Origin: Candidatus Zixiibacteriota bacterium
GTDB taxonomy: Bacteria > Zixibacteria > MSB-5A5 > SM23-73-2
DNA length: 64,000 nt
Direction: 5' to 3'
Assembly: GCA_030615745.1 (NCBI GenBank)
Contig: JAUWYR010000005.1
Coordinates: 1-64,000, forward strand
A program made the position numbers and the translations under genes. A model generated the notes under the pieces. That model was given only the letters and a program-made list of their open reading frames with translations. It had not been told where the DNA came from and did no database searches. Below are positions 1 to 64,000 of the stretch, one piece after another; positions within the stretch are counted from its first letter, which is position 1; every line of letters begins with the position of its first letter.

Positions 1-1937
1 TCAGTTAAGGGAACCTGCGCTTTTATTTTCTGAAAATTAGCATGGTGCTCCATACCTGAGATCTTTCCCCGGCGCGCAGATAGGTCGCCCATCACATCAC
101 CCATAAACTCCTCAGGGACTGTTACCTCAACGTTATAGATAGGCTCCAACAAAACTGGTTTAGCCTGAGATACTGCGTTTTTGAAGCCCATTGAACCGGC
201 TATCTTGAAGGCTAAATCTGAGGAGTCAACCGTATGGAAAGAACCATCATACAAGGTTACCTTGATATCTACCACCTTGCATCCTGCGAAAATCCCCTCG
301 TTCATTGCCTCCAACACCCCTTTTTCAACTGAGGGTATATATTTAGATGGAACCGCCCCCCCAACGATCTTGTTCTCAAAGATAAAACCCTCCCCTCTTT
401 TTAAAGGCTCAATCCTTAACCAAACATCACCGTATTGCCCCCTTCCTCCAGATTGGCGCTTGTATTTGCCCTGAGCTTCTCTTTTTACCGTGATAGTCTC
501 CCGATAGGGAATCCTCGGCCTCTCAATCTCAGCATTAACCCCGAATCTCTTCTTAAGTTTTTCCACTATAACCTCAAGATGCAACTCACCCTGACCATAG
601 GCCAAGGTCTGTTTAATATCTGAATCAACCTCCATTATAAAAGTTGGGTCCTCCTCATGTAATTTTGAAAAACCAGTTGCGATTTTTTCCTCATCTCCTT
701 TGGATTTTGGTCTTATCCCCATCCTTATCGCCGGGTGAGGAAAATCAACAGGAGAAAGAAGTATTGCTTCCTTTTCAGAACATAAGGTATCCCCGGTGTG
801 AGTATTTTTCAGTTTAACAAAAGCCCCCAGATCACCAGCACTCACAATCCCAACCTCCTTCCTCTCCCTTCCATTTAGAGAATAGATTTGACCGATTCTC
901 TCCATCACCTTGGTATTTGGATTATACACATCATCACCCGATTTGATTTTTCCGGAATAGATCTTAAAAAATGAAAGCTCGCCCACATGAGGTTCGGAGA
1001 TCGTTTTGAAAACAAAGGCACAGAGAGGGGAATCTTTTGAGATCTTTATAATTTTCTGTTTGCCCGAGGATGGGTCTTCACCTTTTATCTCAACTCTATC
1101 TAAGGGCGCGGGCATAAGCTCAACTATTTTATCCAAAAGGAGCTGGGTGCCCCAGTTCTCTGTTGCAGCTCCACATAAAACCGGGAAAAGCATAGAGTTC
1201 ACTACACCATTTCTCAACCCGCTTTTAAGCTCCTCTGGTGCAAGCTCTCCTTTATCCAAGTATTTCTCCAGAAGCTGATCCTCAGTCTCAGCAACTGCCT
1301 CAATCAGTTTTTCCCGATAATTTTTTGCCTCAGCTTCAAGCTCTTGTGGGATTTTATCTTCTTTTGCCTTGCCATCCTTCTCGAAATAAAACGCTTTCAA
1401 ATTCATTAGATCCACCACCCCTTTGAACTCAAGACCTTCACCAATTGGAATCTGTAAAGGAACCACCTGGATGCCAAAACGCTTCTGTGCTTGCTTCAGA
1501 ACCTGGTAGAAGCTTGAATGCTCTTTATCAAGCTTGTTAACAAAAAAAATCCTGGAAAGGTTATATTTTTCTGCGATATCCCAGACCTGCTCTGTTCCGA
1601 CCTCAACTCCGGATAGGGCTGAAAGCAAAACTATCGCTCCTTCACAGGCTCTTAATCCTCCATAGACCTCCCCGATGAAGTCAGTATATCCTGGCAGGTC
1701 CAAAAGATTTATTTTATGGTTTTTCCATTCAAAATGGAGAAGGACTGTCTGGATCGAGATTTTCCTTTCTATCTCCTCATCAGTATAATCTGAGACAGTG
1801 TTTCCCTCATCCACCTTCCCTAATCTATTAGTTACTCCTGCTGTGAAAAGAAACGCTTCTGTCAAGGAGGTCTTGCCCGCTCCTCCATGAGATATAACTC
1901 CTATATTTCTCATTTGTTCAATCTTATACTCTTTCAC
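1..1937 (-). CDS. Elongation factor G-like translational GTPase (EF-G2 type), 3' end outside window
   Basis: Ribosomal translocase-type GTPase. About 645 codons are visible and the last few dozen lie beyond base 1. The G domain shows G1 SHGGAGKT, G3 DLPGYTDF and G4 NKLD, followed by EF-G domains II-V; the last readable residues are AQVPLT. Canonical EF-G has AHIDAGKT in G1. The SHGGAGKT form is typical of the second EF-G paralogue class (EF-G2/FusA2-like), so this is probably not the main fusA. I chose the GTG at 1937 because AGGAGG sits about 6 bases upstream; an in-frame ATG at 1913 lacks this. A sigma70-like promoter lies at 1981-2011. Whether it drives elongation, recycling or a regulatory step cannot be read from sequence. 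Confidence 0.9.
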   Translation of the reverse strand, partial: MKEYKIEQMRNIGVISHGGAGKTSLTEAFLFTAGVTNRLGKVDEGNTVSDYTDEEIERKISIQTVLLHFEWKNHKINLLDLPGYTDFIGEVYGGLRACEGAIVLLSALSGVEVGTEQVWDIAEKYNLSRIFFVNKLDKEHSSFYQVLKQAQKRFGIQVVPLQIPIGEGLEFKGVVDLMNLKAFYFEKDGKAKEDKIPQELEAEAKNYREKLIEAVAETEDQLLEKYLDKGELAPEELKSGLRNGVVNSMLFPVLCGAATENWGTQLLLDKIVELMPAPLDRVEIKGEDPSSGKQKIIKISKDSPLCAFVFKTISEPHVGELSFFKIYSGKIKSGDDVYNPNTKVMERIGQIYSLNGRERKEVGIVSAGDLGAFVKLKNTHTGDTLCSEKEAILLSPVDFPHPAIRMGIRPKSKGDEEKIATGFSKLHEEDPTFIMEVDSDIKQTLAYGQGELHLEVIVEKLKKRFGVNAEIERPRIPYRETITVKREAQGKYKRQSGGRGQYGDVWLRIEPLKRGEGFIFENKIVGGAVPSKYIPSVEKGVLEAMNEGIFAGCKVVDIKVTLYDGSFHTVDSSDLAFKIAGSMGFKNAVSQAKPVLLEPIYNVEVTVPEEFMGDVMGDLSARRGKISGMEHHANFQKIKAQVPLT

Positions 1938-1980
1938 CAAACTCCTCCTTTAATCCAAAGTTCCGTTTTAAATTTTTTAA

Positions 1981-2011
1981 AGTATAATAACAAATTAAAA
2001 ATATTTGTCAA
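1981..2011 (-). promoter_or_regulatory. Sigma70-like promoter of the EF-G-like gene
   Basis: On the minus strand TTGACA (2006-2011) is followed by TATACT (1981-1986, spacer 19) or ATTATA (1983-1988, spacer 17), about 45 bases upstream of the GTG start. Confidence 0.6.
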
Positions 2012-2191
2012 CTGATCTTTAAAATGGTTTTAAAGCAATTTTGGAGTGCGAACCTTTAGTGTATTATCAACCCACATCAGTAACAGAATTATCAACTTAC
2101 ATGGGTAACACCTTTTGGCATGTTACCTTATCCAGTCCAAAGGCGGGAGAGGTAGACATGCCATGGGATAATAAAACCATAGTCGAACAAC

Positions 2192-2260
2192 CGCGTAGCG
2201 GAGGGTTTATCCCTCCGCGCAGAGCCATAAAGGCTCCCTGGCCGGGCAGGCTGCTACGCG
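2192..2260. repeat. GTAG-foot double hairpin (REP/BIME-like)
   Basis: Begins CGCGTAG and ends CTACGCG. The first stem is CGGAGGG/CCCTCCG, the second GAGCC/GGCTC, followed by the insert CCTGGCCGGGCAGGC. A rearranged inverted relative lies at 39822-39890. The spacer 1938-2321 otherwise holds no convincing gene. Confidence 0.75.
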
Positions 2261-2321
2261 TGCTTCAGACATCCATACAAATCTGTACAAAAATACACAA
2301 ATGAATTCATGCCTACAAGCT

Positions 2322-2897
2322 TCAATAGGTATATTCTACTCCAGAAGGTGGTGAAGTTAAAATATGCTCCTTTCTGTTCCAGCTCAAAAGTATCTGCGCA
2401 TATAACTTCGTTCCCTGTTCGACCTTAGGCGAAAAAACCTCGGATCGATCATTTGTATATTCTAAGTTTTTGGTCTGCCCTGGCAATATCTTTTCTTTAG
2501 GTTTTGTGCCTGCAGTTGGAATTAAGTAGAAGCTGTGAAACTGTTGATTAGTCTGTTCATAATACAAAGTTGTTTTAACAGCGCAAAAGTCAACTAACTC
2601 TTTCTCTTTTTTGTTGGTGATCTTAAGCTTGAACAAAAGGTAAAATGGAGGACCCTTTTTGGGTATCATGGGCATAAAATCTTGCCAAAAATAACTTTTG
2701 ATAACAAACTCAACATCATCTATCACAATTGTCGAGTCACCAATACCAGGGCTTTTTTCTGGTGGCGGAATAGGAACACTTACTTCACTTTTTGTGATTT
2801 GAACCTTCTTGCAGAAAGAGAAAAAAAACAAAAACACTCCCACCAACAAAAGACAAAACCAACTTCTTTTTAAAAGTTCTGGCAATCTGTTTAACAT
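2322..2897 (-). CDS. Hypothetical lipoprotein-like secreted protein
   Basis: 191 residues. A hydrophobic segment at about 13-28 (LLLVGVFLFFFSFC) ends in a Cys that could be a lipidation site, but FSFC is a poor lipobox. Then come a Pro-rich linker and a beta-rich domain with a LLFKLKITNKKEKE stretch, like the extracellular DUF4352/Ig-type domains that compare ligand-induced changes; that similarity is weak. It is a single-gene unit with its own promoter. No catalytic motif is visible and the function is unknown. Confidence 0.7.
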   Translation of the reverse strand: MLNRLPELLKRSWFCLLLVGVFLFFFSFCKKVQITKSEVSVPIPPPEKSPGIGDSTIVIDDVEFVIKSYFWQDFMPMIPKKGPPFYLLFKLKITNKKEKELVDFCAVKTTLYYEQTNQQFHSFYLIPTAGTKPKEKILPGQTKNLEYTNDRSEVFSPKVEQGTKLYAQILLSWNRKEHILTSPPSGVEYTY

Positions 2898-2903
2898 AAT
2901 TTA

Positions 2904-2932
2904 TTAATAAACAATCTCAACTTAATAGTCAA
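2904..2932 (-). promoter_or_regulatory. Promoter predicting a leaderless transcript
   Basis: Minus strand TTGACT (2927-2932), 17-base spacer, TATTAA (2904-2909). Only six bases separate the -10 box from the ATG at 2897, so transcription would start at or beside the start codon. No Shine-Dalgarno sequence fits. Confidence 0.6.
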
Positions 2933-3021
2933 GGAAAAACACAGGCTTTAAAAACCTGCGTTTTTTAAAAGTTAGCTAATAATACCGCCTTTAGCTCTAT
3001 TAAGTCGGAATAGTAAGTTTT

Positions 3022-3375
3022 TTAAGCGCTCGGCGCCACCGCTGGCTTTTCCTTTATCACAAGATTAGTGATAAGTTCAATCAAAAAGCCATAAACTGCA
3101 CCAGCGATTAGAGTCCCCCAGAAAACAGAAGCACTCTTAATAGCTGTGGCTAAAGCCATTGGGAAACTCACTATAATCCCTAAAATTATTCCGTGTAAAA
3201 GATAGTTCATCCTCAAGCTCGATATCCCGATGACAAATCCGAGTAAAGTGCGGCTTAAAATAATTGACCACATCAAGGAGACGCTTAAGGGACCACCACT
3301 TTTTGAAAGAAAATAACAAACCCAGCCAAAGACAAAGCCCAAAATCGTGGTTAAGACAACTCTAAAGCTTTTCAT
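3022..3375 (-). CDS. Small integral membrane protein, unknown function
   Basis: 117 residues with about four hydrophobic helices (near 8-25, 31-50, 60-80, 84-105) and a charged C-terminal tail. An AGGAGG sequence lies about 6 bases upstream of the ATG at 3375. A possible TTGACA lies upstream near 3455-3460 on the same strand. I do not recognise the family; Gly-rich helices and no conserved polar motif give no function. It is monocistronic between two spacers. Confidence 0.65.
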   Translation of the reverse strand: MKSFRVVLTTILGFVFGWVCYFLSKSGGPLSVSLMWSIILSRTLLGFVIGISSLRMNYLLHGIILGIIVSFPMALATAIKSASVFWGTLIAGAVYGFLIELITNLVIKEKPAVAPSA

Positions 3376-3511
3376 CTCACTCCTCCTGGTTTATCCGAAG
3401 ATTCATAGAAAAGGTTAACCCCCAAAATTTATTACTAACTAAAAAACCAACTTAATTTTTGTCAAGAATTTTTTTTTTAGGTCTCCGAAAAAACTCATAT
3501 TATCAACGTGC

Positions 3512-3575
3512 TGTCATTGCGAACGAAGTGAAGCAATCTCAAGGGATTGCCACGCCCTTCGGGCTCGCAATGACA
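3512..3575. repeat. Imperfect palindromic intergenic repeat
   Basis: TGTCATTGCGA (3512-3522) is perfectly complementary to TCGCAATGACA (3565-3575), with internal GAAGCAATCTC and GGGATTGCC parts. Similar TCATTGCGA-type repeats occur in many bacterial genomes. A degraded relative (GATTGCTTCG...CGCAATGAC) lies at about 6917-6950. Confidence 0.75.
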
Positions 3576-3726
3576 AAAAACATACTTTTTCAGAGCTTCT
3601 TTTCTTTTTTCACCACTCGAAAAAAGGGTTTTTTACAATAATTTAAGTTTCACCTACCTTTGACGACAATTATATACATGAACAAGAAAATCCTTATTTT
3701 GGCTTGAATAAAACTGAAATTTTTTA

Positions 3727-3755
3727 TTGACAAAAAGAATATAAAAAATTATGTA
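3727..3755 (+). promoter_or_regulatory. Sigma70-like promoter for the phosphoesterase gene
   Basis: TTGACA (3727-3732), 17 bases, TATGTA (3750-3755), leaving a leader of about 105 bases to the ATG at 3870. Confidence 0.5.
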
Positions 3756-3869
3756 AAGGGAATGAAAAACCGAAGTCATTGGTAAATAGATGGAAAGATA
3801 TCGGTTTGAAAATGACGATTTGACTCAAGTATGAAGCATTGTCTTTCGATTCTTGGAAGGAAAAATTAA

Positions 3870-4598
3870 ATGCTTATAGGATTTTTCTCGGATGTTCACT
3901 CAAATTTAGAGGCGCTGGAGGCTGTCTTAAAGGATTTCAAAAAGGAGAAGTTAGACAAATTATATTTTTTAGGGGATGCAGTTGGTTATGGCCCTGACCC
4001 TAATGAGTGCGTAGAGCTCATCCAAAAGAACGCACAAAAACTTCTGATAGGTAATCACGATTACGCTGTATTGGATATGATGGGAACCAACTGGTTCAAC
4101 CAGTATGCCAAAGAGGCAATTGAGTGGACAAAAAAAAATCTCTCAGAAAAAAGCTTCGAGACAATATCCCGCTATTTAATGGACTTCAGGTTTGATAATT
4201 TCCATTTAGTTCACTCCACTCCCAAAGAACCCCAGAACTGGGATTATATCTTCAGTTTGGATGAAGCTGAGGAGAACTTCTCTTTTTTCAATCGCCAGGT
4301 CTGCTTAATCGGTCACTCCCACAGACCATTTATTATAAAGAAATATCAAAGCCGACCTTGCTTCTTGGTCAACGAAAAAGAGGTCAAACTGGAGGACCAA
4401 TTTAAGTATCTGATAAATATCGGATCAGTTGGTCAACCCAGAGACGGGGACAACCGTTCTTGCTATCTTATCTATGATGAGCAAAAAGAGATTTTAAGGT
4501 TAAAAAGGGTTCCTTACGATGTGAAGAAGACCCAGAAGAAGATGAAAAAAGCAAAACTCCCCCAATTTTTAATTGATAGATTAGCCTTAGGAAGATAA
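3870..4598 (+). CDS. Calcineurin-like metallophosphoesterase (YfcE/MJ0936-like)
   Basis: 242 residues of the Metallophos_2 type, a soluble two-metal phosphodiesterase or phosphatase. The metal-binding motifs occur in order: DVHSN at 8-12, GDAVGYGPDP at about 36-45, GNHD at about 60-63, a His in LVHS near 114, and GHSHRP at about 148-153. SVGQPRDGD follows, a signature of the branch whose members act on small phosphodiesters. GGAAGG precedes the ATG at suitable spacing. It stands alone, and the natural substrate is not deducible. Confidence 0.85.
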   Translation: MLIGFFSDVHSNLEALEAVLKDFKKEKLDKLYFLGDAVGYGPDPNECVELIQKNAQKLLIGNHDYAVLDMMGTNWFNQYAKEAIEWTKKNLSEKSFETISRYLMDFRFDNFHLVHSTPKEPQNWDYIFSLDEAEENFSFFNRQVCLIGHSHRPFIIKKYQSRPCFLVNEKEVKLEDQFKYLINIGSVGQPRDGDNRSCYLIYDEQKEILRLKRVPYDVKKTQKKMKKAKLPQFLIDRLALGR

Positions 4599-4610
4599 AA
4601 AACAAATTCT

Positions 4611-5064
4611 ATGAATCCTTCGGAAATTTCTTAAAACCATTAAGGGGAAATTTTTCGGGTTTTGTCCCATACATTTTAATCACAGTTTTAGTCTTGGTGA
4701 TATTTGCTGAATCGCCTCGATGTTAGAAAGGATAGATTTAAAACCTTCAGACCTTATCCATCGTTTCAGATGAAGCAACCCTCCGGGAGAGGAAATAATA
4801 AATAGTTGCCATAGATGATAAAAGTATTGATTATGTAGTTAAATGGTCTTGGTCAAGGAAGAAAATAGCTGAGCTTATCTATTCTATAAACTTGGATTCT
4901 CCGAAAGTTTTATTTCTGGACCTTTTCTTCTATGATTTAAAAGAGGATACCTCTGGCAACACTCAAAAATTTTAGCAGCTCTGATTAGAGAATTAGGAAA
5001 TGTTATTCTTTCTATCCACTTCAATATTTCAGATGTGGGGATAACAGGAACTAAAGCTCTTTAA
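4611..5064 (+). pseudogene. Decayed CHASE2-domain sensor remnant
   Basis: No open frame survives, but stitching frames together restores a recognisable protein: a membrane helix FVPYILITVLVLVIFAESP, then MLERIDLKPSDLIHRFR. The CHASE2 core follows: VAIDDKSIDYV, KWSWSRKKIAELIYSI and PKVLFLDLFFYD (from 4805), then LAALIRELGNVILS (from 4974). CHASE2 is an extracytoplasmic sensor domain found on adenylate cyclases and kinases. At least three frame changes and stops are needed, and no output domain follows. The next intact gene, ompA-like, starts at 5367, so the 3' part was lost. It fills most of the 4599-5366 spacer. Confidence 0.75.
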
Positions 5065-5129
5065 TCTATTACGGAATCTGCTATTTTAAAAGGCGAAAAT
5101 CCTTTTGCAAAATGTAACTAAAAAATTCC

Positions 5130-5159
5130 TTGACATATAAAAATTATATTTTATATATT
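5130..5159 (+). promoter_or_regulatory. Promoter upstream of the OmpA-like gene
   Basis: TTGACA (5130-5135) followed after 18 bases by TATATT (5154-5159). The leader to the GTG at 5367 would be about 200 bases. It contains a second AAGGAGGTGAG sequence near 5276 with no clear start codon. Confidence 0.55.
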
Positions 5160-5366
5160 CAATTTAAATTTTATCTTTTCTTCTGGCTGGGTTTTGCTAA
5201 TGATGAACTTTTTAGTTGAAAGATGAAAAAATAAAAATGGCATTGATTTCTTTTCAATCGAAATAAAGCAAATAAAAAGGAGGTGAGACCTAAAAATATC
5301 TTTGATAAAACCATAGATAAGAAGAAAAAAAGTTAAATTTTATATACAAAATAACAGGAGGATAAA

Positions 5367-6836
5367 GTGAAAAAGTTCTTTTTTGCTGGTTTTGGTATTC
5401 TATTATTTGTTCTTTTTACTTCTCCGAGTGAAGCTATTGATTTAGAGGCAAGATTTGTTCCGGGAATTGAGGGAGGAATATTTCAGCCGTCAGGAACAGA
5501 TCAGGAGATTGATCTGGGTGACAATCGGGGTTTGAGCTTCAAATATGGACTCTCTGAAAGGGTATCCATAGGAGCCTTAGCCAAGGTGAACTATGCCTGG
5601 GGACGTTATTTAGACAAACCTGATTTCAAATACAGAAATATCCTTCTGGAGACAGTCCTGTATTATTATTTTTCTCCTGATGATGAGAAGATGAGCCCTT
5701 TTATTTTCGGAGGTGGAGGAATATCTTTCTGGAAATATAAAAAGGATGAAAAAAATCAGCTAAATTCGGACTATTTTGATGTGTTGGACAGGTATGAGAA
5801 GCCATTCGGATTACACGATCAGGAATTAGTTCTGCTTTTCGGAGCAGGATTGGAATATTCTTTAGTGAAGAATTTGGGAATAATCATCGGAGGTAGATTT
5901 CACTTTCTCACCAGGTTATTAAGCGATCTTACTGGCATAAAAGATGTGGTAGGTTCTGAACCAGATCAACTGGATGTGCCAAGAGGTATTCCTGAGCTTT
6001 TCTGCGGAGTCTCCTATTATATAGGCAGGGGGAAGGACCAGGATAAGGATGGGGTAAAAGACAGATTTGACCAATGCCCTGATACTCCAGAGGGAGCATT
6101 GGTGGATGAGTTCGGATGCCCTATGGACCAGGACAAAGATGGGGTATATGATGGATTGGATAGCTGTGCAGGAACTCCTGAGGGTGCAATGGTTGACGCT
6201 TTTGGATGCCCAACTGACAAAGATAAAGACGGGGTATATGATGGTATAGATAAATGCGATAATACTCCGGAGGGAGTTAAAGTAGATTCTTATGGCTGTC
6301 CTGTTGATACTGATAAAGACGGTGTTCCTGATTATTTAGATTATGAGGTTAATACTCCTTCAGGGGCAAAAGTGGATGAGGACGGGAAGGGAATAGATTC
6401 TGATGAAGATGGTGTTTATGATGGTTTGGACAGGTGTCCTGACACCCCTTTTGGAATCGAGGTGGATGAGGTTGGTTGCCCATTGGTAAAGCCTATCGAA
6501 GAGAAGATAATGCTTCACATAAAATATCCTCCGGGAGGAGTTGCATTAGATGAGCCAAGCAAAAAAATCTTAGATGATTTAGCTGAAAGGTTAAAAGTTT
6601 ACAAAGATGTTGAGATTGAAATTCAAGGATATACTGACAGCTTTGGTTCATCCCAAGCCAACAAGGTGATCTCACAGAGAAGAGCCGATCAGGTGAAAAA
6701 ATATCTTGTCGCAAAAGAGGTTGAGGATGAAAGAATTGTGGCAAAAGGATACGGAGCTACTAACTTCATTGCAGACAACAAGACAAAAGAGGGAAGAGAA
6801 AAAAATAGAAGAATTGAGATAGTAAGAATTAAATAA
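5367..6836 (+). CDS. OmpA-family outer membrane protein with TSP3 calcium repeats
   Basis: 489 residues. A signal peptide occupies about 1-23, and residues 24-220 look like an eight-strand beta-barrel (GGGGISFWKYK, aromatic and glycine alternation). Residues 223-365 hold about five thrombospondin type-3-like repeats (DKDGVxDxxDxCPDTPEG) that should bind calcium. Residues 370-489 are an OmpA peptidoglycan-binding domain (GYTDSFGSSQANKVISQRRA, NRRIEIV). The protein probably anchors the outer membrane to the wall. The start is GTG with AGGAGG 6-7 bases upstream. A terminator follows at 6872. Confidence 0.92.
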   Translation: MKKFFFAGFGILLFVLFTSPSEAIDLEARFVPGIEGGIFQPSGTDQEIDLGDNRGLSFKYGLSERVSIGALAKVNYAWGRYLDKPDFKYRNILLETVLYYYFSPDDEKMSPFIFGGGGISFWKYKKDEKNQLNSDYFDVLDRYEKPFGLHDQELVLLFGAGLEYSLVKNLGIIIGGRFHFLTRLLSDLTGIKDVVGSEPDQLDVPRGIPELFCGVSYYIGRGKDQDKDGVKDRFDQCPDTPEGALVDEFGCPMDQDKDGVYDGLDSCAGTPEGAMVDAFGCPTDKDKDGVYDGIDKCDNTPEGVKVDSYGCPVDTDKDGVPDYLDYEVNTPSGAKVDEDGKGIDSDEDGVYDGLDRCPDTPFGIEVDEVGCPLVKPIEEKIMLHIKYPPGGVALDEPSKKILDDLAERLKVYKDVEIEIQGYTDSFGSSQANKVISQRRADQVKKYLVAKEVEDERIVAKGYGATNFIADNKTKEGREKNRRIEIVRIK

Positions 6837-6871
6837 ATTGGGTTGCTCAACATAGAATATAGAATAAAGAA

Positions 6872-6894
6872 GGTCGCTTTTTGCGGCCTTTTTT
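6872..6894 (+). terminator. Rho-independent terminator of the OmpA-like gene
   Basis: GGTCGC (6872-6877) pairs with GCGGCC (6883-6888) around a five-base loop and is followed by a T run (6889-6894). It lies 36 bases after the stop codon. Confidence 0.85.
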
Positions 6895-7038
6895 ATTTCA
6901 AGATTAAATTTTTTTAAGGATTGCTTCGTCGAGTTCCCACGCAATGACTGTAATATCACAGGACTGAGGTCCTGACACAACCCATAAAATATTCATTTTG
7001 GCGATATTTAAAAGAGCTAAAAACTTTTTCCACTTTAT

Positions 7039-7728
7039 TCAAATATTAATGTATAAAATATAGAGACCTGCGAGAAAAATCAAAATCCCGCTTACCTTTT
7101 TGGTCAATGTGGAGAAGTTGCTCACGCCCTTGGATTTGGCATAGCTCTCCACAAAACCTGTGAACACACCGGCTAAGACTATCAGAGCACAATGTCCTAT
7201 AGCATAGACAAAGAGCAAAGACATGCCATAGATTATCCTGGCTTTTGAGGCAACAAAAGCCAAAATCACAGCCAGAACCGGTGTAGCACAAGGAGAGGAA
7301 ACCACTCCAAACAGAAGCCCCAATAAAAATGCGCCCAGGATCCCTTTATGTTTCGATTTGAGGGTGACCGGCTGAGGAAGTTTGAATTTTAGCACTCCAA
7401 TTAGATACAGTCCCATGATAATTGCCACAGCCGCGACAATATAATACCAGAACTTCCCCACATCTCCGAAAAGGCCACCCACCAGAGAGGCGATCGCACC
7501 CAATATGGTGAAGGTTATTGATAGTCCTAAAGCAAAAACCAAAGAGTAGGCAATTGCTTTCTTCTTGTTCCCTTCTGAATAACCCCCCACAAATCCGATT
7601 ACCAAGGGAATTATTGCTAGGACACAAGGACTGGAGGCAGAGATTAGCCCTCCAACGAAAACTAAAAGATAAGCCAAGCCCGGAGAATTATTTATAACGT
7701 CCGAGATGTTTGATAAAATCGACTCCAT
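7039..7728 (-). CDS. CcdA/DsbD-type transmembrane electron carrier
   Basis: Moves reducing equivalents from cytoplasmic thioredoxin across the membrane. From the ATG at 7728 the protein has 229 residues and about six helices. The two signature SSPC sites (Cys35 and Cys147, each followed by a Pro-rich turn) are the redox pair of CcdA. The start at 7728 directly follows the TGA of the upstream thioredoxin gene; an alternative in-frame ATG at 7752 would overlap that gene. It is the last gene of the ArsR-permease-thioredoxin operon and probably feeds electrons to the membrane-anchored thioredoxins encoded upstream. Confidence 0.9.
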   Translation of the reverse strand: MESILSNISDVINNSPGLAYLLVFVGGLISASSPCVLAIIPLVIGFVGGYSEGNKKKAIAYSLVFALGLSITFTILGAIASLVGGLFGDVGKFWYYIVAAVAIIMGLYLIGVLKFKLPQPVTLKSKHKGILGAFLLGLLFGVVSSPCATPVLAVILAFVASKARIIYGMSLLFVYAIGHCALIVLAGVFTGFVESYAKSKGVSNFSTLTKKVSGILIFLAGLYILYINI

Positions 7729-7729
7729 A

Positions 7730-8164
7730 TCAGTGTACCCCCATCTCAGCAAATTTCATTTTTATAGATTGTTTGTCCATAAAACCCTCATGTCGATAAA
7801 CCTCATTGCTCTCTGCATCAAAGAATATCTGAGTTGGGATCAATCGAATTTTATATTTTCTGGCTTCGCGAGGTTCATATCGGAGGTCGATTATTTTCAC
7901 AATTGCTTTTCCTTCGTATTCCACCTTTAGCTCATCCAAAATCGGCTTCATTTTTATGCACGGAATACAGGTTCCTTTTCCCAAGTCGATTAGCATAGGT
8001 AGTTTCTTTGCCGGCTGACCTTTGAGAGCAACCTTGGAATCTTCAATTGTGGTTTTCGGATTGGATCTTCTGCCTGCTTGATCAAAAGAACCTTTGACTA
8101 AAACCAAAGCAATTCCTGCTACAATCAAAATTCCTATGACCAGTGTATTTTGTTTTAATTTCAA
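7730..8164 (-). CDS. Membrane-anchored thioredoxin-fold protein
   Basis: 144 residues: an N-terminal membrane anchor or signal segment (about 7-25), then a thioredoxin domain with active site CIPC (Cys66, Cys69) and the cis-Pro region RLIPTQIFF. The C-X-X-C context GTCIPCIKMKP is like TlpA/thiol:disulfide interchange proteins. It probably faces the periplasm and is kept reduced by the adjacent CcdA, with which it is translationally coupled (TGA-T-ATG). Confidence 0.87.
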   Translation of the reverse strand: MKLKQNTLVIGILIVAGIALVLVKGSFDQAGRRSNPKTTIEDSKVALKGQPAKKLPMLIDLGKGTCIPCIKMKPILDELKVEYEGKAIVKIIDLRYEPREARKYKIRLIPTQIFFDAESNEVYRHEGFMDKQSIKMKFAEMGVH

Positions 8165-8217
8165 CTTTTGCCTCCGTCGATAATACTCTTTTGAATGCCT
8201 ATCTTACGCTTGATTGA

Positions 8218-8724
8218 TCATCTCTTTCTGTATAATTCTAAGATGCTGAGAGGTGGAAATATAATGGCTTTTGGCTTGCACTTTGCAGCACAGATACTGC
8301 AACCCACCTCACAGTTAAAAGGATTAGCCACTATCACCTTATTTGTCTTCTCATCGTATTCATATACTCCGAAAGAGCAGAACTCTAAACAAACCTTGCA
8401 ACCATCGCATAACTCTTCCATAATCCTTGGAGACCAGGGAATCTCTTCCCGGGGAATTCCTCGCCAGGTCTTCAAACTTTTCTTCTTTTCTTTGACTCTT
8501 CCTTCCTTGAGATTAAGAAATCTCCGGTATTCGTCCCAAAAAGCCTGAGCGTATAGAGCTTGTTTTGAAGAAGGAATATAGTTAAACTGTTTAAGCCTTT
8601 TCAAAAGATAATCCTTTAAACGTTCATCCGGCTTTCTCCCCGATCTATAGAGTTCCTCTAAGACATCATCCAATCCCACTATACCGATCTGCTTGCCTTC
8701 TACAATTATAAACTTCGTTTTCAC
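8218..8724 (-). CDS. Two-cluster 4Fe-4S ferredoxin-like protein with an extra N-terminal domain
   Basis: 168 residues. Residues 100-160 form a di-cluster ferredoxin domain: Cys106, 109, 112, 116 and Cys138, 142, 145, 149; the second motif has CX3CX2CX3C spacing. Residues 1-95 are a charged domain (GIVGLDDVLEEL, LKRLKQFNYIPSSKQALYAQA) that I do not recognise as a catalytic family. Its place inside a thioredoxin/permease operon suggests electron delivery to one of the redox proteins, which is an inference. Confidence 0.75.
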   Translation of the reverse strand: MKTKFIIVEGKQIGIVGLDDVLEELYRSGRKPDERLKDYLLKRLKQFNYIPSSKQALYAQAFWDEYRRFLNLKEGRVKEKKKSLKTWRGIPREEIPWSPRIMEELCDGCKVCLEFCSFGVYEYDEKTNKVIVANPFNCEVGCSICAAKCKPKAIIFPPLSILELYRKR

Positions 8725-8739
8725 TTGTAGCCCTATCTC

Positions 8740-9003
8740 TTATTCTGGTTTATCTTTCGCTGAAATATAATCCTCAAGGACTTCTCTTATCTGCTCTTTC
8801 CTTGGTACCTTACCTTGAAACATAACTCTTCCGTTTATAAGCAAGGCTGGCGTAAAGTTTACTCCCCGATTGATGATTTGAAATATATCTGTAACCTTAA
8901 TCAGTTCAGATTCCAGCTTCAGCTCCTCCAGCACCTGTCTGACTTTTTCGAAGGTGTCATCACACTTAGAACAACCTGGACCTAATACCTCGACTTTCAG
9001 CAT
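8740..9003 (-). CDS. Small thioredoxin-like protein (redox-active disulfide protein 2 family)
   Basis: 87 residues. It starts VEVLGPGCSKCDD with Cys11 and Cys14, has the FTPALLING cis-Pro segment near 52-60, and ends in an acidic helix. The length and the GPGCxxC motif match the TIGR00412 family, which commonly accompanies ArsP-type permeases. It is a paralogue of the protein at 9610-9864 and is separated from its neighbours by 12-15 bases. Confidence 0.85.
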   Translation of the reverse strand: MLKVEVLGPGCSKCDDTFEKVRQVLEELKLESELIKVTDIFQIINRGVNFTPALLINGRVMFQGKVPRKEQIREVLEDYISAKDKPE

Positions 9004-9015
9004 ATTTCTTTTCCT

Positions 9016-9591
9016 TTATCTCGGCTTTTTCTCTTGAAAATCACTTTGAGGTTTTCCATTTGGCTTGGCCATATCCTGCTTTGTGTCTCCGGCTTTTGAT
9101 TTAGTCTTTTTCGAGCTGATAATAAACTCATCCAGTTCTTTTCTGAAGTTCAGAAGAAAATTCTCCTCATCTTCGCAAAATTCCCATACCGATTCAATTT
9201 CTTTGAACTCGTCTTTCTCTCCACAAAATTTTTCGAAACCCAGAGCGGACCAGAAGATTTTATATTTATTCGAGGTGGAGGAATCTTCATCAATATTGTA
9301 TTCCCTAAAGATGATGAGAGAGTCTTTGTATGGTTTGGCGTAAAATTTTTCCAAACCTTTCTTTGCAAAGTTGCCAATACTTATGCAACAGGAACATTGA
9401 ACTGTAGGATGGAAATGGATTACAAAAAGAGTGTCACTCCTTGAAAGATATTTCGATATGTCTATTTTCCCCGATGGTCCATTAGTGGTTACCCTCTTCA
9501 AAACCTCAGCTCCAGAAAAAAAACAAAAGATAAAGAAAAAAATAGTGGGAACAAGGATAAGGTTTATCAAAATAAATTTCTTGGTAGTCAT
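9016..9591 (-). CDS. Secreted or anchored ArsF-like thioredoxin-fold protein
   Basis: 191 residues with an N-terminal hydrophobic anchor (about 6-27). The core begins VIHFHPTVQCSCC, where the strand-loop HFHxxxxC plus Cys66, Cys68 and Cys69 recalls the YYFHGxxRCxTC start of the ArsF family found in arsenic operons. The YNIDED segment also fits. The C-terminal 35 residues are Lys- and Gln-rich and low in complexity. Family assignment is by motif only. The neighbouring thioredoxins suggest a periplasmic thiol function. Confidence 0.55.
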   Translation of the reverse strand: MTTKKFILINLILVPTIFFFIFCFFSGAEVLKRVTTNGPSGKIDISKYLSRSDTLFVIHFHPTVQCSCCISIGNFAKKGLEKFYAKPYKDSLIIFREYNIDEDSSTSNKYKIFWSALGFEKFCGEKDEFKEIESVWEFCEDEENFLLNFRKELDEFIISSKKTKSKAGDTKQDMAKPNGKPQSDFQEKKPR

Positions 9592-9609
9592 CTTTTAAGC
9601 CTGACTTTG

Positions 9610-9864
9610 CTAGTGGTTGTCTTTCTTGTTTTCCTCCTCAATCCATCTTTTTAGCGTTTCCATCACCGGAATTTTGCCGGATGAGTAGATTTTGCCGTTT
9701 ATCACCAACCCCGGGGTCATTAATATTCCATAAGAGGAAAACTTGTTTATGTCAGTAACCTTGACCACCTCGGCATCGAGGTTAAGTTCCGCCAAAGCGT
9801 TGAAAACGTCTTTCTCCAGTCTCTGGCAATTGATACAGCCTGGTCCTAAAACTTCGATTTTCAT
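9610..9864 (-). CDS. Small thioredoxin-like protein (redox-active disulfide protein 2 family), second copy
   Basis: 84 residues; VLGPGCINCQ gives Cys10 and Cys13, with the LMTPGLVING cis-Pro segment. It is a close paralogue of the protein at 8740-9003 and directly follows the permease gene with 12 bases between them, the usual arrangement for this family. It is probably a cytoplasmic thiol carrier or metalloid-binding partner of the permease. Confidence 0.86.
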   Translation of the reverse strand: MKIEVLGPGCINCQRLEKDVFNALAELNLDAEVVKVTDINKFSSYGILMTPGLVINGKIYSSGKIPVMETLKRWIEEENKKDNH

Positions 9865-9876
9865 ACTTAATACCTC

Positions 9877-10908
9877 CTATAAGATTAGGTTTCCAAATAT
9901 CATCCCAGTTATAGTTGCCATTATAACTACCAAACAGACATATGCACCGGTCTTTTTTATCCCCATTATCCTTGCGATCACAATCATATTGGGAAGGCTT
10001 AAAGCCGGACCAGCCAGAAGCAAAGTTAAAGCTGGCCCTCTGCCCATACCCAGGTCCATCAAAGCACGGATGATGGGGACTTCGGTCAAAGTTGAAAAAT
10101 ACATTAAGGCTCCAAAGATCGAAGCTATAAAAGTTGGCCTGAGCCCATTTCCTCCCAGCCAATGTTCAACCACCTGTTGGGGAAGTAATGCTTTGATCAT
10201 TCCCGCTACAAAAACACCCGCTAAAAGAATTGGGAATATCTTCTTAGATAGATCCCAGGTATGATACATCCAGTATTTAAGTTCCTCTTTTTGAAACCAT
10301 CGATATAAAATCAAACCCAAAACTACTAGAAGCACGGCAGTTATCAACCATTTCTGAGCAGCGCCGAAGACCAAAATTCCTACCAAAATAGCGAAGTAAA
10401 ATAAAGTGACACCTTGGGGTTTTGTTTTCTCCTCTTCCTGAGGCAATACTAATTCACCTGGATTATTGGTTTTTTGAGACTCCTCTTTTCGCCAGAGAAA
10501 AGCCATGATCAAACCGATGACCACCGAAAAAATAACAGCTCCCACAGCCCTGGCTAAGCCTAAATCAAAACCCAAAAGTTTGGCTGAGTAAACAATCGCT
10601 AAAATATTTATTGCTGGACCCGAATAAAGAAAAGCAATAGCTGGACCCAAGCCTGCCCCTCTTTTGTGAATTCCTGCAAATATGGGAAGAATAGTGCAAG
10701 AGCAAACTGCCAAAATTACTCCGGAGGCTGAAGCCACAGAGTAAGCCAAAATCTTTTTTGCCTCAGCTCCGAAGTATTTCATCACCTTTGCCTGGGAGAC
10801 GAACACAGCTATTGCCCCGGCTATGAAAAATGCCGGGACTAAACAGGTGAGCACATGAGCTGACAAATATTCAAGTAAGGCTTCCCATCCGCTTTCAACA
10901 ATATTCAT
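9877..10908 (-). CDS. ArsP-type permease (PF03773-like)
   Basis: 343 residues with about eight to ten membrane helices and a cytoplasmic linker near 160-185. Conserved features include SGVILAVCSCTILPIFAGI near 60-80 (a CSC motif), FLYSGPAINI, and LTEVPIIRALMDLGMGRGPALTLLLAGPALSLPNM in the second half. These match the YraQ/ArsP_1 permeases; characterised ArsP members export trivalent organoarsenicals. The substrate is inferred from the adjacent ArsR with a Cys sensor and the redox-disulfide genes. Confidence 0.87.
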   Translation of the reverse strand: MNIVESGWEALLEYLSAHVLTCLVPAFFIAGAIAVFVSQAKVMKYFGAEAKKILAYSVASASGVILAVCSCTILPIFAGIHKRGAGLGPAIAFLYSGPAINILAIVYSAKLLGFDLGLARAVGAVIFSVVIGLIMAFLWRKEESQKTNNPGELVLPQEEEKTKPQGVTLFYFAILVGILVFGAAQKWLITAVLLVVLGLILYRWFQKEELKYWMYHTWDLSKKIFPILLAGVFVAGMIKALLPQQVVEHWLGGNGLRPTFIASIFGALMYFSTLTEVPIIRALMDLGMGRGPALTLLLAGPALSLPNMIVIARIMGIKKTGAYVCLVVIMATITGMIFGNLIL

Positions 10909-10959
10909 ATCAATATTTCCTAAGATTTAGAACTTTCTGCTCAGGGATAGCTGCAAAAG

Positions 10960-11283
10960 TTATCCCAATATCTTCATCAGTTTGGCTTTTTCCTTTATCT
11001 GCGCTTTTACAATATCGTCGACTAAGGAGAGAAGAGTAAACACCCGCATATCCTTTATCTTATAGTAAACCGATACTCCTTCCTTACGCGCTTCCACTAC
11101 TCCTTGTTCCCGCAGAAGAGCCAGATGCCGGGACACATTGGATTGTTCCTCTTTCATCTCAGGGATTATTTCACAGGCGCACTTCTCCCCATCTTTAAGA
11201 AAGTATAAAATCTTAAGGCGAGTCGGCTGAGCAAGTGTTTTTAAAAAATCGCTCTCGAGCTGTAAGATGTTTTTATCCTTCAT
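10960..11283 (-). CDS. ArsR/SmtB family metalloid-responsive repressor
   Basis: 107-residue winged-helix protein. The helix-turn-helix is EEQSNVSRHLALLREQGVV, with the wing at KEGVSVYYKI. Cys35-Ala-Cys37 in EKCACEI corresponds to the CxC site (ELCVCDL type) that binds As(III) or Sb(III) in classical ArsR. It is first in the operon, so it probably represses the whole eight-gene unit from an AT-rich inverted repeat at 11310-11323. Confidence 0.92.
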   Translation of the reverse strand: MKDKNILQLESDFLKTLAQPTRLKILYFLKDGEKCACEIIPEMKEEQSNVSRHLALLREQGVVEARKEGVSVYYKIKDMRVFTLLSLVDDIVKAQIKEKAKLMKILG

Positions 11284-11309
11284 TTTATTCCTTTATGGTT
11301 ATATAATCA

Positions 11310-11323
11310 TATTTACATAAATA
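11310..11323. promoter_or_regulatory. Candidate ArsR operator
   Basis: TATTTA-CA-TAAATA, an inverted repeat with a two-base centre, 27 bases upstream of the arsR start. The spacer 11284-11721 also contains a TTGACA on the minus strand near 11436-11441. Confidence 0.4.
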
Positions 11324-11557
11324 CGAGCAAAAAAAACTTATATTTGTCATCATCCTTTTTTTATTTTCAGAAGAGACTTCATCATTCCTAAGCCGAGTCA
11401 TAATAGCTAAAGCTTTTAACATATCCCCTTGTTTTCTATTTTTGTCAAATTATATCTGTATATTTAAAAATACAATATGAGATAAGACAAAAAACTTAAA
11501 AAGTAAGAAAATCATTAAATTGTATCTACTGCTTGTCCAACAAAATAAACCTAATAC

Positions 11558-11655
11558 GTAGGGGAGACCCTCGTGGTCTCCCGCTGGTGGTTGGGAGGGG
11601 ACCCCCCCGCCAGAGGCGGGGGGATTTCACCAGACTCAACAAGCCCCTCCCCTAC
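11558..11655. repeat. GTAG-foot double hairpin with nested palindrome
   Basis: Starts GTAG and ends CTAC. Hairpin 1 is GGGAGACC/GGTCTCCC with loop CTCGT. Hairpin 2 is GGGAGGGG/CCCCTCCC, whose loop carries the insert CCCCCCGCC-AGA-GGCGGGGGG. The same insert sits in another hairpin loop at 41281-41318. Confidence 0.75.
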
Positions 11656-11721
11656 AGAAAAATTTGCATTATTTAATTGGAATGGCACTACCAGCTTAGG
11701 ATGCTTCATATTCTAATGATT

Positions 11722-12552
11722 TTATAACTTTAAAATCAAAAGTATAATCCCTAAGATTAACCCGAATCCAAGATTAAAAGCCTTGATGGTGATAAAATCT
11801 TTAACTGAATAGGAGAAAAGGGGCAACATTCCATGACCATCCTGCACAAATGAGCTAACCAAAAGAACCGAAAAGGGGATCATCCCTTTATGAAACATCA
11901 TCACAAAAATCAAGTGCGGACCTGATTCAGGGATCACTCCAACAAGTGCAGCTATAAGCATAACCCAGCCCAAGTTATTCTGCACGAAAAGTTCAAGGTC
12001 CCAATTTTTTAGTCCAAACTCCAATACCAGCAAAGCTAAAAAAGTCCACAAAAAGATTTTTATCAGATGTTTTTTTATGATGTGCCCCCAGAGATGATCA
12101 ACTATATAATGTCTTGGTGAGGCTTTTTCAGAATGATATTCATGCAGGATGCATTCCTCACATGGTCTTATTTTTAAACGGGGTGCAAGAAAATCTGTTA
12201 CCCCTGAGAAAAACAAACCGGATAAAAACAATATCCCGAAAAGCAAGAGTGCATTTTCTGGGAAAAGTGAGAGCATCACAAAAGCTTCGTCACCAGAGGT
12301 AGCGATCATCCCACCTACAATAGCCCCCAAGGACAAAAGACCGTGTCCATATAAAGAGACATTGAGAAAAGCGCCCAGGCACCCTGGAGTAACCCCAAGA
12401 GAAGAAGAGACGAAATACTGTCGCCAGACTTTCCCCTTGATTGCTTCACCAAATCTCCCTTTAGTCAGAATTGAGAGAAAATCAACTAAAACCATCATCC
12501 CGAAAACGAAAAGGCTAATCTTTATCGATTCCTTTAAAATCTCAAAAAGCAT
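11722..12552 (-). CDS. Predicted heavy-metal/arsenic exporter (ArsP_2, PF11449-like)
   Basis: 276 residues, about eight to ten helices, with a cytosolic Cys/His-rich segment (CEECILHEYHS, near 133-143). SSLGVTPGCLGAFLNVSLYGHG and GGMIATSGDEAFVM are the conserved blocks of the putative heavy-metal exporter family; the second half repeats the pattern with IPESGPHLIFVMM and SSFVQDGHGMLPL. It is a separate unit from the ArsR operon but lies beside it, so a related efflux role is likely. Substrate unknown. Confidence 0.8.
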   Translation of the reverse strand: MLFEILKESIKISLFVFGMMVLVDFLSILTKGRFGEAIKGKVWRQYFVSSSLGVTPGCLGAFLNVSLYGHGLLSLGAIVGGMIATSGDEAFVMLSLFPENALLLFGILFLSGLFFSGVTDFLAPRLKIRPCEECILHEYHSEKASPRHYIVDHLWGHIIKKHLIKIFLWTFLALLVLEFGLKNWDLELFVQNNLGWVMLIAALVGVIPESGPHLIFVMMFHKGMIPFSVLLVSSFVQDGHGMLPLFSYSVKDFITIKAFNLGFGLILGIILLILKL

Positions 12553-12716
12553 CTGTTACGTCCCTCTTTAACCGGAAAGCTAAAGATTTTATATCTTTTT
12601 TATCTAAGTGAATTTAATTGTTTTTTGTTTTTGAAAATAATATCCAAAGGAAAAATTTCAAAGCCTTTTTTTGGTTTTTTATTATGTCTTGCTATCAAAT
12701 TCGTATGAATGTCTAA

Positions 12717-12735
12717 AGGACTCTTCGGGCTTCGC
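12717..12735. repeat. Short dispersed repeat fragment
   Basis: AAGGACTCTTCGGGCTTCGC is the reverse complement, with one mismatch, of the segment inside the interrupted hairpin at 37151-37170. A similar CTCTTCGGCTTCGC occurs near 50758. It lies just beyond the stop codon of the MinD gene. Confidence 0.5.
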
Positions 12736-12743
12736 ATTAATTT

Positions 12744-13616
12744 TTATTTTCTTATTCTTGCGAAAATATTTCCCCAGATTTTTTCAACTTCTTTTGCAGA
12801 ATCTGAATTTGTATATTCGAGGACAGTTTTTCCTTCTACCATAGCTTTTGTGAAGTCGTGGCTAAAAGAGATTTTTCCAACAATCTCAATCCCTTTTATT
12901 TTACAAAATCTTATTATTTTTTTTGTGTTCTCTAAGTTTATATCATATTTATTAATGCAAACTACCGATTTGATTTTAAAATGAGAGGTGAGGTCTAAAA
13001 CCCTTTTTAAATCTGATATTGCTGACAGTGTTGGTTCGGTAACCACCATAACTAAATCTGTGCCTGTAATTGACGCAATAACAGGGCAGCCGATACCTGG
13101 GGGCCCATCGATTATAACCAGGTCTAACTTATTTTCCTCCGCTAAAAGCCTTGCATTTTCCCTCACCAAGCTCACCAATTTTCCTGAGTTCTCCTCAGCG
13201 ATTCCCAATTTTGCAAAAACCATAGGACCGTATCTGCTCTCAGAGATATACCATTCTCCAGAAGTATTTTCCTGCATTTGAATAGCTTCATCCGGACAAA
13301 CCTGCGAACAAACACCACACCCCTCGCAGGAGATAGGATCGATAACTATTTCATCTCCTTTTTCTGATACAGCAGAAAATCTACACACCTCGATACATCT
13401 TCCGCATAGAGTGCATTTTCCCATATCAATTTTTGCTTTTTTCCCTGCTATAAAATCATGCCTTTGTTTAATCTTCGGATGGAGCAGAAGGAAAAGGTCT
13501 GCTGCATCGACATCGCAATCTGCCATAACTTTCTTTTTTGCCAAAACCGCAAAAGATGCAGTTATAACTGTTTTACCAGTCCCGCCTTTACCACTTATGA
13601 TGGTAAGCTGTTTCAT
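12744..13616 (-). CDS. MinD-superfamily P-loop ATPase with inserted 2[4Fe-4S] ferredoxin domain
   Basis: 290 residues. The deviant Walker A SGKGGTGKT lies at about 8-16, followed by the ferredoxin insert CTLCGRCIEVC and CEGCGVCSQVC (about 68-110), then IIDGPPGIGCPV as the switch region. This fused arrangement is that of the paired ATPases of the orange-protein cluster in sulphate reducers. Its ATG overlaps the end of the upstream paralogue by four bases, so the two are probably made together and may form a heterodimer. Confidence 0.88.
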   Translation of the reverse strand: MKQLTIISGKGGTGKTVITASFAVLAKKKVMADCDVDAADLFLLLHPKIKQRHDFIAGKKAKIDMGKCTLCGRCIEVCRFSAVSEKGDEIVIDPISCEGCGVCSQVCPDEAIQMQENTSGEWYISESRYGPMVFAKLGIAEENSGKLVSLVRENARLLAEENKLDLVIIDGPPGIGCPVIASITGTDLVMVVTEPTLSAISDLKRVLDLTSHFKIKSVVCINKYDINLENTKKIIRFCKIKGIEIVGKISFSHDFTKAMVEGKTVLEYTNSDSAKEVEKIWGNIFARIRK

Positions 13617-14464
13617 TTTTTCAATTCCTTCTCAATCCCCTGCCACATTTCTTGGAAGATTTTTTTATACTTCTCCCCCTCGATAAGGAGAGGGATACCG
13701 TGCGAATAAAGGACAGCGACATTCCTATCATAAGGGATTTGGGTAAGGATTGGGATATTATCTTTTTGACAAAATTTTTTAACTTTTTCATCACCTATAT
13801 CAGCTTGGTTAATTACAACTCCGAACTTAATTTTAAGTTTTTTCAGAAGCTTGACCGCTAATTTAAGGTCGTTGAGACCAAAAGGAGTTGGCTCTGTTAC
13901 CAAAATACAGAAATCGCTATCTTTCACAGATTCGATTACCGGACAGGAGGTTCCCGGAGGGACATCGATGATATTGATTTCATCCGAGTCAATTTTTTTC
14001 TTAACCTCCCTTATCAAAGGGGTTGCCATAGGTTCCCCTATCTCTAATCTTCCCTGAACAAATTTGATTGCAAAAGTTTTACCTTGCTCCAAAACCCCTA
14101 TCTTTTTCTTTTTTTCCACAATTGCTTTTTGGGGACATAAAAGACTACATCCTCCGCATCCATGACAGAGGGAAGGAAAGACTAAAACCTTATCCTTTGC
14201 CACGAAGATTGCATTATAAGCACAAACCTCAGCACATTTTCCGCAGAAGTCACACTTTTTTTCATCAACCTGAGGGACTAAGATATTAACCGGTTGTGTT
14301 TTCTCAATCTCTGGTTTTAAGAAGATATAGGAATTAGGCTCCTCTACATCGCAATCCAAAAATCGAATATTTCTTGATTTATTCTCAGCTAAAAAAAGTG
14401 CGAGGTTGGTTGCAACTGTGGTTTTGCCAGTTCCCCCTTTACCGCTGGCAACCGAGATAATCAT
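13613..14464 (-). CDS. MinD-superfamily P-loop ATPase with inserted ferredoxin domain, partner
   Basis: 283 residues with ASGKGGTGKTTVATN at the N terminus, CDFCGKCAEVC and CHGCGGCSLLC in the insert (about 70-105), and IIDVPPGTSCPV. It is paralogous to the downstream ATPase and overlaps it by four bases (ATGA). Members of this pair couple ATP binding to Fe-S chemistry or cofactor handling. The exact client is not known, but the NifX-like and Mrp proteins encoded upstream are good candidates. Confidence 0.88.
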   Translation of the reverse strand: MIISVASGKGGTGKTTVATNLALFLAENKSRNIRFLDCDVEEPNSYIFLKPEIEKTQPVNILVPQVDEKKCDFCGKCAEVCAYNAIFVAKDKVLVFPSLCHGCGGCSLLCPQKAIVEKKKKIGVLEQGKTFAIKFVQGRLEIGEPMATPLIREVKKKIDSDEINIIDVPPGTSCPVIESVKDSDFCILVTEPTPFGLNDLKLAVKLLKKLKIKFGVVINQADIGDEKVKKFCQKDNIPILTQIPYDRNVAVLYSHGIPLLIEGEKYKKIFQEMWQGIEKELKK

Positions 14465-14556
14465 CTATAATTACCTTTAAAAAACTTTTTAATTCTGTTT
14501 TTCCACAGAAATTTTTGCAACAACTCCAACTCTTTTCTCAAATCTCGAATCAATTT

Positions 14557-14805
14557 TTATCTGTCCCTTCTGCAGGCTCCGTCCTCAGAACAAGGAGGAG
14601 TATCGCACCTCTGGTCTCTTCCACAACAGGTGGTTCCTTTTGGAGATGATTTTCCTGAAATAACAGAGCTAAAAGATGAAATTAATTTCTTCATTCTAAA
14701 TGAACCACAATGAGCACAGATGATTTTATTTTCCTTTTTAAACCCCTTTTGAAGAATCTCTGTCAATTTTCCGCAATCTTCACATTTATATTCATAAATG
14801 GGCAT
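14557..14805 (-). CDS. FmdB-family zinc ribbon protein
   Basis: 82 residues. MPIYEYKCEDCG and CAHCGSF form one C2C2 zinc ribbon, which is the FmdB putative regulatory domain. The tail contains more Cys (TTCCGRDQRC, PPCSEDGACRRD), so a second metal site is possible. It lies 92 bases upstream of the MinD pair in the same direction. Function of the family is unsettled. Confidence 0.8.
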   Translation of the reverse strand: MPIYEYKCEDCGKLTEILQKGFKKENKIICAHCGSFRMKKLISSFSSVISGKSSPKGTTCCGRDQRCDTPPCSEDGACRRDR

Positions 14806-14850
14806 TTAACTTTCCTTTGGGATTAAACTAATCCCTTATCTTTTAGTTGG

Positions 14851-15039
14851 TCAAGTCGGAGTAGTGCATATAGAGCTACTTTTTGAACCACCTTTCCCCA
14901 CCCCAAAACCTGAGAATAGCCTTTGAAGATTTTCGCTTCCGCACTTTTTACACTTTAATTTCTCAGAATCAGCTACAACCCCGACCAAAAGATCAAACTC
15001 CTCTCCACAATCTTTGCACCTGTAAGTATATATGGGCAT
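14851..15039 (-). CDS. FmdB-family zinc ribbon protein, short copy
   Basis: 62 residues from the ATG at 15039, which has AAGGAG five bases upstream (an in-frame TTG one codon earlier is less likely). PIYTYRCKDCG and CKKCGSE are the C2C2 ribbon. The tail is Gly/Ser-rich and ends in a lone Cys. It is a paralogue of the adjacent FmdB gene. Confidence 0.8.
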   Translation of the reverse strand: MPIYTYRCKDCGEEFDLLVGVVADSEKLKCKKCGSENLQRLFSGFGVGKGGSKSSSICTTPT

Positions 15040-15190
15040 CAATTCTCCTTTAGCTTACTAAAATCAATGATTCATAAAAGGAGTAAACTTTTTAACTTAG
15101 TAGTTTTGTTTAATTCTATACGCTAATCAACCATCTCTAAATTGATATCATTAAGAGTAAAAATTAATCAGAACTTTATCTTTCGATATT

Positions 15191-15415
15191 TTATCCTTTA
15201 GCCATATTAGCGCCGCATTTAGGACAACTCATCTGATAACAGGGAACACTTCTTGTGTGGGGAACTTTTTCACCACAAGAGGGGCAGATACAATATCCAC
15301 CCGGTCCTGATCCTGGGCGATTACCACCCATCCTTCCTCTTCCCTTTCCACGACCCACACCCCTTCCTGTTCCGGGTCCTTGACCCGAAGGTCCTGTTCC
15401 ATCTCCTCTCGGCAT
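15191..15415 (-). CDS. DUF5320-like Gly-rich protein with zinc ribbon
   Basis: 74 residues. The N terminus MPRGDGTGPSGQGPGTGRG is the start motif of DUF5320 proteins. Residues 42-72 hold CICPSCGEKVPH and CYQMSCPKCG, a probable rubredoxin-like or zinc-ribbon knuckle. AAAGGAGG lies upstream. Such proteins are constant companions of NifX/Mrp clusters in anaerobes but have no established role. Confidence 0.75.
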   Translation of the reverse strand: MPRGDGTGPSGQGPGTGRGVGRGKGRGRMGGNRPGSGPGGYCICPSCGEKVPHTRSVPCYQMSCPKCGANMAKG

Positions 15416-15443
15416 CTTTTACCTCCTTTTAAAATTTTAAGTT

Positions 15444-15677
15444 TTAATACTCATACTTAATAGCTATTGCTCCACGAGGACACTGCTTTACACAGGCTAA
15501 ACACGCTGTGCATCTTGTGGCATCGATTTTAGCAACCAGATCCACAGAAATTGCTTTTTTCGGACAGACATCATAACAAATTCCACAACCCACACAATCC
15601 TCTTCATCCACAACTGCAAAAACTTTTTTGACCTTTGTTTTTACTCCAATTCTCCGCCTGATCTCCTCTAATTTCAA
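15444..15677 (-). CDS. 2[4Fe-4S] ferredoxin
   Basis: 77 residues: a basic N-terminal extension of about 25 residues, then CVGCGICYDVCP and CTACLACVKQCP, each binding one cubane cluster. It is a low-potential cytoplasmic electron carrier, and its position suggests that it serves the MinD/NifX-type proteins of this cluster. Confidence 0.88.
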   Translation of the reverse strand: MKLEEIRRRIGVKTKVKKVFAVVDEEDCVGCGICYDVCPKKAISVDLVAKIDATRCTACLACVKQCPRGAIAIKYEY

Positions 15678-15840
15678 AGATAAATTTTGGGCTTGTTTTT
15701 TTTAAAGCTCCAATTCGTCTTCTCTGTTCAGGTTATTTTTATCATATGAAGGAACCTTCCCTGTTTCTCTGAAGAAACCTCTTCTTACTCTACTATGATG
15801 TCTGTATATCCTCATCCTTTTTAAATCTCTTTTGGATAAA

Positions 15841-15866
15841 GGGGAGGGGATAACCCTCCCCTTTTT
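15841..15866. terminator. GC-rich hairpin, probable terminator
   Basis: GGGGAGGG (15841-15848) pairs perfectly with CCCTCCCC (15854-15861) around GATAA. A T run follows on the plus strand, while on the minus strand it comes right after the DUF5320 stop with only a short TTTA tail. It may attenuate the minus-strand operon. Confidence 0.5.
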
Positions 15867-16249
15867 TATTTCTTGGTCTTTTTCTCTGATTCAAGCTCTT
15901 GAATGCGCCTGTTTATCTCCTCAACTTCCTTCTGTAACAGATCTGCTTGATCTTTTAGAAACTGAGCCTCGTCCTGAGCGCTTTGTGGCTCTCCATAGTA
16001 AGGTGGAGGCCCACTGTAAGGTGGAGACCCACTATAAGGAGAAGCAAAAGGCGCATATCCATATCCTGGCAATCCAAAAGGATAATACCCTCGCCTGAAT
16101 CCAAAACCTCTACCTCTGCCGCGCCCCCGTCCAAATCCCCCAACCCAGGGATTGGCAAATCCGGGGACAGGAAAGCCAGCACAAAAGCCAGCTCCCCTTC
16201 CTGTCATAGGTCCTAATCCCATAGGACCTATTCTGTCACCCCACGGCAT
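15866..16249 (-). CDS. DUF5320 domain protein
   Basis: 127 residues. MPWGDRIGPMGLGPMTGRG is the defining N-terminal motif. Residues 30-85 are a Gly/Arg/Tyr/Pro-rich low-complexity stretch, and 90-127 form a coiled coil (FLKDQADLLQKEVEEINRRIQELE). It may be a scaffold or assembly factor for the Fe-S proteins around it. No enzymatic motif is visible. Confidence 0.8.
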   Translation of the reverse strand: MPWGDRIGPMGLGPMTGRGAGFCAGFPVPGFANPWVGGFGRGRGRGRGFGFRRGYYPFGLPGYGYAPFASPYSGSPPYSGPPPYYGEPQSAQDEAQFLKDQADLLQKEVEEINRRIQELESEKKTKK

Positions 16250-16313
16250 ATCTTACACCTCCTTTCAAGGTTTAAAAACTCTCTTTTTTCAACATACCAA
16301 ATATCTCAAGGAG

Positions 16314-16706
16314 TCAATCGTGTTGATCTTCAGGGTGATCACATTCGCTTTTCTCGATTCCATATCCTCTGCCTGAGCCTGGTTTACAAAGGCTTTCTCC
16401 AGATTTCAGATTTCCTCTAACTAATTTATCAATCACTTCATCTATTTTTCCGGTAACTCCAACGATGGTTTCAATTCCCACCTCAGCAAAAAGTGCAGTG
16501 GCTCGCCTACCCATTCCACCTGCGATAATACAGTTTACACCCTTTTCAGAAAGAAATTGTGGCAAAAACGCAGGCTGGTGACCTGGATTTTCAACTATTT
16601 CTTTTTTCAGCACTTTCTCTTCTTCGATTTCTACAATGGTAAAACAAGGACAGCGCCCAAAATGCGAAGATACATAATCACCATCAGATGAGATTGCTAC
16701 TTTCAT
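16314..16706 (-). CDS. NifX/NafY-like dinitrogenase iron-molybdenum cofactor domain protein (ORP-like)
   Basis: 130 residues of the PF02579 fold: MKVAISSDGDYVSSHFGRCPCF, then CIIAGGMGRRA and the GIETIVGVTGKIDEVI core. The family includes NifX, the C terminus of NifB, and the Mo-Cu orange protein of Desulfovibrio. The Cys-rich tail (CKPGSGRG, ECDHPEDQHD) may add metal ligands. It overlaps the previous NifX-like gene by four bases. Confidence 0.85.
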   Translation of the reverse strand: MKVAISSDGDYVSSHFGRCPCFTIVEIEEEKVLKKEIVENPGHQPAFLPQFLSEKGVNCIIAGGMGRRATALFAEVGIETIVGVTGKIDEVIDKLVRGNLKSGESLCKPGSGRGYGIEKSECDHPEDQHD

Positions 16707-17086
16707 TTTTGGTCTCCTTTCTCTCCCAATCCAAAATGACGTGGCACAGAAAAAGTGGAATATTCTTTCAATTCACCATTTTTATACTTTTCCAATGCGT
16801 CTTTTACTGTTCTGGTTGCACCTCCAAATATCTTTATATCTGCTGTCTTAAGTGTTTGAAAAGCATTAGGACCAACATTACCAGTGACCACCACCTCTAC
16901 TCCCTTATCCACTATCGTCTGTGCTGCCTGAATTCCAGCACCTCCCATAGCCTCTAAGGCTGGATTAGGTAAAGCTTCAAACTTCTCAGTCTCAGAATCG
17001 ATAAAAAGAAAATAAGAACATCTTCCAAAACGAGGGTCTACTAAGGAACTCAAGTTTTCTCCTTGAGATGAGATTGCTATCTTCAT
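16703..17086 (-). CDS. NifX-like iron-molybdenum cofactor domain protein, second copy
   Basis: 127 residues from the ATG at 17086, preceded by AAAGGAA; an upstream in-frame ATG at 17116 would add ten unconserved residues. MKIAISSQGENLSSLVDPRFGRC is the classic PF02579 start, followed by VVVTGNVGPNAFQTL. It is paired and translationally coupled with the next NifX-like gene. It probably binds or shuttles a metal-sulphur cofactor. Confidence 0.87.
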   Translation of the reverse strand: MKIAISSQGENLSSLVDPRFGRCSYFLFIDSETEKFEALPNPALEAMGGAGIQAAQTIVDKGVEVVVTGNVGPNAFQTLKTADIKIFGGATRTVKDALEKYKNGELKEYSTFSVPRHFGLGEKGDQK

Positions 17087-17128
17087 AAAAATTCCTTTCT
17101 TTATGGGGAAAAGCAAAATCTCCCCATT

Positions 17129-17530
17129 TTACTTTTTCTCTTTTTTTCCTTCTTTCTCAAGCTCTTTTATCCGAGCTCTAATTCCCTCCATCTCCTCTTC
17201 CAGAGCTGAAAGCTCATCTCCTAAAATCTCCTTCTCCTCCTCAACAGTTGGTTGAGGATAGGCTGGTGGATAACCATAAGGGTCTGGTGGATAACCGTAA
17301 GGAGAAGGAGGATAGGGTGGGGCATAGGGTAGATACCCAAAAACCCTTGCTCTCCACATCCAACCTCTGCCTCCACCAAATGTGCGACCTCTTCCACCAC
17401 CTCTTGGAAAACCACCTCTCCCTGCTCCAAACCCGCCATATCCAAAAGCAGGATAATCAGGATAATAGGGTTCAGACCTTTTGCTTTTCGGGTCTTTCCC
17501 AGAAGGATAAGTTTTTTTGCCTTTTGGCAT
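17129..17530 (-). CDS. DUF5320-like Gly/Tyr/Pro-rich protein with coiled coil
   Basis: 133 residues from the ATG at 17530, with AAGGAGG eight bases upstream. There is a basic start, an extended region rich in Gly, Arg, Tyr and Pro (YPPSPYGYPPDPYGYPPAYP), then a C-terminal coiled coil (EEEKEILGDELSALEEEMEGI). It resembles the protein at 15866-16249 but lacks the full MPxGDGTGP motif. The start overlaps the stop region of mrp. Confidence 0.7.
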   Translation of the reverse strand: MPKGKKTYPSGKDPKSKRSEPYYPDYPAFGYGGFGAGRGGFPRGGGRGRTFGGGRGWMWRARVFGYLPYAPPYPPSPYGYPPDPYGYPPAYPQPTVEEEKEILGDELSALEEEMEGIRARIKELEKEGKKEKK

Positions 17531-17531
17531 A

Positions 17532-18326
17532 TTATTCACCTCCTTTTTGTTCTAAACTTTTAGGTGTTAAAACTTTTATAATCTTCTCAAGTATCTCTAT
17601 TAAAATCTTTGATGCCTGGGTTTCAGGATAATCACCGAGCAAAGGTTTTCCCTCATCACCTGATATCACTATTTCAGGTTCCAAAGGAATCTTCCCTAAA
17701 AAGGGAATTCCCATCTGTTCTGCTGCTTTTTCACCCCCACCAGTTTTAAAAAGGTCTGTTCTTTTTCCACAATGAGGACACACAAAACCGCTCATATTTT
17801 CCACAATACCCAAGACTGGGACCCGAAGCTTTTTGGCGAAATTCACTGCTTTTCGCGAATCCAATAAAGCGATTTCCTGAGGCGTCGTTACAATGATAAC
17901 TCCATCCAAGCCCTTAATCAGTTGAGTAATAGATAAAGGCTCATCTCCGGTTCCAGGTGGAGAATCGATTATCAGAAAATCTAAATCTCCCCATTCCACA
18001 TCTTCCAAAAACTGTTTGATCGCGCCCATCTTAAGTGGACCTCGCCATATCACCGGAGATTCTTTGTCCTCCAAAAGAAATCCCATCGACACAACTCTTA
18101 AATTAGCTAAAAAGAAGACCGGCTGGATTTTTCCCTCAGAGCCGGTCAAAACTTGATTTTCAAGCCTCAGCATCTTGGGAATATTAGGACCGTGGATATC
18201 AACATCTAAAAGCCCGACTTTAAAATTCTTTTTAGCCAATCCTACTGCCAAGTTAACAGAAACTGTGCTTTTACCAACCCCTCCTTTATTGCTCATAACT
18301 AAAATCTTACGTTTTATTTTTTGCAT
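17532..18326 (-). CDS. Mrp/NBP35-type Fe-S carrier ATPase
   Basis: 264 residues. The deviant Walker [11 protein letters not shown] is at about 12-21, and [24 protein letters not shown] and CPHCGK near 188-191 complete the signature. The CxxC binds a bridging 4Fe-4S cluster at the dimer interface. The family delivers Fe-S clusters and, in ORP clusters, sits beside the NifX-like protein as here. Confidence 0.92.
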
Positions 18327-18349
18327 GGGTTTTTTCCTTTATTTTTTTA

Positions 18350-18817
18350 CTAAAACCTAAGGCTTTGTCCAAATCCACCTCTTCCACCACCTCCCTCTGC
18401 CCAACCTCTCTTTTTTTTTGCCCTGTGAATATTCACACCTTGACAGAATGGACAAAGGGGAGGTCTTTTTGTTCCATAGGGTAGCTCCCAGCTATTTCCA
18501 CAATCATAACACACATATCTTTTCAATGCTATGACAAAATCACCTCCTTCTATTCTTATGGCTTTACCGTTGGTTATCGCATCAGCAATTTTTTTCCTTG
18601 CAGAAGTCAGGACCCTTCCAAAAGTCTGACGGGAGACCTTCATCCTTTCTGCCGCCTTTTCTTGCTCTAATCCTAAAGAATCTTTTAATCTTATCGCCTC
18701 ATGTTCCTCCACAGTGAGAATGACCTCAGCCAATTGGGCTAAAGGAATTCCTCTCGGCTTAAAATATGTAACATTGGGCACCGCCCTCACCCAGCGAAAT
18801 CTTCTTGGTCTCGGCAT
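18350..18817 (-). CDS. DUF134 family transcriptional regulator
   Basis: 155 residues. MPRPRRFRWVRAVPNVTYFKPRGIPL is the family start (read as two halves), followed by a sigma70 region 4-like helix-turn-helix (EAIRLKDSLGLEQEKAAERMKVSRQTFGRVL). CYDCG and CPFCQG then form a zinc knuckle, and the tail is Gly-rich. It is the first gene of the Fe-S cluster; the palindrome at 18834-18857 just upstream is a likely autoregulatory site. Confidence 0.88.
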   Translation of the reverse strand: MPRPRRFRWVRAVPNVTYFKPRGIPLAQLAEVILTVEEHEAIRLKDSLGLEQEKAAERMKVSRQTFGRVLTSARKKIADAITNGKAIRIEGGDFVIALKRYVCYDCGNSWELPYGTKRPPLCPFCQGVNIHRAKKKRGWAEGGGGRGGFGQSLRF

Positions 18818-18833
18818 AAAACTCAGCCTCCAA

Positions 18834-18857
18834 AGTTATGAGCATATGCTCATAACT
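18834..18857. promoter_or_regulatory. Perfect 24-bp palindrome, candidate DUF134 operator
   Basis: AGTTATGAGCAT followed immediately by its reverse complement, centred on CATATG, 17 bases upstream of the DUF134 start. A TTGTTT on the minus strand lies 17 bases from the central CATATG, so the palindrome may cover the -10 box. Confidence 0.65.
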
Positions 18858-19018
18858 AAATACGGAAACAAATCTAATCTCTTAACATTTTTTTAATTTT
18901 TTATTCTAAAAATATTCAAAAAAGACATCGAAAAGCAATTAGAGATAAAGCTATGCAATAGGTAAGCATAATTAGTCATTTTGCCTTGATTTTAGGATGC
19001 TTCTGGAATAGAAAAATC

Positions 19019-19041
19019 GTAGCGCAAGGCTTTAGCCTTGC
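19019..19041. repeat. GTAG-foot hairpin
   Basis: GTAGC then GCAAGGC-TTTA-GCCTTGC. A single, unpaired member of the family, in the 18858-19253 spacer that also holds a repeated promoter element and a long hairpin. Confidence 0.65.
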
Positions 19042-19103
19042 ACAAATTACAGACTGTAGGAACAACCCTTGTGACTGTCATCTATAATATAAGGTATCCT
19101 GCG

Positions 19104-19204
19104 TTTAACTTCATCTTACCAAGAGGTTAAAAAAATTACTTGATTTTTAAGAGGGAATAGGATAAAATAAATCAGTAGGACAGATTTAAAATCTGTCTTA
19201 CTGA
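19104..19204 (+). promoter_or_regulatory. Repeated promoter cassette, copy 1, with hairpin
   Basis: A repeat starting TTAACTTC contains TTGATT (19140-19145), a 17-base spacer and TAAAAT (19163-19168). A 15-bp hairpin follows at 19173-19203 (CAGTAGGACAGATTT and its near-perfect complement). Relatives are at 21811-21868 and 23284-23348. Confidence 0.55.
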
Positions 19205-19253
19205 AAGAAGGTATATAAAATAGAATTCGTAATTATCCTAAGGAGGAATCATT

Positions 19254-19853
19254 ATGAAAAAGAAATTCGACCAGGTGTTCCAGTTTAAGATTACGCTGAA
19301 GGATACTAAACCTCCGGTTTGGCGACGAATCCAGGTCCCGGAAACCTATACGTTTTGGGATCTACATGTTGCCATTCAGGACGCTATGGGCTGGTCAGAT
19401 TATCATCTCCATCGTTTTGAAATAGTCAATCCTTCTACCGGGATGGAAATTGAGATAGGTTTACCAGATGAAGAATTTAATTTTGGGAGAGAAATTCTTT
19501 CGAATTAGAAAGAAAAAATAGAAGACTATTTTTCTATGGAAAATAGATTGGCAGATTAGACATATGATTTTGGCGATAACTGGGAACACTCAATGAAATT
19601 GGAAAAGATAATCCCTCGAGAAAAAAATACAGCCTACCCGAGATGTATCGCTGGAAAACGAGCATGTCCACCTGAAGATTGCGAAGGAATTAGGAGTTAC
19701 CAGCGATTGTTAGAGATCATAAGGGATAAAAATCATGAAGAGCACGAACGTATGATGGAATGGCTTGGTGGAGAGTTTGACCCGGAATATTTTGATCCAG
19801 CGAAAGTCGATTTCAATGACCCCGATACTCGTCGAAAAATTGCTTTTGGATAG
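19254..19853 (+). pseudogene. pRiA4b ORF-3-like gene interrupted by two in-frame TAG codons
   Basis: One continuous 200-codon frame with TAG at 19506 and 19557 and a final TAG at 19851. The N-terminal part has YQ-type beta strands and PPVWRRIQVPETYTFWDLH, AIQDAMGWSDYHLH; the part after the second TAG continues TYDFGDNWEHSMKLEKII and ends with AKVDFNDPDTRRKIAFG. All these blocks belong to the plasmid pRiA4b ORF-3 family, at the usual length. AAGGAGG precedes the ATG. Because other genes here end with TAG, simple nonsense decay is the likeliest reading. Confidence 0.8.
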
Positions 19854-19956
19854 AAGAGGCACATCGCCTAAAAACGAGGCCTGTTAAAAAACCTCCTAAA
19901 TGGATTTATAGTTGCTTTTTTGCTAAAGCCGGGCGAAATGGTCGACATTTCGTTGT

Positions 19957-20053
19957 TCATTCGGGAATTGGCCTGTCCGGCCAGGAAATTCCCGAATGTC
20001 ATGAGGTGCAGGAGATCCCCGGAACGGGTCTTGACGACAATTCCCGCACCAAC
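19957..20053. repeat. Mosaic two-hairpin repeat, copy 1
   Basis: Hairpin A is TTCGGGAATT...AATTCCCGAA with GGCCTGTCCGGCCAGG in its loop. Hairpin B has outer arms near GTGCAGGA and TTCCCGCAC, with CCCCGGAACGGG in its loop, ending ACCAAC. Relatives lie at 26168, 34691 and, inverted, 37414. Confidence 0.75.
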
Positions 20054-20121
20054 TCTTAAACGGTTCGTCAAGTGGTCTGCGACACACTTGACCTACAAAG
20101 GTTTTTGCTTCTTAAAGGTTA

Positions 20122-20991
20122 ATGAAACAAAAATCAACTTTTCTTTTCCTCCTACCTTGGATTTTAATCCTTTCCCTGTTCTGGCTTTTTCCTATCATCT
20201 ATTCTCTGATCTTAAGCTTTACCAGATATTCTGTTTTGACCGGCGAAGCATCCTGGATAGGCTTTTCAAATTATCTTGAGCTTTTTAAAGACCCTGATTT
20301 CTGGACAGCTTTAAAAAACACCACATTCTTTGTGGTGGGGACAATTCCTTTCACCACCTTTTTTGCCTTGCTCTTGGCAGTTTTGATCAATCAAAAAATT
20401 CCTCTGAAAGGTCTTTTTCGAGCAGGATTTTTTCTGCCATCTATCACCTCCATGGTTGTGGTTGCGTTGATTTTCACCAACCTTTATGCAAAAGATGGAT
20501 ACATAAACTTCTTATTCCAATTAATAGGATTACCCACCCCGGAAAAAGGATGGCTTCTATCCGAAAAGACCGCACTTTTATCCATTATGGCTATGGATGT
20601 GTGGATGGCAACTGGTTTTTATATGCTTTTGTTTTTAGCAGGCTTGCAGGCAATTCCTGAGGAGCTCTATCAGATATCAGATATATTCGGAGCATCGTTT
20701 TTTCAAAAGCTTGTGCACATCGTTCTGCCATATATAAGACCAATGATGCTTTTTGTGATTCTTTTAAACACCATAAAATCCTTTCAAATATTCGTGGAGA
20801 TATTTGTGATGACCAAAGGGGGACCCCTAAATTCAACTTTAACTATGGTTTATATGGTCTATGATACCGGATTGCACAAATTCAGGATGGGATATGCCTC
20901 AGCTATAGCCTATGCTTTGTTCTTTATAATCTTTTCCTTTTCTTTTTTGCAGATGAAGCTTTTCAGGGTGGGAAAGGCAATAGGTGAATAG
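20122..20991 (+). CDS. Carbohydrate ABC transporter permease, MalF/UgpA type
   Basis: 289 residues, six membrane helices, with the EAA loop EELYQISDIFGASFFQKLVHIVLP (read as parts) near 175-198, where NBD contact occurs. LPWILILSLFWLFPIIYSL is the usual first helix of the family. It ends TAG directly before the ATG of the partner permease. No binding protein or ATPase gene is nearby. A mosaic repeat ends about 70 bases upstream. Confidence 0.88.
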   Translation: MKQKSTFLFLLPWILILSLFWLFPIIYSLILSFTRYSVLTGEASWIGFSNYLELFKDPDFWTALKNTTFFVVGTIPFTTFFALLLAVLINQKIPLKGLFRAGFFLPSITSMVVVALIFTNLYAKDGYINFLFQLIGLPTPEKGWLLSEKTALLSIMAMDVWMATGFYMLLFLAGLQAIPEELYQISDIFGASFFQKLVHIVLPYIRPMMLFVILLNTIKSFQIFVEIFVMTKGGPLNSTLTMVYMVYDTGLHKFRMGYASAIAYALFFIIFSFSFLQMKLFRVGKAIGE

Positions 20992-21810
20992 ATGTCAAAA
21001 ATACAAAGAATTATAATATTTGTAATCTTATTGATGTTATTAGCTGGAATGCTTTTCCCTATGTACTGGATGATAAAAACTTCTTTTACCCAAAAGGCTG
21101 GCTATGTTGTGGATTTAAAAAACCTTTCCCCTTGGCCCTTGACTCTAAGAAACTACAAAGACCTCTGGATGTGGGGACCTTTCTTAAGATATTTTCTTAA
21201 TAGTCTATTAGTAGCTGTTTTGGTTACCCTGGGAAACTTAATTTTCTGTTTAATGGTGGGATATGCATTTGCCAGAAGAAGGTTTTTTTTGAAAAACCTC
21301 CTTTTTTTGTCCGTTATCTTCGTGATAATGATACCCGCACATATAATAATCATCCCACTTTTTCTTCTTATCAAGTTTTTTGGATGGTATGATACTTACT
21401 TAGCTTTAATTTTGCCATGGCTTGTTACTCCTTTAGGTGTATTTTTGATGAGGCAATATATCGAATCTTTGCCAAAAGATTTAGAGGATGCCGCAAGAAT
21501 TGACGGGGCAGGCGATTTCAAGATACTTTTCTCAATCGTTATGCCCTTGTGTAAGCCTGCCTTAGCAGTATTAGGTATTCAGGTTTTTCTTGTCAACTGG
21601 AACTCATTTTTATTTCCATTTATTCTAACCTCCTCTCAGAAGATGAGAACCCTGCCTGTGGCATTAGCCCTGTATCAGGGATACCAGACAATCGATTGGC
21701 CCCACCTAATGTCAGCATCAACAATTTCAGCCTTACCTGTGATTATCTTATTTTTATTTTTCCAGCGCCAGATAATCTCAGGATTAACCGCTGGTGCATT
21801 AAAAAAATAA
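20992..21810 (+). CDS. Carbohydrate ABC transporter permease, MalG/UgpE type
   Basis: 272 residues with six helices. The EAA motif is EDAARIDGAGDFKILFSIVMP; MYWMIKTSFT near the N terminus and FLLIKFFGWYDTYLALILPW are typical of MalG-type subunits. It abuts the MalF-like gene without spacing, so the two form the membrane channel of one sugar or polyol importer. The solute-binding protein and the ATPase must be encoded elsewhere. Confidence 0.88.
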   Translation: MSKIQRIIIFVILLMLLAGMLFPMYWMIKTSFTQKAGYVVDLKNLSPWPLTLRNYKDLWMWGPFLRYFLNSLLVAVLVTLGNLIFCLMVGYAFARRRFFLKNLLFLSVIFVIMIPAHIIIIPLFLLIKFFGWYDTYLALILPWLVTPLGVFLMRQYIESLPKDLEDAARIDGAGDFKILFSIVMPLCKPALAVLGIQVFLVNWNSFLFPFILTSSQKMRTLPVALALYQGYQTIDWPHLMSASTISALPVIILFLFFQRQIISGLTAGALKK

Positions 21811-21868
21811 GAAGTCATCAAGAGGTTAAAAAAAATCACTTGATTTTTGGGAGGGAATGAGGTAAAAC
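21811..21868 (+). promoter_or_regulatory. Repeated promoter cassette, copy 2
   Basis: AAGAGGTTAAAAAAAATCAC, then TTGATT (21840-21845), 17 bases, TAAAAC (21863-21868). It lies just after the MalG-like stop and points toward the convergent toxin gene, so it has no obvious downstream gene. Confidence 0.45.
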
Positions 21869-21951
21869 AGAGAGAAGAGAAAGATATACCCACGATACTT
21901 AGAATATGACACCAGTTTGGAGAAAAAACGAAAGTTATCTCTTTTTTATTT

Positions 21952-22326
21952 TTATCCTTTGTAATGTCTTAATATTCTGTTTCTATCCTCACTTTCCTTA
22001 TCACCCTTGTAATAAATTTCAATTAACTCAATTTTATCCTCTTCTTCAAAATAAGCATAAATTACCCTGATACCAGACTGAACCCCCTTTCCCTTAAGGG
22101 AGCGACACGCAAATTTCAAGCCTTTATAGATTTTGGGGTTTTCAATTTGTAAATCTGAAATTTGAACTACGCCTTTATTATCAATCCCTAATTTATGATA
22201 AAGATTAAGCTGGTTTTTAATAAACGTTTTTAAGTCATCTTCAAGTGTTTTAAATCTTTTGAGAAGTTTTTTAAGGTCCTTCTCAAATTCAGGGAGGCGA
22301 GAAACTTCACGAAATATCTTCATCAT
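21952..22326 (-). CDS. RelE-like toxin of a Panacea toxin-antitoxin pair
   Basis: 124 residues. Two N-terminal helices with many Lys (EFEKDLKKLLKRFKTLEDDLK), then beta strands GLKFACRSLKGKG, SGIRVIYAYFEEEDKIELIEIYYKGDKE, match the RelE/ParE fold of mRNA interferases. Arg-rich strand 3 and a Tyr-containing C terminus fit a catalytic surface. The start lies inside the last 20 bases of the antitoxin gene, so expression is coupled. Confidence 0.75.
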   Translation of the reverse strand: MMKIFREVSRLPEFEKDLKKLLKRFKTLEDDLKTFIKNQLNLYHKLGIDNKGVVQISDLQIENPKIYKGLKFACRSLKGKGVQSGIRVIYAYFEEEDKIELIEIYYKGDKESEDRNRILRHYKG

Positions 22327-23095
22327 ATTGTCTTACTGAATAGGCAGAGGTTCGGTAAAAAACAGACTCATATTCGATAATTTCACCATCTCCTGTTGTC
22401 AACCAGGGAACGTCATTGTGGGAATAATCACTTATTTCAGTCGCATTCTTATCAGAAACTTTATTCAAAACATCATCAATTACCTTAATTTCGTTAGCCT
22501 TTAATTTAGAAAGGTCTGCCTCTCTCAAAGGTAAGTATTTGGTTTGCGGATAGTTGAAATAGGTACTTTCAACTTTTTCTACGTCCTTATCCTTCATTTT
22601 CTCAATTATTTTTTTGAATTCTATGGGGGTTGGTCCATATTTGTTCTTAATATAAGTTGCACCGATCAATTGCTCCTCATATTTTTCATAGTAATCAAAA
22701 TCAATGAAATAGAGAAGCTTATAGATTACAGTCTCTCCAATATGAGGCTTTGAGCCAACTTTACTAAGAATGTAAAGTAAAACCTCTTTGAATTTCTCCA
22801 AATTTTTTTGAGGGACATTAATCCTAATTTGAGGCTTTCTTTTTCTTTCTTTCTTACCTTTCTTTAAAATAACCTCAGGTTCCTTTTCCAATTCCAGTAA
22901 AGTGTCTACATCAAGATTAAATATCTTTGATAGTTTTATTAGTTCACCAGCCGAAATTTTCCTTTCTCCTTTCTCTATTTGAGATACTGCCGGGCGTGAA
23001 ATTCTTAACCTCTGAGCAAGCTTATCCTGAGTAATTCCAGTTTGCTCCCTCAAATTTTTTATTCTTTGACCAAGTTTTTTATCAATTTCACTCAT
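22307..23095 (-). CDS. HTH-Panacea (SocA-like) antitoxin
   Basis: 262 residues. Residues 10-65 are an XRE/Cro helix-turn-helix (LREQTGITQDKLAQRLRISRPAVSQIEKGER in parts). Residues 105-255 are a Panacea/DUF4065 domain (KLLYFIDFDYYEKY, GATYIKNKYGPTPIEFKKII, DYSHNDVPW). Panacea proteins are known as versatile antitoxins paired with many toxin folds. AAAGGAG precedes the ATG. An operator-like inverted repeat covers its promoter. Confidence 0.88.
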   Translation of the reverse strand: MSEIDKKLGQRIKNLREQTGITQDKLAQRLRISRPAVSQIEKGERKISAGELIKLSKIFNLDVDTLLELEKEPEVILKKGKKERKRKPQIRINVPQKNLEKFKEVLLYILSKVGSKPHIGETVIYKLLYFIDFDYYEKYEEQLIGATYIKNKYGPTPIEFKKIIEKMKDKDVEKVESTYFNYPQTKYLPLREADLSKLKANEIKVIDDVLNKVSDKNATEISDYSHNDVPWLTTGDGEIIEYESVFYRTSAYSVRQYDEDIS

Positions 23096-23124
23096 AGCTT
23101 TCTCCTTTTTTAATCTCTTTTAGT

Positions 23125-23179
23125 ATTATACGTGGATGTAAGATATTTTATCAAGAGAATGTTTGATTTTTTTACATCC
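23125..23179 (-). promoter_or_regulatory. Promoter and candidate operator of the Panacea pair
   Basis: Minus strand TTGATA (23149-23154), 18-base spacer, TATAAT (23125-23130). GGATGTAA (23134-23141, inside the spacer) and TTACATCC (23172-23179, upstream of -35) form an inverted pair suited to binding by the HTH antitoxin. Confidence 0.6.
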
Positions 23180-23283
23180 TATTTTCCAATCCACATCTAA
23201 GCATTCCTTTCTTGCCCGGTCAGATTTTCGGAAATCTATTTAGACTTTTCCTAAAATGTATAAGGGTTAATAAGTTGCTCTTG

Positions 23284-23348
23284 TTTAACTTCGTCTTTCC
23301 AAAAGGTTAAAAAAATCACTTGATTTTTGGGAGGGAATGGGATAAAAT
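23284..23348 (+). promoter_or_regulatory. Repeated promoter cassette, copy 3
   Basis: TTAACTTCGTCTTTCCAAAA leads into TTGATT (23320-23325), 17 bases and TAAAAT (23343-23348). It probably drives the restriction-modification genes that begin at 23514. Confidence 0.6.
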
Positions 23349-23372
23349 AGAGTGGATTAATTTGAAGAAACT

Positions 23373-23415
23373 AAAGAATGATTAAAAGGCTTGCAAGAAA
23401 AGATATTTATCCGAA
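23373..23415 (+). repeat. 43-bp direct repeat, left copy
   Basis: Identical except for one base to 25071-25113. The pair flanks the restriction-modification genes; the right copy contains the last codons of the methyltransferase. Confidence 0.8.
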
Positions 23416-23510
23416 CTTGTTCGGATATCCACCCAGATTGGAAATATATCCGACACTTTGGATATGAATGGGTAATATGCCATTTTGCCTGTAAAGAAAT
23501 GGATGAATAA
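23391..23510 (+). CDS. Possible 39-residue ORF before the restriction gene
   Basis: From a TTG at 23391 the frame reads QEKIFIRTCSDIHPDWKYI then RHFGYEWVICHFACKEMDE and stops three bases before the restriction gene ATG. The composition (aromatic residues, three Cys) looks protein-like, but there is no strong ribosome site. It could be a fragment of an older gene. Confidence 0.25.
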   Translation: MQEKIFIRTCSDIHPDWKYIRHFGYEWVICHFACKEMDE

Positions 23511-23513
23511 ATA

Positions 23514-24146
23514 ATGTCCAGCAGATTGATAGAAATATTTGAAGATGAAAAACTTGTAGAGAAAATCAAAAGACGCTTGCCTTATCTATTTCAGCTTGCA
23601 GAATTAGAGAGTTCAAGAGCAGGTAAAATCGGAATGGAGGTGGGTTCGGTTCGTGAAAGGATAATAGTTGCTCTGCTTATTTATAAATTTGGTGAAGCAA
23701 ATGTGGAGACTGAGATTCCTATAACTGAGCCAGAGGTGGATGCAAAATTATTTGAAGCACCGGTATCCATTAAGACGATTACAGGTAAAGGTTTTAGTGG
23801 AGTCAAAATTATATGGACTGTTGATGCTCAAAAAGCAAAAGAATTTCGGGGAAATTATTATCCTAAGTGTGATATTTTGCTTATACAAATCAACTGGAAT
23901 GACATTGGTGGATTTTATTATATCCCATTAGAAGTTCAGAAAGGACTTTTTGATAAAATAGGTAGACAAAATTATATTAAACTTCCTAAACCTGGGACAA
24001 ATCCCAGAGGCGTTGAAATTACTAAAGAAGCACTGTTAAGTTTAGTTAAAGATATCGAGTCCAAGAGTATTAGAATAAATTGGCAAAGGACAAGAATAGA
24101 TCTCAACCCATATAAAAGGTGGGTTGACCTCTGGAGGGAGGATTGA
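23514..24146 (+). CDS. ThaI-like type II restriction endonuclease
   Basis: 210 residues. FQLAELESSRAGKIGMEVGSVRERI is a block I associate with the ThaI family (cleaves CGCG). Downstream, PEVDAKLFEAPVSIKTITG supplies an acidic residue and an (I)K pair in the PD-(D/E)xK arrangement, and WVDLWRED is the end. Family assignment is from memory of motifs. The adjacent methyltransferase, starting one base after this stop, strongly supports a restriction role. Confidence 0.72.
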   Translation: MSSRLIEIFEDEKLVEKIKRRLPYLFQLAELESSRAGKIGMEVGSVRERIIVALLIYKFGEANVETEIPITEPEVDAKLFEAPVSIKTITGKGFSGVKIIWTVDAQKAKEFRGNYYPKCDILLIQINWNDIGGFYYIPLEVQKGLFDKIGRQNYIKLPKPGTNPRGVEITKEALLSLVKDIESKSIRINWQRTRIDLNPYKRWVDLWRED

Positions 24147-24147
24147 A

Positions 24148-25083
24148 ATGGGGTTTAATCGAAGAAAAAAGGGTACAAAAACAAGTGCTTTTGGTTCTCC
24201 AGGAAGAATCAATCATGACTCCACCTCATTTTATAAAAGTAGATTATATGAGGGATTACCTAAGGAAAAGGTAGTCAAGTATGTAGAAAATTCTATACCA
24301 ACTAAGTTTCTGGATAAAATTTTTTGTAAAACAAGTGAAAGAATGGAAGAATTACCAGATAATAGCGTTCATCTGATGGTGACCTCTCCTCCTTACAATG
24401 TAGGAAAAGAGTATGATGAGAATCTAACCTTAAATGAGTACAGAGCTTTTTTGAAAAGGGTATGGAGTGAAGTTAAAAGGGTTCTTGTTCCGGGTGGAAG
24501 GGCATGCATAAATATTGCTAATCTTGGAAGAAAGCCATACATTCCGCTACATGCCTTTATTGTCGAGGACCTGCTTGATTTAGATTTCTTGATGCGTGGC
24601 GAGATTATCTGGAATAAAGCCTCAAGCGGTAGTCCATCAACTGCTTGGGGTAGCTGGTTAACTGCTAAAAACCCGACATTGAGAGATATTCATGAATATA
24701 TTTTGGTCTTCTCTAAAGGTATGTTTACAAGAGGAGATACCAGAAGAAAAAGCACAATTTCTAAGAAAGAATTCCTTGAGTTCACGAAAAGCGTCTGGAG
24801 TTTTTCCGCAGAGCCGGCAACAAAAGTGGGGCATCCTGCTCCATTTCCAGTAGAGTTGCCTTACAGACTGATTCAACTTTACACTTTTGAGGGTGAGATT
24901 ATTCTTGACCCATTTATGGGAAGCGGGCAGTCTGCTATTGCCGCGATAAAAACCCAACGCCATTATGTAGGATATGACACAAATGAAGAATATGTGAAAT
25001 TAGCAAAGAGGCGTATTAAAGAGTTTTCTATAAATTTTAATGCTCCCAAGTTATTTGAATTTGAAGGGAAAAAGAATGATTAA
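24148..25083 (+). CDS. DNA N4-cytosine/N6-adenine methyltransferase
   Basis: 311 residues from the ATG at 24148, with GGAGGGAGG about 7 bases upstream; the in-frame TTG at 24124 lacks support. Catalytic motif TSPPYN occurs near 82-87, before the SAM site DPFMGSGQSAIAAI near 267-280, so the order is that of the beta class. TSPPY favours N4-cytosine methylation. It should protect DNA from the adjacent ThaI-like nuclease. Confidence 0.88.
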   Translation: MGFNRRKKGTKTSAFGSPGRINHDSTSFYKSRLYEGLPKEKVVKYVENSIPTKFLDKIFCKTSERMEELPDNSVHLMVTSPPYNVGKEYDENLTLNEYRAFLKRVWSEVKRVLVPGGRACINIANLGRKPYIPLHAFIVEDLLDLDFLMRGEIIWNKASSGSPSTAWGSWLTAKNPTLRDIHEYILVFSKGMFTRGDTRRKSTISKKEFLEFTKSVWSFSAEPATKVGHPAPFPVELPYRLIQLYTFEGEIILDPFMGSGQSAIAAIKTQRHYVGYDTNEEYVKLAKRRIKEFSINFNAPKLFEFEGKKND

Positions 25084-25113
25084 GAGGCTTGCAAGAAAAG
25101 ATATTTATCCGAA
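25071..25113 (+). repeat. 43-bp direct repeat, right copy
   Basis: Begins AAAGAATGATTAAGAGGCTT, covering the last codons and stop of the methyltransferase, and ends ATTTATCCGAA. It matches 23373-23415 with one difference. Confidence 0.8.
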
Positions 25114-25172
25114 TAATTTCTGGTATAAATGAGTTATATAGGATTACATCCTTAGAAATGAAGGGGAGTTAG

Positions 25173-26048
25173 ATGATACTTTTTTCACAACGACATAGTG
25201 AAGCAATAGAAAATAAAAAACTGACCTTATCCATCTCCAAAAAGATCAGGCAAAAAATAATTTATTGTATGCAAAGGTTTAATAGATGGTATGGATATGA
25301 CGAACAAGACTCAATATTTTACGACGATCTGAAAAAATGCCTTCTTGAAAATTACGGAGAAACATCACTTAAGGCATATGTTGATGATGTTTTCAAGGAT
25401 ACAGACAAAATTGAAGAATTCATTCTTGGGACCAAGCCTGAATATGTGCTTGATACAATTGAACTGTATGTTACTCTTATTGATAAACCAGGTCAAAAAA
25501 CAAATTTCCAAAAGGAGTGCAATCAAATTTTCAAATCAGAAAACTCCCCGGTCAGAATTCTTGACGGCTATATAATCAAGTTAGACTCCGTTTTTTTAGA
25601 AAGTGAGATTCTAAACAAGGCGTACGAACTCCTCAAAGATAGTCATTTTGAGAAAGCTTGCAGGGATTTTCTTAACGCAAGAAACAATCTCACTACAGGG
25701 GATTATTCCGGGACAATTATTGAGGCAAATAACGCAATTGAGAGTACCTTAAAGAAAGTCCTCGATAAAGAAAAGGGAGATCAAGGAAATTTGAAAAAGT
25801 GGTTAATGAAATCAGGGATCATACCTGATTATTTTCAAGGATTCTGTGAACATTTTGAAGGCTTGCTCCAATCTGCTTTTACAATAGCAAATGAATCGTC
25901 ACGGCATGGGAAAAAAGAAATTCCCGATAAGAGGAATGAAGTCAATTATGCAGTCGCTTCTTTCTTCTTACACCTAGCGGGTTCTTTGATCGTTTTCTTT
26001 ATGGAAAGGTATCAAGAAAATTTGCCAGAAGAGGAATTACCTTTTTGA
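25173..26048 (+). CDS. AbiJ-like abortive infection protein
   Basis: 291 residues. The start MILFSQRHSEAIENKKL with ISKKIRQKIIYCMQRFNRWYG resembles AbiJ N-terminal domains. The C-terminal half (ACRDFLNARNNLTTGDYSGT, ANNAIESTLKKVL, ESSRHGKKEIPDKRNEVNYA) resembles the HEPN-like Abi_C domain, with RHGK as a possible catalytic remnant. GGGGAG precedes the ATG. It directly follows the restriction-modification pair, consistent with a defence island. Confidence 0.68.
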   Translation: MILFSQRHSEAIENKKLTLSISKKIRQKIIYCMQRFNRWYGYDEQDSIFYDDLKKCLLENYGETSLKAYVDDVFKDTDKIEEFILGTKPEYVLDTIELYVTLIDKPGQKTNFQKECNQIFKSENSPVRILDGYIIKLDSVFLESEILNKAYELLKDSHFEKACRDFLNARNNLTTGDYSGTIIEANNAIESTLKKVLDKEKGDQGNLKKWLMKSGIIPDYFQGFCEHFEGLLQSAFTIANESSRHGKKEIPDKRNEVNYAVASFFLHLAGSLIVFFMERYQENLPEEELPF

Positions 26049-26167
26049 TGAAGGCACGATTTTACAAAACTGCGCGTTTGTTATTCATTTTGCTCAAAGT
26101 AGAAACTCCAATTTTAAGCATCAAAGTAAAACATAAGAAAGCTGACTTTAGGACGTTTCAAGAATAG

Positions 26168-26267
26168 AAATTCCCGAATGCGTTATTAGGTGCGGGAAAT
26201 CCCCGGAACGGGTCTTGAGACAATTCCCGCACCAACTAAAAAAAGTAAAGCTGAAGCTTTACACTCC
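26168..26267. repeat. Mosaic repeat, copy 2, plus GGAGTG-foot hairpin
   Basis: The right half of hairpin A (AATTCCCGAATG) and a full hairpin B (GGTGCGGGAA ... TTCCCGCACC with CCCCGGAACGGG in the loop). Then GTAAAGC-TGAA-GCTTTAC followed by ACTCC (26245-26267). Confidence 0.7.
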
Positions 26268-26274
26268 AAAGATG

Positions 26275-26616
26275 CTAACAGGTGAGATGAAAAAGCCCTA
26301 CGATTTTTTCCTTTTGGCAAAGTTTATTAAGAGTTTTACAAGCTTCTTTTGTATCCTGTTCAATTAATTTTATCCCCTTTTTCTTAAAAAGTTCAACCGT
26401 CTCAGGAAGAACTTCCATGTATCCATAAAATCCTTTACCAACAATCACTGTGTCTGGCTTAACCTTGAAAATATCTTCGGTTAAATCCTCAACTGAAAGC
26501 TGGTGAGAGGTCTTTCTCCACCAGGAGCTATCAATTTTATCAAGGTAGATTATAACATCTGAGGTATATTTTTTGCTATCTATTACTATTTTTCCGAATT
26601 CATATGAGTCTATCAT
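26275..26616 (-). CDS. Mth938-like domain protein (NDUFAF3/DUF498 family)
   Basis: 113 residues, a full single domain. MIDSYEFGKIVIDSKKYTSDVII, then SSWWRKTSHQLSVEDL and KPDTVIVGKGFYGYMEV and a C-terminal KLCQKEKIVGLFHLTC fit the family, whose human member is a complex I assembly factor. The bacterial role is unclear. It sits 13 bases downstream of the amidase gene and may be cotranscribed. Confidence 0.82.
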   Translation of the reverse strand: MIDSYEFGKIVIDSKKYTSDVIIYLDKIDSSWWRKTSHQLSVEDLTEDIFKVKPDTVIVGKGFYGYMEVLPETVELFKKKGIKLIEQDTKEACKTLNKLCQKEKIVGLFHLTC

Positions 26617-26629
26617 AACGAATAAATTT

Positions 26630-28513
26630 TTATTCTGTTTTCTCTAAAAAATTCAAAATCCCATAATAGATACCCTCAGCGATTTTTTGTTGAAATCTTT
26701 TCTTTTTTAAAAGTATCTCCTGCTCAGGTAAGATTATGAAAGCGCATTCCACTAAAACAGATAAAAGCTGTGATGGTCTGGTCAAAGCCAAATTTGCGTA
26801 GTACAGCCCATAATCACCAAGCCTTAATTTTTTTACCAGTTCCTTTTGAATCTCTTGTGCCAGAGGTTTGGCTTGAGGGTGATAATAATAGGTGCTTGTT
26901 CCGTTGTTGTAAAAGGGATTTATCCCGTCAGGCAAGGCATTGTTATGGATGCTTATGAGAATATCACAGTCTGCCTCAATTGCTTTTTGGGGTCGATCAT
27001 AAAGTGGGACATCCTCCATCCCCTTTCTGGTCAAGATGACTTCCGCCCCTCTCCTCTCCAAGATTTTTTTCAATCTTTTTGCTATCTGAAGATTAACCAC
27101 CTTTTCAGATAGTCCAGTTGGACCAACAGCTCCAGGGTCTTCAGAATGTCCAGGATCTATCCCAATCGTCAAACCTTTTAATTTTCCTCTAAACTCAGGC
27201 TTTTTCTTAATTTCCAGAACCAAAATCTTATTCTCATAGAACACATCATAGCCCCAGAATTGCTTTTGATTTAGATAAATTTTTAACTGGTAAACCCCAT
27301 TTTTTGGCTGGGTCCATTTAATCTGATCGATTATTTTATCTTCAGAATCATATCTGATCCAATCAGTATTGGAGATAGCATAATAGATGGTAAAAATTAA
27401 GCTGGATTTCTCCTGTTCCACTTTATAGGGGAGTCTTTGCTGAAGGGGTATTCTTACCTGAACACCTTTTTCTGTTTTCTTGGTTCGGATATGAGTGATG
27501 TAGCTTTTTGGAACAGGTGTTCCTTCTAAAAGAAAGGCTACCGAGTCTTTTTCCACCCAGGCGGTCTCATCATCTGCTAATTTGATTCTAACCCAATCAC
27601 CTGTCCTTCCGGTTGCCACCGCCCTTACTCCCTGAGGTTGATACAAAAGCACATAACCCAACTTTGGACCGGTTCGGGCAATTAGGGTTGGGTCTAAAAA
27701 TTCTATTATCTGTGGGGCCTGATACTTTTTTAAAGTTATCTTTGCAGGTGCTTCCTCCACCACACTTACCAAGTTGTTGAGGGAGTCAATTACAGAATTT
27801 TTTGGAAATGAAAAGGTCAAAAAGTCCCTAAGGGAGGAAAGCCTTTTTGTTAGTCTAAATATAATTTTTGCTGAATCGATCTTATCGTTTTCCTTGACGA
27901 TATATGAACCATAATAAATTCCTCTGACCAAATCTTTTTCTTTCTCCTTCTCATCCTCTTCGAAAACTACCAAATCTTTTGAAGGAAAGGTTTTATCTAA
28001 AGAAAGTTCAGCCATGGGTAGATCATAGGTGAGGCCATCGATTCTGAAATATCCCCAGCAATTAGGAGTTCCCCTGAAACTGACCTGAATGATATCCCCA
28101 GGGGTTAAAACCAAATCCAAATTTGGTTTAATACTTTCTTTTTCTATCCTTAAAGTATCATCCGGAGTAGAACTGAGTGGATGGGGGATAATGACTTTAA
28201 CTGTGTCAAAAGTGGTTCCTTTTTTATTTTCTGCTTTTAATTCAAAGAAAAAATCACCTGGTTTCAAAGGCAGGAAAGCCATGAATGCACCATTTTCATA
28301 GACTTTGACATCAAATCCATTTATCTTCAAAGATGAGTTAGGTGTAACCTGCCCGAAGATGAATGTGGAATCATATGCACCTATCTTCTGTCCATTTTTA
28401 GGATAGACCACATCTATCTTGGGAGCAGATTGGGCTATACCGAAATGTAAGCTCCAAAAGAAGAACAAAGAAAAAAAGACCTTAATACAAAATTTGTTTT
28501 TTAATCTATTCAT
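26630..28513 (-). CDS. N-acetylmuramoyl-L-alanine amidase with SH3-like and AMIN-like regions
   Basis: 627 residues, exported (signal peptide about 1-28). Residues 30-110 look Ig-like (VYPKNGQKI... GAFMAFLPLKPG), 270-330 SH3-like (VRAVATGRTGDWVRIKL), and 335-430 AMIN-like beta-rich. The catalytic amidase_3 domain is at about 440-625. Zinc and catalytic residues are seen in DPGHSE, GLSEK, SIHNNA and VECAFI. It cleaves peptidoglycan stem peptides from MurNAc in the periplasm, probably at division. Confidence 0.92.
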   Translation of the reverse strand: MNRLKNKFCIKVFFSLFFFWSLHFGIAQSAPKIDVVYPKNGQKIGAYDSTFIFGQVTPNSSLKINGFDVKVYENGAFMAFLPLKPGDFFFELKAENKKGTTFDTVKVIIPHPLSSTPDDTLRIEKESIKPNLDLVLTPGDIIQVSFRGTPNCWGYFRIDGLTYDLPMAELSLDKTFPSKDLVVFEEDEKEKEKDLVRGIYYGSYIVKENDKIDSAKIIFRLTKRLSSLRDFLTFSFPKNSVIDSLNNLVSVVEEAPAKITLKKYQAPQIIEFLDPTLIARTGPKLGYVLLYQPQGVRAVATGRTGDWVRIKLADDETAWVEKDSVAFLLEGTPVPKSYITHIRTKKTEKGVQVRIPLQQRLPYKVEQEKSSLIFTIYYAISNTDWIRYDSEDKIIDQIKWTQPKNGVYQLKIYLNQKQFWGYDVFYENKILVLEIKKKPEFRGKLKGLTIGIDPGHSEDPGAVGPTGLSEKVVNLQIAKRLKKILERRGAEVILTRKGMEDVPLYDRPQKAIEADCDILISIHNNALPDGINPFYNNGTSTYYYHPQAKPLAQEIQKELVKKLRLGDYGLYYANLALTRPSQLLSVLVECAFIILPEQEILLKKKRFQQKIAEGIYYGILNFLEKTE

Positions 28514-28576
28514 ATCTAAAAAAACTTTTTTATTTGTTCATTTTTATATAATCGACATCAAAAAAAGTTTTCGTAA

Positions 28577-29716
28577 TCAATTTATGTAAACTTTGGGCAA
28601 TCTTTTTCCCATTCTCGATATGATCTCATAGTTTATCGTTGAAGACCAGAAAGCTAAATCACAAGCTGTGATTTCTTCTTCCCCGTTTTTTCCGATTAAG
28701 GTTACTTCATCCCCGATTTTGACCCCTAAAATATCCGTAACATCAACCATAAAAGCATCCATACAAACTCTGCCAATTACTGGAGCTTTTTTGCCACGGA
28801 TCAAAACCTCCCCTTTATTTGACAGAAGCCTGGGGTATCCATCAGCATATCCTAAGGGAATAGTAGCCACTTTGGTCTTCCTTTTTGTGAAAAAAGTTCT
28901 GCCGTAACCTATAAAACTTCCCTTTTCCACTTCTTTTAAAAACATAATCTTTGATTCTAAAGACATAACCGGCTCAACTCTAATCGATTTTGAGAGTTCC
29001 TCGGATGGATAAACTCCATAAAGCAGGAGACCAACTCTTACCTGGTTAAAATAACTTTCCGAAAGGTTTAAAACCGCAGCTGAGTTAGCAATAGATTTGA
29101 TCAAATCCCTCTGGTTTAAAAATTCAAGTCTCTTCAAAACTTCTTTGAACTTGTTAATCTGCTTTAATGCGGACTTTTTATCTTCCCCTTCAGCCTCTGA
29201 TAGCTGGGATAATATCCCTTTTATCTTTATATTTTCCAACTCTTTTATCTTTTTAAAAAACTCATAGGATTTTTCAGCAAAAAATCCATATCTTCCCATA
29301 CCAGTGTCGATTTTTAAAAAAACTTCAGAGGTTTTTTTCTGTTTTTTCGCCTCTAAAGAAAGCATCCTTGCAAATTCGAAATCTGTAATAGTCGATTCCA
29401 GATCATATTCTACAATCATTTTTTCTCTTCCATAAAACTCAGGATAAAGAATAAGAATTGGCGATTTAATCCCTTTTTCTCTTAATTCTATACCCTCCTC
29501 CAGGATAGCCACACCCAGACTTCCCGCTCCGTTTTCTAAAACCACCTTTGATACCTCGTAAGCACCATGCCCATAACCATCTGCTTTGACCACAGCCAAA
29601 AGCTCAACTTCTGGTCCTAAAGTTTTTTTAATATTTTTTGTATTTAGAGCCAATCTTTTTAAATCGACCTCTAAAAAGGCGGGTCTTTTGAATCTGTTTT
29701 CGCAAGTTTTGCTCAT
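28577..29716 (-). CDS. alr: Alanine racemase
   Basis: 379 residues, PLP-dependent racemase making D-alanine for peptidoglycan. The PLP lysine is Lys44 in AVVKADGYGHG. The catalytic Tyr loop FIGYGRTFFT and LGYADGYPR, GRVCMDAFMVDV in the C-terminal beta domain are all present. Normal length. A promoter at 29729-29757 lies upstream. Its neighbour, the cell-wall amidase, is in the same direction. Confidence 0.95.
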   Translation of the reverse strand: MSKTCENRFKRPAFLEVDLKRLALNTKNIKKTLGPEVELLAVVKADGYGHGAYEVSKVVLENGAGSLGVAILEEGIELREKGIKSPILILYPEFYGREKMIVEYDLESTITDFEFARMLSLEAKKQKKTSEVFLKIDTGMGRYGFFAEKSYEFFKKIKELENIKIKGILSQLSEAEGEDKKSALKQINKFKEVLKRLEFLNQRDLIKSIANSAAVLNLSESYFNQVRVGLLLYGVYPSEELSKSIRVEPVMSLESKIMFLKEVEKGSFIGYGRTFFTKRKTKVATIPLGYADGYPRLLSNKGEVLIRGKKAPVIGRVCMDAFMVDVTDILGVKIGDEVTLIGKNGEEEITACDLAFWSSTINYEIISRMGKRLPKVYIN

Positions 29717-29728
29717 AATTTTCAGAGT

Positions 29729-29757
29729 TATATATTTAATCCAGACTTTAAAGTCAA
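29729..29757 (-). promoter_or_regulatory. Promoter of alr
   Basis: Minus strand TTGACT (29752-29757), 17 bases, TATATA (29729-29734), with a 5' leader of only about 6-10 bases before the ATG at 29716. Confidence 0.65.
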
Positions 29758-29877
29758 GTAAAGTTTTCTCAGGTTGAAGGTGAATGGATAAAAAATTTTG
29801 ATTTAAAAAGGTCTTAAAAGAAGGTAGACCACAAACAAAAATTTATTCTACATCGTAAAAAGACGAAAGCCCCGAAT

Positions 29878-29917
29878 AAGGGGAAGGAGAAAAGCTTACG
29901 TTTTTTTCCTTCCCCTT
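29878..29917. repeat. Purine/pyrimidine hairpin in the alr-gltX spacer
   Basis: AAGGGGAAGGAGAAAA pairs with the complementary arm at 29902-29917 (one G-T pair) around GCTTACGT. It lies between two divergent genes, so a terminator role is not obvious. The rest of 29758-30072 shows nothing recognisable. Confidence 0.5.
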
Positions 29918-30072
29918 CCTCCCTTCTATAACCTGTTTAAAGATAATTTAATGGTTTCATTATTCTCAAAGCTATTACCCTTAACTTTTTTCAAAAGAAA
30001 ACCGAAAATTCTTGCTTTTCTTTCCGATAAACATTATTTAGATATGTATAAACCATTAAACCCGGGGGAGAG

Positions 30073-30447
30073 ATGAAATTTGAATTGAAAAGAATCGATG
30101 TCTGGAGTATTACCAAGATAAGCTTTTTTCTGAACGGTGTCTTTGGGTTGCTTTTTGGTTTTTTCTATGCCCTTATTCTTGCTATGGTGGGAAGTATGAT
30201 TGGACCTCTATCCGGAGGGGAGTTCGATTCATTCGGTGCATTAACCGGTGCCTTCGGAATCTTTTTTGCAATTATTTTAGCTATATTTTCTGCTGTAACC
30301 GGAGGAGTCACAGCTGCTGTTTTTGCCTGGCTTTACAATCTTTTTGCCAAATGGATCGGTGGAATAGAAATAAATTTAGCCGGGGAAAAAATTGAATCTG
30401 TCTCACCATCTGATGAAAAATCAGAGGGGATGTCCAGATATGAATGA
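30073..30447 (+). CDS. DUF3566-like small membrane protein
   Basis: 124 residues with two to three helices (about 14-40, 55-75, 80-100). The N terminus KRIDVWSITKISFFLNGVFGL resembles DUF3566 membrane proteins, which begin with R-V-D-x-W-S-x-x-K-x-S. The C-terminal tail is Ser- and Glu-rich. GGGGGAGAG precedes the ATG. The stop overlaps the start of gltX by eight bases, so the two are coupled. Confidence 0.6.
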   Translation: MKFELKRIDVWSITKISFFLNGVFGLLFGFFYALILAMVGSMIGPLSGGEFDSFGALTGAFGIFFAIILAIFSAVTGGVTAAVFAWLYNLFAKWIGGIEINLAGEKIESVSPSDEKSEGMSRYE

Positions 30448-31885
30448 GGTCAGAGTAAGAATTGCACCCTCTCCATCAGGTTTTCTTCATGTTGGGATTG
30501 CAAGGACTGCTATTTACAACTGGCTTTTTGCGCGTCATCATAAGGGGGTCTTTATTCTAAGGATCGAGGATACCGACCCGTCCCGTTCAAGTCCTGAGAT
30601 GGTAGAAGCTATAATCGAGAGTTTGAAATGGTTGGGTCTGGATCGGGATGAGGGACCATACTATCAGTCCCAGAGAAAAGAACTTCATCAGAAATATGCC
30701 CAGAAGCTTTTGGAGACTAAGAAAGCTTACTTTTGCTTTTGCACGCCCCAGGAGTTGGAGGAAAAGAGAAAAAAAGCCAAAGCCTCTAAGGCTGACTGGA
30801 AATATGACCGCACCTGTTTAAAACTTTCGGATGCGGAAAAAGAGAAAAAAATAAGAAAGGGAGAGCCCAGGGCGATAAGGCTTTTGGTCCCATCAGGCAA
30901 AACAGAGTTCGATGATCTGGTTTACAAACATTTAGAAAAGGAGAACGAAGATATTGATGACCTTATAATCGTTCGTTCAGATGGTAGACCAACTTATAAT
31001 TTTGCCTGTGTTGTAGACGATGTTGAGATGAGAATCTCACATATTATAAGGGGAAATGACCACATCTCAAATACGTTCAAACAGATTCTCATCTATAAGG
31101 CTTTTGAGCTGACTCCTCCTAAATTTGCTCATATTCCTCTTATCTTAGGAAAGGATAAAGCCAAGGTCTCCAAAAGGCATGGGGCGATCTCTGTGATGGA
31201 GTATAAGGAACAAGGCTTTCTGCGGGAAGCTTTTTTGAATTTCTTAGCCCTTCTGGGTTGGTCACCCAAAGACAACAGGGAAATCCTTTCCACAGAAAAG
31301 ATGATAGAGCTGTTCTCCCTTGAAGGAGTGAATCCAGCCAATCCAATTTTTGATCCAGAGAAACTTGAATGGATGAACGGGGAATACATCCGCGCTAGCG
31401 ATAATGAAAAGCTTTGCGACCTGGTCATTCCCTTTTTGATCAAGGAGAATTTGATTACAGACAAGACAGCGAAACAGAAAAGGGAAAGGCTTTTGAAATT
31501 TGTTTCATTGTTCAAAGAAAGATGCAAGACTTTGAAAGATTTTGCAGAAAAAGGTAAATACTTTTTTGCGTTTGACTACAGGTACGAGCCAAAAGCTGTA
31601 AGTGAACATTTCAATTCCGCTGAAGATGTTCAAAGATTGAACACTTTTGTCCAACGCTTGGATCAACTTGAAAGATTCGAAAAAGAGAAAATTGAACAAG
31701 CGCTACGCAACCTAACAGATGAGATGAAAATAAAGCCCGCCCCCCTGATTCATACGGTTCGCTTGGCAGCAACCGGAACCTCATCCGGACCCCCGCTTTT
31801 CGACATCTTGGAACTTCTGGGCAGAGAAGAGGTTGTAAAAAGAATCAAAAAAGCAGTTGAGTTTATTAAGACGAAATTCAATTAG
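30440..31885 (+). CDS. gltX: Glutamyl-tRNA synthetase
   Basis: 481 residues from the ATG at 30440; an in-frame ATG at 30392 would add 16 unrelated residues inside the upstream gene. RIAPSPSGFLHVGIARTA contains the HIGH-type motif (HVGI), and KVSKRHG is the KMSKS loop. The anticodon-binding domain follows to the end (LIHTVRLAATGTSSGPPLFD). The zinc Cys cluster is partial (CFCTPQE). A glnS gene nearby suggests it need not charge tRNA-Gln. Confidence 0.95.
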   Translation: MNEVRVRIAPSPSGFLHVGIARTAIYNWLFARHHKGVFILRIEDTDPSRSSPEMVEAIIESLKWLGLDRDEGPYYQSQRKELHQKYAQKLLETKKAYFCFCTPQELEEKRKKAKASKADWKYDRTCLKLSDAEKEKKIRKGEPRAIRLLVPSGKTEFDDLVYKHLEKENEDIDDLIIVRSDGRPTYNFACVVDDVEMRISHIIRGNDHISNTFKQILIYKAFELTPPKFAHIPLILGKDKAKVSKRHGAISVMEYKEQGFLREAFLNFLALLGWSPKDNREILSTEKMIELFSLEGVNPANPIFDPEKLEWMNGEYIRASDNEKLCDLVIPFLIKENLITDKTAKQKRERLLKFVSLFKERCKTLKDFAEKGKYFFAFDYRYEPKAVSEHFNSAEDVQRLNTFVQRLDQLERFEKEKIEQALRNLTDEMKIKPAPLIHTVRLAATGTSSGPPLFDILELLGREEVVKRIKKAVEFIKTKFN

Positions 31886-31926
31886 AAAAGGTCGCTGAAA
31901 AAAGCCAAATAGAGAAAGGTTTAACT

Positions 31927-32062
31927 GGAGTGTCAAGCTTTAGCTTGACCTGAAAGGTCCTGAAAGGCAGAAGATCTTTAGTTGGTTCACCTAAAGGTGA
32001 ACACTCCAAATTCCGCTATCAGTTGTGTAGTTGTGTAGGTCAGGAGCCCTGTGCTCCTGACA
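31927..32062. repeat. Hairpin cluster between gltX and the RAYT gene
   Basis: GGAGTGTCAAGC-TTTA-GCTTGA, later GGTTCACC-TAAA-GGTGAAC followed by ACTCC (an inverted pair with a GGAGTG foot). Then GTAG (32035-32038) and GTCAGGAGC-CCTGT-GCTCCTGAC (32039-32061). Confidence 0.75.
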
Positions 32063-32072
32063 TCCAATATTA

Positions 32073-32576
32073 TTATTCTCCAAATTCTCCCTCAATCTCG
32101 ATGGTGCCCATCACTCCCCAGTCGCGAGAATAGAACCCCTCCGCATGATATTTGTGCATCGACGAGTGCGGCCAGTCGAACGGGGAATTGACGTATCTAT
32201 GTTTGACCGGATTAAAATGAATATAATCGATATGTCGATTCAAGTCTTCTTGGTCTCTAATAATATGATCCCAAAAGCGATTTTGCCATATTCTGCCGCA
32301 AACTAGATTCATTCGCTTTCGCCACAAGGCACCAAAGCTCATTTTGATTCGCTGAAGAATGTTTGAAATGTCGTGTTCTTTGGGGTCGATGACGATATGG
32401 AAATGGTCAGGTAAAATAACCCACGCCATTATGTCATAGGTTGATTTATCTTTGACCGTATTAAATCCAGTCCAAAGCAAATCAATGTTATCGACCAACA
32501 CAGGCTTTCGCCTGTATGTTACATTGGTGATGAAATAGAGATTACCCTCACCATGGTAACGACGCAAAATGGACAT
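32073..32576 (-). CDS. REP-associated tyrosine transposase (RAYT, Y1 HUH family)
   Basis: 167 residues. The HUH pair is His58 and His60 in LPDHFHIVI, and the catalytic Tyr118 is in DLNRHIDYIHFNPVKH. FDWPHSSMHKY is the typical C-terminal segment. RAYTs nick single-stranded REP hairpins beside a GTAG tetranucleotide. Matching GTAG hairpins lie 11 bases downstream (32035-32061) and 60 bases upstream (32636-32662). Length is normal and both catalytic motifs are intact. Confidence 0.9.
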   Translation of the reverse strand: MSILRRYHGEGNLYFITNVTYRRKPVLVDNIDLLWTGFNTVKDKSTYDIMAWVILPDHFHIVIDPKEHDISNILQRIKMSFGALWRKRMNLVCGRIWQNRFWDHIIRDQEDLNRHIDYIHFNPVKHRYVNSPFDWPHSSMHKYHAEGFYSRDWGVMGTIEIEGEFGE

Positions 32577-32635
32577 AATTACAATAACAACAAAGGCTTG
32601 ATTGTTAAAACAAATTGTCTCCCATGAAATAAACT

Positions 32636-32662
32636 GTCAGGAGCGCGGGGCTCCTGACCTAC
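32636..32662. repeat. GTAG-foot hairpin inside the 3' end of glnS
   Basis: GTCAGGAGC-GCGGG-GCTCCTGAC then CTAC. It is the inverted partner of 32035-32061 (same nine-base stem) and encodes the glnS stop codon and last residues. Confidence 0.85.
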
Positions 32663-34415
32663 TCAGTTGCTCCTTCTCGATCTTTGCCCAGGGGTCATAA
32701 AGCGATACTGTCCGATTGAATACCAGTTTTTCATCGGACGTGTCAGAATCAACGCAGAAATAGCCCAGCCTTAAGAACTGATATTTATTTCCAGGTTTTG
32801 CACCAGCAAGGTTAGGCTCAACTTTGCACGAAGTCAATATCTCCAACGAGTTCGGATTCAAATTAGCTTTGAAATCAGAACCCTCCTCCACATCGTCTGG
32901 ATTTGCTTTCAGGAAAAGATGATCATACAAGCGCACTTCGGCTTCGAGAGAATGAGCAGAAGAAACCCAGTGCAAGGTAGCTTTGACCTTACGTCCTGCT
33001 TTAGCCCCGCCGCTTTTAGTCTCAGGGTCGAAACTTGCGTGCAGTTCGACCACTTCGCCCGTCTTTTCATCCTTAACTACCCTTTCACATCTGATAATAT
33101 ACGCGTGTTTTAGACGAACCTCTTGACCAGGAGCTAATCGGAAAAACTTTTTCGGTGGAACCTCTCGAAAATCGTCTTGTTCGATAAAAAGCACACGAGA
33201 AAAAGGAACCTTACGCGTCCCCATACTAACATCCTCTGGATTGTTTATAGCTTCTAACTCTTCGGTCTGATCTTCCGGATAGTTGTCTATGACCACCCGC
33301 AGTGGTCGCAACACAGCCATAACACGCATAGCTTTTTTATTCAAATCTTCTCTGAGGCAGTGCTCTAAAAGTGCTATATCAACGATACTATCCCTCTTGG
33401 CCACTCCGATACGCTCACAAAAGTTTCGGATTGCCTCCGGGGTGTAGCCACGTCTTCGCAAACCTGAAATCGTGGGCATTCGTGGGTCATCCCATCCCTT
33501 GACATATCCTTCTTCTACCAATTGCAGAAGCTTTCTTTTGCTCAAAACTGTGTGACTTAAATTCAAGCGAGCGAACTCGATTTGCTGTGGGTGATGAATG
33601 TTCAATTGATCAAGAAACCAGTCGTACAAGGGGCGATGGTCTTCAAATTCTAAGGTGCAAATCGAATGGGTGATCCCTTCAATGGAATCTGATTGACCAT
33701 GGGCAAAGTCGTACATCGGATAGATGCACCACTTATCGCCTGTTCGGTGATGTGTCGCATGAAGGATGCGATACATCACCGGATCCCGCAGGTTCAAATT
33801 TCCGGATGCCATATCAATTTTCGCCCGAAGAACATGGGCACCGTCCTCAAATTCGCCTGCGCGCATACGCTCGAAAAGATTTAGGTTCTCTTCGACCGAA
33901 CGATTTCTGTGAGGACTTTCCCGACCGGGTTGGGTCAAGGTGCCGCGGTACTCTCTGATTTCATCAGCGCTCAAGCTGTCGACATAAGCCTTGCCATCCT
34001 TGATTAACTGCACCGCGTACTGGTATAGCTTGTCATAGTAGTCAGATGCAAAAAACAGCCTTTCCTCCCAATCGAATCCAAGCCAGCGAACATCCTCTAT
34101 GATAGATTCCACATATTCAGCTTGCTCTTTGGTTGGATTGGTATCGTCGAATCGCAAATTGCAAAAGCCTCCGTAATCGGCGGCTAAACCGAAATTTAGG
34201 CAGATCGATTTGGCGTGTCCGATGTGCAGATAGCCGTTAGGCTCCGGCGGAAATCGGGTGTGCACTCGCCCTTCGTATTTGTTTGTGCTCAGGTCCTCCT
34301 CGATGATATCTCGGATAAAATCGGAGGGGCGAGTAGAATTGGTCTTTTTCATACTTTTGGTTTTTTTCTCGTTTTTCTTTTTGCTGTTTTCTGGCTCGGT
34401 GTTCGGTGATTTCAT
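32637..34415 (-). CDS. glnS: Glutaminyl-tRNA synthetase
   Basis: 592 residues. A Lys-rich N-terminal extension of about 30 residues precedes [18 protein letters not shown] (HIGH motif at about 63-66). [25 protein letters not shown] and VLSKRKL (KMSKS loop) follow, then two beta-barrel anticodon domains. GAGGTG lies upstream of the ATG. The last seven residues (RSGAPRS) and the TGA come from the GTAG hairpin. Base composition is visibly higher in G and C than neighbouring genes, fitting the known lateral spread of bacterial glnS. Confidence 0.95.
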
Positions 34416-34600
34416 AACTTTTTCACCTCGATCTTGAGTGAAGTGGTGATACTTTTCTCACATTTGCACCAAGACAATATAACACTTTATAGGTCTTTAT
34501 GCCAGAATAAAAATTTAATAATTGTCCGTTGCCAGAGATTTTGGGAAGGAGGAGGTTATAAAGAGATTAGAAAAAGGATAGAGTTTATAAAAAATAAATT

Positions 34601-34784
34601 TAGTGGCTGACGGGTCCCTTGACCCGTCAGCATAAAAGTTTTTTCGCCAGGTCAGGGGACCTGTCGAGCACTTTAAAAAAAGCTTCGTTAGTGCGCGGGA
34701 ATTGGCCTGCCAGGGATTTCCCGCATTGTATATTAGGCTCGGGAATTCCCCGGAACGGGTCTTGACGACAATTCCTGAGCCAAC
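34601..34784. repeat. Hairpins and mosaic repeat, copy 3
   Basis: CTGACGGGTC-CCTT-GACCCGTCAG (34607-34630), a short CAGGTC/GACCTG hairpin near 34648-34663, then the mosaic repeat 34691-34784. Its hairpin A loop holds TGGCCTGCCAGGG and hairpin B holds CCCCGGAACGGG, ending CCAAC. They fill the 34416-34837 spacer. Confidence 0.7.
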
Positions 34785-34837
34785 GAAAGAGTTTGACAAA
34801 TAAATTTTTTTAACTATTTTAACCAAAAAGGAAAAAA

Positions 34838-36187
34838 ATGAACAAAACAGACCCACAGATATTTAAAGCCTATGACATAAGAGGGATATACCCTGACCAA
34901 CTTAATGAAGAAGTTTCCTACAAAATTGGAAAAGCCTTTGTTCAGTATCTAAAGCCAAAAAATGTTGCGGTGGGAAGGGATATGAGGTTATCCTCGGATG
35001 TTTTGTGGAAAAGCCTCACAAAAGGGATAATAGAATCCGGATGCGATGTGATAGATTTGGGCTTGTGCTCCACTGATGGATTATATTTTGCGGTTGGTAA
35101 ATTCGGATACGATTCGGGCATTATGATAACTGCTTCTCACAATCCACCCCAATACAATGGAATGAAGATGTGCACAAAAAAAGCTTTTCCTTTGAGCGGG
35201 GATGTGGGGCTCGATAAGATAAAAGAGTTGGTTTTAAAAGGTGAACTCAAAAAGAAAAAAATAAAAAGAAAAGGAAGGCTCATAAAAAAAGATATAACCA
35301 AAGGCTATACCGAGCATGTCTTATCCTTTATAAACCCAAAAAAAATCAAGCCTTTTAAAATAGTTATAGATGCTGGTAATGGGATTGCTGGAAAGATAAT
35401 ACCGGATGTATTTTCCCATCTTCGGTGTAAGGTTGTTCCAATGTTTTTCGAATTGGATGGCTCATTTCCCCATCATCTTCCCAGCCCGATCGAGCCTGAA
35501 AATATAAAATCTCTTCAGAAGAAAGTCCTTGAAAAAAAAGCTGATTTGGGGGCAGCTTTCGATGGGGATGCGGACAGGATGTTTTTAGTGGACCAGAAAG
35601 CTAAAAGGATTGGAGGGGATATGGTAACAGCTCTGGTTGCTAAAAACCTTTTAAAAAAAGAAAAGGGCGCAACTATTCTTTATAATCTGATCTGTTCAAA
35701 AACTGTTCCTCAGGTTATAAAAAAAAGCGGGGGAATTCCGAAAAGAACAAAAGTTGGACACGCCTTGATAAAGCCTTTGATGAAAAAATATAATGCAATC
35801 TTTGGGGGGGAGCATTCCGGTCATTTTTATTTTAAAAGAAACTGGTTTGCTGATTCAGGACTTATTGCTTTGCTTATCTGTTTAGAACTTCTCTCAGAAG
35901 AGGAAAAGCCTCTATCTTTTTTAATAGACTCAATTGACCGGTATTATCGCTCCGGGGAGCTCAATTTTAAGGTGGATGATATTCCCAGGAAATTAAAAGA
36001 GATAGAAAAACACTTTTCTTCTGCAAAAGTAGACCACTTAGATGGTCTTACTGTCGAATACAAAGATTGGTGGTTCAATCTTCGCCCCTCTAACACAGAG
36101 CCACTGGTAAGACTTAACATAGAGGCACAAAGCAAAAAGCTTTTAAAAGAGAAAAAAGAAAAACTTTCAAAGCTTATAAGAGATTAA
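34838..36187 (+). CDS. Phosphomannomutase/phosphoglucomutase
   Basis: 449 residues of the alpha-D-phosphohexomutase family. The phosphoserine is Ser100 in TASHNPPQYNGMK; the metal loop is DGDADRMFLVD near 241-251. The sugar-binding loop is GGEHSGHFYF, and the phosphate-binding loop is RPSNTEPLVRLN near the C terminus. It interconverts hexose 1- and 6-phosphates for nucleotide-sugar synthesis. Length and motifs are typical of the ManB/AlgC type. AAAAAGGAAA precedes the ATG. Confidence 0.93.
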   Translation: MNKTDPQIFKAYDIRGIYPDQLNEEVSYKIGKAFVQYLKPKNVAVGRDMRLSSDVLWKSLTKGIIESGCDVIDLGLCSTDGLYFAVGKFGYDSGIMITASHNPPQYNGMKMCTKKAFPLSGDVGLDKIKELVLKGELKKKKIKRKGRLIKKDITKGYTEHVLSFINPKKIKPFKIVIDAGNGIAGKIIPDVFSHLRCKVVPMFFELDGSFPHHLPSPIEPENIKSLQKKVLEKKADLGAAFDGDADRMFLVDQKAKRIGGDMVTALVAKNLLKKEKGATILYNLICSKTVPQVIKKSGGIPKRTKVGHALIKPLMKKYNAIFGGEHSGHFYFKRNWFADSGLIALLICLELLSEEEKPLSFLIDSIDRYYRSGELNFKVDDIPRKLKEIEKHFSSAKVDHLDGLTVEYKDWWFNLRPSNTEPLVRLNIEAQSKKLLKEKKEKLSKLIRD

Positions 36188-36284
36188 TCCTCCCATTATT
36201 TTTCCTCAAGTAATTAAAAAAAATCTCGATAATTACAAATAGAGTTGAAATTTTAATAGGTTTTCTTTAACTGGGGAGAAAAAG

Positions 36285-37058
36285 ATGCAACAGGTGACCA
36301 GAGTTCTAATCGTGGATGATGAGGACAGAATCAGGGAGCTTTTAACAGATACACTCTCAGCTTTAGGATATCATACCTTCTCAACTAAGGACGGAAAGGA
36401 TGCTCTATCCTTTTTAAAAAGACAGAACATAGATTTGGTTATAGCTGATATAAGGATGCCCAAGCTCGATGGGATCTCACTTTTGAAATTGATAAAGAAA
36501 GAAAAGCCCGATCTCCCGGTTTTAATTATCACCGGATATGACTTCAACTATGCCATGGACAAAGCCTTAGAAGGAGGAGCAGATGGCTTTTTAGCCAAGC
36601 CTTTCAGAATCGGGAAGATTGAAGAGTTGATGAAAAACGTTCTCGGAATAGGGGCCGAGCCTCTTGAAAAGACAAAACCTCCTAAAAAGGTTCTGGTGGC
36701 TGAGGATGACCCCATATTGAGAAAGATGTTTGTTGAGACTTTATCCTCCTTGGATTATCTTTCAACCGGAGTTGAAAATGGAGAAAAAGCCTTGGACATT
36801 TTATCCTCCAAAAAATTTGACCTTCTGATAACTGATATAAAGATGCCAAAAATGGATGGTATATCTTTAGTCAAGACATTAAAAAAGAAGAAAAGCAAAA
36901 TCCTGGTGATAATGGTAACCGGATATCCTAAGGATTATCCACCTCAGAAAGTCTTAGCAGAGGGGGCGGATGGATATTTAGCCAAGCCCTTCCGTGTTGA
37001 GAAGATCGATGAGTTGATGAGAGACCTTTTGGAGGAAAAAGAGGAAGTTAGAAATTAA
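36285..37058 (+). CDS. Tandem two-receiver response regulator without output domain
   Basis: 257 residues made of two CheY-like receivers. The first (about 5-120) has phospho-acceptor Asp55 in VIADIRMPK and the second (about 135-250) Asp184 in LLITDIKMPK. Both keep the acidic pair (DDED, EDDP), the Thr in ITGY/VTGY and the Lys in AKPF. No DNA-binding or enzyme domain follows, so it probably relays phosphate or controls a partner by binding. A terminator follows at 37092. Confidence 0.9.
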   Translation: MQQVTRVLIVDDEDRIRELLTDTLSALGYHTFSTKDGKDALSFLKRQNIDLVIADIRMPKLDGISLLKLIKKEKPDLPVLIITGYDFNYAMDKALEGGADGFLAKPFRIGKIEELMKNVLGIGAEPLEKTKPPKKVLVAEDDPILRKMFVETLSSLDYLSTGVENGEKALDILSSKKFDLLITDIKMPKMDGISLVKTLKKKKSKILVIMVTGYPKDYPPQKVLAEGADGYLAKPFRVEKIDELMRDLLEEKEEVRN

Positions 37059-37091
37059 CCTCTAATTTGAAGTAAAAAGTATCCAATAAAA

Positions 37092-37113
37092 GAGGGTATA
37101 TCCCTCTTTTTTT
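37092..37113 (+). terminator. Rho-independent terminator
   Basis: GAGGG (37092-37096), loop TATAT, CCCTC (37102-37106), then seven Ts. Confidence 0.8.
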
Positions 37114-37135
37114 ATTTTTGGATAAAGAGATAATG

Positions 37136-37313
37136 ATAGCGTCGGGCTTTGCGAAGCTCGAAGAGTCCTTCGGGCATGCCCGACGGAAAAAAGGAGTGCG
37201 AAAACAAGTTTTCGCAAAGTAGGGGAGCCCCTTGTGGGCTCCCGAAGGACGGGAGGGGATGAACCCCTCCCCTACGCAGAGACATACACGTCTGGGATGA
37301 ACCCAGACGCTAC
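37136..37313. repeat. Nested REP/BIME-like cluster
   Basis: TAGCGTCGGGC (37137) and GCCCGACG (37178) are arms of one hairpin opened by a 30-base insert containing CTCGAAGAGTCCTTCGGGC. TGCGAAAAC/GTTTTCGCA and a complete 57-bp GTAG...CTAC pair (37219-37275) follow. The half-element CGTCTGGG-ATGAA-CCCAGACG-CTAC ends it (37289-37313). The outer pieces equal the intact pair at 39900-39957. Confidence 0.8.
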
Positions 37314-37370
37314 AAGAGAAAATAGGAGGTTTAAAGATGAGCAAAATAAAGATTATCAAATCTAAATGTG

Positions 37371-37608
37371 GTGGACAGGTCCCCTGACCTGTCCACATAA
37401 GTTGCTTTCTTATGTTGGTGCAGGAATTGTCTCAAGACCCGTTCCGGGGATTTCCTGCACTTTGCTACGGTTGGGGAATTCCCCCGCTTTTCAGTGGGAT
37501 CTTTATGACAATTCCCTAACTAACAAAAAAATGGGTTTTGAATTGGTAGCCGCAACCTTCAGGTTGCGTAAGGAATCTCATTTTCGCAGGCTAAAGCCTG
37601 CGGCTACC
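37371..37608. repeat. Further hairpins, mosaic repeat copy 4 (inverted) and a GTAG pair
   Basis: GTGGACAGGTC-CCCT-GACCTGTCCAC (37371-37396). The inverted mosaic repeat (37414-37524) begins GTTGGTGCAGGAATTGTC. A GTAG pair (37546-37608) has stems CGCAACCT/AGGTTGCG and GCAGGC/GCCTGC and ends GGCTACC. The remainder of 37609-38251 holds CCTCCCGACA/TGTCGGGAGG (37749-37775) and a promoter. Confidence 0.7.
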
Positions 37609-37813
37609 GTCTATCATCCTTAACATTTTTCCGCGTTTTTAATGCGGTGGATTTTAAATAGTATCCTTTCCGTTCCATCGGAATGTTATCATCCCGAAAT
37701 TCCAATTTCTACAAAATAAGTGCCTGATTTTGTGTCGTCAAAAGTTACCTCCCGACAGGAATATGTGTCGGGAGGAAACTCCTGACACCACCTAAATTAT
37801 AGCTATTTTTTTC

Positions 37814-37844
37814 TTGACAAATAGGGTTTTAAGGTTAATATATA
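37814..37844 (+). promoter_or_regulatory. Promoter upstream of the repeat protein gene
   Basis: TTGACA (37814-37819) followed by an AT-rich -10 region (TATATA at 37839-37844, or TAATAT closer). It would give a leader of about 400 bases before the ATG at 38252. Within that leader are the arms GCCGAATT/AATTCGGC near 38116-38133. Confidence 0.45.
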
Positions 37845-38251
37845 AGAAAGATTTCATAATAAATACTTTGATTTGACTCTTTTTAGAAAACAGCAAGTTT
37901 GTATCAGAATTTGAGGTCTTGGTTTTTCTGTTTTTGATTGTCCTCAAAGGATTGGGGAGATAAAAGGGGCAAATTAAAAAACAGAGGGGGAAGTTCTTTT
38001 AACCTCTGACCCGATGTGGGGAGGTGAGGCTTATTTTATAACCTTTTTTTGTCTGATATTGCAAGGGAAAAATTCTTAGGTTGTTTCTGCATTTTTAATG
38101 CAGAAAAATTTAACTTGCCGAATTACAAATTCGGCAACAACAGGGAATTTCAAGTTCGGCAGCAACGAGAAAGCGGCAGCAACAGGATTTTTCAAGGGGC
38201 AATTGTTAACTAAAATTTCTTTAACCCTTCTGAAAAGAAAGGAGCAAGCGA

Positions 38252-39817
38252 ATGAAATCGCAAAGAGTTTTGGTTTTAGTGGGGCTAAGTTTCATCTTTT
38301 TGTTTTCATCTTTGATTTTTGCAGATGTGCCCCAGATGATTAACTATCAGGGGAAGATAACCGACCCCCAAGGGGCGTTGATTGACACCATAGTTGCGAT
38401 GACATTTAGCATCTATTCAAGCAGCATTGCGGGAGTTCCCTTATGGACAGAGACTCAAGCTTCGGTTGTGATCGAAAAAGGGATTTTTAGTGTGCTGTTA
38501 GGGAGTGTAAATCCTATTCCGGACTCTGTTTTCGACGGGACAGTTCAGTATTTGGGGGTTAAGGTTGGTGGGGACTCTGAGATGATTCCGAGAAAGGCGA
38601 TAGTCAGTGTGGGTAATGCTTTTCGCTCAGCCAAGGCTGATACCGCTGAGTATGCCCTCTCTGCTACTCCTGATGATGACTGGGACATAGACACATCAGG
38701 TTTTAACATCTACCGCCTAACCGGTAATGTAGGTATCGGATCATCGATTCCACCACAATACAAATTAGACGTAGGAGGAACAGCCCAGATGACAGGCTTT
38801 AAGATGCTGACTGGTGCTTCTAATGGCTACGTTTTGACCTCAGATGGTTCAGGAATGGGAACCTGGCAGTCAGCTGCTGGAGGTGATAATGACTGGACCT
38901 TCAGAATAACTGATACCGCTGACACCACCCTTATGACCGGCGGTGCCTGGGGAATTGCCCGATACGGCAACACCCTTTACGGCAATGCGGATTCCACCCA
39001 TGTGAACCTTGGGGTTGCCTGCACCACAGGAACCAGTGGGCAAAACTATAAATACTGCACTGTGGGAGGTGGATATTCCAACACCGCCAGCGGCGTGTAT
39101 GCAACCGTAGGAGGTGGAGAAAGGAACACCGCCAGCGGACAGGATGCAACCGTAGGAGGCGGATATTCCGACACCGCCAGCTACTATTATGCAACCGTAG
39201 GTGGTGGACGTTACAACACTGCCAGCGGGATTTCTTCAACCGTAGGAGGTGGAGAGAACAACACCGCCAGCGGGGCGAGTGCAACCGTAGGAGGTGGAAC
39301 TTACAACACCGCCAGCGGCAAACGTGCAACCGTAGGAGGAGGATGTTACAACACCGTCAGCGGGTGGGAGGCCACCGTGGGAGGAGGATGTTACAACACC
39401 GCCAGCGACATTCGTGCAACCGTAGGAGGTGGATGGAGAAACACCGCCAGCGGGTATATTGCAACCGTACCTGGGGGTTATGCAGATACTGCTGCTGGTG
39501 ACTACTCACTGGCCGCCGGAAGCGAAGTAGTGGTTTCCTCTGACGCTGATTATACTTTTGCTTTTGGAAGAGATTTCACGACTTCGACTCCTAATGCGGT
39601 CATCTTCCACAACACGCATAACCCTATCAAGGTCGGCATCGGGACGGCGAGCCCTCAGGGAGCTTTGGATGTGAATTCGACCACAGGAGCACTCATCGTC
39701 CCAAGAATGACCACAGCCCAGAGGAACGCCTTAACTGCAGTGAATGGTATGATTATCTATAATACCACAACCAATCAGTTCAATTTTTATGAAAACGGAG
39801 CCTGGGTTACAAAATGA
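38252..39817 (+). CDS. Secreted repeat protein with YadA-head-like beta-roll
   Basis: 521 residues. Signal peptide about 1-24, then a conserved N-terminal domain (VPQMINYQGKITDPQGALID). A collagen-like/S74-type motif region follows (GNVGIGSSIPPQYKLDVGGT). Residues about 270-410 are eleven tandem 14-residue repeats of the form ATVGGGxxNTASGx. The tail has VGIGTASPQGALDV and YNTTTNQFNFYENGAWV. The repeats resemble left-handed beta-roll heads of trimeric adhesins. There is no chaperone or peptidase active site. AAAGGAG precedes the ATG. Confidence 0.82.
   Translation: MKSQRVLVLVGLSFIFLFSSLIFADVPQMINYQGKITDPQGALIDTIVAMTFSIYSSSIAGVPLWTETQASVVIEKGIFSVLLGSVNPIPDSVFDGTVQYLGVKVGGDSEMIPRKAIVSVGNAFRSAKADTAEYALSATPDDDWDIDTSGFNIYRLTGNVGIGSSIPPQYKLDVGGTAQMTGFKMLTGASNGYVLTSDGSGMGTWQSAAGGDNDWTFRITDTADTTLMTGGAWGIARYGNTLYGNADSTHVNLGVACTTGTSGQNYKYCTVGGGYSNTASGVYATVGGGERNTASGQDATVGGGYSDTASYYYATVGGGRYNTASGISSTVGGGENNTASGASATVGGGTYNTASGKRATVGGGCYNTVSGWEATVGGGCYNTASDIRATVGGGWRNTASGYIATVPGGYADTAAGDYSLAAGSEVVVSSDADYTFAFGRDFTTSTPNAVIFHNTHNPIKVGIGTASPQGALDVNSTTGALIVPRMTTAQRNALTAVNGMIIYNTTTNQFNFYENGAWVTK
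39058..39490 (+). repeat. Tandem 42-bp coding repeats
   Basis: About eleven units built on GCAACCGTAGGAGGTGGA and AACACCGCCAGCG, in register with the reading frame of the secreted protein. Codons are highly uniform between units, so copy number is likely unstable. Confidence 0.85.
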
Positions 39818-39821
39818 AGAA

Positions 39822-39957
39822 CGCGTAGCAGAGCCTTTATGGCTCTGTGCGGAGGGATAAACCCTCCCTGGCCGGGCAGGCCGCTACGCGGAGATAAATG
39901 TAGCGTCGGGCTTTATGCCCGACGAATTAAACCGTCTGGGATGAACCCAGACGCTAC
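39822..39957. repeat. Two GTAG-foot double hairpins
   Basis: 39822-39890 runs from CGCGTAG to CTACGCG and is an inverted, rearranged relative of 2192-2260. 39900-39957 is GTAG, CGTCGGGC-TTTAT-GCCCGACG, AATTAAAC, CGTCTGGG-ATGAA-CCCAGACG, CTAC. Together they fill the spacer between two secreted-protein genes. Confidence 0.8.
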
Positions 39958-39979
39958 AAAAGAAAATAGGAGGTAAAAA

Positions 39980-40450
39980 ATGAGTAAATCTAAACTTATT
40001 AAATTGGCAGTATTTTTCTCGGTGGTCTCTCTTTTCGTTCCCTTAATCTTTTACGCCACTCCTCAGGCTCAGAACTTCAAATTGGTAACCGATGTCTTGG
40101 ATGAGTTCGGAGGAAGGGCAAGCTCAACCAATTACTTATTAAGGGTCTCAACCGGTGGTCAGTCATCTGCTGGTGGGAAGATGCAAAGCACAAATTATCA
40201 AGCCAGTTCTGGATATGCCCATTCAGCCTGGGTCTGGCATGGTGATACAAACGGAAATGGGTATATCAACCTTGGTGATGTGATCTACTTAGCCAACTAT
40301 CTCATGAAGGGAGGACCTGAACCCCAACCTATGGAGGCAGGTGCTGTCAATGACATCACTACTGTTTGTGATAACATCATAAATTTGGCTGACATCATCT
40401 ATTTAGCCAACTACCTTATCAAAGGTGGTCCACCACCGTGTAACTTGTAG
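39980..40450 (+). CDS. Secreted dockerin-like repeat protein
   Basis: 156 residues: signal peptide about 1-30, a short linker domain ([25 protein letters not shown]), then two F-hand/dockerin-like calcium repeats. These are [26 protein letters not shown] and an imperfect partner with [20 protein letters not shown] (each read in parts). The same tail ends the M28 peptidase at 56633. There is no enzymatic domain, so it is probably a surface attachment or scaffolding module. Confidence 0.85.
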
Positions 40451-40464
40451 AAGTTTAATTTTGC

Positions 40465-40550
40465 GCTGTCGGGAGGTAACTCCCGACAGCGATTAAAAAG
40501 GAGTGCGAAAACTTGTTTTCGCAAAGTAGGGGAGCCCCTCGTGGGCTCCC
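40465..40550. repeat. Hairpin cluster before acpS
   Basis: GCTGTCGGGAG-GTAA-CTCCCGACAGC (40465-40490), TGCGAAAAC-TT-GTTTTCGCA, then GTAG (40526-40529) with GGGAGCCC-CTCGT-GGGCTCCC. The last two units are also adjacent at 37197-37243. Confidence 0.75.
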
Positions 40551-40559
40551 TAAAACAGT

Positions 40560-40931
40560 TCACTCTTTTAAAAGCAAAGCCACCGCAATTGCATAATCAT
40601 AGGTATGGGAAAGACTGATAATTATTTTGCCTTTTCCAATTCTTTTTTGAATTTTATCTGAAATTTTCAACTCTGGTTTCCCGCTTCTCGTTTTTATAAC
40701 CTCAAAATCTTTCCAGACAACACCTTGAGAAAGGCCTGTACCTAAAGCTTTCATCGCCGCCTCTTTAGCACAGAATCTTCCAGCAAAAAAAATCTCAGGG
40801 AAACTCTTTTCATCACAATAACTTACCTCAGATGTGGAAAAAACCCGTTTTTTAAATCTATTCCCCCACTTCTGGATAGCCTTTTTAATCCTTTTTGTCT
40901 CAATTATATCTACCCCTAAAGAATCCACCAT
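40560..40931 (-). CDS. acpS: Holo-[acyl-carrier-protein] synthase
   Basis: 123 residues, a normal AcpS length. The Mg2+ ligands are Asp8 in LGVDIIE and the Glu in FCAKEAAMKAL near 57. It transfers 4'-phosphopantetheine from CoA to ACP. The C terminus ISLSHTYDYAIAVALL is typical. The gene stands alone beside a repeat cluster. Confidence 0.92.
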   Translation of the reverse strand: MVDSLGVDIIETKRIKKAIQKWGNRFKKRVFSTSEVSYCDEKSFPEIFFAGRFCAKEAAMKALGTGLSQGVVWKDFEVIKTRSGKPELKISDKIQKRIGKGKIIISLSHTYDYAIAVALLLKE

Positions 40932-41011
40932 AAAAATTTTTAAAAAAACACTTGCTTTTTTAATTTTTTTGTTTTACTTATTTATATGGAAAGGGTTGTT
41001 TTGAAAAACCT

Positions 41012-41257
41012 TTAACACCTAACAAATGAAGGTCGCCCCTGGATGTTGAGCGTACGCGATGATCCCTTCTTGGAGGAGCGAAAGCAAAAGACGACCCAGT
41101 GGCTGTAAAAACCCTTTAATGTGTTAGACCGTGAGTGTTTCTTCAAAACCTCAGCCCTTTCCTTTTTATTTTCTCCCAAAAATTGGTAAACTCTATCCAA
41201 CACCTTGCCATCCTTTTCTACCCTAAAAACAATTCCTGTTGGAAAATTTTTTTCCAT
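41012..41257 (-). CDS. Hypothetical small protein
   Basis: 81 residues; the first 45 (FPTGIVFRVEKDGKVLDRVYQFLGENKK) look protein-like, the rest (CFRSSKKGSSRTLNIQGRPS) less so. No good ribosome-binding sequence. It is same-stranded and 86 bases downstream of nrdJ, so it may be the decayed tail of that operon. No family recognised. Confidence 0.3.
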   Translation of the reverse strand: MEKNFPTGIVFRVEKDGKVLDRVYQFLGENKKERAEVLKKHSRSNTLKGFYSHWVVFCFRSSKKGSSRTLNIQGRPSFVRC

Positions 41258-41280
41258 CTCTATTAAAGTTCAAAGAAAAT

Positions 41281-41318
41281 ATTTCCAACCCCCCGCCTCT
41301 GGCGGGGGGATTGGAAAT
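41281..41318. repeat. Palindrome nested in a hairpin loop
   Basis: ATTTCCAA ... TTGGAAAT form the outer stem; the loop is CCCCCCGCC-TCT-GGCGGGGGG-A, the same insert as at 11611-11631. Confidence 0.75.
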
Positions 41319-41342
41319 AACATCCCCCCTCCCCACTCCTTT

Positions 41343-43550
41343 CTAACATTTGGAATACCCACAGCTTCTACACACCACACAACCACCATCATATTCCAAT
41401 TTAGCTCCGCAATCAGGACAATGCTCAAAATACAAATCTTTAAATGAATTCAGGTTTTTCCCCTCTCCGAAATGCTTATTTAAAACCTTGGCAATTGCAT
41501 CCGGAATTGACATAATAAGCCCTCCCTCCTGAAACACAGGCGAAGCCCCTCCAATCCCGATCAACTGATCTATGATTTTATCCACTCCAATTCCTGACCT
41601 TAACCCCAAGGAGGCAAGCCGACATATCGCCTCTGTATCCGCCATTGTTGAATAGCCAGATTTACCTATCTGAGCAAAGACCTCAAACGGTTTACCATTT
41701 AAAGTGTTCACCGTGACATAAAGATTTCCATAACCTGTTTTTATCTTCTCCGTAATTCCGCTTAATGTTGAAGGTCGCTCCATAGGAGTTATCTTCAATT
41801 CCGCAACGGTTTTTCTCACTGACAAAACTTGCTCTGTTCGACTTTTATCCCTGTAGATAGTTATACCCTTACACCCGAGCTTATAAGCTAACTTGTAAGT
41901 CCTATCAACGTCCTCAACTTTTGCATAACTGGGCAAATTTATAGTCTTGGATACAGCATTATCAGTATATTTCTGAAAGACTCCTTGCATTTTAATATGC
42001 CACTCAGGCGCCACATCAAAAGAAGTCACATAAATTTTTTTAATGTCTTCAGGAATCTCATCAAACTCTTTCAAGGAGTTTTTCTCAGCAATCCTTTCTA
42101 AAAGTTTTTTGGTCAAAAATCCTTTTTCCCTACCCTGATTTTCAAAATAGGGATTAACTTCAGTCAATTCAGTCTGATCCATAACATTTCTAACATAACA
42201 GATTGCAAAAATAGGTTCGATACCAGATGAACAGGATGCTATTATACTTATAGTCCCAGTAGGAGCAATAGTGGTGACGGTGGCATTGCGCATTGGAATA
42301 TTTTTATCATAATAGATGCTTTTGCTCCAGTTAGGAAAGTTGCCTCTTTTTTTAGCTAATTCAGAGGATATCAGGTGTGACTTCTCCTGAATAAATCTCA
42401 TAACTTTTTCCCCTAAATCCACAGCCTCTAAAGAATCGTAAGAAATCCGAAGTTGGACTAAAAGGTCAGCCCAACCCATAACTCCCAGACCTATCTTCCT
42501 GTTCTTTTTTGTATTCTCCTCTATCTGTGAAAGCGGATATTTGTTTACATCGATGACATTATCGAGAAAGCGAACTGCGATTTTTGTAACCCTTTCGAGC
42601 TTATCCCAGTCAATTTCAAAAGAATCACCAATTTTTCTGACCATCTTCGACAGATTGATAGAACCCAGATTACAGCTCTCATAGGGGAGAAGAGGTTGCT
42701 CACCGCAGGGATTGGTCGCCTCAAATAGCCCTACCTTTGTTATTGGGTTTTTTCCATTCATCTGATCAATAAACATCACTCCGGGCTCACCTGTTTTCCA
42801 GGCTTGCTTTATAATCAGGTCAAAAATCTCCTTAGCCTTTAATCTAACTGGATTGCCATTCTTATAATAAATGTTTTGGGTTCGCGGGTCTATAAGGTCG
42901 TAATATTCATCATTTTCTGCTTTCCTCATAAAATCGTCAGTCAACGCCACTGATATATTAAAGTTATTCAGCTCGGATAGATCTTCTTTTGAGGAGATGA
43001 ACTCCAATATATCAGGATGATCCACCCTTAAAACACCCATATTTGCTCCCCTTCTTGTTCCTCCTTGTTTAACAGCCTCAGTAGCAGCATTTATCACCTT
43101 CATAAAAGATATAGGACCAGATGCAACCCCTGAAGTTGAGGCAACAACTGAGTTTTTGGGCCTCAATTTTGAAAAGGAAAAGCCTGTCCCCCCTCCTGAT
43201 TTATGGATCAAAGCTGTATTTTTAACCGCATCAAAGATCGACTCCATGGAATCCTCAATTGGCAGGACAAAGCATGCGGAGAGTTGACCTAAGGGTCTTC
43301 CAGAATTCATAAGGGTAGGAGAGTTGGGTAAAAACTCCAAGTTCGACATAACATCGTAGAATTCTTTAGCTTTGTTTTCTACCTCATCATCAGTTGCCTC
43401 ATAATTTTTTTCAGCACCCGCTATCGCCTTTGCCACTCTCTGAAAAAGCTCCTCTGGAGTCTCTATGACCTTTCCCTGGTTATCTTTTATCAAATATCTT
43501 CTCTCTAAAACTTTGATTGCGTTTTCAGATAATTTCAATTGTGTATTCAT
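41343..43550 (-). CDS. nrdJ: Adenosylcobalamin-dependent ribonucleotide reductase (class II)
   Basis: 735 residues. Reduces ribonucleotides to deoxyribonucleotides. Recognisable blocks: LPNSPTLMNSGRPLGQLSACF, SGGGTGFSFSKLRPK, NPCGEQPLLPYESCNLGSINL, TIAPTGTISIIASCSSGIEP. The C-terminal zinc-ribbon CPDCGAKLEYDGGCVVCRSCGYSKC (in parts) probably regenerates the active site. It needs no oxygen, in line with an anaerobic or facultative life. It follows thyX by 13 bases in the same operon. Confidence 0.95.
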   Translation of the reverse strand: MNTQLKLSENAIKVLERRYLIKDNQGKVIETPEELFQRVAKAIAGAEKNYEATDDEVENKAKEFYDVMSNLEFLPNSPTLMNSGRPLGQLSACFVLPIEDSMESIFDAVKNTALIHKSGGGTGFSFSKLRPKNSVVASTSGVASGPISFMKVINAATEAVKQGGTRRGANMGVLRVDHPDILEFISSKEDLSELNNFNISVALTDDFMRKAENDEYYDLIDPRTQNIYYKNGNPVRLKAKEIFDLIIKQAWKTGEPGVMFIDQMNGKNPITKVGLFEATNPCGEQPLLPYESCNLGSINLSKMVRKIGDSFEIDWDKLERVTKIAVRFLDNVIDVNKYPLSQIEENTKKNRKIGLGVMGWADLLVQLRISYDSLEAVDLGEKVMRFIQEKSHLISSELAKKRGNFPNWSKSIYYDKNIPMRNATVTTIAPTGTISIIASCSSGIEPIFAICYVRNVMDQTELTEVNPYFENQGREKGFLTKKLLERIAEKNSLKEFDEIPEDIKKIYVTSFDVAPEWHIKMQGVFQKYTDNAVSKTINLPSYAKVEDVDRTYKLAYKLGCKGITIYRDKSRTEQVLSVRKTVAELKITPMERPSTLSGITEKIKTGYGNLYVTVNTLNGKPFEVFAQIGKSGYSTMADTEAICRLASLGLRSGIGVDKIIDQLIGIGGASPVFQEGGLIMSIPDAIAKVLNKHFGEGKNLNSFKDLYFEHCPDCGAKLEYDGGCVVCRSCGYSKC

Positions 43551-43563
43551 CTTTTATCTTTTT

Positions 43564-44220
43564 TTAAGAATCTTTTCTTTTTATCGCAATTTTATTTTTT
43601 TCATCTATAGCAAAATCCCAGAAAACAAAAGGTGCTTTTGTTTTTAATATTTTAAGCATCTCCAGGCACACAGCCCTTATCTCCCAGTGCGCTTTTGAGC
43701 TACATCTAACCTCGAATATATGTCTGAACTCTCTGAAGTTCGCAGATAAAACGATCTCTGATACAGTAGCATTTGGCAATATGTATCTGGCATCCTCTTT
43801 TGGAATTTTAGCTTTCACCATCTCCTGATAGAATTTTTCAGCCTCATATGCAGTTCTTTTGAATTCATCGACAAAATTGGAGTTTTCAACACTCGGAGGG
43901 ATTACGAACTCAAATTCTTTTGTCGCACCTTCTTTGAGTTTCCCGTATTCAACATATCTCTGGCTTTCCTGGGAAGGGGAGATAAGTCTGTGTCTGACCA
44001 TCTCATGGGTGAATACCCGGGAACCCCCTTTGATCCTGAACGTGGCGAAAGCGTGTTCTAAAACAGAGTGATGTCCTTTTTTTATAACCTTTTTTATAAG
44101 CTCTTCGGTCGATTTAGGGGGGTCATATCTATGGAAACTGAGATAACATGTTCTACAGGCTCTTTCAATGACGTCCTGTGCATTGGGAGTTATAGCCATA
44201 AGTTCTACTTTCAAAGACAC
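43564..44220 (-). CDS. thyX: Flavin-dependent thymidylate synthase
   Basis: 218 residues. The ThyX motif RHRxxxxxxxS is present as RHRLISPSQES, followed by QRYVEY; the C-terminal REFRHIFEVRCSSKAHWEIR block completes the FAD/dUMP site. It methylates dUMP using methylenetetrahydrofolate and NAD(P)H. With nrdJ downstream it forms a dTTP/dNTP supply operon. A promoter lies at 44336-44364. Confidence 0.95.
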   Translation of the reverse strand: MSLKVELMAITPNAQDVIERACRTCYLSFHRYDPPKSTEELIKKVIKKGHHSVLEHAFATFRIKGGSRVFTHEMVRHRLISPSQESQRYVEYGKLKEGATKEFEFVIPPSVENSNFVDEFKRTAYEAEKFYQEMVKAKIPKEDARYILPNATVSEIVLSANFREFRHIFEVRCSSKAHWEIRAVCLEMLKILKTKAPFVFWDFAIDEKNKIAIKRKDS

Positions 44221-44335
44221 AAATACCAGCTCCTCTCAAAAATAGATTCCCCCTCTAACCTGTTGGAATATTTAGAATTAAAGCAGAATCAAATTAAATC
44301 TTCTGCCTCTTATCTTTTTTTTATCGCTGAAACTT

Positions 44336-44364
44336 AAATTATAAAATAAAAAATTGTTTGTCAA
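44336..44364 (-). promoter_or_regulatory. Promoter of thyX-nrdJ
   Basis: Minus strand TTGACA (44359-44364) with TATAAT (44338-44343, spacer 15) or TAATTT (44336-44341, spacer 17), about 115 bases before the ATG. Confidence 0.55.
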
Positions 44365-44461
44365 GGAAAAAATGCGAATTTTTGCAAAAAAATCACAATA
44401 TGTTGTGTTTTAATAAATTATGAGATACAAAATGTTGGAGGTAAGCCTTGTTACCAAGTTC

Positions 44462-44612
44462 GTAGGTCGATTTTCTCATTTGAGTCATTTCTGACCAAAA
44501 TCGACATTTTTGGTTGTCGAAATTGGAATTTCGACTTACTTCTTTTTCTCACCCAGTAGGGGAGGGGTTTATCCCCTCCCGTCCTTCGGGAGCCCACAAG
44601 GGGCTCCCCTAC
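44462..44612. repeat. Two adjacent GTAG-foot double hairpins
   Basis: 44462-44539 is GTAG, GTCGATTTT/AAAATCGAC, GTCGAAATT-GG-AATTTCGAC, TTAC. 44556-44612 is a 57-bp GTAG...CTAC pair that is the reverse complement of 37219-37275 with one difference. Nothing else is recognisable in 44365-44710. Confidence 0.85.
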
Positions 44613-44710
44613 ATATTACTTTTATTTTTTGGAAACGTAATAGTACGTAATAGAAGCAGGAATTTATCCTGCTGTGAGGACATTTTTGGGAGTATAAAAT
44701 TGAAAAGAAT

Positions 44711-46288
44711 CTATTTTTTGACTTCCTCTAATACTTTCCTCTTACTCGCAGGAAGTTTGATTATAAACTCAGTCCCTTTTTGAGGATGGCTTTCAACTTT
44801 TATCTCCCCATTATGCCTGGAGATAATTCCATATACAACGCTCAAACCCAGACCAGCTGCTTTATCTGTCTTGGTAGTAAAAAATGGATCGAAAATCTTT
44901 TTTAAAACCTCTCTGTTCATCCCGATGCCAGTATCTTTAACAGAAATTTTGACAGAATCGTCATCTGCCTCAGTTTTCAGGCTTATCCTCCCCCCTTGGG
45001 GCAAAGCTTCACAAGCATTCAAGATCAGACTGGTTAAAGCCTCTCTTAGCTCAGAAGGATTTCCCACCACCTTTGGAATTTCCCCTAAGTCAGTTGAAAT
45101 GTCTATTTTTATCCCCTCGGACTCAGCTTCCTCCTTCCACTTCACCTTGGTTATATCCAGAGTCTGTTTGATTATCTGGTTCAAATCTACCTCCAGGAAA
45201 GTCTCATCCGGAGTTTTTTTGTGAAAAGCCTGGATCGCCTGTAATTTCTCTACACCATCCTGGGCTGCCTCCTCGATGACCTTGAGGAATTTCAGTAACT
45301 TTTCATCCTCTATTTTCCTTTCCAAAAGCTCTGCTCGACCCAAGATAATAGCGAAAATATTATTGAAATCATGGTTAATTCCGTTTGCCATATCTTTTAA
45401 GGCTCTAAATTTCTCTGCCTGGATCAGCCGGGTCTGAGTCCCCCTCATATCGTCTAATGTAAGCTTTAAAGCTTTCATCTTCTCTTTATTTTTCTCATAG
45501 AGTCCAGCTTTCTCAATGGCAACAGAAGCGTTTTGTGCAAAGATAGACAAAAACTTTAAATCTTCATCGTGGAATTTTTTTCCTGCACCTAATTTATTAA
45601 CGTTTAAAACCCCTTTGACCTCTCCTCTCACTTTAAGAGGCACACAAAGAGCAGAGACATACTCTCTTTGTTTTGGAATTAAATCATCGAAATCATATTT
45701 TTTTATGTTATCAGGAGTTAAAAGTAGGGGCTGGGCGTGCTTCACCACCCATCCACAAACGCTTTTACCCATTCCCACCTCAGCATTTCTTACAAATTCC
45801 GTCTCTTTTCCATGAGCAGCAACACAGAAAAGTTTTCCTTTCTTTTTATCATAAAGCATAAGGGAAGATTGATCTCCATTCAGACATTTAAACGCATAAG
45901 ATGAGACCATCTCAAATATTCTGGATAGTTCCACCTCAGAATTAACTAAAGTACTTAATTCAAAAAGGGATTTCAACTCCTGATACCTGTTTCCCAATGC
46001 TATGGATAATGAAATCTTCTCCTCTATAAGGGAATATCTGAGCTTACGGAGAGATAGCTCCTGAAAGATAATATAAGCTATAAAAAGAAGGGATAACCCG
46101 AAATAACCTATGAACAAAAGATTGAAAGTGTAAGAGTTAATCTTTTGATAGTAAAGCTCACTTATATCTGAATAGAATATTACTGAAATGACGAAAACGG
46201 TTAACATTGAAAAAAGAAGGATCAACAATATCCAAAGATGCAACCCCCTTTTCTCAATTTTTTCCAATTCCTCAGGAACTAAACTCAC
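44711..46288 (-). CDS. Membrane GAF-domain sensor histidine kinase
   Basis: 525 residues: two N-terminal membrane helices (about 17-40 and 53-75), a GAF sensor domain (about 110-262), a phospho-acceptor helix with His306 in NGINHDFNN, and an ATPase domain (about 405-515) with NACEALPQGG, DTGIGM and GLGLSVVYGI. It has no receiver domain. It is a close paralogue of the kinase at 46388-48346, sharing topology and the NHDFNN type of H-box (HDFNN). Signal unknown. Confidence 0.92.
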   Translation of the reverse strand: MSLVPEELEKIEKRGLHLWILLILLFSMLTVFVISVIFYSDISELYYQKINSYTFNLLFIGYFGLSLLFIAYIIFQELSLRKLRYSLIEEKISLSIALGNRYQELKSLFELSTLVNSEVELSRIFEMVSSYAFKCLNGDQSSLMLYDKKKGKLFCVAAHGKETEFVRNAEVGMGKSVCGWVVKHAQPLLLTPDNIKKYDFDDLIPKQREYVSALCVPLKVRGEVKGVLNVNKLGAGKKFHDEDLKFLSIFAQNASVAIEKAGLYEKNKEKMKALKLTLDDMRGTQTRLIQAEKFRALKDMANGINHDFNNIFAIILGRAELLERKIEDEKLLKFLKVIEEAAQDGVEKLQAIQAFHKKTPDETFLEVDLNQIIKQTLDITKVKWKEEAESEGIKIDISTDLGEIPKVVGNPSELREALTSLILNACEALPQGGRISLKTEADDDSVKISVKDTGIGMNREVLKKIFDPFFTTKTDKAAGLGLSVVYGIISRHNGEIKVESHPQKGTEFIIKLPASKRKVLEEVKK

Positions 46289-46387
46289 CGATCCCCCTTG
46301 ATAGTAAACTTTATATACCTATCGGAAAACAAAAAACAAACTTTAAACCAACTTAAAAAACAAATAAATGAATAAATCATTTTCTTA

Positions 46388-48346
46388 TTAATGAGAAGAA
46401 TAAGAAACGGATTCTTTTTGAATTTTAGCTTGAAGCACTACGGATAGCAACTTTTCTTGAGTAAATGGTTTGGGCACGACAAAATCGACCCCTCTCTTTT
46501 TCGCCTCACTTATGTCAATCTGGGTTCCCCAACCAGTGATAAGCGCTACCCTTGTTTCTGGACTTATCTCTTTTAATCTTCTGGTTAATTCCCAGCCGGA
46601 CATCTTCTCCATTCCTAAATCTGTAAAAACTAAATCAAAAAGACCCTTTTTGAAAATCTCCAAACCCTCCTCTCCATTCTTTGCTATCCTAACTTTGTGT
46701 CCAGCTTCAACAAGCATCTCTTTAAGTATTTCTCTTACCTCTTTTTGGTCTTCAATCAAAAGAATATCGCTTGGGAAAAAGAGAATTTTCCCCTTTTCCT
46801 CAACTATCTTTTTTTTCTGTGACTTAGGAAGTTTAATTAGAAAAGTTGCCCCTCTCTTTGGCTGACTTTCAATCGTTATAGTCCCTTTATGTCTGTAGAT
46901 TATTCCATATGCAACGCTTAAACCTAAGCCTATATCCTCCACTCCTTTGGTGGAAAAGAAGGGGTCAAATGCTTTCTTTTTAACCTCCTCTGTCATCCCG
47001 ATACCAGTATCACGCACTCTGATCAAAACAAAATCTTTTTGTGCTTCAGTTTCCAAAAAGATCTTGCCACCTTCAGGCATAGCATCTATCGAATTGAAAA
47101 TAAGATTTGTTAAAACCTCCCTGAGCTCAGAAGGATCTCCCCAAACCTCTCCGACCTCCTTTAAGTTGCAAAAAATCTCAATTTTTATCCCCTTAGCTTC
47201 AGCTTCATCTTTCCATTTGGGTTTAGTAATCTCAATTGTCTGTTTAATTATATTATTAATATCCACGTTTAAAAAGAGTTTATCCGGCTCAGCTTTAGTA
47301 AGCTCCTGAAGTTTTCTTATCGTATCTGTAGCATCATTTGTCACCTTTTGGATGATCTTAAGCGGTTTTACTATATCTTCATCTTTTATCCGCTTAAGAA
47401 GCAACTCTGTTCTTCCAGATATCACTGCCAGCATATTGTTAAAATCGTGAGCTACTCCTCTAGCTAACTCTCCTAAAGCTCTTAATTTCTCCGATTGAAC
47501 CAATTGATGTTGTGTGGATTTCAACTCCTGGATGGTATTCTCCAACACTTGGGTGCGTGATTTTAGCTTTTGATATAACTCCGCTTTATCAATGGATAGG
47601 GCTGCGTTCTCAGCAAATATCAAAACCAATTTCAAATCGCTTTGGTCAAATTGTCTTTCACCTTTAAAAACCGAAACGCTCAAAACTCCTTTTATCTGAT
47701 CTTTGACTTTTAAAGGGACATACATAGCAGAAGTAGCTTTGTGCCCTTTAGCTAAATCCTTTTGAGTTTTGTTATTTTTGTTCCAGAGCAAAGGCTTTTT
47801 ATATTTTATCACCCACTCTGCTATCTTCTCATCTGAGTCCAGATCAAATTTTTCTATCTTCCCTTTTTCCCTCAAAAAGAGCACACGGGAAAGTTTTCTT
47901 TTAATCTTATCATATAAAATGATTTTAGAGACCTCTGCGTCTAAGGAGCGCAAAACAGTATGGCAGATTGTATCTAAGACCTCATTCACCTCAGTTTCGG
48001 AGTTAACCAAAGTGCTCACTTCAAACAAAGCCTTTAATTCCACAAATCTTTCCTTCAGATTAAAAGCTAAGATTTTCTGTCTGACCAAATCCTCCCGTAG
48101 CTTTTTAATAGAGTGCTCTTTTAAAAGGAGGTATGCGGAGAAAAATAAAGATAACGCAGAAAATCCTAAAAATAAAATCGTGAAGTTATATTGGCTTAAC
48201 TCCTCAGCATAGATATCCTGCAGGTCCGAATAGAAGATAACTAATAAGATAAAGGCACCGAATATCAACAAGACCATAATAGTCAAAACCCACAGGTGCC
48301 AGTCCCTTTTCTCCAGATTCTTTATCTCCTGATTGATTTGATTCAA
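46388..48346 (-). CDS. Membrane GAF-domain hybrid histidine kinase
   Basis: 652 residues with the layout of its neighbour: two membrane helices, GAF domain (about 115-260), His300 in GVAHDFNN, ATPase domain with DTGIGM and GLGLSVAYGI. A C-terminal receiver (about 525-640) has Asp in FTDLGMEKMSGW and Lys in PKPF. Self-phosphotransfer to this receiver is likely. It is the upstream gene of the pair, and duplication followed by loss or gain of the receiver is the simplest history. Confidence 0.92.
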   Translation of the reverse strand: MNQINQEIKNLEKRDWHLWVLTIMVLLIFGAFILLVIFYSDLQDIYAEELSQYNFTILFLGFSALSLFFSAYLLLKEHSIKKLREDLVRQKILAFNLKERFVELKALFEVSTLVNSETEVNEVLDTICHTVLRSLDAEVSKIILYDKIKRKLSRVLFLREKGKIEKFDLDSDEKIAEWVIKYKKPLLWNKNNKTQKDLAKGHKATSAMYVPLKVKDQIKGVLSVSVFKGERQFDQSDLKLVLIFAENAALSIDKAELYQKLKSRTQVLENTIQELKSTQHQLVQSEKLRALGELARGVAHDFNNMLAVISGRTELLLKRIKDEDIVKPLKIIQKVTNDATDTIRKLQELTKAEPDKLFLNVDINNIIKQTIEITKPKWKDEAEAKGIKIEIFCNLKEVGEVWGDPSELREVLTNLIFNSIDAMPEGGKIFLETEAQKDFVLIRVRDTGIGMTEEVKKKAFDPFFSTKGVEDIGLGLSVAYGIIYRHKGTITIESQPKRGATFLIKLPKSQKKKIVEEKGKILFFPSDILLIEDQKEVREILKEMLVEAGHKVRIAKNGEEGLEIFKKGLFDLVFTDLGMEKMSGWELTRRLKEISPETRVALITGWGTQIDISEAKKRGVDFVVPKPFTQEKLLSVVLQAKIQKESVSYSSH

Positions 48347-48442
48347 ATAAATTCCCCTTCTTTTTGTCTTTATTATTTATATTTTCGGTAGAAATGGAAG
48401 TATCTTTATAGAATCTGAGGAGTTAATTGCTTAAAGTTGACT

Positions 48443-48961
48443 TTAACTGGATGGCTTGGTTGCCCAGCTTATTCCTTTAACTAAAAGAGGTATAAGGATT
48501 AGCTGAATTATAATTCCGGGCAGTCCTGCTATAAAGGTAACTTTTAGAAAAGTGGAAAATCCATAGGGCATATTCAAAAATTGCCCCAAGATTAAAAGAC
48601 CTGTGGCAAATCCAAATCTTCCCAAAATCATGGAGATAACTAAAGCCAAAATCAAAGGTAGTCTTTTGATTCTGATTAAAAGTCCTATACACAGTCCATA
48701 AATAGGCAATTCCATTGCCATTAAAGGAACAGCATATGCTGGTGGCATGCCAGTTAAAAAAAAGCTTATTATAGGGGATAATATTCCCACTACAATTCCA
48801 CTCAAAGGTCCGACAAATATCCCTGCTAAGAAAACCGGGATGTGCATGGGCAAAAATATTCTCCCCACTAAGGCGAATTGGTGAAATAAAAAAGGGACTA
48901 TTATCCCTAAGGCTAAAAATAGGGCGGTCAATGTGATTTTTTGGGATGAAAAAGAACTCAC
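48443..48961 (-). CDS. ECF transporter S component-like membrane protein
   Basis: 172 residues with five to six helices. It starts with a Gln-Lys-Ile-Thr-Leu-Thr-Ala helix and has PMHIPVFLAGIFVGPLSGIVVG and MELPIYGLCIGLL, which fit energy-coupling-factor S subunits that bind vitamins. Vitamin identity cannot be read. Its start overlaps the stop of the upstream methyltransferase gene (ATGA), so the two may act in one uptake or modification pathway. Confidence 0.75.
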   Translation of the reverse strand: MSSFSSQKITLTALFLALGIIVPFLFHQFALVGRIFLPMHIPVFLAGIFVGPLSGIVVGILSPIISFFLTGMPPAYAVPLMAMELPIYGLCIGLLIRIKRLPLILALVISMILGRFGFATGLLILGQFLNMPYGFSTFLKVTFIAGLPGIIIQLILIPLLVKGISWATKPSS

Positions 48962-49551
48962 TTTTTTATTCCTGAAGCTAAATACAGGGAAGGCCTGTCG
49001 ATTATTTTAATATTTATAATCCCAGATTGCTCCATCATTTTTATCATTTTATTTTCTTTGGGAAGAACATCAAAAGCTACTTCTTTGTCAGCTTTTTTAT
49101 GATACATTTTGATTTCCTCAGAACTCAAAAGATGAGCTATAAAAATATTCTTCCTTTTCTTTAGAACCTTTACCATTTCAATCAATGCCTTCTCCTTATC
49201 GGAGAAATGGGCAAAAGCGCCAAAGCAAACAACATAATCGAAAAGATTTTCTTTCAACGGAATTTGACTGACATCCGAGTTAATGAAGTTTAAATTCCCT
49301 TCTCTGTTTTTGGCCTGGGCTTTTTTCAACATCTGAAAAGAGAAATCTAACTCGATTATCTTTCCTTTAGACCCAACATATTTCAATAAATAAGGAAGAA
49401 GAATACCAGTTCCAGAACCTACATCCAAAACCCAACTCCCCTCTTTTATCTTGAATCTTGAGACAAGATCCTGGACCGGTGGAGAAACATTTGAGTAATA
49501 CAACTCATCCCATGAAGAGGCGAGATTATCAAAGAAACTTTTTTTGGACAT
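48958..49551 (-). CDS. Class I SAM-dependent methyltransferase
   Basis: 197 residues from the ATG at 49551, with GGTGA upstream. The SAM site is VLDVGSGTGILLPYLL, then LDFSFQML and the acidic motif DYVVCFGAFAHF. UbiE/COQ5-like fold; substrate unknown. It is coupled to the ECF S gene by a four-base overlap. Confidence 0.85.
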   Translation of the reverse strand: MSKKSFFDNLASSWDELYYSNVSPPVQDLVSRFKIKEGSWVLDVGSGTGILLPYLLKYVGSKGKIIELDFSFQMLKKAQAKNREGNLNFINSDVSQIPLKENLFDYVVCFGAFAHFSDKEKALIEMVKVLKKRKNIFIAHLLSSEEIKMYHKKADKEVAFDVLPKENKMIKMMEQSGIINIKIIDRPSLYLASGIKK

Positions 49552-49621
49552 AAATTTCACCAAATAGAGTATCTGCTAATTAGTATCGTTTGGGACAATC
49601 TCTTTTAAAAATTTGGCAAAT

Positions 49622-49957
49622 TCAAATGGTGATTACATCATCTTTCTCCATTAAAAGCTTCAAGAGCTCAGGCATATTCCCGATTCTACCAACCTGGATT
49701 TTCTCTGATAGACCATAATAGTTAACACAGGTGGCACAAGAGATAATATCAACCCCCATATTCTCTAAGGAGAGAAGTGCATCCATAACAGGAGAACCCT
49801 CAGCAACAAGCTTAACCCCCAATCCATAGAAAACAAGCTTCTCCGGTTTTTTATCCAGACCGACCATACCATTTATGAACTTCTTCATCATAATATGCCC
49901 GATCTCCTCTGCCCCCTCACCCATTCTGTCCGAGTTTATCAAGATAATCTTTTTCAT
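49622..49957 (-). CDS. YedF C-terminal/DsrE-like protein
   Basis: 111 residues from the ATG at 49957, preceded by AAAGGCG; an upstream ATG at 50026 would run through repeat-like DNA. GAEEIGHIMMKKFINGMV, GVKLVAEGSPVMDALLSLE and DIISCATCVNYYGL match the C-terminal half of YedF, a DsrE-type protein linked to selenium or sulphur metabolism. The Cys pair CATC is kept. The TusA-like N-terminal half of YedF is absent. Confidence 0.8.
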   Translation of the reverse strand: MKKIILINSDRMGEGAEEIGHIMMKKFINGMVGLDKKPEKLVFYGLGVKLVAEGSPVMDALLSLENMGVDIISCATCVNYYGLSEKIQVGRIGNMPELLKLLMEKDDVITI

Positions 49958-49965
49958 CTTTTCGC

Positions 49966-50045
49966 CTTTCTTCTTACGTGTTTGCGAAGTGCAGAAAGGA
50001 TTTAGGTAAGCGATAACGAACCACAAACACGCGGTTATCTGAACT
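49966..50045. repeat. Boundary element with pseudoknot-like arms
   Basis: Contains ACACGCGGTTATC (50027-50039), shared with 51751-51763, and GTTATCTGAAC (50034), matched by an inverted copy at 50709. On the minus strand CGAAG/CTTCG, GATAAC/GTTATC and CGTGTTTG/CAAACACG arms interleave before the YedF-like start. Confidence 0.45.
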
Positions 50046-50050
50046 TCGGC

Positions 50051-50677
50051 TCATATCTTTATGAAATAAGCAAATATTCCTAAAACAATTAACACCAGTC
50101 CCGTTACCCTCCTTTCATGATGCTTCAAAGAATGCCACTTTATCCTTTCAACTCCTTTGCGACCTAAATCCACCAACAAGAGCATACCGAGAACGGTCAC
50201 GATCAGATAGACAATTGAAACAACAGTAATGCCTGGCCAGCCAAGAGTCCCTGCTGTAAAATAATATGCCTCAATCTCAATGCACGGCGAGAAAAACATT
50301 GCAATTCCTAAAGAAGCTATGATAGTAAGTTTCGATCTTTTGGAAATTGAGCCAATTTCCACAGGGTTTTTGTGGTGATGAGAACTCTTTAAGTCCACCA
50401 TTAGGTAAATGAGTCCAAGAAGAACCAAAATTAAAGGGGCAACAACTCTTGTAACAAACTGGTGACTGGAAGAAAGTTTGTAACCAGCTAAGCCGATGAT
50501 AATTCCAACTAAGATAGTGCTGATGGTATGAGCACCTCCAGTGATGGCTGTTATCCACAAAGTTTCAGTTCGCGACCAATTTTCAGTTTTACCAATTGCA
50601 ACTAAAGGAAGCCAATGGTTGGGAATAGAAGCGTGGATTACGCTCAGCACTAAACTTCCAAAAAGAATTTGTATCAT
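50051..50677 (-). CDS. Integral membrane protein, NicO/UreH-like transporter candidate
   Basis: 208 residues, six helices in two halves. The first has SVIHASIPNHWLPLVAIGK and GGAHTISTILVG; the second AMFFSPCIEIEAYYF. A His-rich loop DLKSSHHHKN lies between them. His/Pro-rich helix starts and the internal His loop recall nickel/cobalt or sulphite exporters, but I cannot name the family. It is flanked by inverted copies of GTTATCTGAA. Confidence 0.6.
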   Translation of the reverse strand: MIQILFGSLVLSVIHASIPNHWLPLVAIGKTENWSRTETLWITAITGGAHTISTILVGIIIGLAGYKLSSSHQFVTRVVAPLILVLLGLIYLMVDLKSSHHHKNPVEIGSISKRSKLTIIASLGIAMFFSPCIEIEAYYFTAGTLGWPGITVVSIVYLIVTVLGMLLLVDLGRKGVERIKWHSLKHHERRVTGLVLIVLGIFAYFIKI

Positions 50678-50708
50678 ATCTTGCGTTTCCTTTACATATT
50701 AGCCAAAC

Positions 50709-50866
50709 TTCAGATAACGCTCTCTGGCTTTGCGCAGTGTGGAGCATCTGGGCGAACTCTTCGGCTTCGCTGAGGATAAACTCCGTGAGCCGGATAGCCC
50801 GGGTTAAGTAAGTGCGATAGCACCGAGCCCCGATAGAATCGGGGCGAAGAGTCGCCCGAAGCCCGC
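50709..50866. repeat. Structured spacer with large imperfect inverted repeat
   Basis: TTCAGATAACGC (50709) mirrors the element at 50034. GGGCGAACTCTTCG (about 50752-50765) pairs with CGAAGAGTCGCCC (about 50847-50859), enclosing CCCCGATAGAATCGGGG. No gene in this spacer is convincing. Confidence 0.55.
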
Positions 50867-51619
50867 CTATTTCTTCCTTCCAACCACATAGCCATATCCT
50901 ATGTAATCACTATATTCTTTGAAAATTTTTCTGTATTCATTCATTGCTTTGCGGAGGTCAGAGCGTAACAAAAGCTTACAACCCATCTTTATCACACCTT
51001 TGAGACCAAGTTCTTTCTTCATTGCTTTTTCCATATCAGGTATTGTTTCAGAAAAATCTACGGTTTTGATATCAACCATCCCCATCTTTTCATAGAAATT
51101 TTTCCATTCTTCGAATGTCATCGTTCTAAAACCTTCCCAAACATTATAGACTTTATCTACTAATTCTTTTGGTGGCAGCTTTTGCCAAGTCATTTCTAAA
51201 TCACCAATGTATCCACCAGATTTAGTCACTCGAAGGAATTCTGAAAATGCTTTTTCTTTCTCCAGAAGTACGGTTGTGCATTCTGCCAGAACAATATCAA
51301 AACTTTCATCTTCAAATAGTAAATTATGTGCATCAGCTCTTCTAAAACTGACTCTATCATTTAATCCCTTTTTCTTTGCCATTTCCTTTGCATATTCAAT
51401 CATCCTTTCTGACAAATCCAGTCCAACAATTTCACACTCATATTTTTGAGCCAGATGACAGGTTGTCACACCCTTTCCAGAGCCTATGTCTAAAACTTTC
51501 TTGTCCTTTCCTATTTTGCACATCCTTGCCATTTCATCAGTTTTTTCTATCCCGCCAGGATGGAGAATTTCTAAGCCACAAGAATACATCATCTCATCAA
51601 TATCAGCCATTTTTCCCAT
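50867..51619 (-). CDS. SAM-dependent methyltransferase, possibly metalloid-related
   Basis: 250 residues. LHPGGIEKTDEMARMC, then VLDIGSGKGVTTCHLA (SAM site), VGLDLSERMIEYAKE, ADAHNLLFEDESFDIVLAE. The C-terminal half is helical with no arsenite-methyltransferase Cys triad. It sits beside an Acr3 arsenite pump, which suggests but does not prove a metalloid role. Similar proteins act as small-molecule methyltransferases. Confidence 0.8.
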   Translation of the reverse strand: MGKMADIDEMMYSCGLEILHPGGIEKTDEMARMCKIGKDKKVLDIGSGKGVTTCHLAQKYECEIVGLDLSERMIEYAKEMAKKKGLNDRVSFRRADAHNLLFEDESFDIVLAECTTVLLEKEKAFSEFLRVTKSGGYIGDLEMTWQKLPPKELVDKVYNVWEGFRTMTFEEWKNFYEKMGMVDIKTVDFSETIPDMEKAMKKELGLKGVIKMGCKLLLRSDLRKAMNEYRKIFKEYSDYIGYGYVVGRKK

Positions 51620-51688
51620 TTTGTTATCTTCTTTTTATGAGTTATTCAATTTATATCTGCGAGCGAGAGCAATTTCACTTAACCTCCT

Positions 51689-51763
51689 GCGTTATCTGGT
51701 TCAGGCTTATGCCCTCACCCAAATCCCTCACTTCGTTAAGGACTTGAGATACACGCTGTTATC
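51689..51763. repeat. Boundary element between acr3 and the methyltransferase gene
   Basis: GCGTTATCTGGTTCAGGCTTAT (51689, read in two parts) resembles the inverted element near 50700-50720, and ACACGCTGTTATC (51751-51763) matches 50027-50039 in 12 of 13 bases. CTTAAC/GTTAAG arms lie inside. Confidence 0.45.
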
Positions 51764-51795
51764 CTCCGTTGGTTTATTTCTCAAATAATGTTCTC

Positions 51796-52947
51796 TCACC
51801 TCACTTTCTCCGTCTCAGCCATTATTAGAGTTCTGCGTTTACACCAGGGTAAATCTAAATGACACTCTTCAAATAAATAGCAAGTCCTTTTGCAAATCGA
51901 AACAAGCATAAGCATCACTGGCACCTCGATCAAAACACCCACTACTGTTGCTAAAGCTGCACCTGATGCTAAGCCAAATAACATCGTAGAAGTAGCGATC
52001 GCCACCTCGAAGTGATTAGATGCACCGATAATTGCTGATGGTGCAGCGTCATGATATGAAAACCGCCCCAATCGAGCAAGAGTGTAGCCCAATGTAAAAA
52101 TGAATACCGTCTGAATAAAAAGTGGAACGGCAATCCATAAAATGGTTAAGGGATGTTTTATGATAATTTCACCCTTGAAGGAAAATAAGAGCACCAATGT
52201 GGTTAAAAGTGCAATTATGCTAATCGGCGTAAGCCAGTGTAAGAATTTTTCCTTAAACCAATATATCCCTTTGGTTTTGATGATCCACTTACGTGAGAAA
52301 TATCCAGCCACTAACGGCAAGGCAACATAGATCATGACCGAAAGCAAAATGGTTTGCCAGGGAATCGGCATTGCGTTGACACCAAGCAAAAAGCCACCCA
52401 AAGGGCCATATAACACAAGCATCATCAGTGAATTTATAGCGACCATAACCAAAGTGTGTCCATCGTTACCCTTTGCCAAATAACCCCACAAAAGCACCAT
52501 TGCGGTACATGGAGCGATCCCCAAAAGAATACAGCCAGAGATGTAGCTTCTCCATAGCTGGACTTCTTGACCTGATTTTACAATTTCTGTTCCTGACAAA
52601 AAACCATGAAATATATACCCCAAGAACAGTGTTGCAATCGCATACATTGTAAAAGGCTTAATTGCCCAGTTGATGAAAAGAGTCAGTAAAACTGGTTTTG
52701 GTGTTTTGCCTGCCCGTATTATTTCCCCAAAGTCAATTTTAACCATAATCGGATACATCATAAAAAACAGACAAATTGCGATGGGAATGGATACCTGGTA
52801 TAAAGAAAGAGAATCCAGTTTTAATGCGATTTCAGGTGCTAACCTCCCTAAAACAATACCTCCAACAATGCAGACTAAAACCCAAAGGGTTAAATATTTC
52901 TCAAAAATGGATAACTTTCTTTCCACTCTTATCTTTTTCCTCCTCAT
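51796..52947 (-). CDS. Acr3-family arsenite efflux transporter
   Basis: 383 residues with ten helices. [19 protein letters not shown] is the classic Acr3 start, and [19 protein letters not shown] contains the conserved Cys of helix 4. [16 protein letters not shown] is the helix-9 signature. It exports arsenite driven by the proton gradient. The ATG at 52947 lacks a ribosome site; the GTG seven codons on, after AGGAGG, may be the real start. No ArsR is adjacent. Confidence 0.93.
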
Positions 52948-53139
52948 TCAAGACAATGGCGTATAACTCTTAAAAAGTTGTGACATTTGGGTGGTTCAAA
53001 GCTAAAGCAGCTTGGTATCAGGAGCTTTATAAACCACCTTCGTCCTATCTTGGCCTAACTTCTGCAAAATCTTATAGGGTGAAACTGTTTTATCCACCAT
53101 TTCCTTTAAGGCTCTACACCGAAGACACACTTATATATC

Positions 53140-53163
53140 TTGCGGGGATTTTAACATCCCCCG
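53140..53163. repeat. Short hairpin in the acr3-kbl spacer
   Basis: GCGGGGAT and ATCCCCCGC around TTTAAC, with one bulge. The spacer 52948-53202 also has GGTGGTT/AACCACC arms (52990-53038) enclosing AAAGCT/AGCTTT. No gene is seen. Confidence 0.45.
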
Positions 53164-53202
53164 CTGGAACAGAGAAATTTAAACACCTTTTTTAGCAGAA
53201 CA

Positions 53203-54396
53203 CTATTTCTTTAACACCCCATATTTTCCCCCGATCTTGGTGAAAGCTTCGATAGCTTTATCTAAGTGTTTTTTCTCGTGACCAGCAGATAGCTGAACCC
53301 TTATTCTCGCCTGACCACGAGGAACAACTGGATATGAAAAGCCGATAACATAGATTCCCTCAGCTAAAAGGTCCCTGGCAAAATCAAAAGCTAATTTCTC
53401 CTCATATAACATAATAGGGACTATAGGGTGCACTCCCTCTTTTATTTCGAATCCAGCCTGGGTCATCTTTTCTCTGAAATATTTTGTGTTCTCCTCTAAC
53501 TTATCCCTGAGCTCAGTAGTCTTTCCCAGCATATCGAAAACCTTGATAGATGTGTAAACAACAACTGGTGCTAAGGTGTTTGAGAAAAGATAAGGTCTTG
53601 ACCTCTGGCGCAAAATATCTATTATCTCCTTTCTTCCGGTGGTGAATCCTCCAGAAGCTCCACCCAAGGCTTTTCCTAAGGTGCTGGTGATAATATCAAC
53701 TCTTCCTTCAACTCCTCTGTACTCCGGAGTTCCCCTTCCGGTTTTGCCTAAAAACCCGGTAGAGTGGGCATCATCTATCATCACCAAGGCATCATATTTT
53801 TCAGCCAAAGGACAGATCTGGTCCAATCTGGCAATATCACCATCCATGCTGAAAACTCCATCGGTGACAACAAGACGTAGCTTATATTTCTGGGTATCCT
53901 TCAAATGAGCTTCCAGGTCGTTCATATCCACATGCTTGAATCTTCTCCGCTCAGCCTTACAAAGCCTTATGCCATCAATTATACTTGCATGATTTAACTC
54001 ATCAGATATAACCGCACATTCTGAATCCAATAAGGTCTCGAAAAGACCTCCATTAGCATCAAAGCAGGAAGTATATAAAATGGTATCATCAGTCCCCAGA
54101 AAATCGGAAATTTTTCTCTCCAGCTCCTTGTGAATATCCTGGGTCCCGCAGATGAATCTTACAGATGACATCCCGAAACCATATTTTTCAACCCCCTCTT
54201 TAGCCGCTTCGATCAATTCTTTTTTTCCAGCCAGGCCTAAATAATTATTCGCACAGAAGTTTATAACCGCACCGGTATCTACAACTTTTATATCAGCAGA
54301 CTGTGGGGTGATGATAATCCTTTCACCCTTAAAAAGCCCGGCATTTTTAATATTTTCCAACTCTTTTCTTAACGTCTCTTTTAGTGCGCCATACAT
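53203..54396 (-). CDS. kbl: Glycine C-acetyltransferase (2-amino-3-ketobutyrate CoA ligase)
   Basis: 397 residues, PLP-dependent. The Schiff-base lysine is Lys242 in [34 protein letters not shown] and the C-terminal [16 protein letters not shown] are the family blocks. It converts 2-amino-3-oxobutyrate plus CoA to glycine and acetyl-CoA. It follows tdh by 31 bases in the same direction, giving the complete threonine-to-glycine pathway. AGGAGG precedes the ATG. Confidence 0.95.
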
Positions 54397-54427
54397 AAAA
54401 ACTCCTCCTTTCTCAAATCTTTTTTTA

Positions 54428-55477
54428 TTATGGAAACAAAACCACTTTCCCTGACACCTTTGGTCGAGTCGTCATCAAACTGAACCCCTTTTCAAAATCC
54501 GTTAAAGGTAGTTTGTGAGTAACCACCGGCGATATATCTAATTTTTTGTATTTCAAAAGATTTGCCACTTTAAACCAGGTATTATACATCAATCTTCCAT
54601 TGATTCCATAAATAGTTACTCCCTTGAAAATAACACCGTTGTTATAGTCAAGCTGAACCGGGCCAGATGCCACACCAAAAGCAGAGAACCTTCCTCCTTT
54701 GCGAACCAATTTGAATCCTAAATCTAAAGCCCTCTGAGTTCCAGCCATATCCAAAACCACATCCACTCCTACACCACTGGTGGCATCCATTATTATCTTT
54801 TCAACATTATCAGTCCTATCATTTAAAAGAACATCTGCTCCCATCTTTTTGGCGATGTCCAATCTGAAGGGGTGGCGTCCTACAATATAAATCTGAGCAG
54901 CTCCTCCTACCCGAGCAACTCCGGTGGCAAAAAGCCCGGTCGGACCATCACCAAAAATAAGGACATGCTTTCCGGTTACCGGCTCAATCAAAGTACAATA
55001 AACAGCATTTCCCAGAGGCTCCTGCACCGAGGCAAATTCGGGTGGGATTAAAGGATCATTTTTCCAAACAACTATCTCAGGAATAGCAGCGTATTCCGCA
55101 AAGCACCCATCGCAGTCAACCCCTAAGATCTTTAAATTTCTGCAGATATGCATCTGCCCGGTCAAACACTGGATGCAGTCCATACAGGGGATATGGGTCT
55201 CTGCTGAGATATAATCTCCAACTTTTATTTTTGTAACCTGGCTCCCAACCTCAACTACCTCTCCTGCGAACTCATGCCCCATTATCTGAGGAATATTCTT
55301 TATTCTCCCCTGTGCCCATTCGTTCCACTCATAGATATGCACATCAGTGCCACAGATTGAGGTTGCTTTGACTTTTACCAGAACCTGATCCGGCTTTACC
55401 TTCGGAAGATCCACCTCTACAAGCTCCGCACCCACATCCCTTTTGGTTTTCACAATTGTCTTCATCTTCTCTGGCAT
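54428..55477 (-). CDS. tdh: L-threonine 3-dehydrogenase
   Basis: 349 residues, zinc-dependent medium-chain dehydrogenase. [18 protein letters not shown] and MGHEFAGEV give the catalytic zinc site, [15 protein letters not shown] the structural zinc, and [19 protein letters not shown] the NAD-binding fold. It oxidises L-threonine to 2-amino-3-oxobutyrate, passed to Kbl. AAAGGAG lies five bases upstream of the ATG. Confidence 0.94.
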
Positions 55478-55595
55478 AAAAGCTCCTTTTCTTTAAAGAA
55501 TTAACCTTCAATTGAGGCAAAAGCCTACTCGAAAAAAAAATTCTATAGGAGTAGAACATAGCCTCAATCATTTTTAAATCTTTTAAAAAATGTGA

Positions 55596-56360
55596 TCAAT
55601 AGACTTCAACTCTTACACCTGATTTCCCCTCTGTTTGTTTAGCTATTTTCTCCAGCTTGTTTTTTCCAACACCACCAAGGGACCCATCTGCTGGAGGATT
55701 CTCCAAACTATAAAGCTGAACCCATCTTGGCTTTATCATCCCTATCTTTTCTATCCAATCATCTATATCTTTTTGTTTAACATTACCATTTTCTCCATCC
55801 ACGAGCATAGTCTGAATCGCTATATCTCCTACATTTTTTAAATTCTCAACTATTTGATCGAAACTAACCGAGCTACAAGGTCTGTTCACTTTTTTAAAAG
55901 TCTCTTCGTTTCCACAGTCGAGCTTTAGAATGGGCAGATCAACTTTTTTTAAAGCATCTATGACCTCTTTTTTATCAAGAGTAGATGAATTGGATAGGAG
56001 AGCCATTTTTGTATGGGGTAAAAGCTTATTTTTTACCTCGATTACTAAATCTACAATTTTTTCAAAGTCCGGATGAAGGGTTGGTTCCCCATCCCCTGAG
56101 AAGGTGATATAATCTATCTTAATCTTTTTTTGTAAAAAGTTCTCCAAAGCCTTTTTGACATCTTCTGGCTCTGGTAATTCATTTTTAAAATCTGAAAGGT
56201 CTGAGGTGAGGTATTTTGTCCAACCATAATGGCAATATACACAGTTGAAACTACACACTTTATATCTGGTTGGAGAAAGGTTTACCCCCAAAGATCTCCT
56301 GAGTCTTCTGGAGTTGACCGGTCCATAAATTATTGTCTTTTTAAGCCTCAGAACCTGCAA
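55596..56360 (-). CDS. Radical SAM protein
   Basis: 254 residues if it starts at the TTG at 56360, which has GAAAGG six bases upstream; the frame is open five codons further. The cluster motif is CSFNCVYC, followed by TFSGDGEPTLHPDF and LKLDCGNEETFKKV. The layout GPVNSRRLRRSLG before the Cys motif matches a wyosine/MoaA-like family widely found in anaerobes; the substrate is unknown. A consensus promoter is present upstream. Confidence 0.85.
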   Translation of the reverse strand: MQVLRLKKTIIYGPVNSRRLRRSLGVNLSPTRYKVCSFNCVYCHYGWTKYLTSDLSDFKNELPEPEDVKKALENFLQKKIKIDYITFSGDGEPTLHPDFEKIVDLVIEVKNKLLPHTKMALLSNSSTLDKKEVIDALKKVDLPILKLDCGNEETFKKVNRPCSSVSFDQIVENLKNVGDIAIQTMLVDGENGNVKQKDIDDWIEKIGMIKPRWVQLYSLENPPADGSLGGVGKNKLEKIAKQTEGKSGVRVEVY

Positions 56361-56408
56361 ATTATACCTTTCCAATCGGACAAAGAACTATCACTTAAAA
56401 TAGAATTA

Positions 56409-56437
56409 ATAATACTAAATTGTGAAAAAAATGTCAA
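56409..56437 (-). promoter_or_regulatory. Consensus promoter of the radical SAM gene
   Basis: Minus strand TTGACA (56432-56437), exactly 17 bases, TATTAT (56409-56414), leaving about 40 bases to the start. The rest of 56438-56632 shows nothing recognisable. Confidence 0.75.
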
Positions 56438-56632
56438 GGAAAATGGCTTTTTTATTTAGAGGGAATAGTTAATTCAAAAAACCGAAATCTTCCATTCATC
56501 TTAAATAATCATAACCAGATTGGTTAATTTATTTATAAATCGTTTCCATTTGTACTATCCTAAAGAATTGAAAGTTAACATACTCAGCTTCAATAGCCGT
56601 GCAACAAAGAAGGCAAATTTAGAAATTTTTTT

Positions 56633-59065
56633 TCATCGGGTGCAGGGTGCCGGTCCGCCTTTGAGCAGATAGTTAGCTAAATAGATTACGTCAGCTAGAT
56701 CAACTTTATCATCGCAATTAACATCAGCGGATATAGGGGGATCCGGTTCAGGACCACCTTTCAACAGATAGTTAGCTATATATATCACATCCCCTAAGTC
56801 GATTTTTCCATCCCCATTTGCATCTCCGATAATGAAAGGATTAGCTAAGATCGATATGCTGGCTACCGCTGCCTTGGTGAAATCGACATAATAAGCAGTA
56901 TCAAAAGCAAATACCCGGTCATCAGTTGAGTGGTAATGGGGATTGAAATCATCGAAATCCTCAATTCCCAAGATAGCTGGGAAGTTATAATCCCAGAATG
57001 AGGCGTGATCAGAGCGATCGGTAGCACCCCCAGTTATCTTCTGTGAGATTAAGTTCAGTCCGTAATCTGATATAGTGCTTATGAAAATATCAGCCAGAGC
57101 CTGATTTTCTGAGGGATACCCACAATGAACCTCAATTATGTCATCCCCGTTCCCATCGTAGGCAATCATATCAAAGTTCACAACCCCAAGGATAGTATCT
57201 CCTCGATTGTAAGCCTCCTCAGCATAGGCAGCTGATCCTAAAAGCCCCTGCTCCTCCCCTGCGAATGCCACGAACTTCACTGTGTTGACCAAATAATACT
57301 CTTTCAAAATAGAAGCAGAAGTTAAAAGGGAAACTGTGCCTGAGGCATTGTCATCTGCACCCGGAGCCCAATTGTAGGGATCTTCAGAGACATCATCGTA
57401 GTGCCCGGTGATCAAAAACTCCCTTCCCGGATAAATCAAGCCATCAATTGTGGCAACTACATTCAAAAGGGTCTCAGGCTCCACATTCTCATATTGGGAA
57501 AACCAGCTCTGACCTCCATCGGTGGTCTTGATTATCTCATAATAGCCAGTAGCATAGCCGGTCAGAGAATCGATAAAGTCCACACCATAGAGGTAATAGG
57601 CATTGGAGGGCTGAGAGACCCAGTTAGCACCCAGATCAGATGTGTGAAAGACACTTCCGTCAAAGCCAACCATCCAGCCGTGCAAACTATCCGGGAAAAC
57701 TATATTATTCAGGGTAGTAGATGTGAAAAGATCCTTTTGGTTCCAGTTAGTCCCTCCATCCGTGGTGTAGACCACCCAACCACCATCTCCAACAGCCCAA
57801 CCGTTTAAAGAATCAACAAAATCAACTCCTCTGAAATGGTTTAGAGTTCCGCTGGACTGAGAACTCCAGTTTGTCCCTCGGTTAGTTGTGTGTAAAATAG
57901 TTCCACTCGACCCTACTACCCATCCTCGGTACGGATCCACAAAGTCTATACCATACAACCTCCCACTAACCACTTGTTCTTGCTGGGTCCAGTTCTCACC
58001 TCCGTCTACGGTGAATAGAACTTTACCTTCATCTCCTACAACCCATCCAGCATGTGCATCTTCAAAATAGCTTCCCCGGAAAGCTAAGTTAATAAATTCG
58101 GGTTTGCTTTTGTTCTCCCAGGTATCCCCTCCATCAGTAGATCTGATAATAAAACCGTAATCCCCCACCGACCACAAAGTGTCATCATCCACCCGGCAGA
58201 TATCCCACAGATAAAGAGATTCACTTCCTGCAACTAAACTCCAGTAATCCCCACCATTGACAGTCTTCAATATACCCCCCCAATAACTAACTGACCAGGC
58301 TTTCTGTCCATCAGGACTGCATACCACATCCAATAGATAAGCTCCAAATCCACCAATCTGAAAAGTGTCAAATTCAGCAGATAATCCCATCTCCTCAAAC
58401 CTCTCCTTAAGATAATGGGCTGCTTTAAAGACTCCATCACTATAAGAATACCTTGTCTTAATCGAATCCTCAAACCCCCCAATCAAAACTGTATCCTCGC
58501 CAGAGAGATCATCGATCCAAGAAAGGAGTTGAGCTTGGTCGACTCTGTTCACTATACTGTCTATGAAAGGATCATACTCCGGGGATAAAGATTCCAGATA
58601 TGAGGAGACATATGTTTTCGATTCTAAAGGCAGAGGTTTTTTTTGGATCTTTTTTAAGCTAAATCCTAATAAAGCTAATTCCTCAATCTTCTTAGGATTA
58701 CCCTTGACTATAGCTACGTTCTCATCCGTGATCAACACCTTAGATTTAGTCTTTATCTTTGGCAGTTGAGGTTGAATTACTTCTGAAGGCTTTGACCATA
58801 CTAAATAATACTCACCAACGTCTGCTTCCTGATCTAATATCTGAAAAGTTACCCCCTCTTTACTTAGAAATTCTAAATCTTTTTTGTTCGCGCCCGCAAT
58901 CCAGAAATTTGTGGTCTTGGCATATACTTCAATTTCAGTGTTTTTTATCTTATCAATGGTTAGCTGGTCTACCTGATCAATTCTGATCAGATAGTTTGGC
59001 TGAGACCATGCTGAACTGGAAAGAACGAAAAAGCAGACGCTCAATAAAACTAACAGCTTTTTCAT
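56633..59065 (-). CDS. Secreted M28-family peptidase with YCF48-like repeats and dockerin tail
   Basis: 810 residues. Signal peptide about 1-21, a propeptide-like region to about 210, then beta-propeller repeats of the YCF48/photosystem II assembly type (DVVCSPDGQKAWSVS, HAGWVVGDEGKVLFT, RGWVVGSSGTILHT) to about 545. The zinc peptidase follows: GHYDD, PGADDNASGT, GEEQGLLGS, NFDMIAYD and HYHSTDDR. Residues 745-805 are a two-repeat dockerin-like module. It probably degrades extracellular peptides at the cell surface. Confidence 0.9.
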   Translation of the reverse strand: MKKLLVLLSVCFFVLSSSAWSQPNYLIRIDQVDQLTIDKIKNTEIEVYAKTTNFWIAGANKKDLEFLSKEGVTFQILDQEADVGEYYLVWSKPSEVIQPQLPKIKTKSKVLITDENVAIVKGNPKKIEELALLGFSLKKIQKKPLPLESKTYVSSYLESLSPEYDPFIDSIVNRVDQAQLLSWIDDLSGEDTVLIGGFEDSIKTRYSYSDGVFKAAHYLKERFEEMGLSAEFDTFQIGGFGAYLLDVVCSPDGQKAWSVSYWGGILKTVNGGDYWSLVAGSESLYLWDICRVDDDTLWSVGDYGFIIRSTDGGDTWENKSKPEFINLAFRGSYFEDAHAGWVVGDEGKVLFTVDGGENWTQQEQVVSGRLYGIDFVDPYRGWVVGSSGTILHTTNRGTNWSSQSSGTLNHFRGVDFVDSLNGWAVGDGGWVVYTTDGGTNWNQKDLFTSTTLNNIVFPDSLHGWMVGFDGSVFHTSDLGANWVSQPSNAYYLYGVDFIDSLTGYATGYYEIIKTTDGGQSWFSQYENVEPETLLNVVATIDGLIYPGREFLITGHYDDVSEDPYNWAPGADDNASGTVSLLTSASILKEYYLVNTVKFVAFAGEEQGLLGSAAYAEEAYNRGDTILGVVNFDMIAYDGNGDDIIEVHCGYPSENQALADIFISTISDYGLNLISQKITGGATDRSDHASFWDYNFPAILGIEDFDDFNPHYHSTDDRVFAFDTAYYVDFTKAAVASISILANPFIIGDANGDGKIDLGDVIYIANYLLKGGPEPDPPISADVNCDDKVDLADVIYLANYLLKGGPAPCTR

Positions 59066-59533
59066 TTCTTCTCCTTTCTTTTTAAAGGTTTGAACACTTA
59101 GTTTTTGTTCTGAGTTAGTTAATAAAACTATTCGATATTATCTCAACTCTCTGTGTCAAAAAAAAGAGCCTAACACAAAGTAAAAAGACCCAAGCTTCAA
59201 GCTCCTTCAGACTCTTCTACGATGTAAATATACGCAAATAATCCAAAATGTCAATACTAATGAGTAAAAAAAATGCTCTACTTTTTGGCAGAATAAGGCT
59301 CTACACTGATCAATAGGAGTAATTGTCTGAATAGATTAACCTATATTCATTGCGTTAAGTCACTCCTTGAGCTTTTTTAAATGCTTATGAAACAAATCCA
59401 GAACAAAAGGTATGATTTTAACCTTAAGCCATTAAGAATAAACAGGTGAAAGAGAGCCGCTACCCTTTGAACAAAATCCTTATTACAAATTGAGTATGAT
59501 ATGAGGAATATAATTTTAAATCTACAGCATCAT

Positions 59534-60406
59534 TTAAGATCTCAGACCCGAAACTACCCTCCTTATACCTGCTAAATCCTTAACTATCCTTATTTGATTA
59601 TATAATGAACTTGAGGAGAGAAACTCAAGAAGCTTCTCAGCATTACCTAAAGCAATCTCCAAAACCAATAAACCTCCCTTTTTCAGATATTTTACCCCTT
59701 CTTTCGCAATCTTTTTATGAAAATTTATCCCATCATCGCCACACAAAAAAGCAATTTCTGGCTCAAAATCCTTGATCTCTTTATCTAAATTCTTGTAGTC
59801 AGAATCTTTAACATAAGGAGGGTTGGAAACAATACAATCAAAAAAATCAACAAGATTTTTATTTTTTAGAGGATCAAAAAAATCACCCAGGACAAACTTA
59901 ACTCTTTTCTCAACTTTAAAAATCTTTGCATTTTCTAAAGCAAGTTCCAAAGCGTCTTTTGAAATATCAGTGGCATAAACAAAAGAGTTTTTTAACTCAT
60001 AAGCCAGAGTTATTGCGATAACTCCTGAGCCTGTTCCGATATCGATTATTTTTATAGGCTCAGATTCTTTTTTTATGAAGTGCTGGATAACTTCATTAAC
60101 CAAGGTCTCGGTCTCAGGGCGAGGTATCATTGCTCTTGGGTCAGTTTTAAATTCCAATCCATAGAATCCTGTGTTTTTTATAATGTATTGGATAGGCTTT
60201 CCTGAAATCCTTTCTTTTAGGTAAAAGAAAAGCTTATCTTTTTCTTTTTCAGATAGAATTTTCTCTCTGTTTAAATATAGGTCCACCCTTTTTAAGTTTA
60301 AAATCGAGGATAGAAAAAGCTCAGATGTTGAGCGGGGATTTGGGAGGTTTTTCTCTTTTAAAAGGGAAGTTGCGGAGTTTAAAGTTTCAAGGAGAGTTTG
60401 AGCCAT
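59534..60406 (-). CDS. prmC: Peptide chain release factor N5-glutamine methyltransferase
   Basis: 290 residues. Helical N-terminal domain with GKPIQYIIKNTGFYG, SAM site IIDIGTGSGVIAITLA, and the catalytic SNPPYV motif near 190. The C terminus ends RIVKDLAGIRRVV. It methylates the GGQ glutamine of release factors 1 and 2. prfA is not in the window. The spacer 59066-59533 upstream of it contains nothing I recognise. Confidence 0.94.
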   Translation of the reverse strand: MAQTLLETLNSATSLLKEKNLPNPRSTSELFLSSILNLKRVDLYLNREKILSEKEKDKLFFYLKERISGKPIQYIIKNTGFYGLEFKTDPRAMIPRPETETLVNEVIQHFIKKESEPIKIIDIGTGSGVIAITLAYELKNSFVYATDISKDALELALENAKIFKVEKRVKFVLGDFFDPLKNKNLVDFFDCIVSNPPYVKDSDYKNLDKEIKDFEPEIAFLCGDDGINFHKKIAKEGVKYLKKGGLLVLEIALGNAEKLLEFLSSSSLYNQIRIVKDLAGIRRVVSGLRS

Positions 60407-60436
60407 GGAAAAAATTCAAAATTAAAAGTTAAAAAT

Positions 60437-60661
60437 TCAAAAAAAATCTTTTTCTATCTGGTCTAAATGGCTAAATGGGAAACATGGGGTGGAACAACCC
60501 CTTTTCGGATGACCAATAAGCCAGTTCTTTGAAGAACCGCTGAATTTTTTGATTGGGATTGAAATCTCTGAAAATCCTTCTCGAAACAGTAACTTAGGTA
60601 AAAGAACTATTCCTAACCCTAATGTGCTGAAAATCTTAAAAAATCTTCTTCGAGAAATCAT
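60437..60661 (-). CDS. Small protein with twin-arginine signal, possibly truncated
   Basis: 74 residues. ISRRRFFKIFSTLGLGIVLLP is a good Tat signal (SRRRFFK followed by a mild hydrophobic stretch). Only about 45 residues remain after it, with two Cys (RGCSTPCFPFSH). Tat cargo is usually a folded cofactor protein, so this may be the stump of a longer ferredoxin-like gene, or a real short protein. It ends 30 bases before prmC. Confidence 0.5.
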   Translation of the reverse strand: MISRRRFFKIFSTLGLGIVLLPKLLFREGFSEISIPIKKFSGSSKNWLIGHPKRGCSTPCFPFSHLDQIEKDFF

Positions 60662-60737
60662 TTTAGTCTTAAGTTAATCTTTTGTATTCCAGGTTGTCTC
60701 GAACTATGTTCATATCGCACAAATCCACCTTGTGCTT

Positions 60738-60814
60738 GCCGGGTCCCCCCTGGCTGGGCAGGCTGACCCGGCAATACTTTCCCTGGTCTGGTCAGGGGAC
60801 CAGACCAGCACTAC
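60738..60814. repeat. Two hairpins with nested insert and GTAG foot
   Basis: GCCGGGTC...GACCCGGC (60738-60772) holds CCTGGCTGGGCAGG in its loop. CTGGTCTGGTC and its complement (60783-60808) are followed by CACTAC, an inverted GTAG foot. Confidence 0.7.
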
Positions 60815-60827
60815 GAAGTTAATTATT

Positions 60828-62153
60828 TTATTCAATAAATTTAAATCGTTTTATCTTCATCGCTGGAACATACATAACCACACCGAATTGAGGACAGACC
60901 TTCCTTTTTTTGGTCATCATCTCGACATTTGAAAAAGCATCTAATATGCTTTGTCCCATCCTCATATTCTTAACCCCAGATTTTATCTTTCCATTCTCTA
61001 TCAAAAAAGTCCCATCCTGGGTGGTTCCGGTGATCTCGGTTCTCATCGGATTCAAAAAGTTAATATACCAGAAGCGGGTTATAAATATCCCTTTTTCAGT
61101 CGATTTTATCATTTGCTCCATACTCGAATTCCCGGAACCCATAACCATATTTTTTGGATAAGGACCATAAGGGTTGTTAGGCAAAAGTGCATGACCAGTG
61201 GACTCTACTTTAGCTTTGTTAGCATAATAAGAATTGTAGACCACACCTTTTGCTACGCCATTTTCGATCAACTTGACCTTTTTCTTGGCAACACCTTCAT
61301 AGTCAAAGGGAATACCGGGCATCTCAGTCAAAAATGGGTCTTCTACAATTGTGATATTATCCCCGGTTATCTTTTCCCCTATCTTCCCTGACATAAAGCT
61401 TCTTTGTTGAATAAATGTTTTACCTCCGAATCCTAAAAAGCCCAAGAACAAAAGGAGTGAGGCAACTGCTGCTTCTTCTAAAATAACAGTATATTCACCA
61501 GGGGGGAGCTCCTCTCGATTTTCAGACATTAAAGTTTTTTTTATTGCAGTTTCTGTTATACTTTCTATATCGATTTTACTTATATCTCTTGACAAGCCCT
61601 GAGCCCAGCCAGATTGACCATCTTTGCTTGAAGTTAAACTCAGGTATGCCTCAGTCCCCTTAAAATATTGCCTTATCCCCAAGGAATTGGAAACAGCCAA
61701 ACTTTGTGTTGTGGTTTCAAAGGCGCCGCTGGCATAAAGGTTCAAAGTCTTGCACTTTTTTACTATCAGGTCAACTGAGTCCGCCCTATCTTCTGGAGAA
61801 AAATCAAAAGTATTTTTATAAAATCCAAAGACCTCTTTTGCTCTGGGTGAAGTGGGTAAGGACAAAAACTCAGGATCCTCTTCCATATTCTTTGCAATCT
61901 CAGTTGCATTTTCAACAACTTTTTTAATATCATCATCTTCAATACCATTGGTAACTGCCACCCCCACTTTCTTGCCTAAAACAGCTCTAACAAAAAGAGC
62001 ATGGTCATATTTAGCCACATTCTGATGAATTACATTCTCCGCAAATCTGGTAAGATTAGTATCCTCCTCCAGAAGCAAAAGCTCAGTCTGGTCAGCTGAG
62101 GAGAATCTCAGCCCTTTTTCCAATATTTCCAGAGTTTTTTCTTTTTCGATCAT
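60828..62153 (-). CDS. TldE/PmbA-type metalloprotease partner subunit
   Basis: 441 residues. The TldD/PmbA fold is seen in NVAKYDHALFVRAVLGKKVGVA, GAFETTTQSLAVSNSLG, and GVVYNSYYANKAKVESTGHAL. It lacks the HExxxH site present in the tldD gene upstream, as expected for the non-catalytic TldE subunit. The two form a protease that trims modified peptides. It ends beside a hairpin pair. Confidence 0.88.
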   Translation of the reverse strand: MIEKEKTLEILEKGLRFSSADQTELLLLEEDTNLTRFAENVIHQNVAKYDHALFVRAVLGKKVGVAVTNGIEDDDIKKVVENATEIAKNMEEDPEFLSLPTSPRAKEVFGFYKNTFDFSPEDRADSVDLIVKKCKTLNLYASGAFETTTQSLAVSNSLGIRQYFKGTEAYLSLTSSKDGQSGWAQGLSRDISKIDIESITETAIKKTLMSENREELPPGEYTVILEEAAVASLLLFLGFLGFGGKTFIQQRSFMSGKIGEKITGDNITIVEDPFLTEMPGIPFDYEGVAKKKVKLIENGVAKGVVYNSYYANKAKVESTGHALLPNNPYGPYPKNMVMGSGNSSMEQMIKSTEKGIFITRFWYINFLNPMRTEITGTTQDGTFLIENGKIKSGVKNMRMGQSILDAFSNVEMMTKKRKVCPQFGVVMYVPAMKIKRFKFIE

Positions 62154-62167
62154 AAAATTTTTTCTAA

Positions 62168-62389
62168 CTAACGATTGAAATATCCAATGCCTTCATTTAC
62201 AAAGATGCGTTCCATAGCTTCTATTTCAGAGCCTCCTGCCTTTTTTATGGCATTCTCCAAACTTTCTCTGGTAGTATAGGGGATAACTACTTCATCTTTT
62301 TCCGGACAATAGATGCCATAATAAACATACTTCCAACCACTTTTATCATCGAGATCTCGCATCGTGATTCTGACTTTTGATAGTGGCAT
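62168..62389 (-). CDS. Conserved-looking small protein between tldD and tldE
   Basis: 73 residues, soluble, mixed alpha/beta: MPLSKVRITMRDLDDKSGWK, VYYGIYCPEKDEVVIPYTTR, then a helix ESLENAIKKAGGSEIEAMER. A single Cys. It is tightly spaced (14 bases) to tldE. Family not recognised. It does not look like a precursor peptide because the C terminus is not Cys- or Gly-rich. Confidence 0.6.
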   Translation of the reverse strand: MPLSKVRITMRDLDDKSGWKYVYYGIYCPEKDEVVIPYTTRESLENAIKKAGGSEIEAMERIFVNEGIGYFNR

Positions 62390-62483
62390 ATTTTACTCCT
62401 GTTTAAAGGATACTAAGTTTAAACTCTAAATCCCTAATCTTTTCACATGAATTCTTTTGACTAATCAAAAAATTTTTAAAAAA

Positions 62484-63950
62484 CTACTCTCCCACCTTCA
62501 CATTCCTGAACCTGCAGGGGCTTGCACCCTGACCAACCTCCATATTTTGTGGTGGCTGTCCTTTGCCACAGTTGGGTGTTCCCCAGACTTTCCAATGTTT
62601 TTCATTGGCAACAGCATCGCAGGAGTTCCAGAACTCTACAGTATTGCCCGAATAGGTTGGCTTTTTTATCATATCACCTAATTTACCATTCTTTATCTCC
62701 CAGCCGATCTCACATCCCATCTTGAAATTATCTCTGTTGTCATCAATTGACCAGGAGGAAACTGTCTCTAAATATATTCCATCATCAACTTCAGAGATCA
62801 TATCCTTCAGAGTATACTTGCCAGGCAAAAGATTGGTATTAGTCATCCTTATTATGGGGACATCTCCCCAGCCTTCTGCTCTCATGCTGGCATTGCTTTT
62901 TGTCCCTATTATATCTGCTGTCTCCCTTGAGGTTAAGTATCCAACTAAAACCCCATCTTTTATCAAATAACCCTTTTTTGCCTTAACACCTTCATCGTCG
63001 TATCCAAAAGTTCCCAGGCCACCAGGATAGGTTGGATCTGTTACCACATTGACTATATCAGATGCATATTTTAACTTGCCCAATTTGTCAACTGTTGCAA
63101 AGCTCGTTCCAGAAAAGTTCTTTTCAGCTCCGAAAACCCTATCCAACTCCAAGGGATGACCGATCGACTCATGGATCTGTAAAGATATCTGTGCTCCGTC
63201 AAGTATAATAGTTTTAATTCCAGTAGGACAGGGTTTAGCATCCAACAAAGCTTTTGCCTCCTCAGCTACTCTTTCTGCATTCTCCTCTAATCTCAACTCC
63301 CCAATTAACTCATATCCTTTGGTCTGATATTCCCCTGAGGAGTTAGGATAAGACCTTCTTCCCATCTCCCTATGAGACCTCATTGCCAAAGCGGAAATCC
63401 CGGCACCACTCTGGATTATCTCCTGCTCGATTTTCGACCCTTCTGATGAAGCAAAATATTTTTTCTCTTTTTTGAAACTCATAAAGGATTCAAAAAATCT
63501 TACACTTGAAGTCTTTTTTGTAATCTGATATAAAGATAGCAGATAATCGAGCTTCTCCTTTAGAGAAATTTTAAATGGGTCGATTTGAATTAGTGTTTTA
63601 TAGGTATCGACGATTTTTTCAACAGGTGATAATACCACATCATTTTTTTTCACCTTCGCGCTTGCCTTTGCGATCTCAACTGCGAGCTCAGATACTTTTT
63701 TCACACTATCAAGTGTAAGCTCACAGGATGATGCAAATCCCCAGGAACCTTTGGCAATTACCCTTATCCCAAATCCCAAACTTTCATATTTATCTATTAA
63801 TTCTGGAATCGCATTTTTTACATTGATACTTTCATCCTGGTTGTGAACAATTCTTATATCAGCATAGGTTGCTCCAGAAGATTTAGTTTGATCTAATGCA
63901 ACCTCAGAAATTTTATCGAAATCGACCATATCGTCAATCTCTTGATTCAT
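62484..63950 (-). CDS. tldD: TldD-type metalloprotease
   Basis: 488 residues. The zinc site is HESIGHPLELDRV near 221-233 (HExxxH). QESGATYADIRIVHN-like and RVIAKGSWGFASS at the N terminus and GQGASPCRFRNVKVGE at the C terminus are diagnostic. Together with TldE it forms the heterodimeric protease that processes modified peptides such as microcin B17 precursors. It is the first gene of the visible operon, ending 94 bases before the small 73-residue gene. Confidence 0.92.
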   Translation of the reverse strand: MNQEIDDMVDFDKISEVALDQTKSSGATYADIRIVHNQDESINVKNAIPELIDKYESLGFGIRVIAKGSWGFASSCELTLDSVKKVSELAVEIAKASAKVKKNDVVLSPVEKIVDTYKTLIQIDPFKISLKEKLDYLLSLYQITKKTSSVRFFESFMSFKKEKKYFASSEGSKIEQEIIQSGAGISALAMRSHREMGRRSYPNSSGEYQTKGYELIGELRLEENAERVAEEAKALLDAKPCPTGIKTIILDGAQISLQIHESIGHPLELDRVFGAEKNFSGTSFATVDKLGKLKYASDIVNVVTDPTYPGGLGTFGYDDEGVKAKKGYLIKDGVLVGYLTSRETADIIGTKSNASMRAEGWGDVPIIRMTNTNLLPGKYTLKDMISEVDDGIYLETVSSWSIDDNRDNFKMGCEIGWEIKNGKLGDMIKKPTYSGNTVEFWNSCDAVANEKHWKVWGTPNCGKGQPPQNMEVGQGASPCRFRNVKVGE

Positions 63951-64000
63951 ACGGAGATGCTCCGCATCCTATAAACTATGAGGAACTAAATACATCAAAA

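Follow-up and report, generated by a model that had tools for sequence, protein, structure and literature searches.

GTAG hairpins of a Candidatus Zixiibacteriota genome: REP families, their RAYT lineages and the variable upper stem

Repeated hairpins preceded by a GTAG tag are known as the GTAG superfamily of REP elements, reported chiefly from Proteobacteria, Cyanobacteria, Chloroflexi and PVC, with stems of 6–13 bp, many stem families, several of them per genome, subfamilies arising via complementary stem changes and head-to-head dimers that are often heterodimers (Di Nocera 2013, PMC3733652). In the REPtrons of TnpAREP subclass 2.4 (RAYT group 4), the three basal base pairs are G-C, double-foot forms occur and a REP lies in frame inside the transposase gene (Quentin 2018, PMC6006769). 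REPINs are RAYT-linked units of two inverted REPs, symmetric and predicted to fold into one long hairpin (Bertels and Rainey 2011, PMC3116915), and orphan REP classes, abundant despite the loss of their cognate RAYT and several to a strain, were reported together with an "orthoswitch" within Pseudomonas and Stenotrophomonas species (Nunvar 2013, PMC3686654). For heterodimers, a possible protection from SbcCD has also been put forward in the literature.

The hairpins in the window, by which we mean the whole 64,000-nt stretch analysed (contig JAUWYR010000005.1 of assembly GCA_030615745.1), are REP/BIME elements of this known GTAG superfamily. They share its tag, stem lengths, stem families, complementary subfamilies and heterodimers, but belong to another lineage and form about ten families in a genome of 2.28 Mb; the split between lower and upper stem and the effect of heterodimers on folding, measured here, go beyond the published description. 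Family A (GTAG-GGG) shares the basal G-C pairs and double-foot forms of subclass 2.4, whereas this genome has family A REPs without such a RAYT. As with the orphan classes, abundant REPs of several classes occur here without a detected cognate RAYT, but the matching RAYTs are found at the level of congener or order. Heterodimers, orphan REPs, stem subfamilies and REPs within RAYT genes are already published, and we therefore dropped unlike pair partners and a REP inside a RAYT gene (known for subclass 2.4) as candidate novelties.

Hairpin families in the window and in the genome

A mechanical scan for GTAG followed by a gap of 0–4 nt, a perfect stem of 7 bp or more and a loop of 3–8 nt found 20 hairpins in the window, against 0–4 in each of 20 dinucleotide shuffles; among the 4-base feet compared there, GTAG gave the most matches, AAAA and TTTT being set aside. 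Stretches sampled from the genome (646 kb of 2.28 Mb, 28%) held 84 GTAG hairpins, 9 of them within ORFs of at least 100 aa, and the sampled intergenic DNA held 65, with a shuffled mean of 0.1. The GTAG/CTAC hairpin family postulated in an earlier sequence-only reading, which had also proposed the comparison with shuffled sequence, thus exists, far above chance in the window and in intergenic DNA, and has the features of GTAG superfamily REPs: a 5′ GTAG (or GTRG) foot on a short stem-loop, a high copy number and a mostly intergenic location.

That reading had listed 12 sites, 11 of which the scan recovered (2195, 11558, 19019, 32035, 32662, 37219, 37546, 39900, 40526, 44556 and 60814, the last being a weaker case with a gap of 2 nt after the foot). 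At the remaining site, 44462, the arms GTCGATTTT and AAAATCGAC are present, but the loop seen in the alignment is long, and we regard it as an odd or decayed case. Real partners absent from the list lie at 37275, 37313, 37607, 39825, 39957 and 44612, and the scan matches at 13384, 19175 and 22582 appear to be due to chance.

The stems had been thought to differ at nearly every site; in fact, they neither do so nor share one sequence, but form about ten families of many copies each rather than a continuum. The premise that classical REPs of one genome share a stem does not hold either, several REP families per genome being well documented (PMC3733652, PMC3686654). The pattern of family A matched 63 times genome-wide, compared with 0 for a reversed control. 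All GTAG elements given below were detected by the scan, those at 11558, 37219 and 40526 also by the family pattern. In the window, family A comprises the head-to-head pair at 37219–37243 (+, GGGAG/CCC, loop CTTGT) and 37251–37275 (−, GGGAG/GGG, loop TTCAT), the pair at 44556–44580 (+, GGGAG/GGG, loop TTTAT; a decayed copy at the same place in a congener) and 44588–44612 (−, GGGAG/CCC, loop CTTGT), a single element at 40526–40550 (+, GGGAG/CCC, loop CTCGT) and another at 11558–11582 (+, GGGAG/ACC, loop CTCGT). Family G is present at 37289–37313 (−, CGTC/TGGG, loop TTCAT) and as left and right partners at 39900–39924 (+, CGTC/GGGC, loop TTTAT) and 39933–39957 (−, CGTC/TGGG, loop TTCAT). Family F partners lie at 37546–37568 (+, CGCA/ACC, loop TTCA, with a 1-nt gap after GTAG) and 37585–37607 (−, CGCA/GGC, loop TTTA), with a family F-like hairpin at 19019–19041 (+, GCA/AGGC, loop TTTA, 1-nt gap), and family B is found at 2195–2217 (+, CGGAG/GG) and 39825–39847 (+, CAGAG/CC), both with the loop TTTAT. 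The region 37136–37313 shows a presence/absence difference relative to a congener.

Contrary to the earlier statement, the foot is not constant, since GGAG(T) and GTTG classes occur in the same genome. Analysis of the GGAG(T) foot placed hairpins at 31927–31949 (+, GTCAAGC, loop TTTA) and 37194–37215 (+, GCGAAAAC), the latter immediately upstream of the element at 37219. This arrangement of a GGAG(T)-foot hairpin and a GTAG element is repeated at 40501.

RAYT genes and the stems that flank them

The window encodes one RAYT, P0001 (32073–32576, minus strand, 167 aa), which matches the NCBIfam profile NF047646 REP_Tyr_transpos (145.2 bits, cut-off 80) and, above cut-off, Pfam Y1_Tnp, and which contains the HUH motif as PDHFH and the tyrosine motif Y-x-x-x-N-P as YIHFNPVKH. 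Two inverted family I REPs border the gene, at the downstream end of the unit GTAG-GTCAGGAGC-CCTGT (32035–32061, +), whose stem also flanks P0001-like RAYTs in relatives, and at the upstream end GTAG-GTCAGGAGC-CCCGC (32636–32662, −). Profile, motifs and inverted flanks are those of a RAYT/TnpAREP, in line with the earlier suggestion that the hairpins are REP/BIME elements tied to such an enzyme. The genome has three Y1_Tnp genes, and the stem families of these three RAYTs are GTCAGGAGC, GTCAAGT and the GTTG-foot GTGCTGGATT; a RAYT with the family A stem (a subclass 2.4 gene) had no match in the genome, an assembly of 74 contigs.

Hairpins flank RAYT genes not only in family I but, in relatives, also in families A, C and G. 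Stems of the GTC type are almost the only ones found beside P0001 and the P0001-like RAYTs from other genera. Among the families orphaned here, the stem GGGAG, a variant of family A, flanks a RAYT of the same order (L273) that belongs to a lineage other than subclass 2.4, CGTC flanks two more (L249 and L256) and GTCG one in the congener (L260), while families B, D, F and H had no RAYT match in the material searched. The relatives L193–L222 carry the NH[IFV]H, WQ and YIxNNP motifs of subclass 2.4, an assignment based on motifs rather than on a phylogeny that includes reference sequences, and in 25 of these 30 a REP lies in frame within the gene, as in that subclass. The GGAG(T) foot, another orphan here, stands beside two RAYTs of the same order (L289 and L294), and in the RAYT clade with this foot it flanks eight of the nine genes and GTAG none (0/9). 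Literature on a GAGT foot yielded only unrelated papers among the matches listed, and the use of GGAG(T) as a second foot by a separate RAYT clade is possibly new.

On the RAYT tree, which has few columns and many open forks, the labels of the outer stem are clustered, requiring 30 changes compared with 51.2 after shuffling (0 of 200 shuffles as low). In 132 genomes, copies of family A associate with 2.4-like RAYTs (p = 3.6e-5) and those of family I with P0001-like RAYTs (p = 1.6e-5), values that overstate independence because the genomes are related; the crossed tests were non-significant (0.58 and 0.16). Each stem family tested thus pairs with its own RAYT lineage, which speaks against one transposase reading only GTAG plus structure. 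In seven genomes, five or more copies of family A occur but no 2.4-like RAYT was detected, the present one being the most extreme (59 copies). These copies, as well as the presence of three Y1_Tnp genes for about ten families, would fit a promiscuous resident RAYT (e.g., 32073–32576) that mobilises every GTAG hairpin in trans and ignores the stem, and a weak dependence on stem sequence has been published for some RAYTs, that of Marinomonas requiring the loop and a perfect stem but little of the stem sequence (PMC8266576). Nevertheless, we consider this unlikely, since the resident gene and its relatives are bordered almost only by GTC-type stems, stem families follow RAYT clades in the 132 genomes and on the tree, and REP classes orphaned when their RAYT was lost have commonly been published (PMC3686654).

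Very probably, then, the genome carries about ten REP families, each derived from its own RAYT lineage and most of these lineages no longer encoded. Each family would have been spread by its own HUH/Y1 single-strand transposase, and families beyond those of the three resident RAYTs would be orphans whose cognate RAYTs were lost or missed, with matching RAYTs for several of them in congeners or in the same order.

Lower stem, upper stem and head-to-head pairs

Within a family, the foot-proximal 3–5 bp are largely fixed and the loop-proximal 2–4 bp are variable yet paired. In 22 distinct family A sequences, three upper-stem pairs, in the columns left free by the search pattern, are changed on both sides in 9, 11 and 10 sequences, and pairing along the whole stem reaches 94.9%, compared with 74% after shuffling (score 0.465 vs 0.117). 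Stem entropy in 22 2.4-like genes is 0–0.8 bit at positions 1–4 and 1.4–1.8 bits at positions 5–8. The lower stem is family-specific and the upper stem seems to be free; its variation with pairing kept is what would be expected if it is read as structure, with which the published biochemistry of three characterised RAYTs agrees in part. The proposal that the transposase reads GTAG plus structure may therefore describe the upper stem, but not the lower stem, which is family-specific and tracks the RAYT lineage. Perfect stems with compensatory changes could also result if a single ancestral element had drifted neutrally while templated repair between its arms kept the stems perfect, with no lineage-specific recognition; this is very improbable, however, as lower and upper stem should then change equally, yet entropy is far lower in the lower stem, and discrete multi-copy stem types recur, one of them as an exact 25-mer pattern in at least 11 phyla.

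The BIME-like arrangement noticed earlier is represented by 15 same-family head-to-head pairs, and the pair at 37219–37275 is indeed the reverse complement of 44556–44612 but for a single mismatch (98% over 57 bp). In none of the 15 pairs are the stems identical (4.2 expected, P 0.005), although BIMEs are copied as units, so that pairs are not independent events. Partners are 93% identical across the outer 4 bp and 39% across the remainder. In predicted DNA folding, the best fold of 11 of the 15 natural pairs has no pairing between partners, whereas symmetrised pairs all merge, with a gain of 10–17 kcal/mol; since the lower stem is common to both partners but the complete stem never is, two separate hairpins are usually favoured over a single long one. 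In having two inverted REPs per unit and a RAYT link the pairs resemble REPINs, but they are not symmetric, their upper stems always differ and they mostly fold separately.

We rejected as scarcely credible the view that these mostly intergenic and, in many cases, plausibly transcribed elements are immobile RNA hairpins, for instance intrinsic transcription terminators, since a T run adjoins no more than 21 of the 211 intergenic hairpins, terminators are not characterised by a fixed 5′ foot, repeated families, head-to-head pairs or a position beside RAYT genes, and 14 of 69 placed elements lie between convergent genes, compared with 45 between tandem and 10 between divergent ones.

A possible two-part recognition code

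We tentatively propose, with slightly less than even confidence, a two-part code in which foot and lower stem are read as sequence and the upper stem only as structure, paired elements being kept unlike in the upper stem, which avoids their merger, and in which the foot is itself part of the code, as a separate RAYT clade with GGAG(T) suggests. In the favoured account of the REP families given above, RAYT recognition would likewise involve the 4-base foot and the foot-proximal base pairs, fixed within a lineage, while the loop-proximal base pairs, read mainly as paired DNA, would be able to drift and give rise to subfamilies. The unlike upper stems of head-to-head pairs would then let the two units fold separately rather than as a single long hairpin.

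The impression of one foot with any stem thereby gives way to a division of the REP hairpin that can be tested, between base pairs that are read and base pairs for which pairing suffices. The genome and its relatives offer a natural swap series, with a constant lower stem and varied upper stems as well as varied lower stems on a constant foot, and the clade with a changed foot would provide a test of the published proposal that cleavage-site choice is guided by the foot.

GTAG-foot hairpins and stem families

The window lies on contig 17 of a 2.28-Mb genome in 74 contigs. A mechanical scan of it identified 20 hairpins with a GTAG foot and a perfect stem of at least 7 bp, versus 0–4 in 20 dinucleotide shuffles, and GTAG exceeded all other feet in hairpin count, AAAA/TTTT excepted. 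The sites listed by the sequence-only reading are real, as is its near-identical inverted pair. In a 646-kb sample of genome stretches, window included, we observed 84 such hairpins; intergenic DNA of the sample contained 65, versus a shuffled mean of 0.1.

The stems had been described as differing at nearly every site, but they do not vary freely. The sampled stems sort, by eye and by regular expression, into families A (GGG[AC]G..., 14 hairpins), B (C[AGC]GAG..., 15), C (GTCG..., 14), D (GCAC..., 11), E (GGACAG..., 5), F (CGCA..., 5), G (CG[TG]C..., 8), H (CCCACCTTG, 4) and I (GTCAGGAGC, 4), with four hairpins outside them. Loops go with the family (CTYGT or TTYAT in A, TTTAT in B and TCCA in C). 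Family A has 63 copies genome-wide, with a pattern fixing the lower, foot-proximal stem only (reversed control, 0). Its upper three pairs, free in this pattern, were changed on both sides in 9, 11 and 10 of the 22 distinct sequences and remain paired through compensatory change; whole-stem pairing is 94.9% versus 74% in shuffles. In a scan run without control, the family A pattern GTAGGGGNGACCCTYGTGGTCNCCC was found in genomes of at least 11 phyla by record titles, isolates among them.

Stem parts and RAYT lineages

NCBIfam classes the window gene at 32073–32576 (protein P0001) as a RAYT, at 145 bits against a cut-off of 80; inverted family I hairpins flank it on both sides. Two more Y1_Tnp genes are present in the genome, one (C65) flanked by GTAG-GTCAAGT hairpins and the other, on contig 25, by hairpins with the GTTG foot also seen in the window (38080–38141) and at locus L002 (1380–2090), where the stems are TTTCTGCATT, TTGCCGAATT and GTGCTGGATT. 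RAYTs resembling P0001, from 30 loci in its phylum, mostly have GTAG-GTC(A/G)... stems on their flanks, no more than about 70 bp from the gene. Hairpin families beyond those of the resident RAYTs are orphans in this genome. Among relatives, GGGAG stems flank RAYT L273 (G100) and CGTC stems RAYTs L256 (G101) and L249 (G104), all of the same order, GTCG stems flank L260 of the congener, and GGACAG stems are found beside L196 and L221 in other parts of the class; for families B, D, F and H, no RAYT flanked by their stems was found in this genome or the relatives searched. Double-foot hairpins (GTAG...CTAC), matching on both strands, occur in G100, G101 and G102 (e.g., GTAGGGGCGACCCGGCGGGTCGCCCCTAC).

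In a tree of 83 RAYTs, with few columns and many open forks, the foot plus first three stem bases changes 30 times, versus 51.2 when shuffled (0 of 200 shuffles as low). Across 132 genomes, kinship uncorrected, family A copies are more numerous in genomes with a 2.4-like RAYT (resembling TnpAREP subclass 2.4; p=3.6e-5), as are family I copies in those with a P0001-like one (p=1.6e-5); the crossed tests give p=0.58 and 0.16. Stem entropy in 2.4-like genes is 0–0.8 bit at positions 1–4 and 1.4–1.8 bits at positions 5–8. Together, tree clustering, genome associations and entropy suggest that the stem is read in two parts, the lower by RAYT lineage and the upper mainly as structure. The earlier proposal of one transposase reading GTAG plus structure stands for the upper stem only. 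The two-part reading agrees in part with assays of the Marinomonas enzyme, for which the loop, the GTAG guide and a perfect stem are important; the sequence of the stem counts moderately, and most at the fourth pair (PMC8266576).

An internal GTAG hairpin is present in 25 of 30 2.4-like RAYT genes of the phylum, versus 1.4 for control feet, these genes having been chosen by protein similarity to a query itself carrying the insert, with slight sampling bias possible. Internal and flanking hairpins of the same gene match at 7.4 of 8 positions (5.0 permuted). In three of the records matching GTAGGGGNGACCCTYGTGGTCNCCC (L079, L121 and L147), the pattern lies inside a 2.4-like RAYT gene, in frame and past the HUH motif. 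Each 2.4-like gene described (L079, L121, L147, L193–L222) has a REP pair of its own placed directly behind this motif without breaking the frame, with two reading frames represented; REP insertion within subclass 2.4 genes is already published (PMC6006769).

Head-to-head pairs

Identical stems occur in none of the 15 same-family head-to-head pairs of the sample, with 4.2 expected from random within-family pairing (P 0.005), a count that reflects pair types as much as events, as pairs spread as units. Partners are 93% identical in the outer four positions and 39% in the remainder. In the best predicted fold (DNA energy parameters), partner-to-partner pairing is absent in 11 of the 15, and the remaining four lie 0.7–5.9 kcal/mol from the two-hairpin state; with either partner swapped for the other's mirror, all pairs are predicted to merge, one long hairpin being favoured by 10–17 kcal/mol. 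Di Nocera and colleagues had already described heterodimers; they regarded the excess of these as unexplained and proposed that it reflects escape from SbcCD. Pseudomonas REPINs show the reverse arrangement: they are symmetric and fold into a single hairpin, whereas the pairs here join unlike partners.

A second foot and the genomic setting

Hairpins with a GAGT foot are also present in this genome, and 28 of the 31 have a G before it, which makes the foot GGAG(T); two stem variants alone account for 33 copies (control, 0). Examples lie in the window at 31927, 32006, 37194 and 40501, and at L289, L263, L271, L297 and L298. Of 9 genes in a RAYT clade of the phylum (tree support 100; NCBIfam RAYT, 107 bits), 8 are flanked by GGAG(T) and 0 by GTAG; this genome lacks a member of the clade, but the congener has one (L289/L294). 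These hairpins make up a second REP-like class, whose stems are diversified and which has a RAYT clade to itself. The part of the REP literature covered names GTAG, GTGG, CGTC and CnGA feet, and GGAG(T) is not among them.

The one congener compared (shared genes ~78% identical) lacks the cluster at 37136–37313 and has the pair at 44556–44612 in decayed form, a pattern that would fit insertions of different age. Related hairpins occur in a paralogous gene region on contig 43, where 26000–33000 (L244) holds a second copy of much of 37300–40500, at 74–92% identity. This copy has REP hairpins of its own; the REPs and these surface-protein genes seem to have been duplicated jointly. The ORF at 38252–39817 begins with a signal peptide-like segment and has many short repeats (NTASG..ATVGGG type), like trimeric adhesin head repeats, and 39980–40450 encodes a small protein that looks secreted and contains two dockerin-like repeats.

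The hairpins of the window are rich but ordinary REP/RAYT biology, the points of interest being how cleanly the stem divides into two parts, the asymmetry of the pairs and what it does to their folding, and the GGAG(T) clade.
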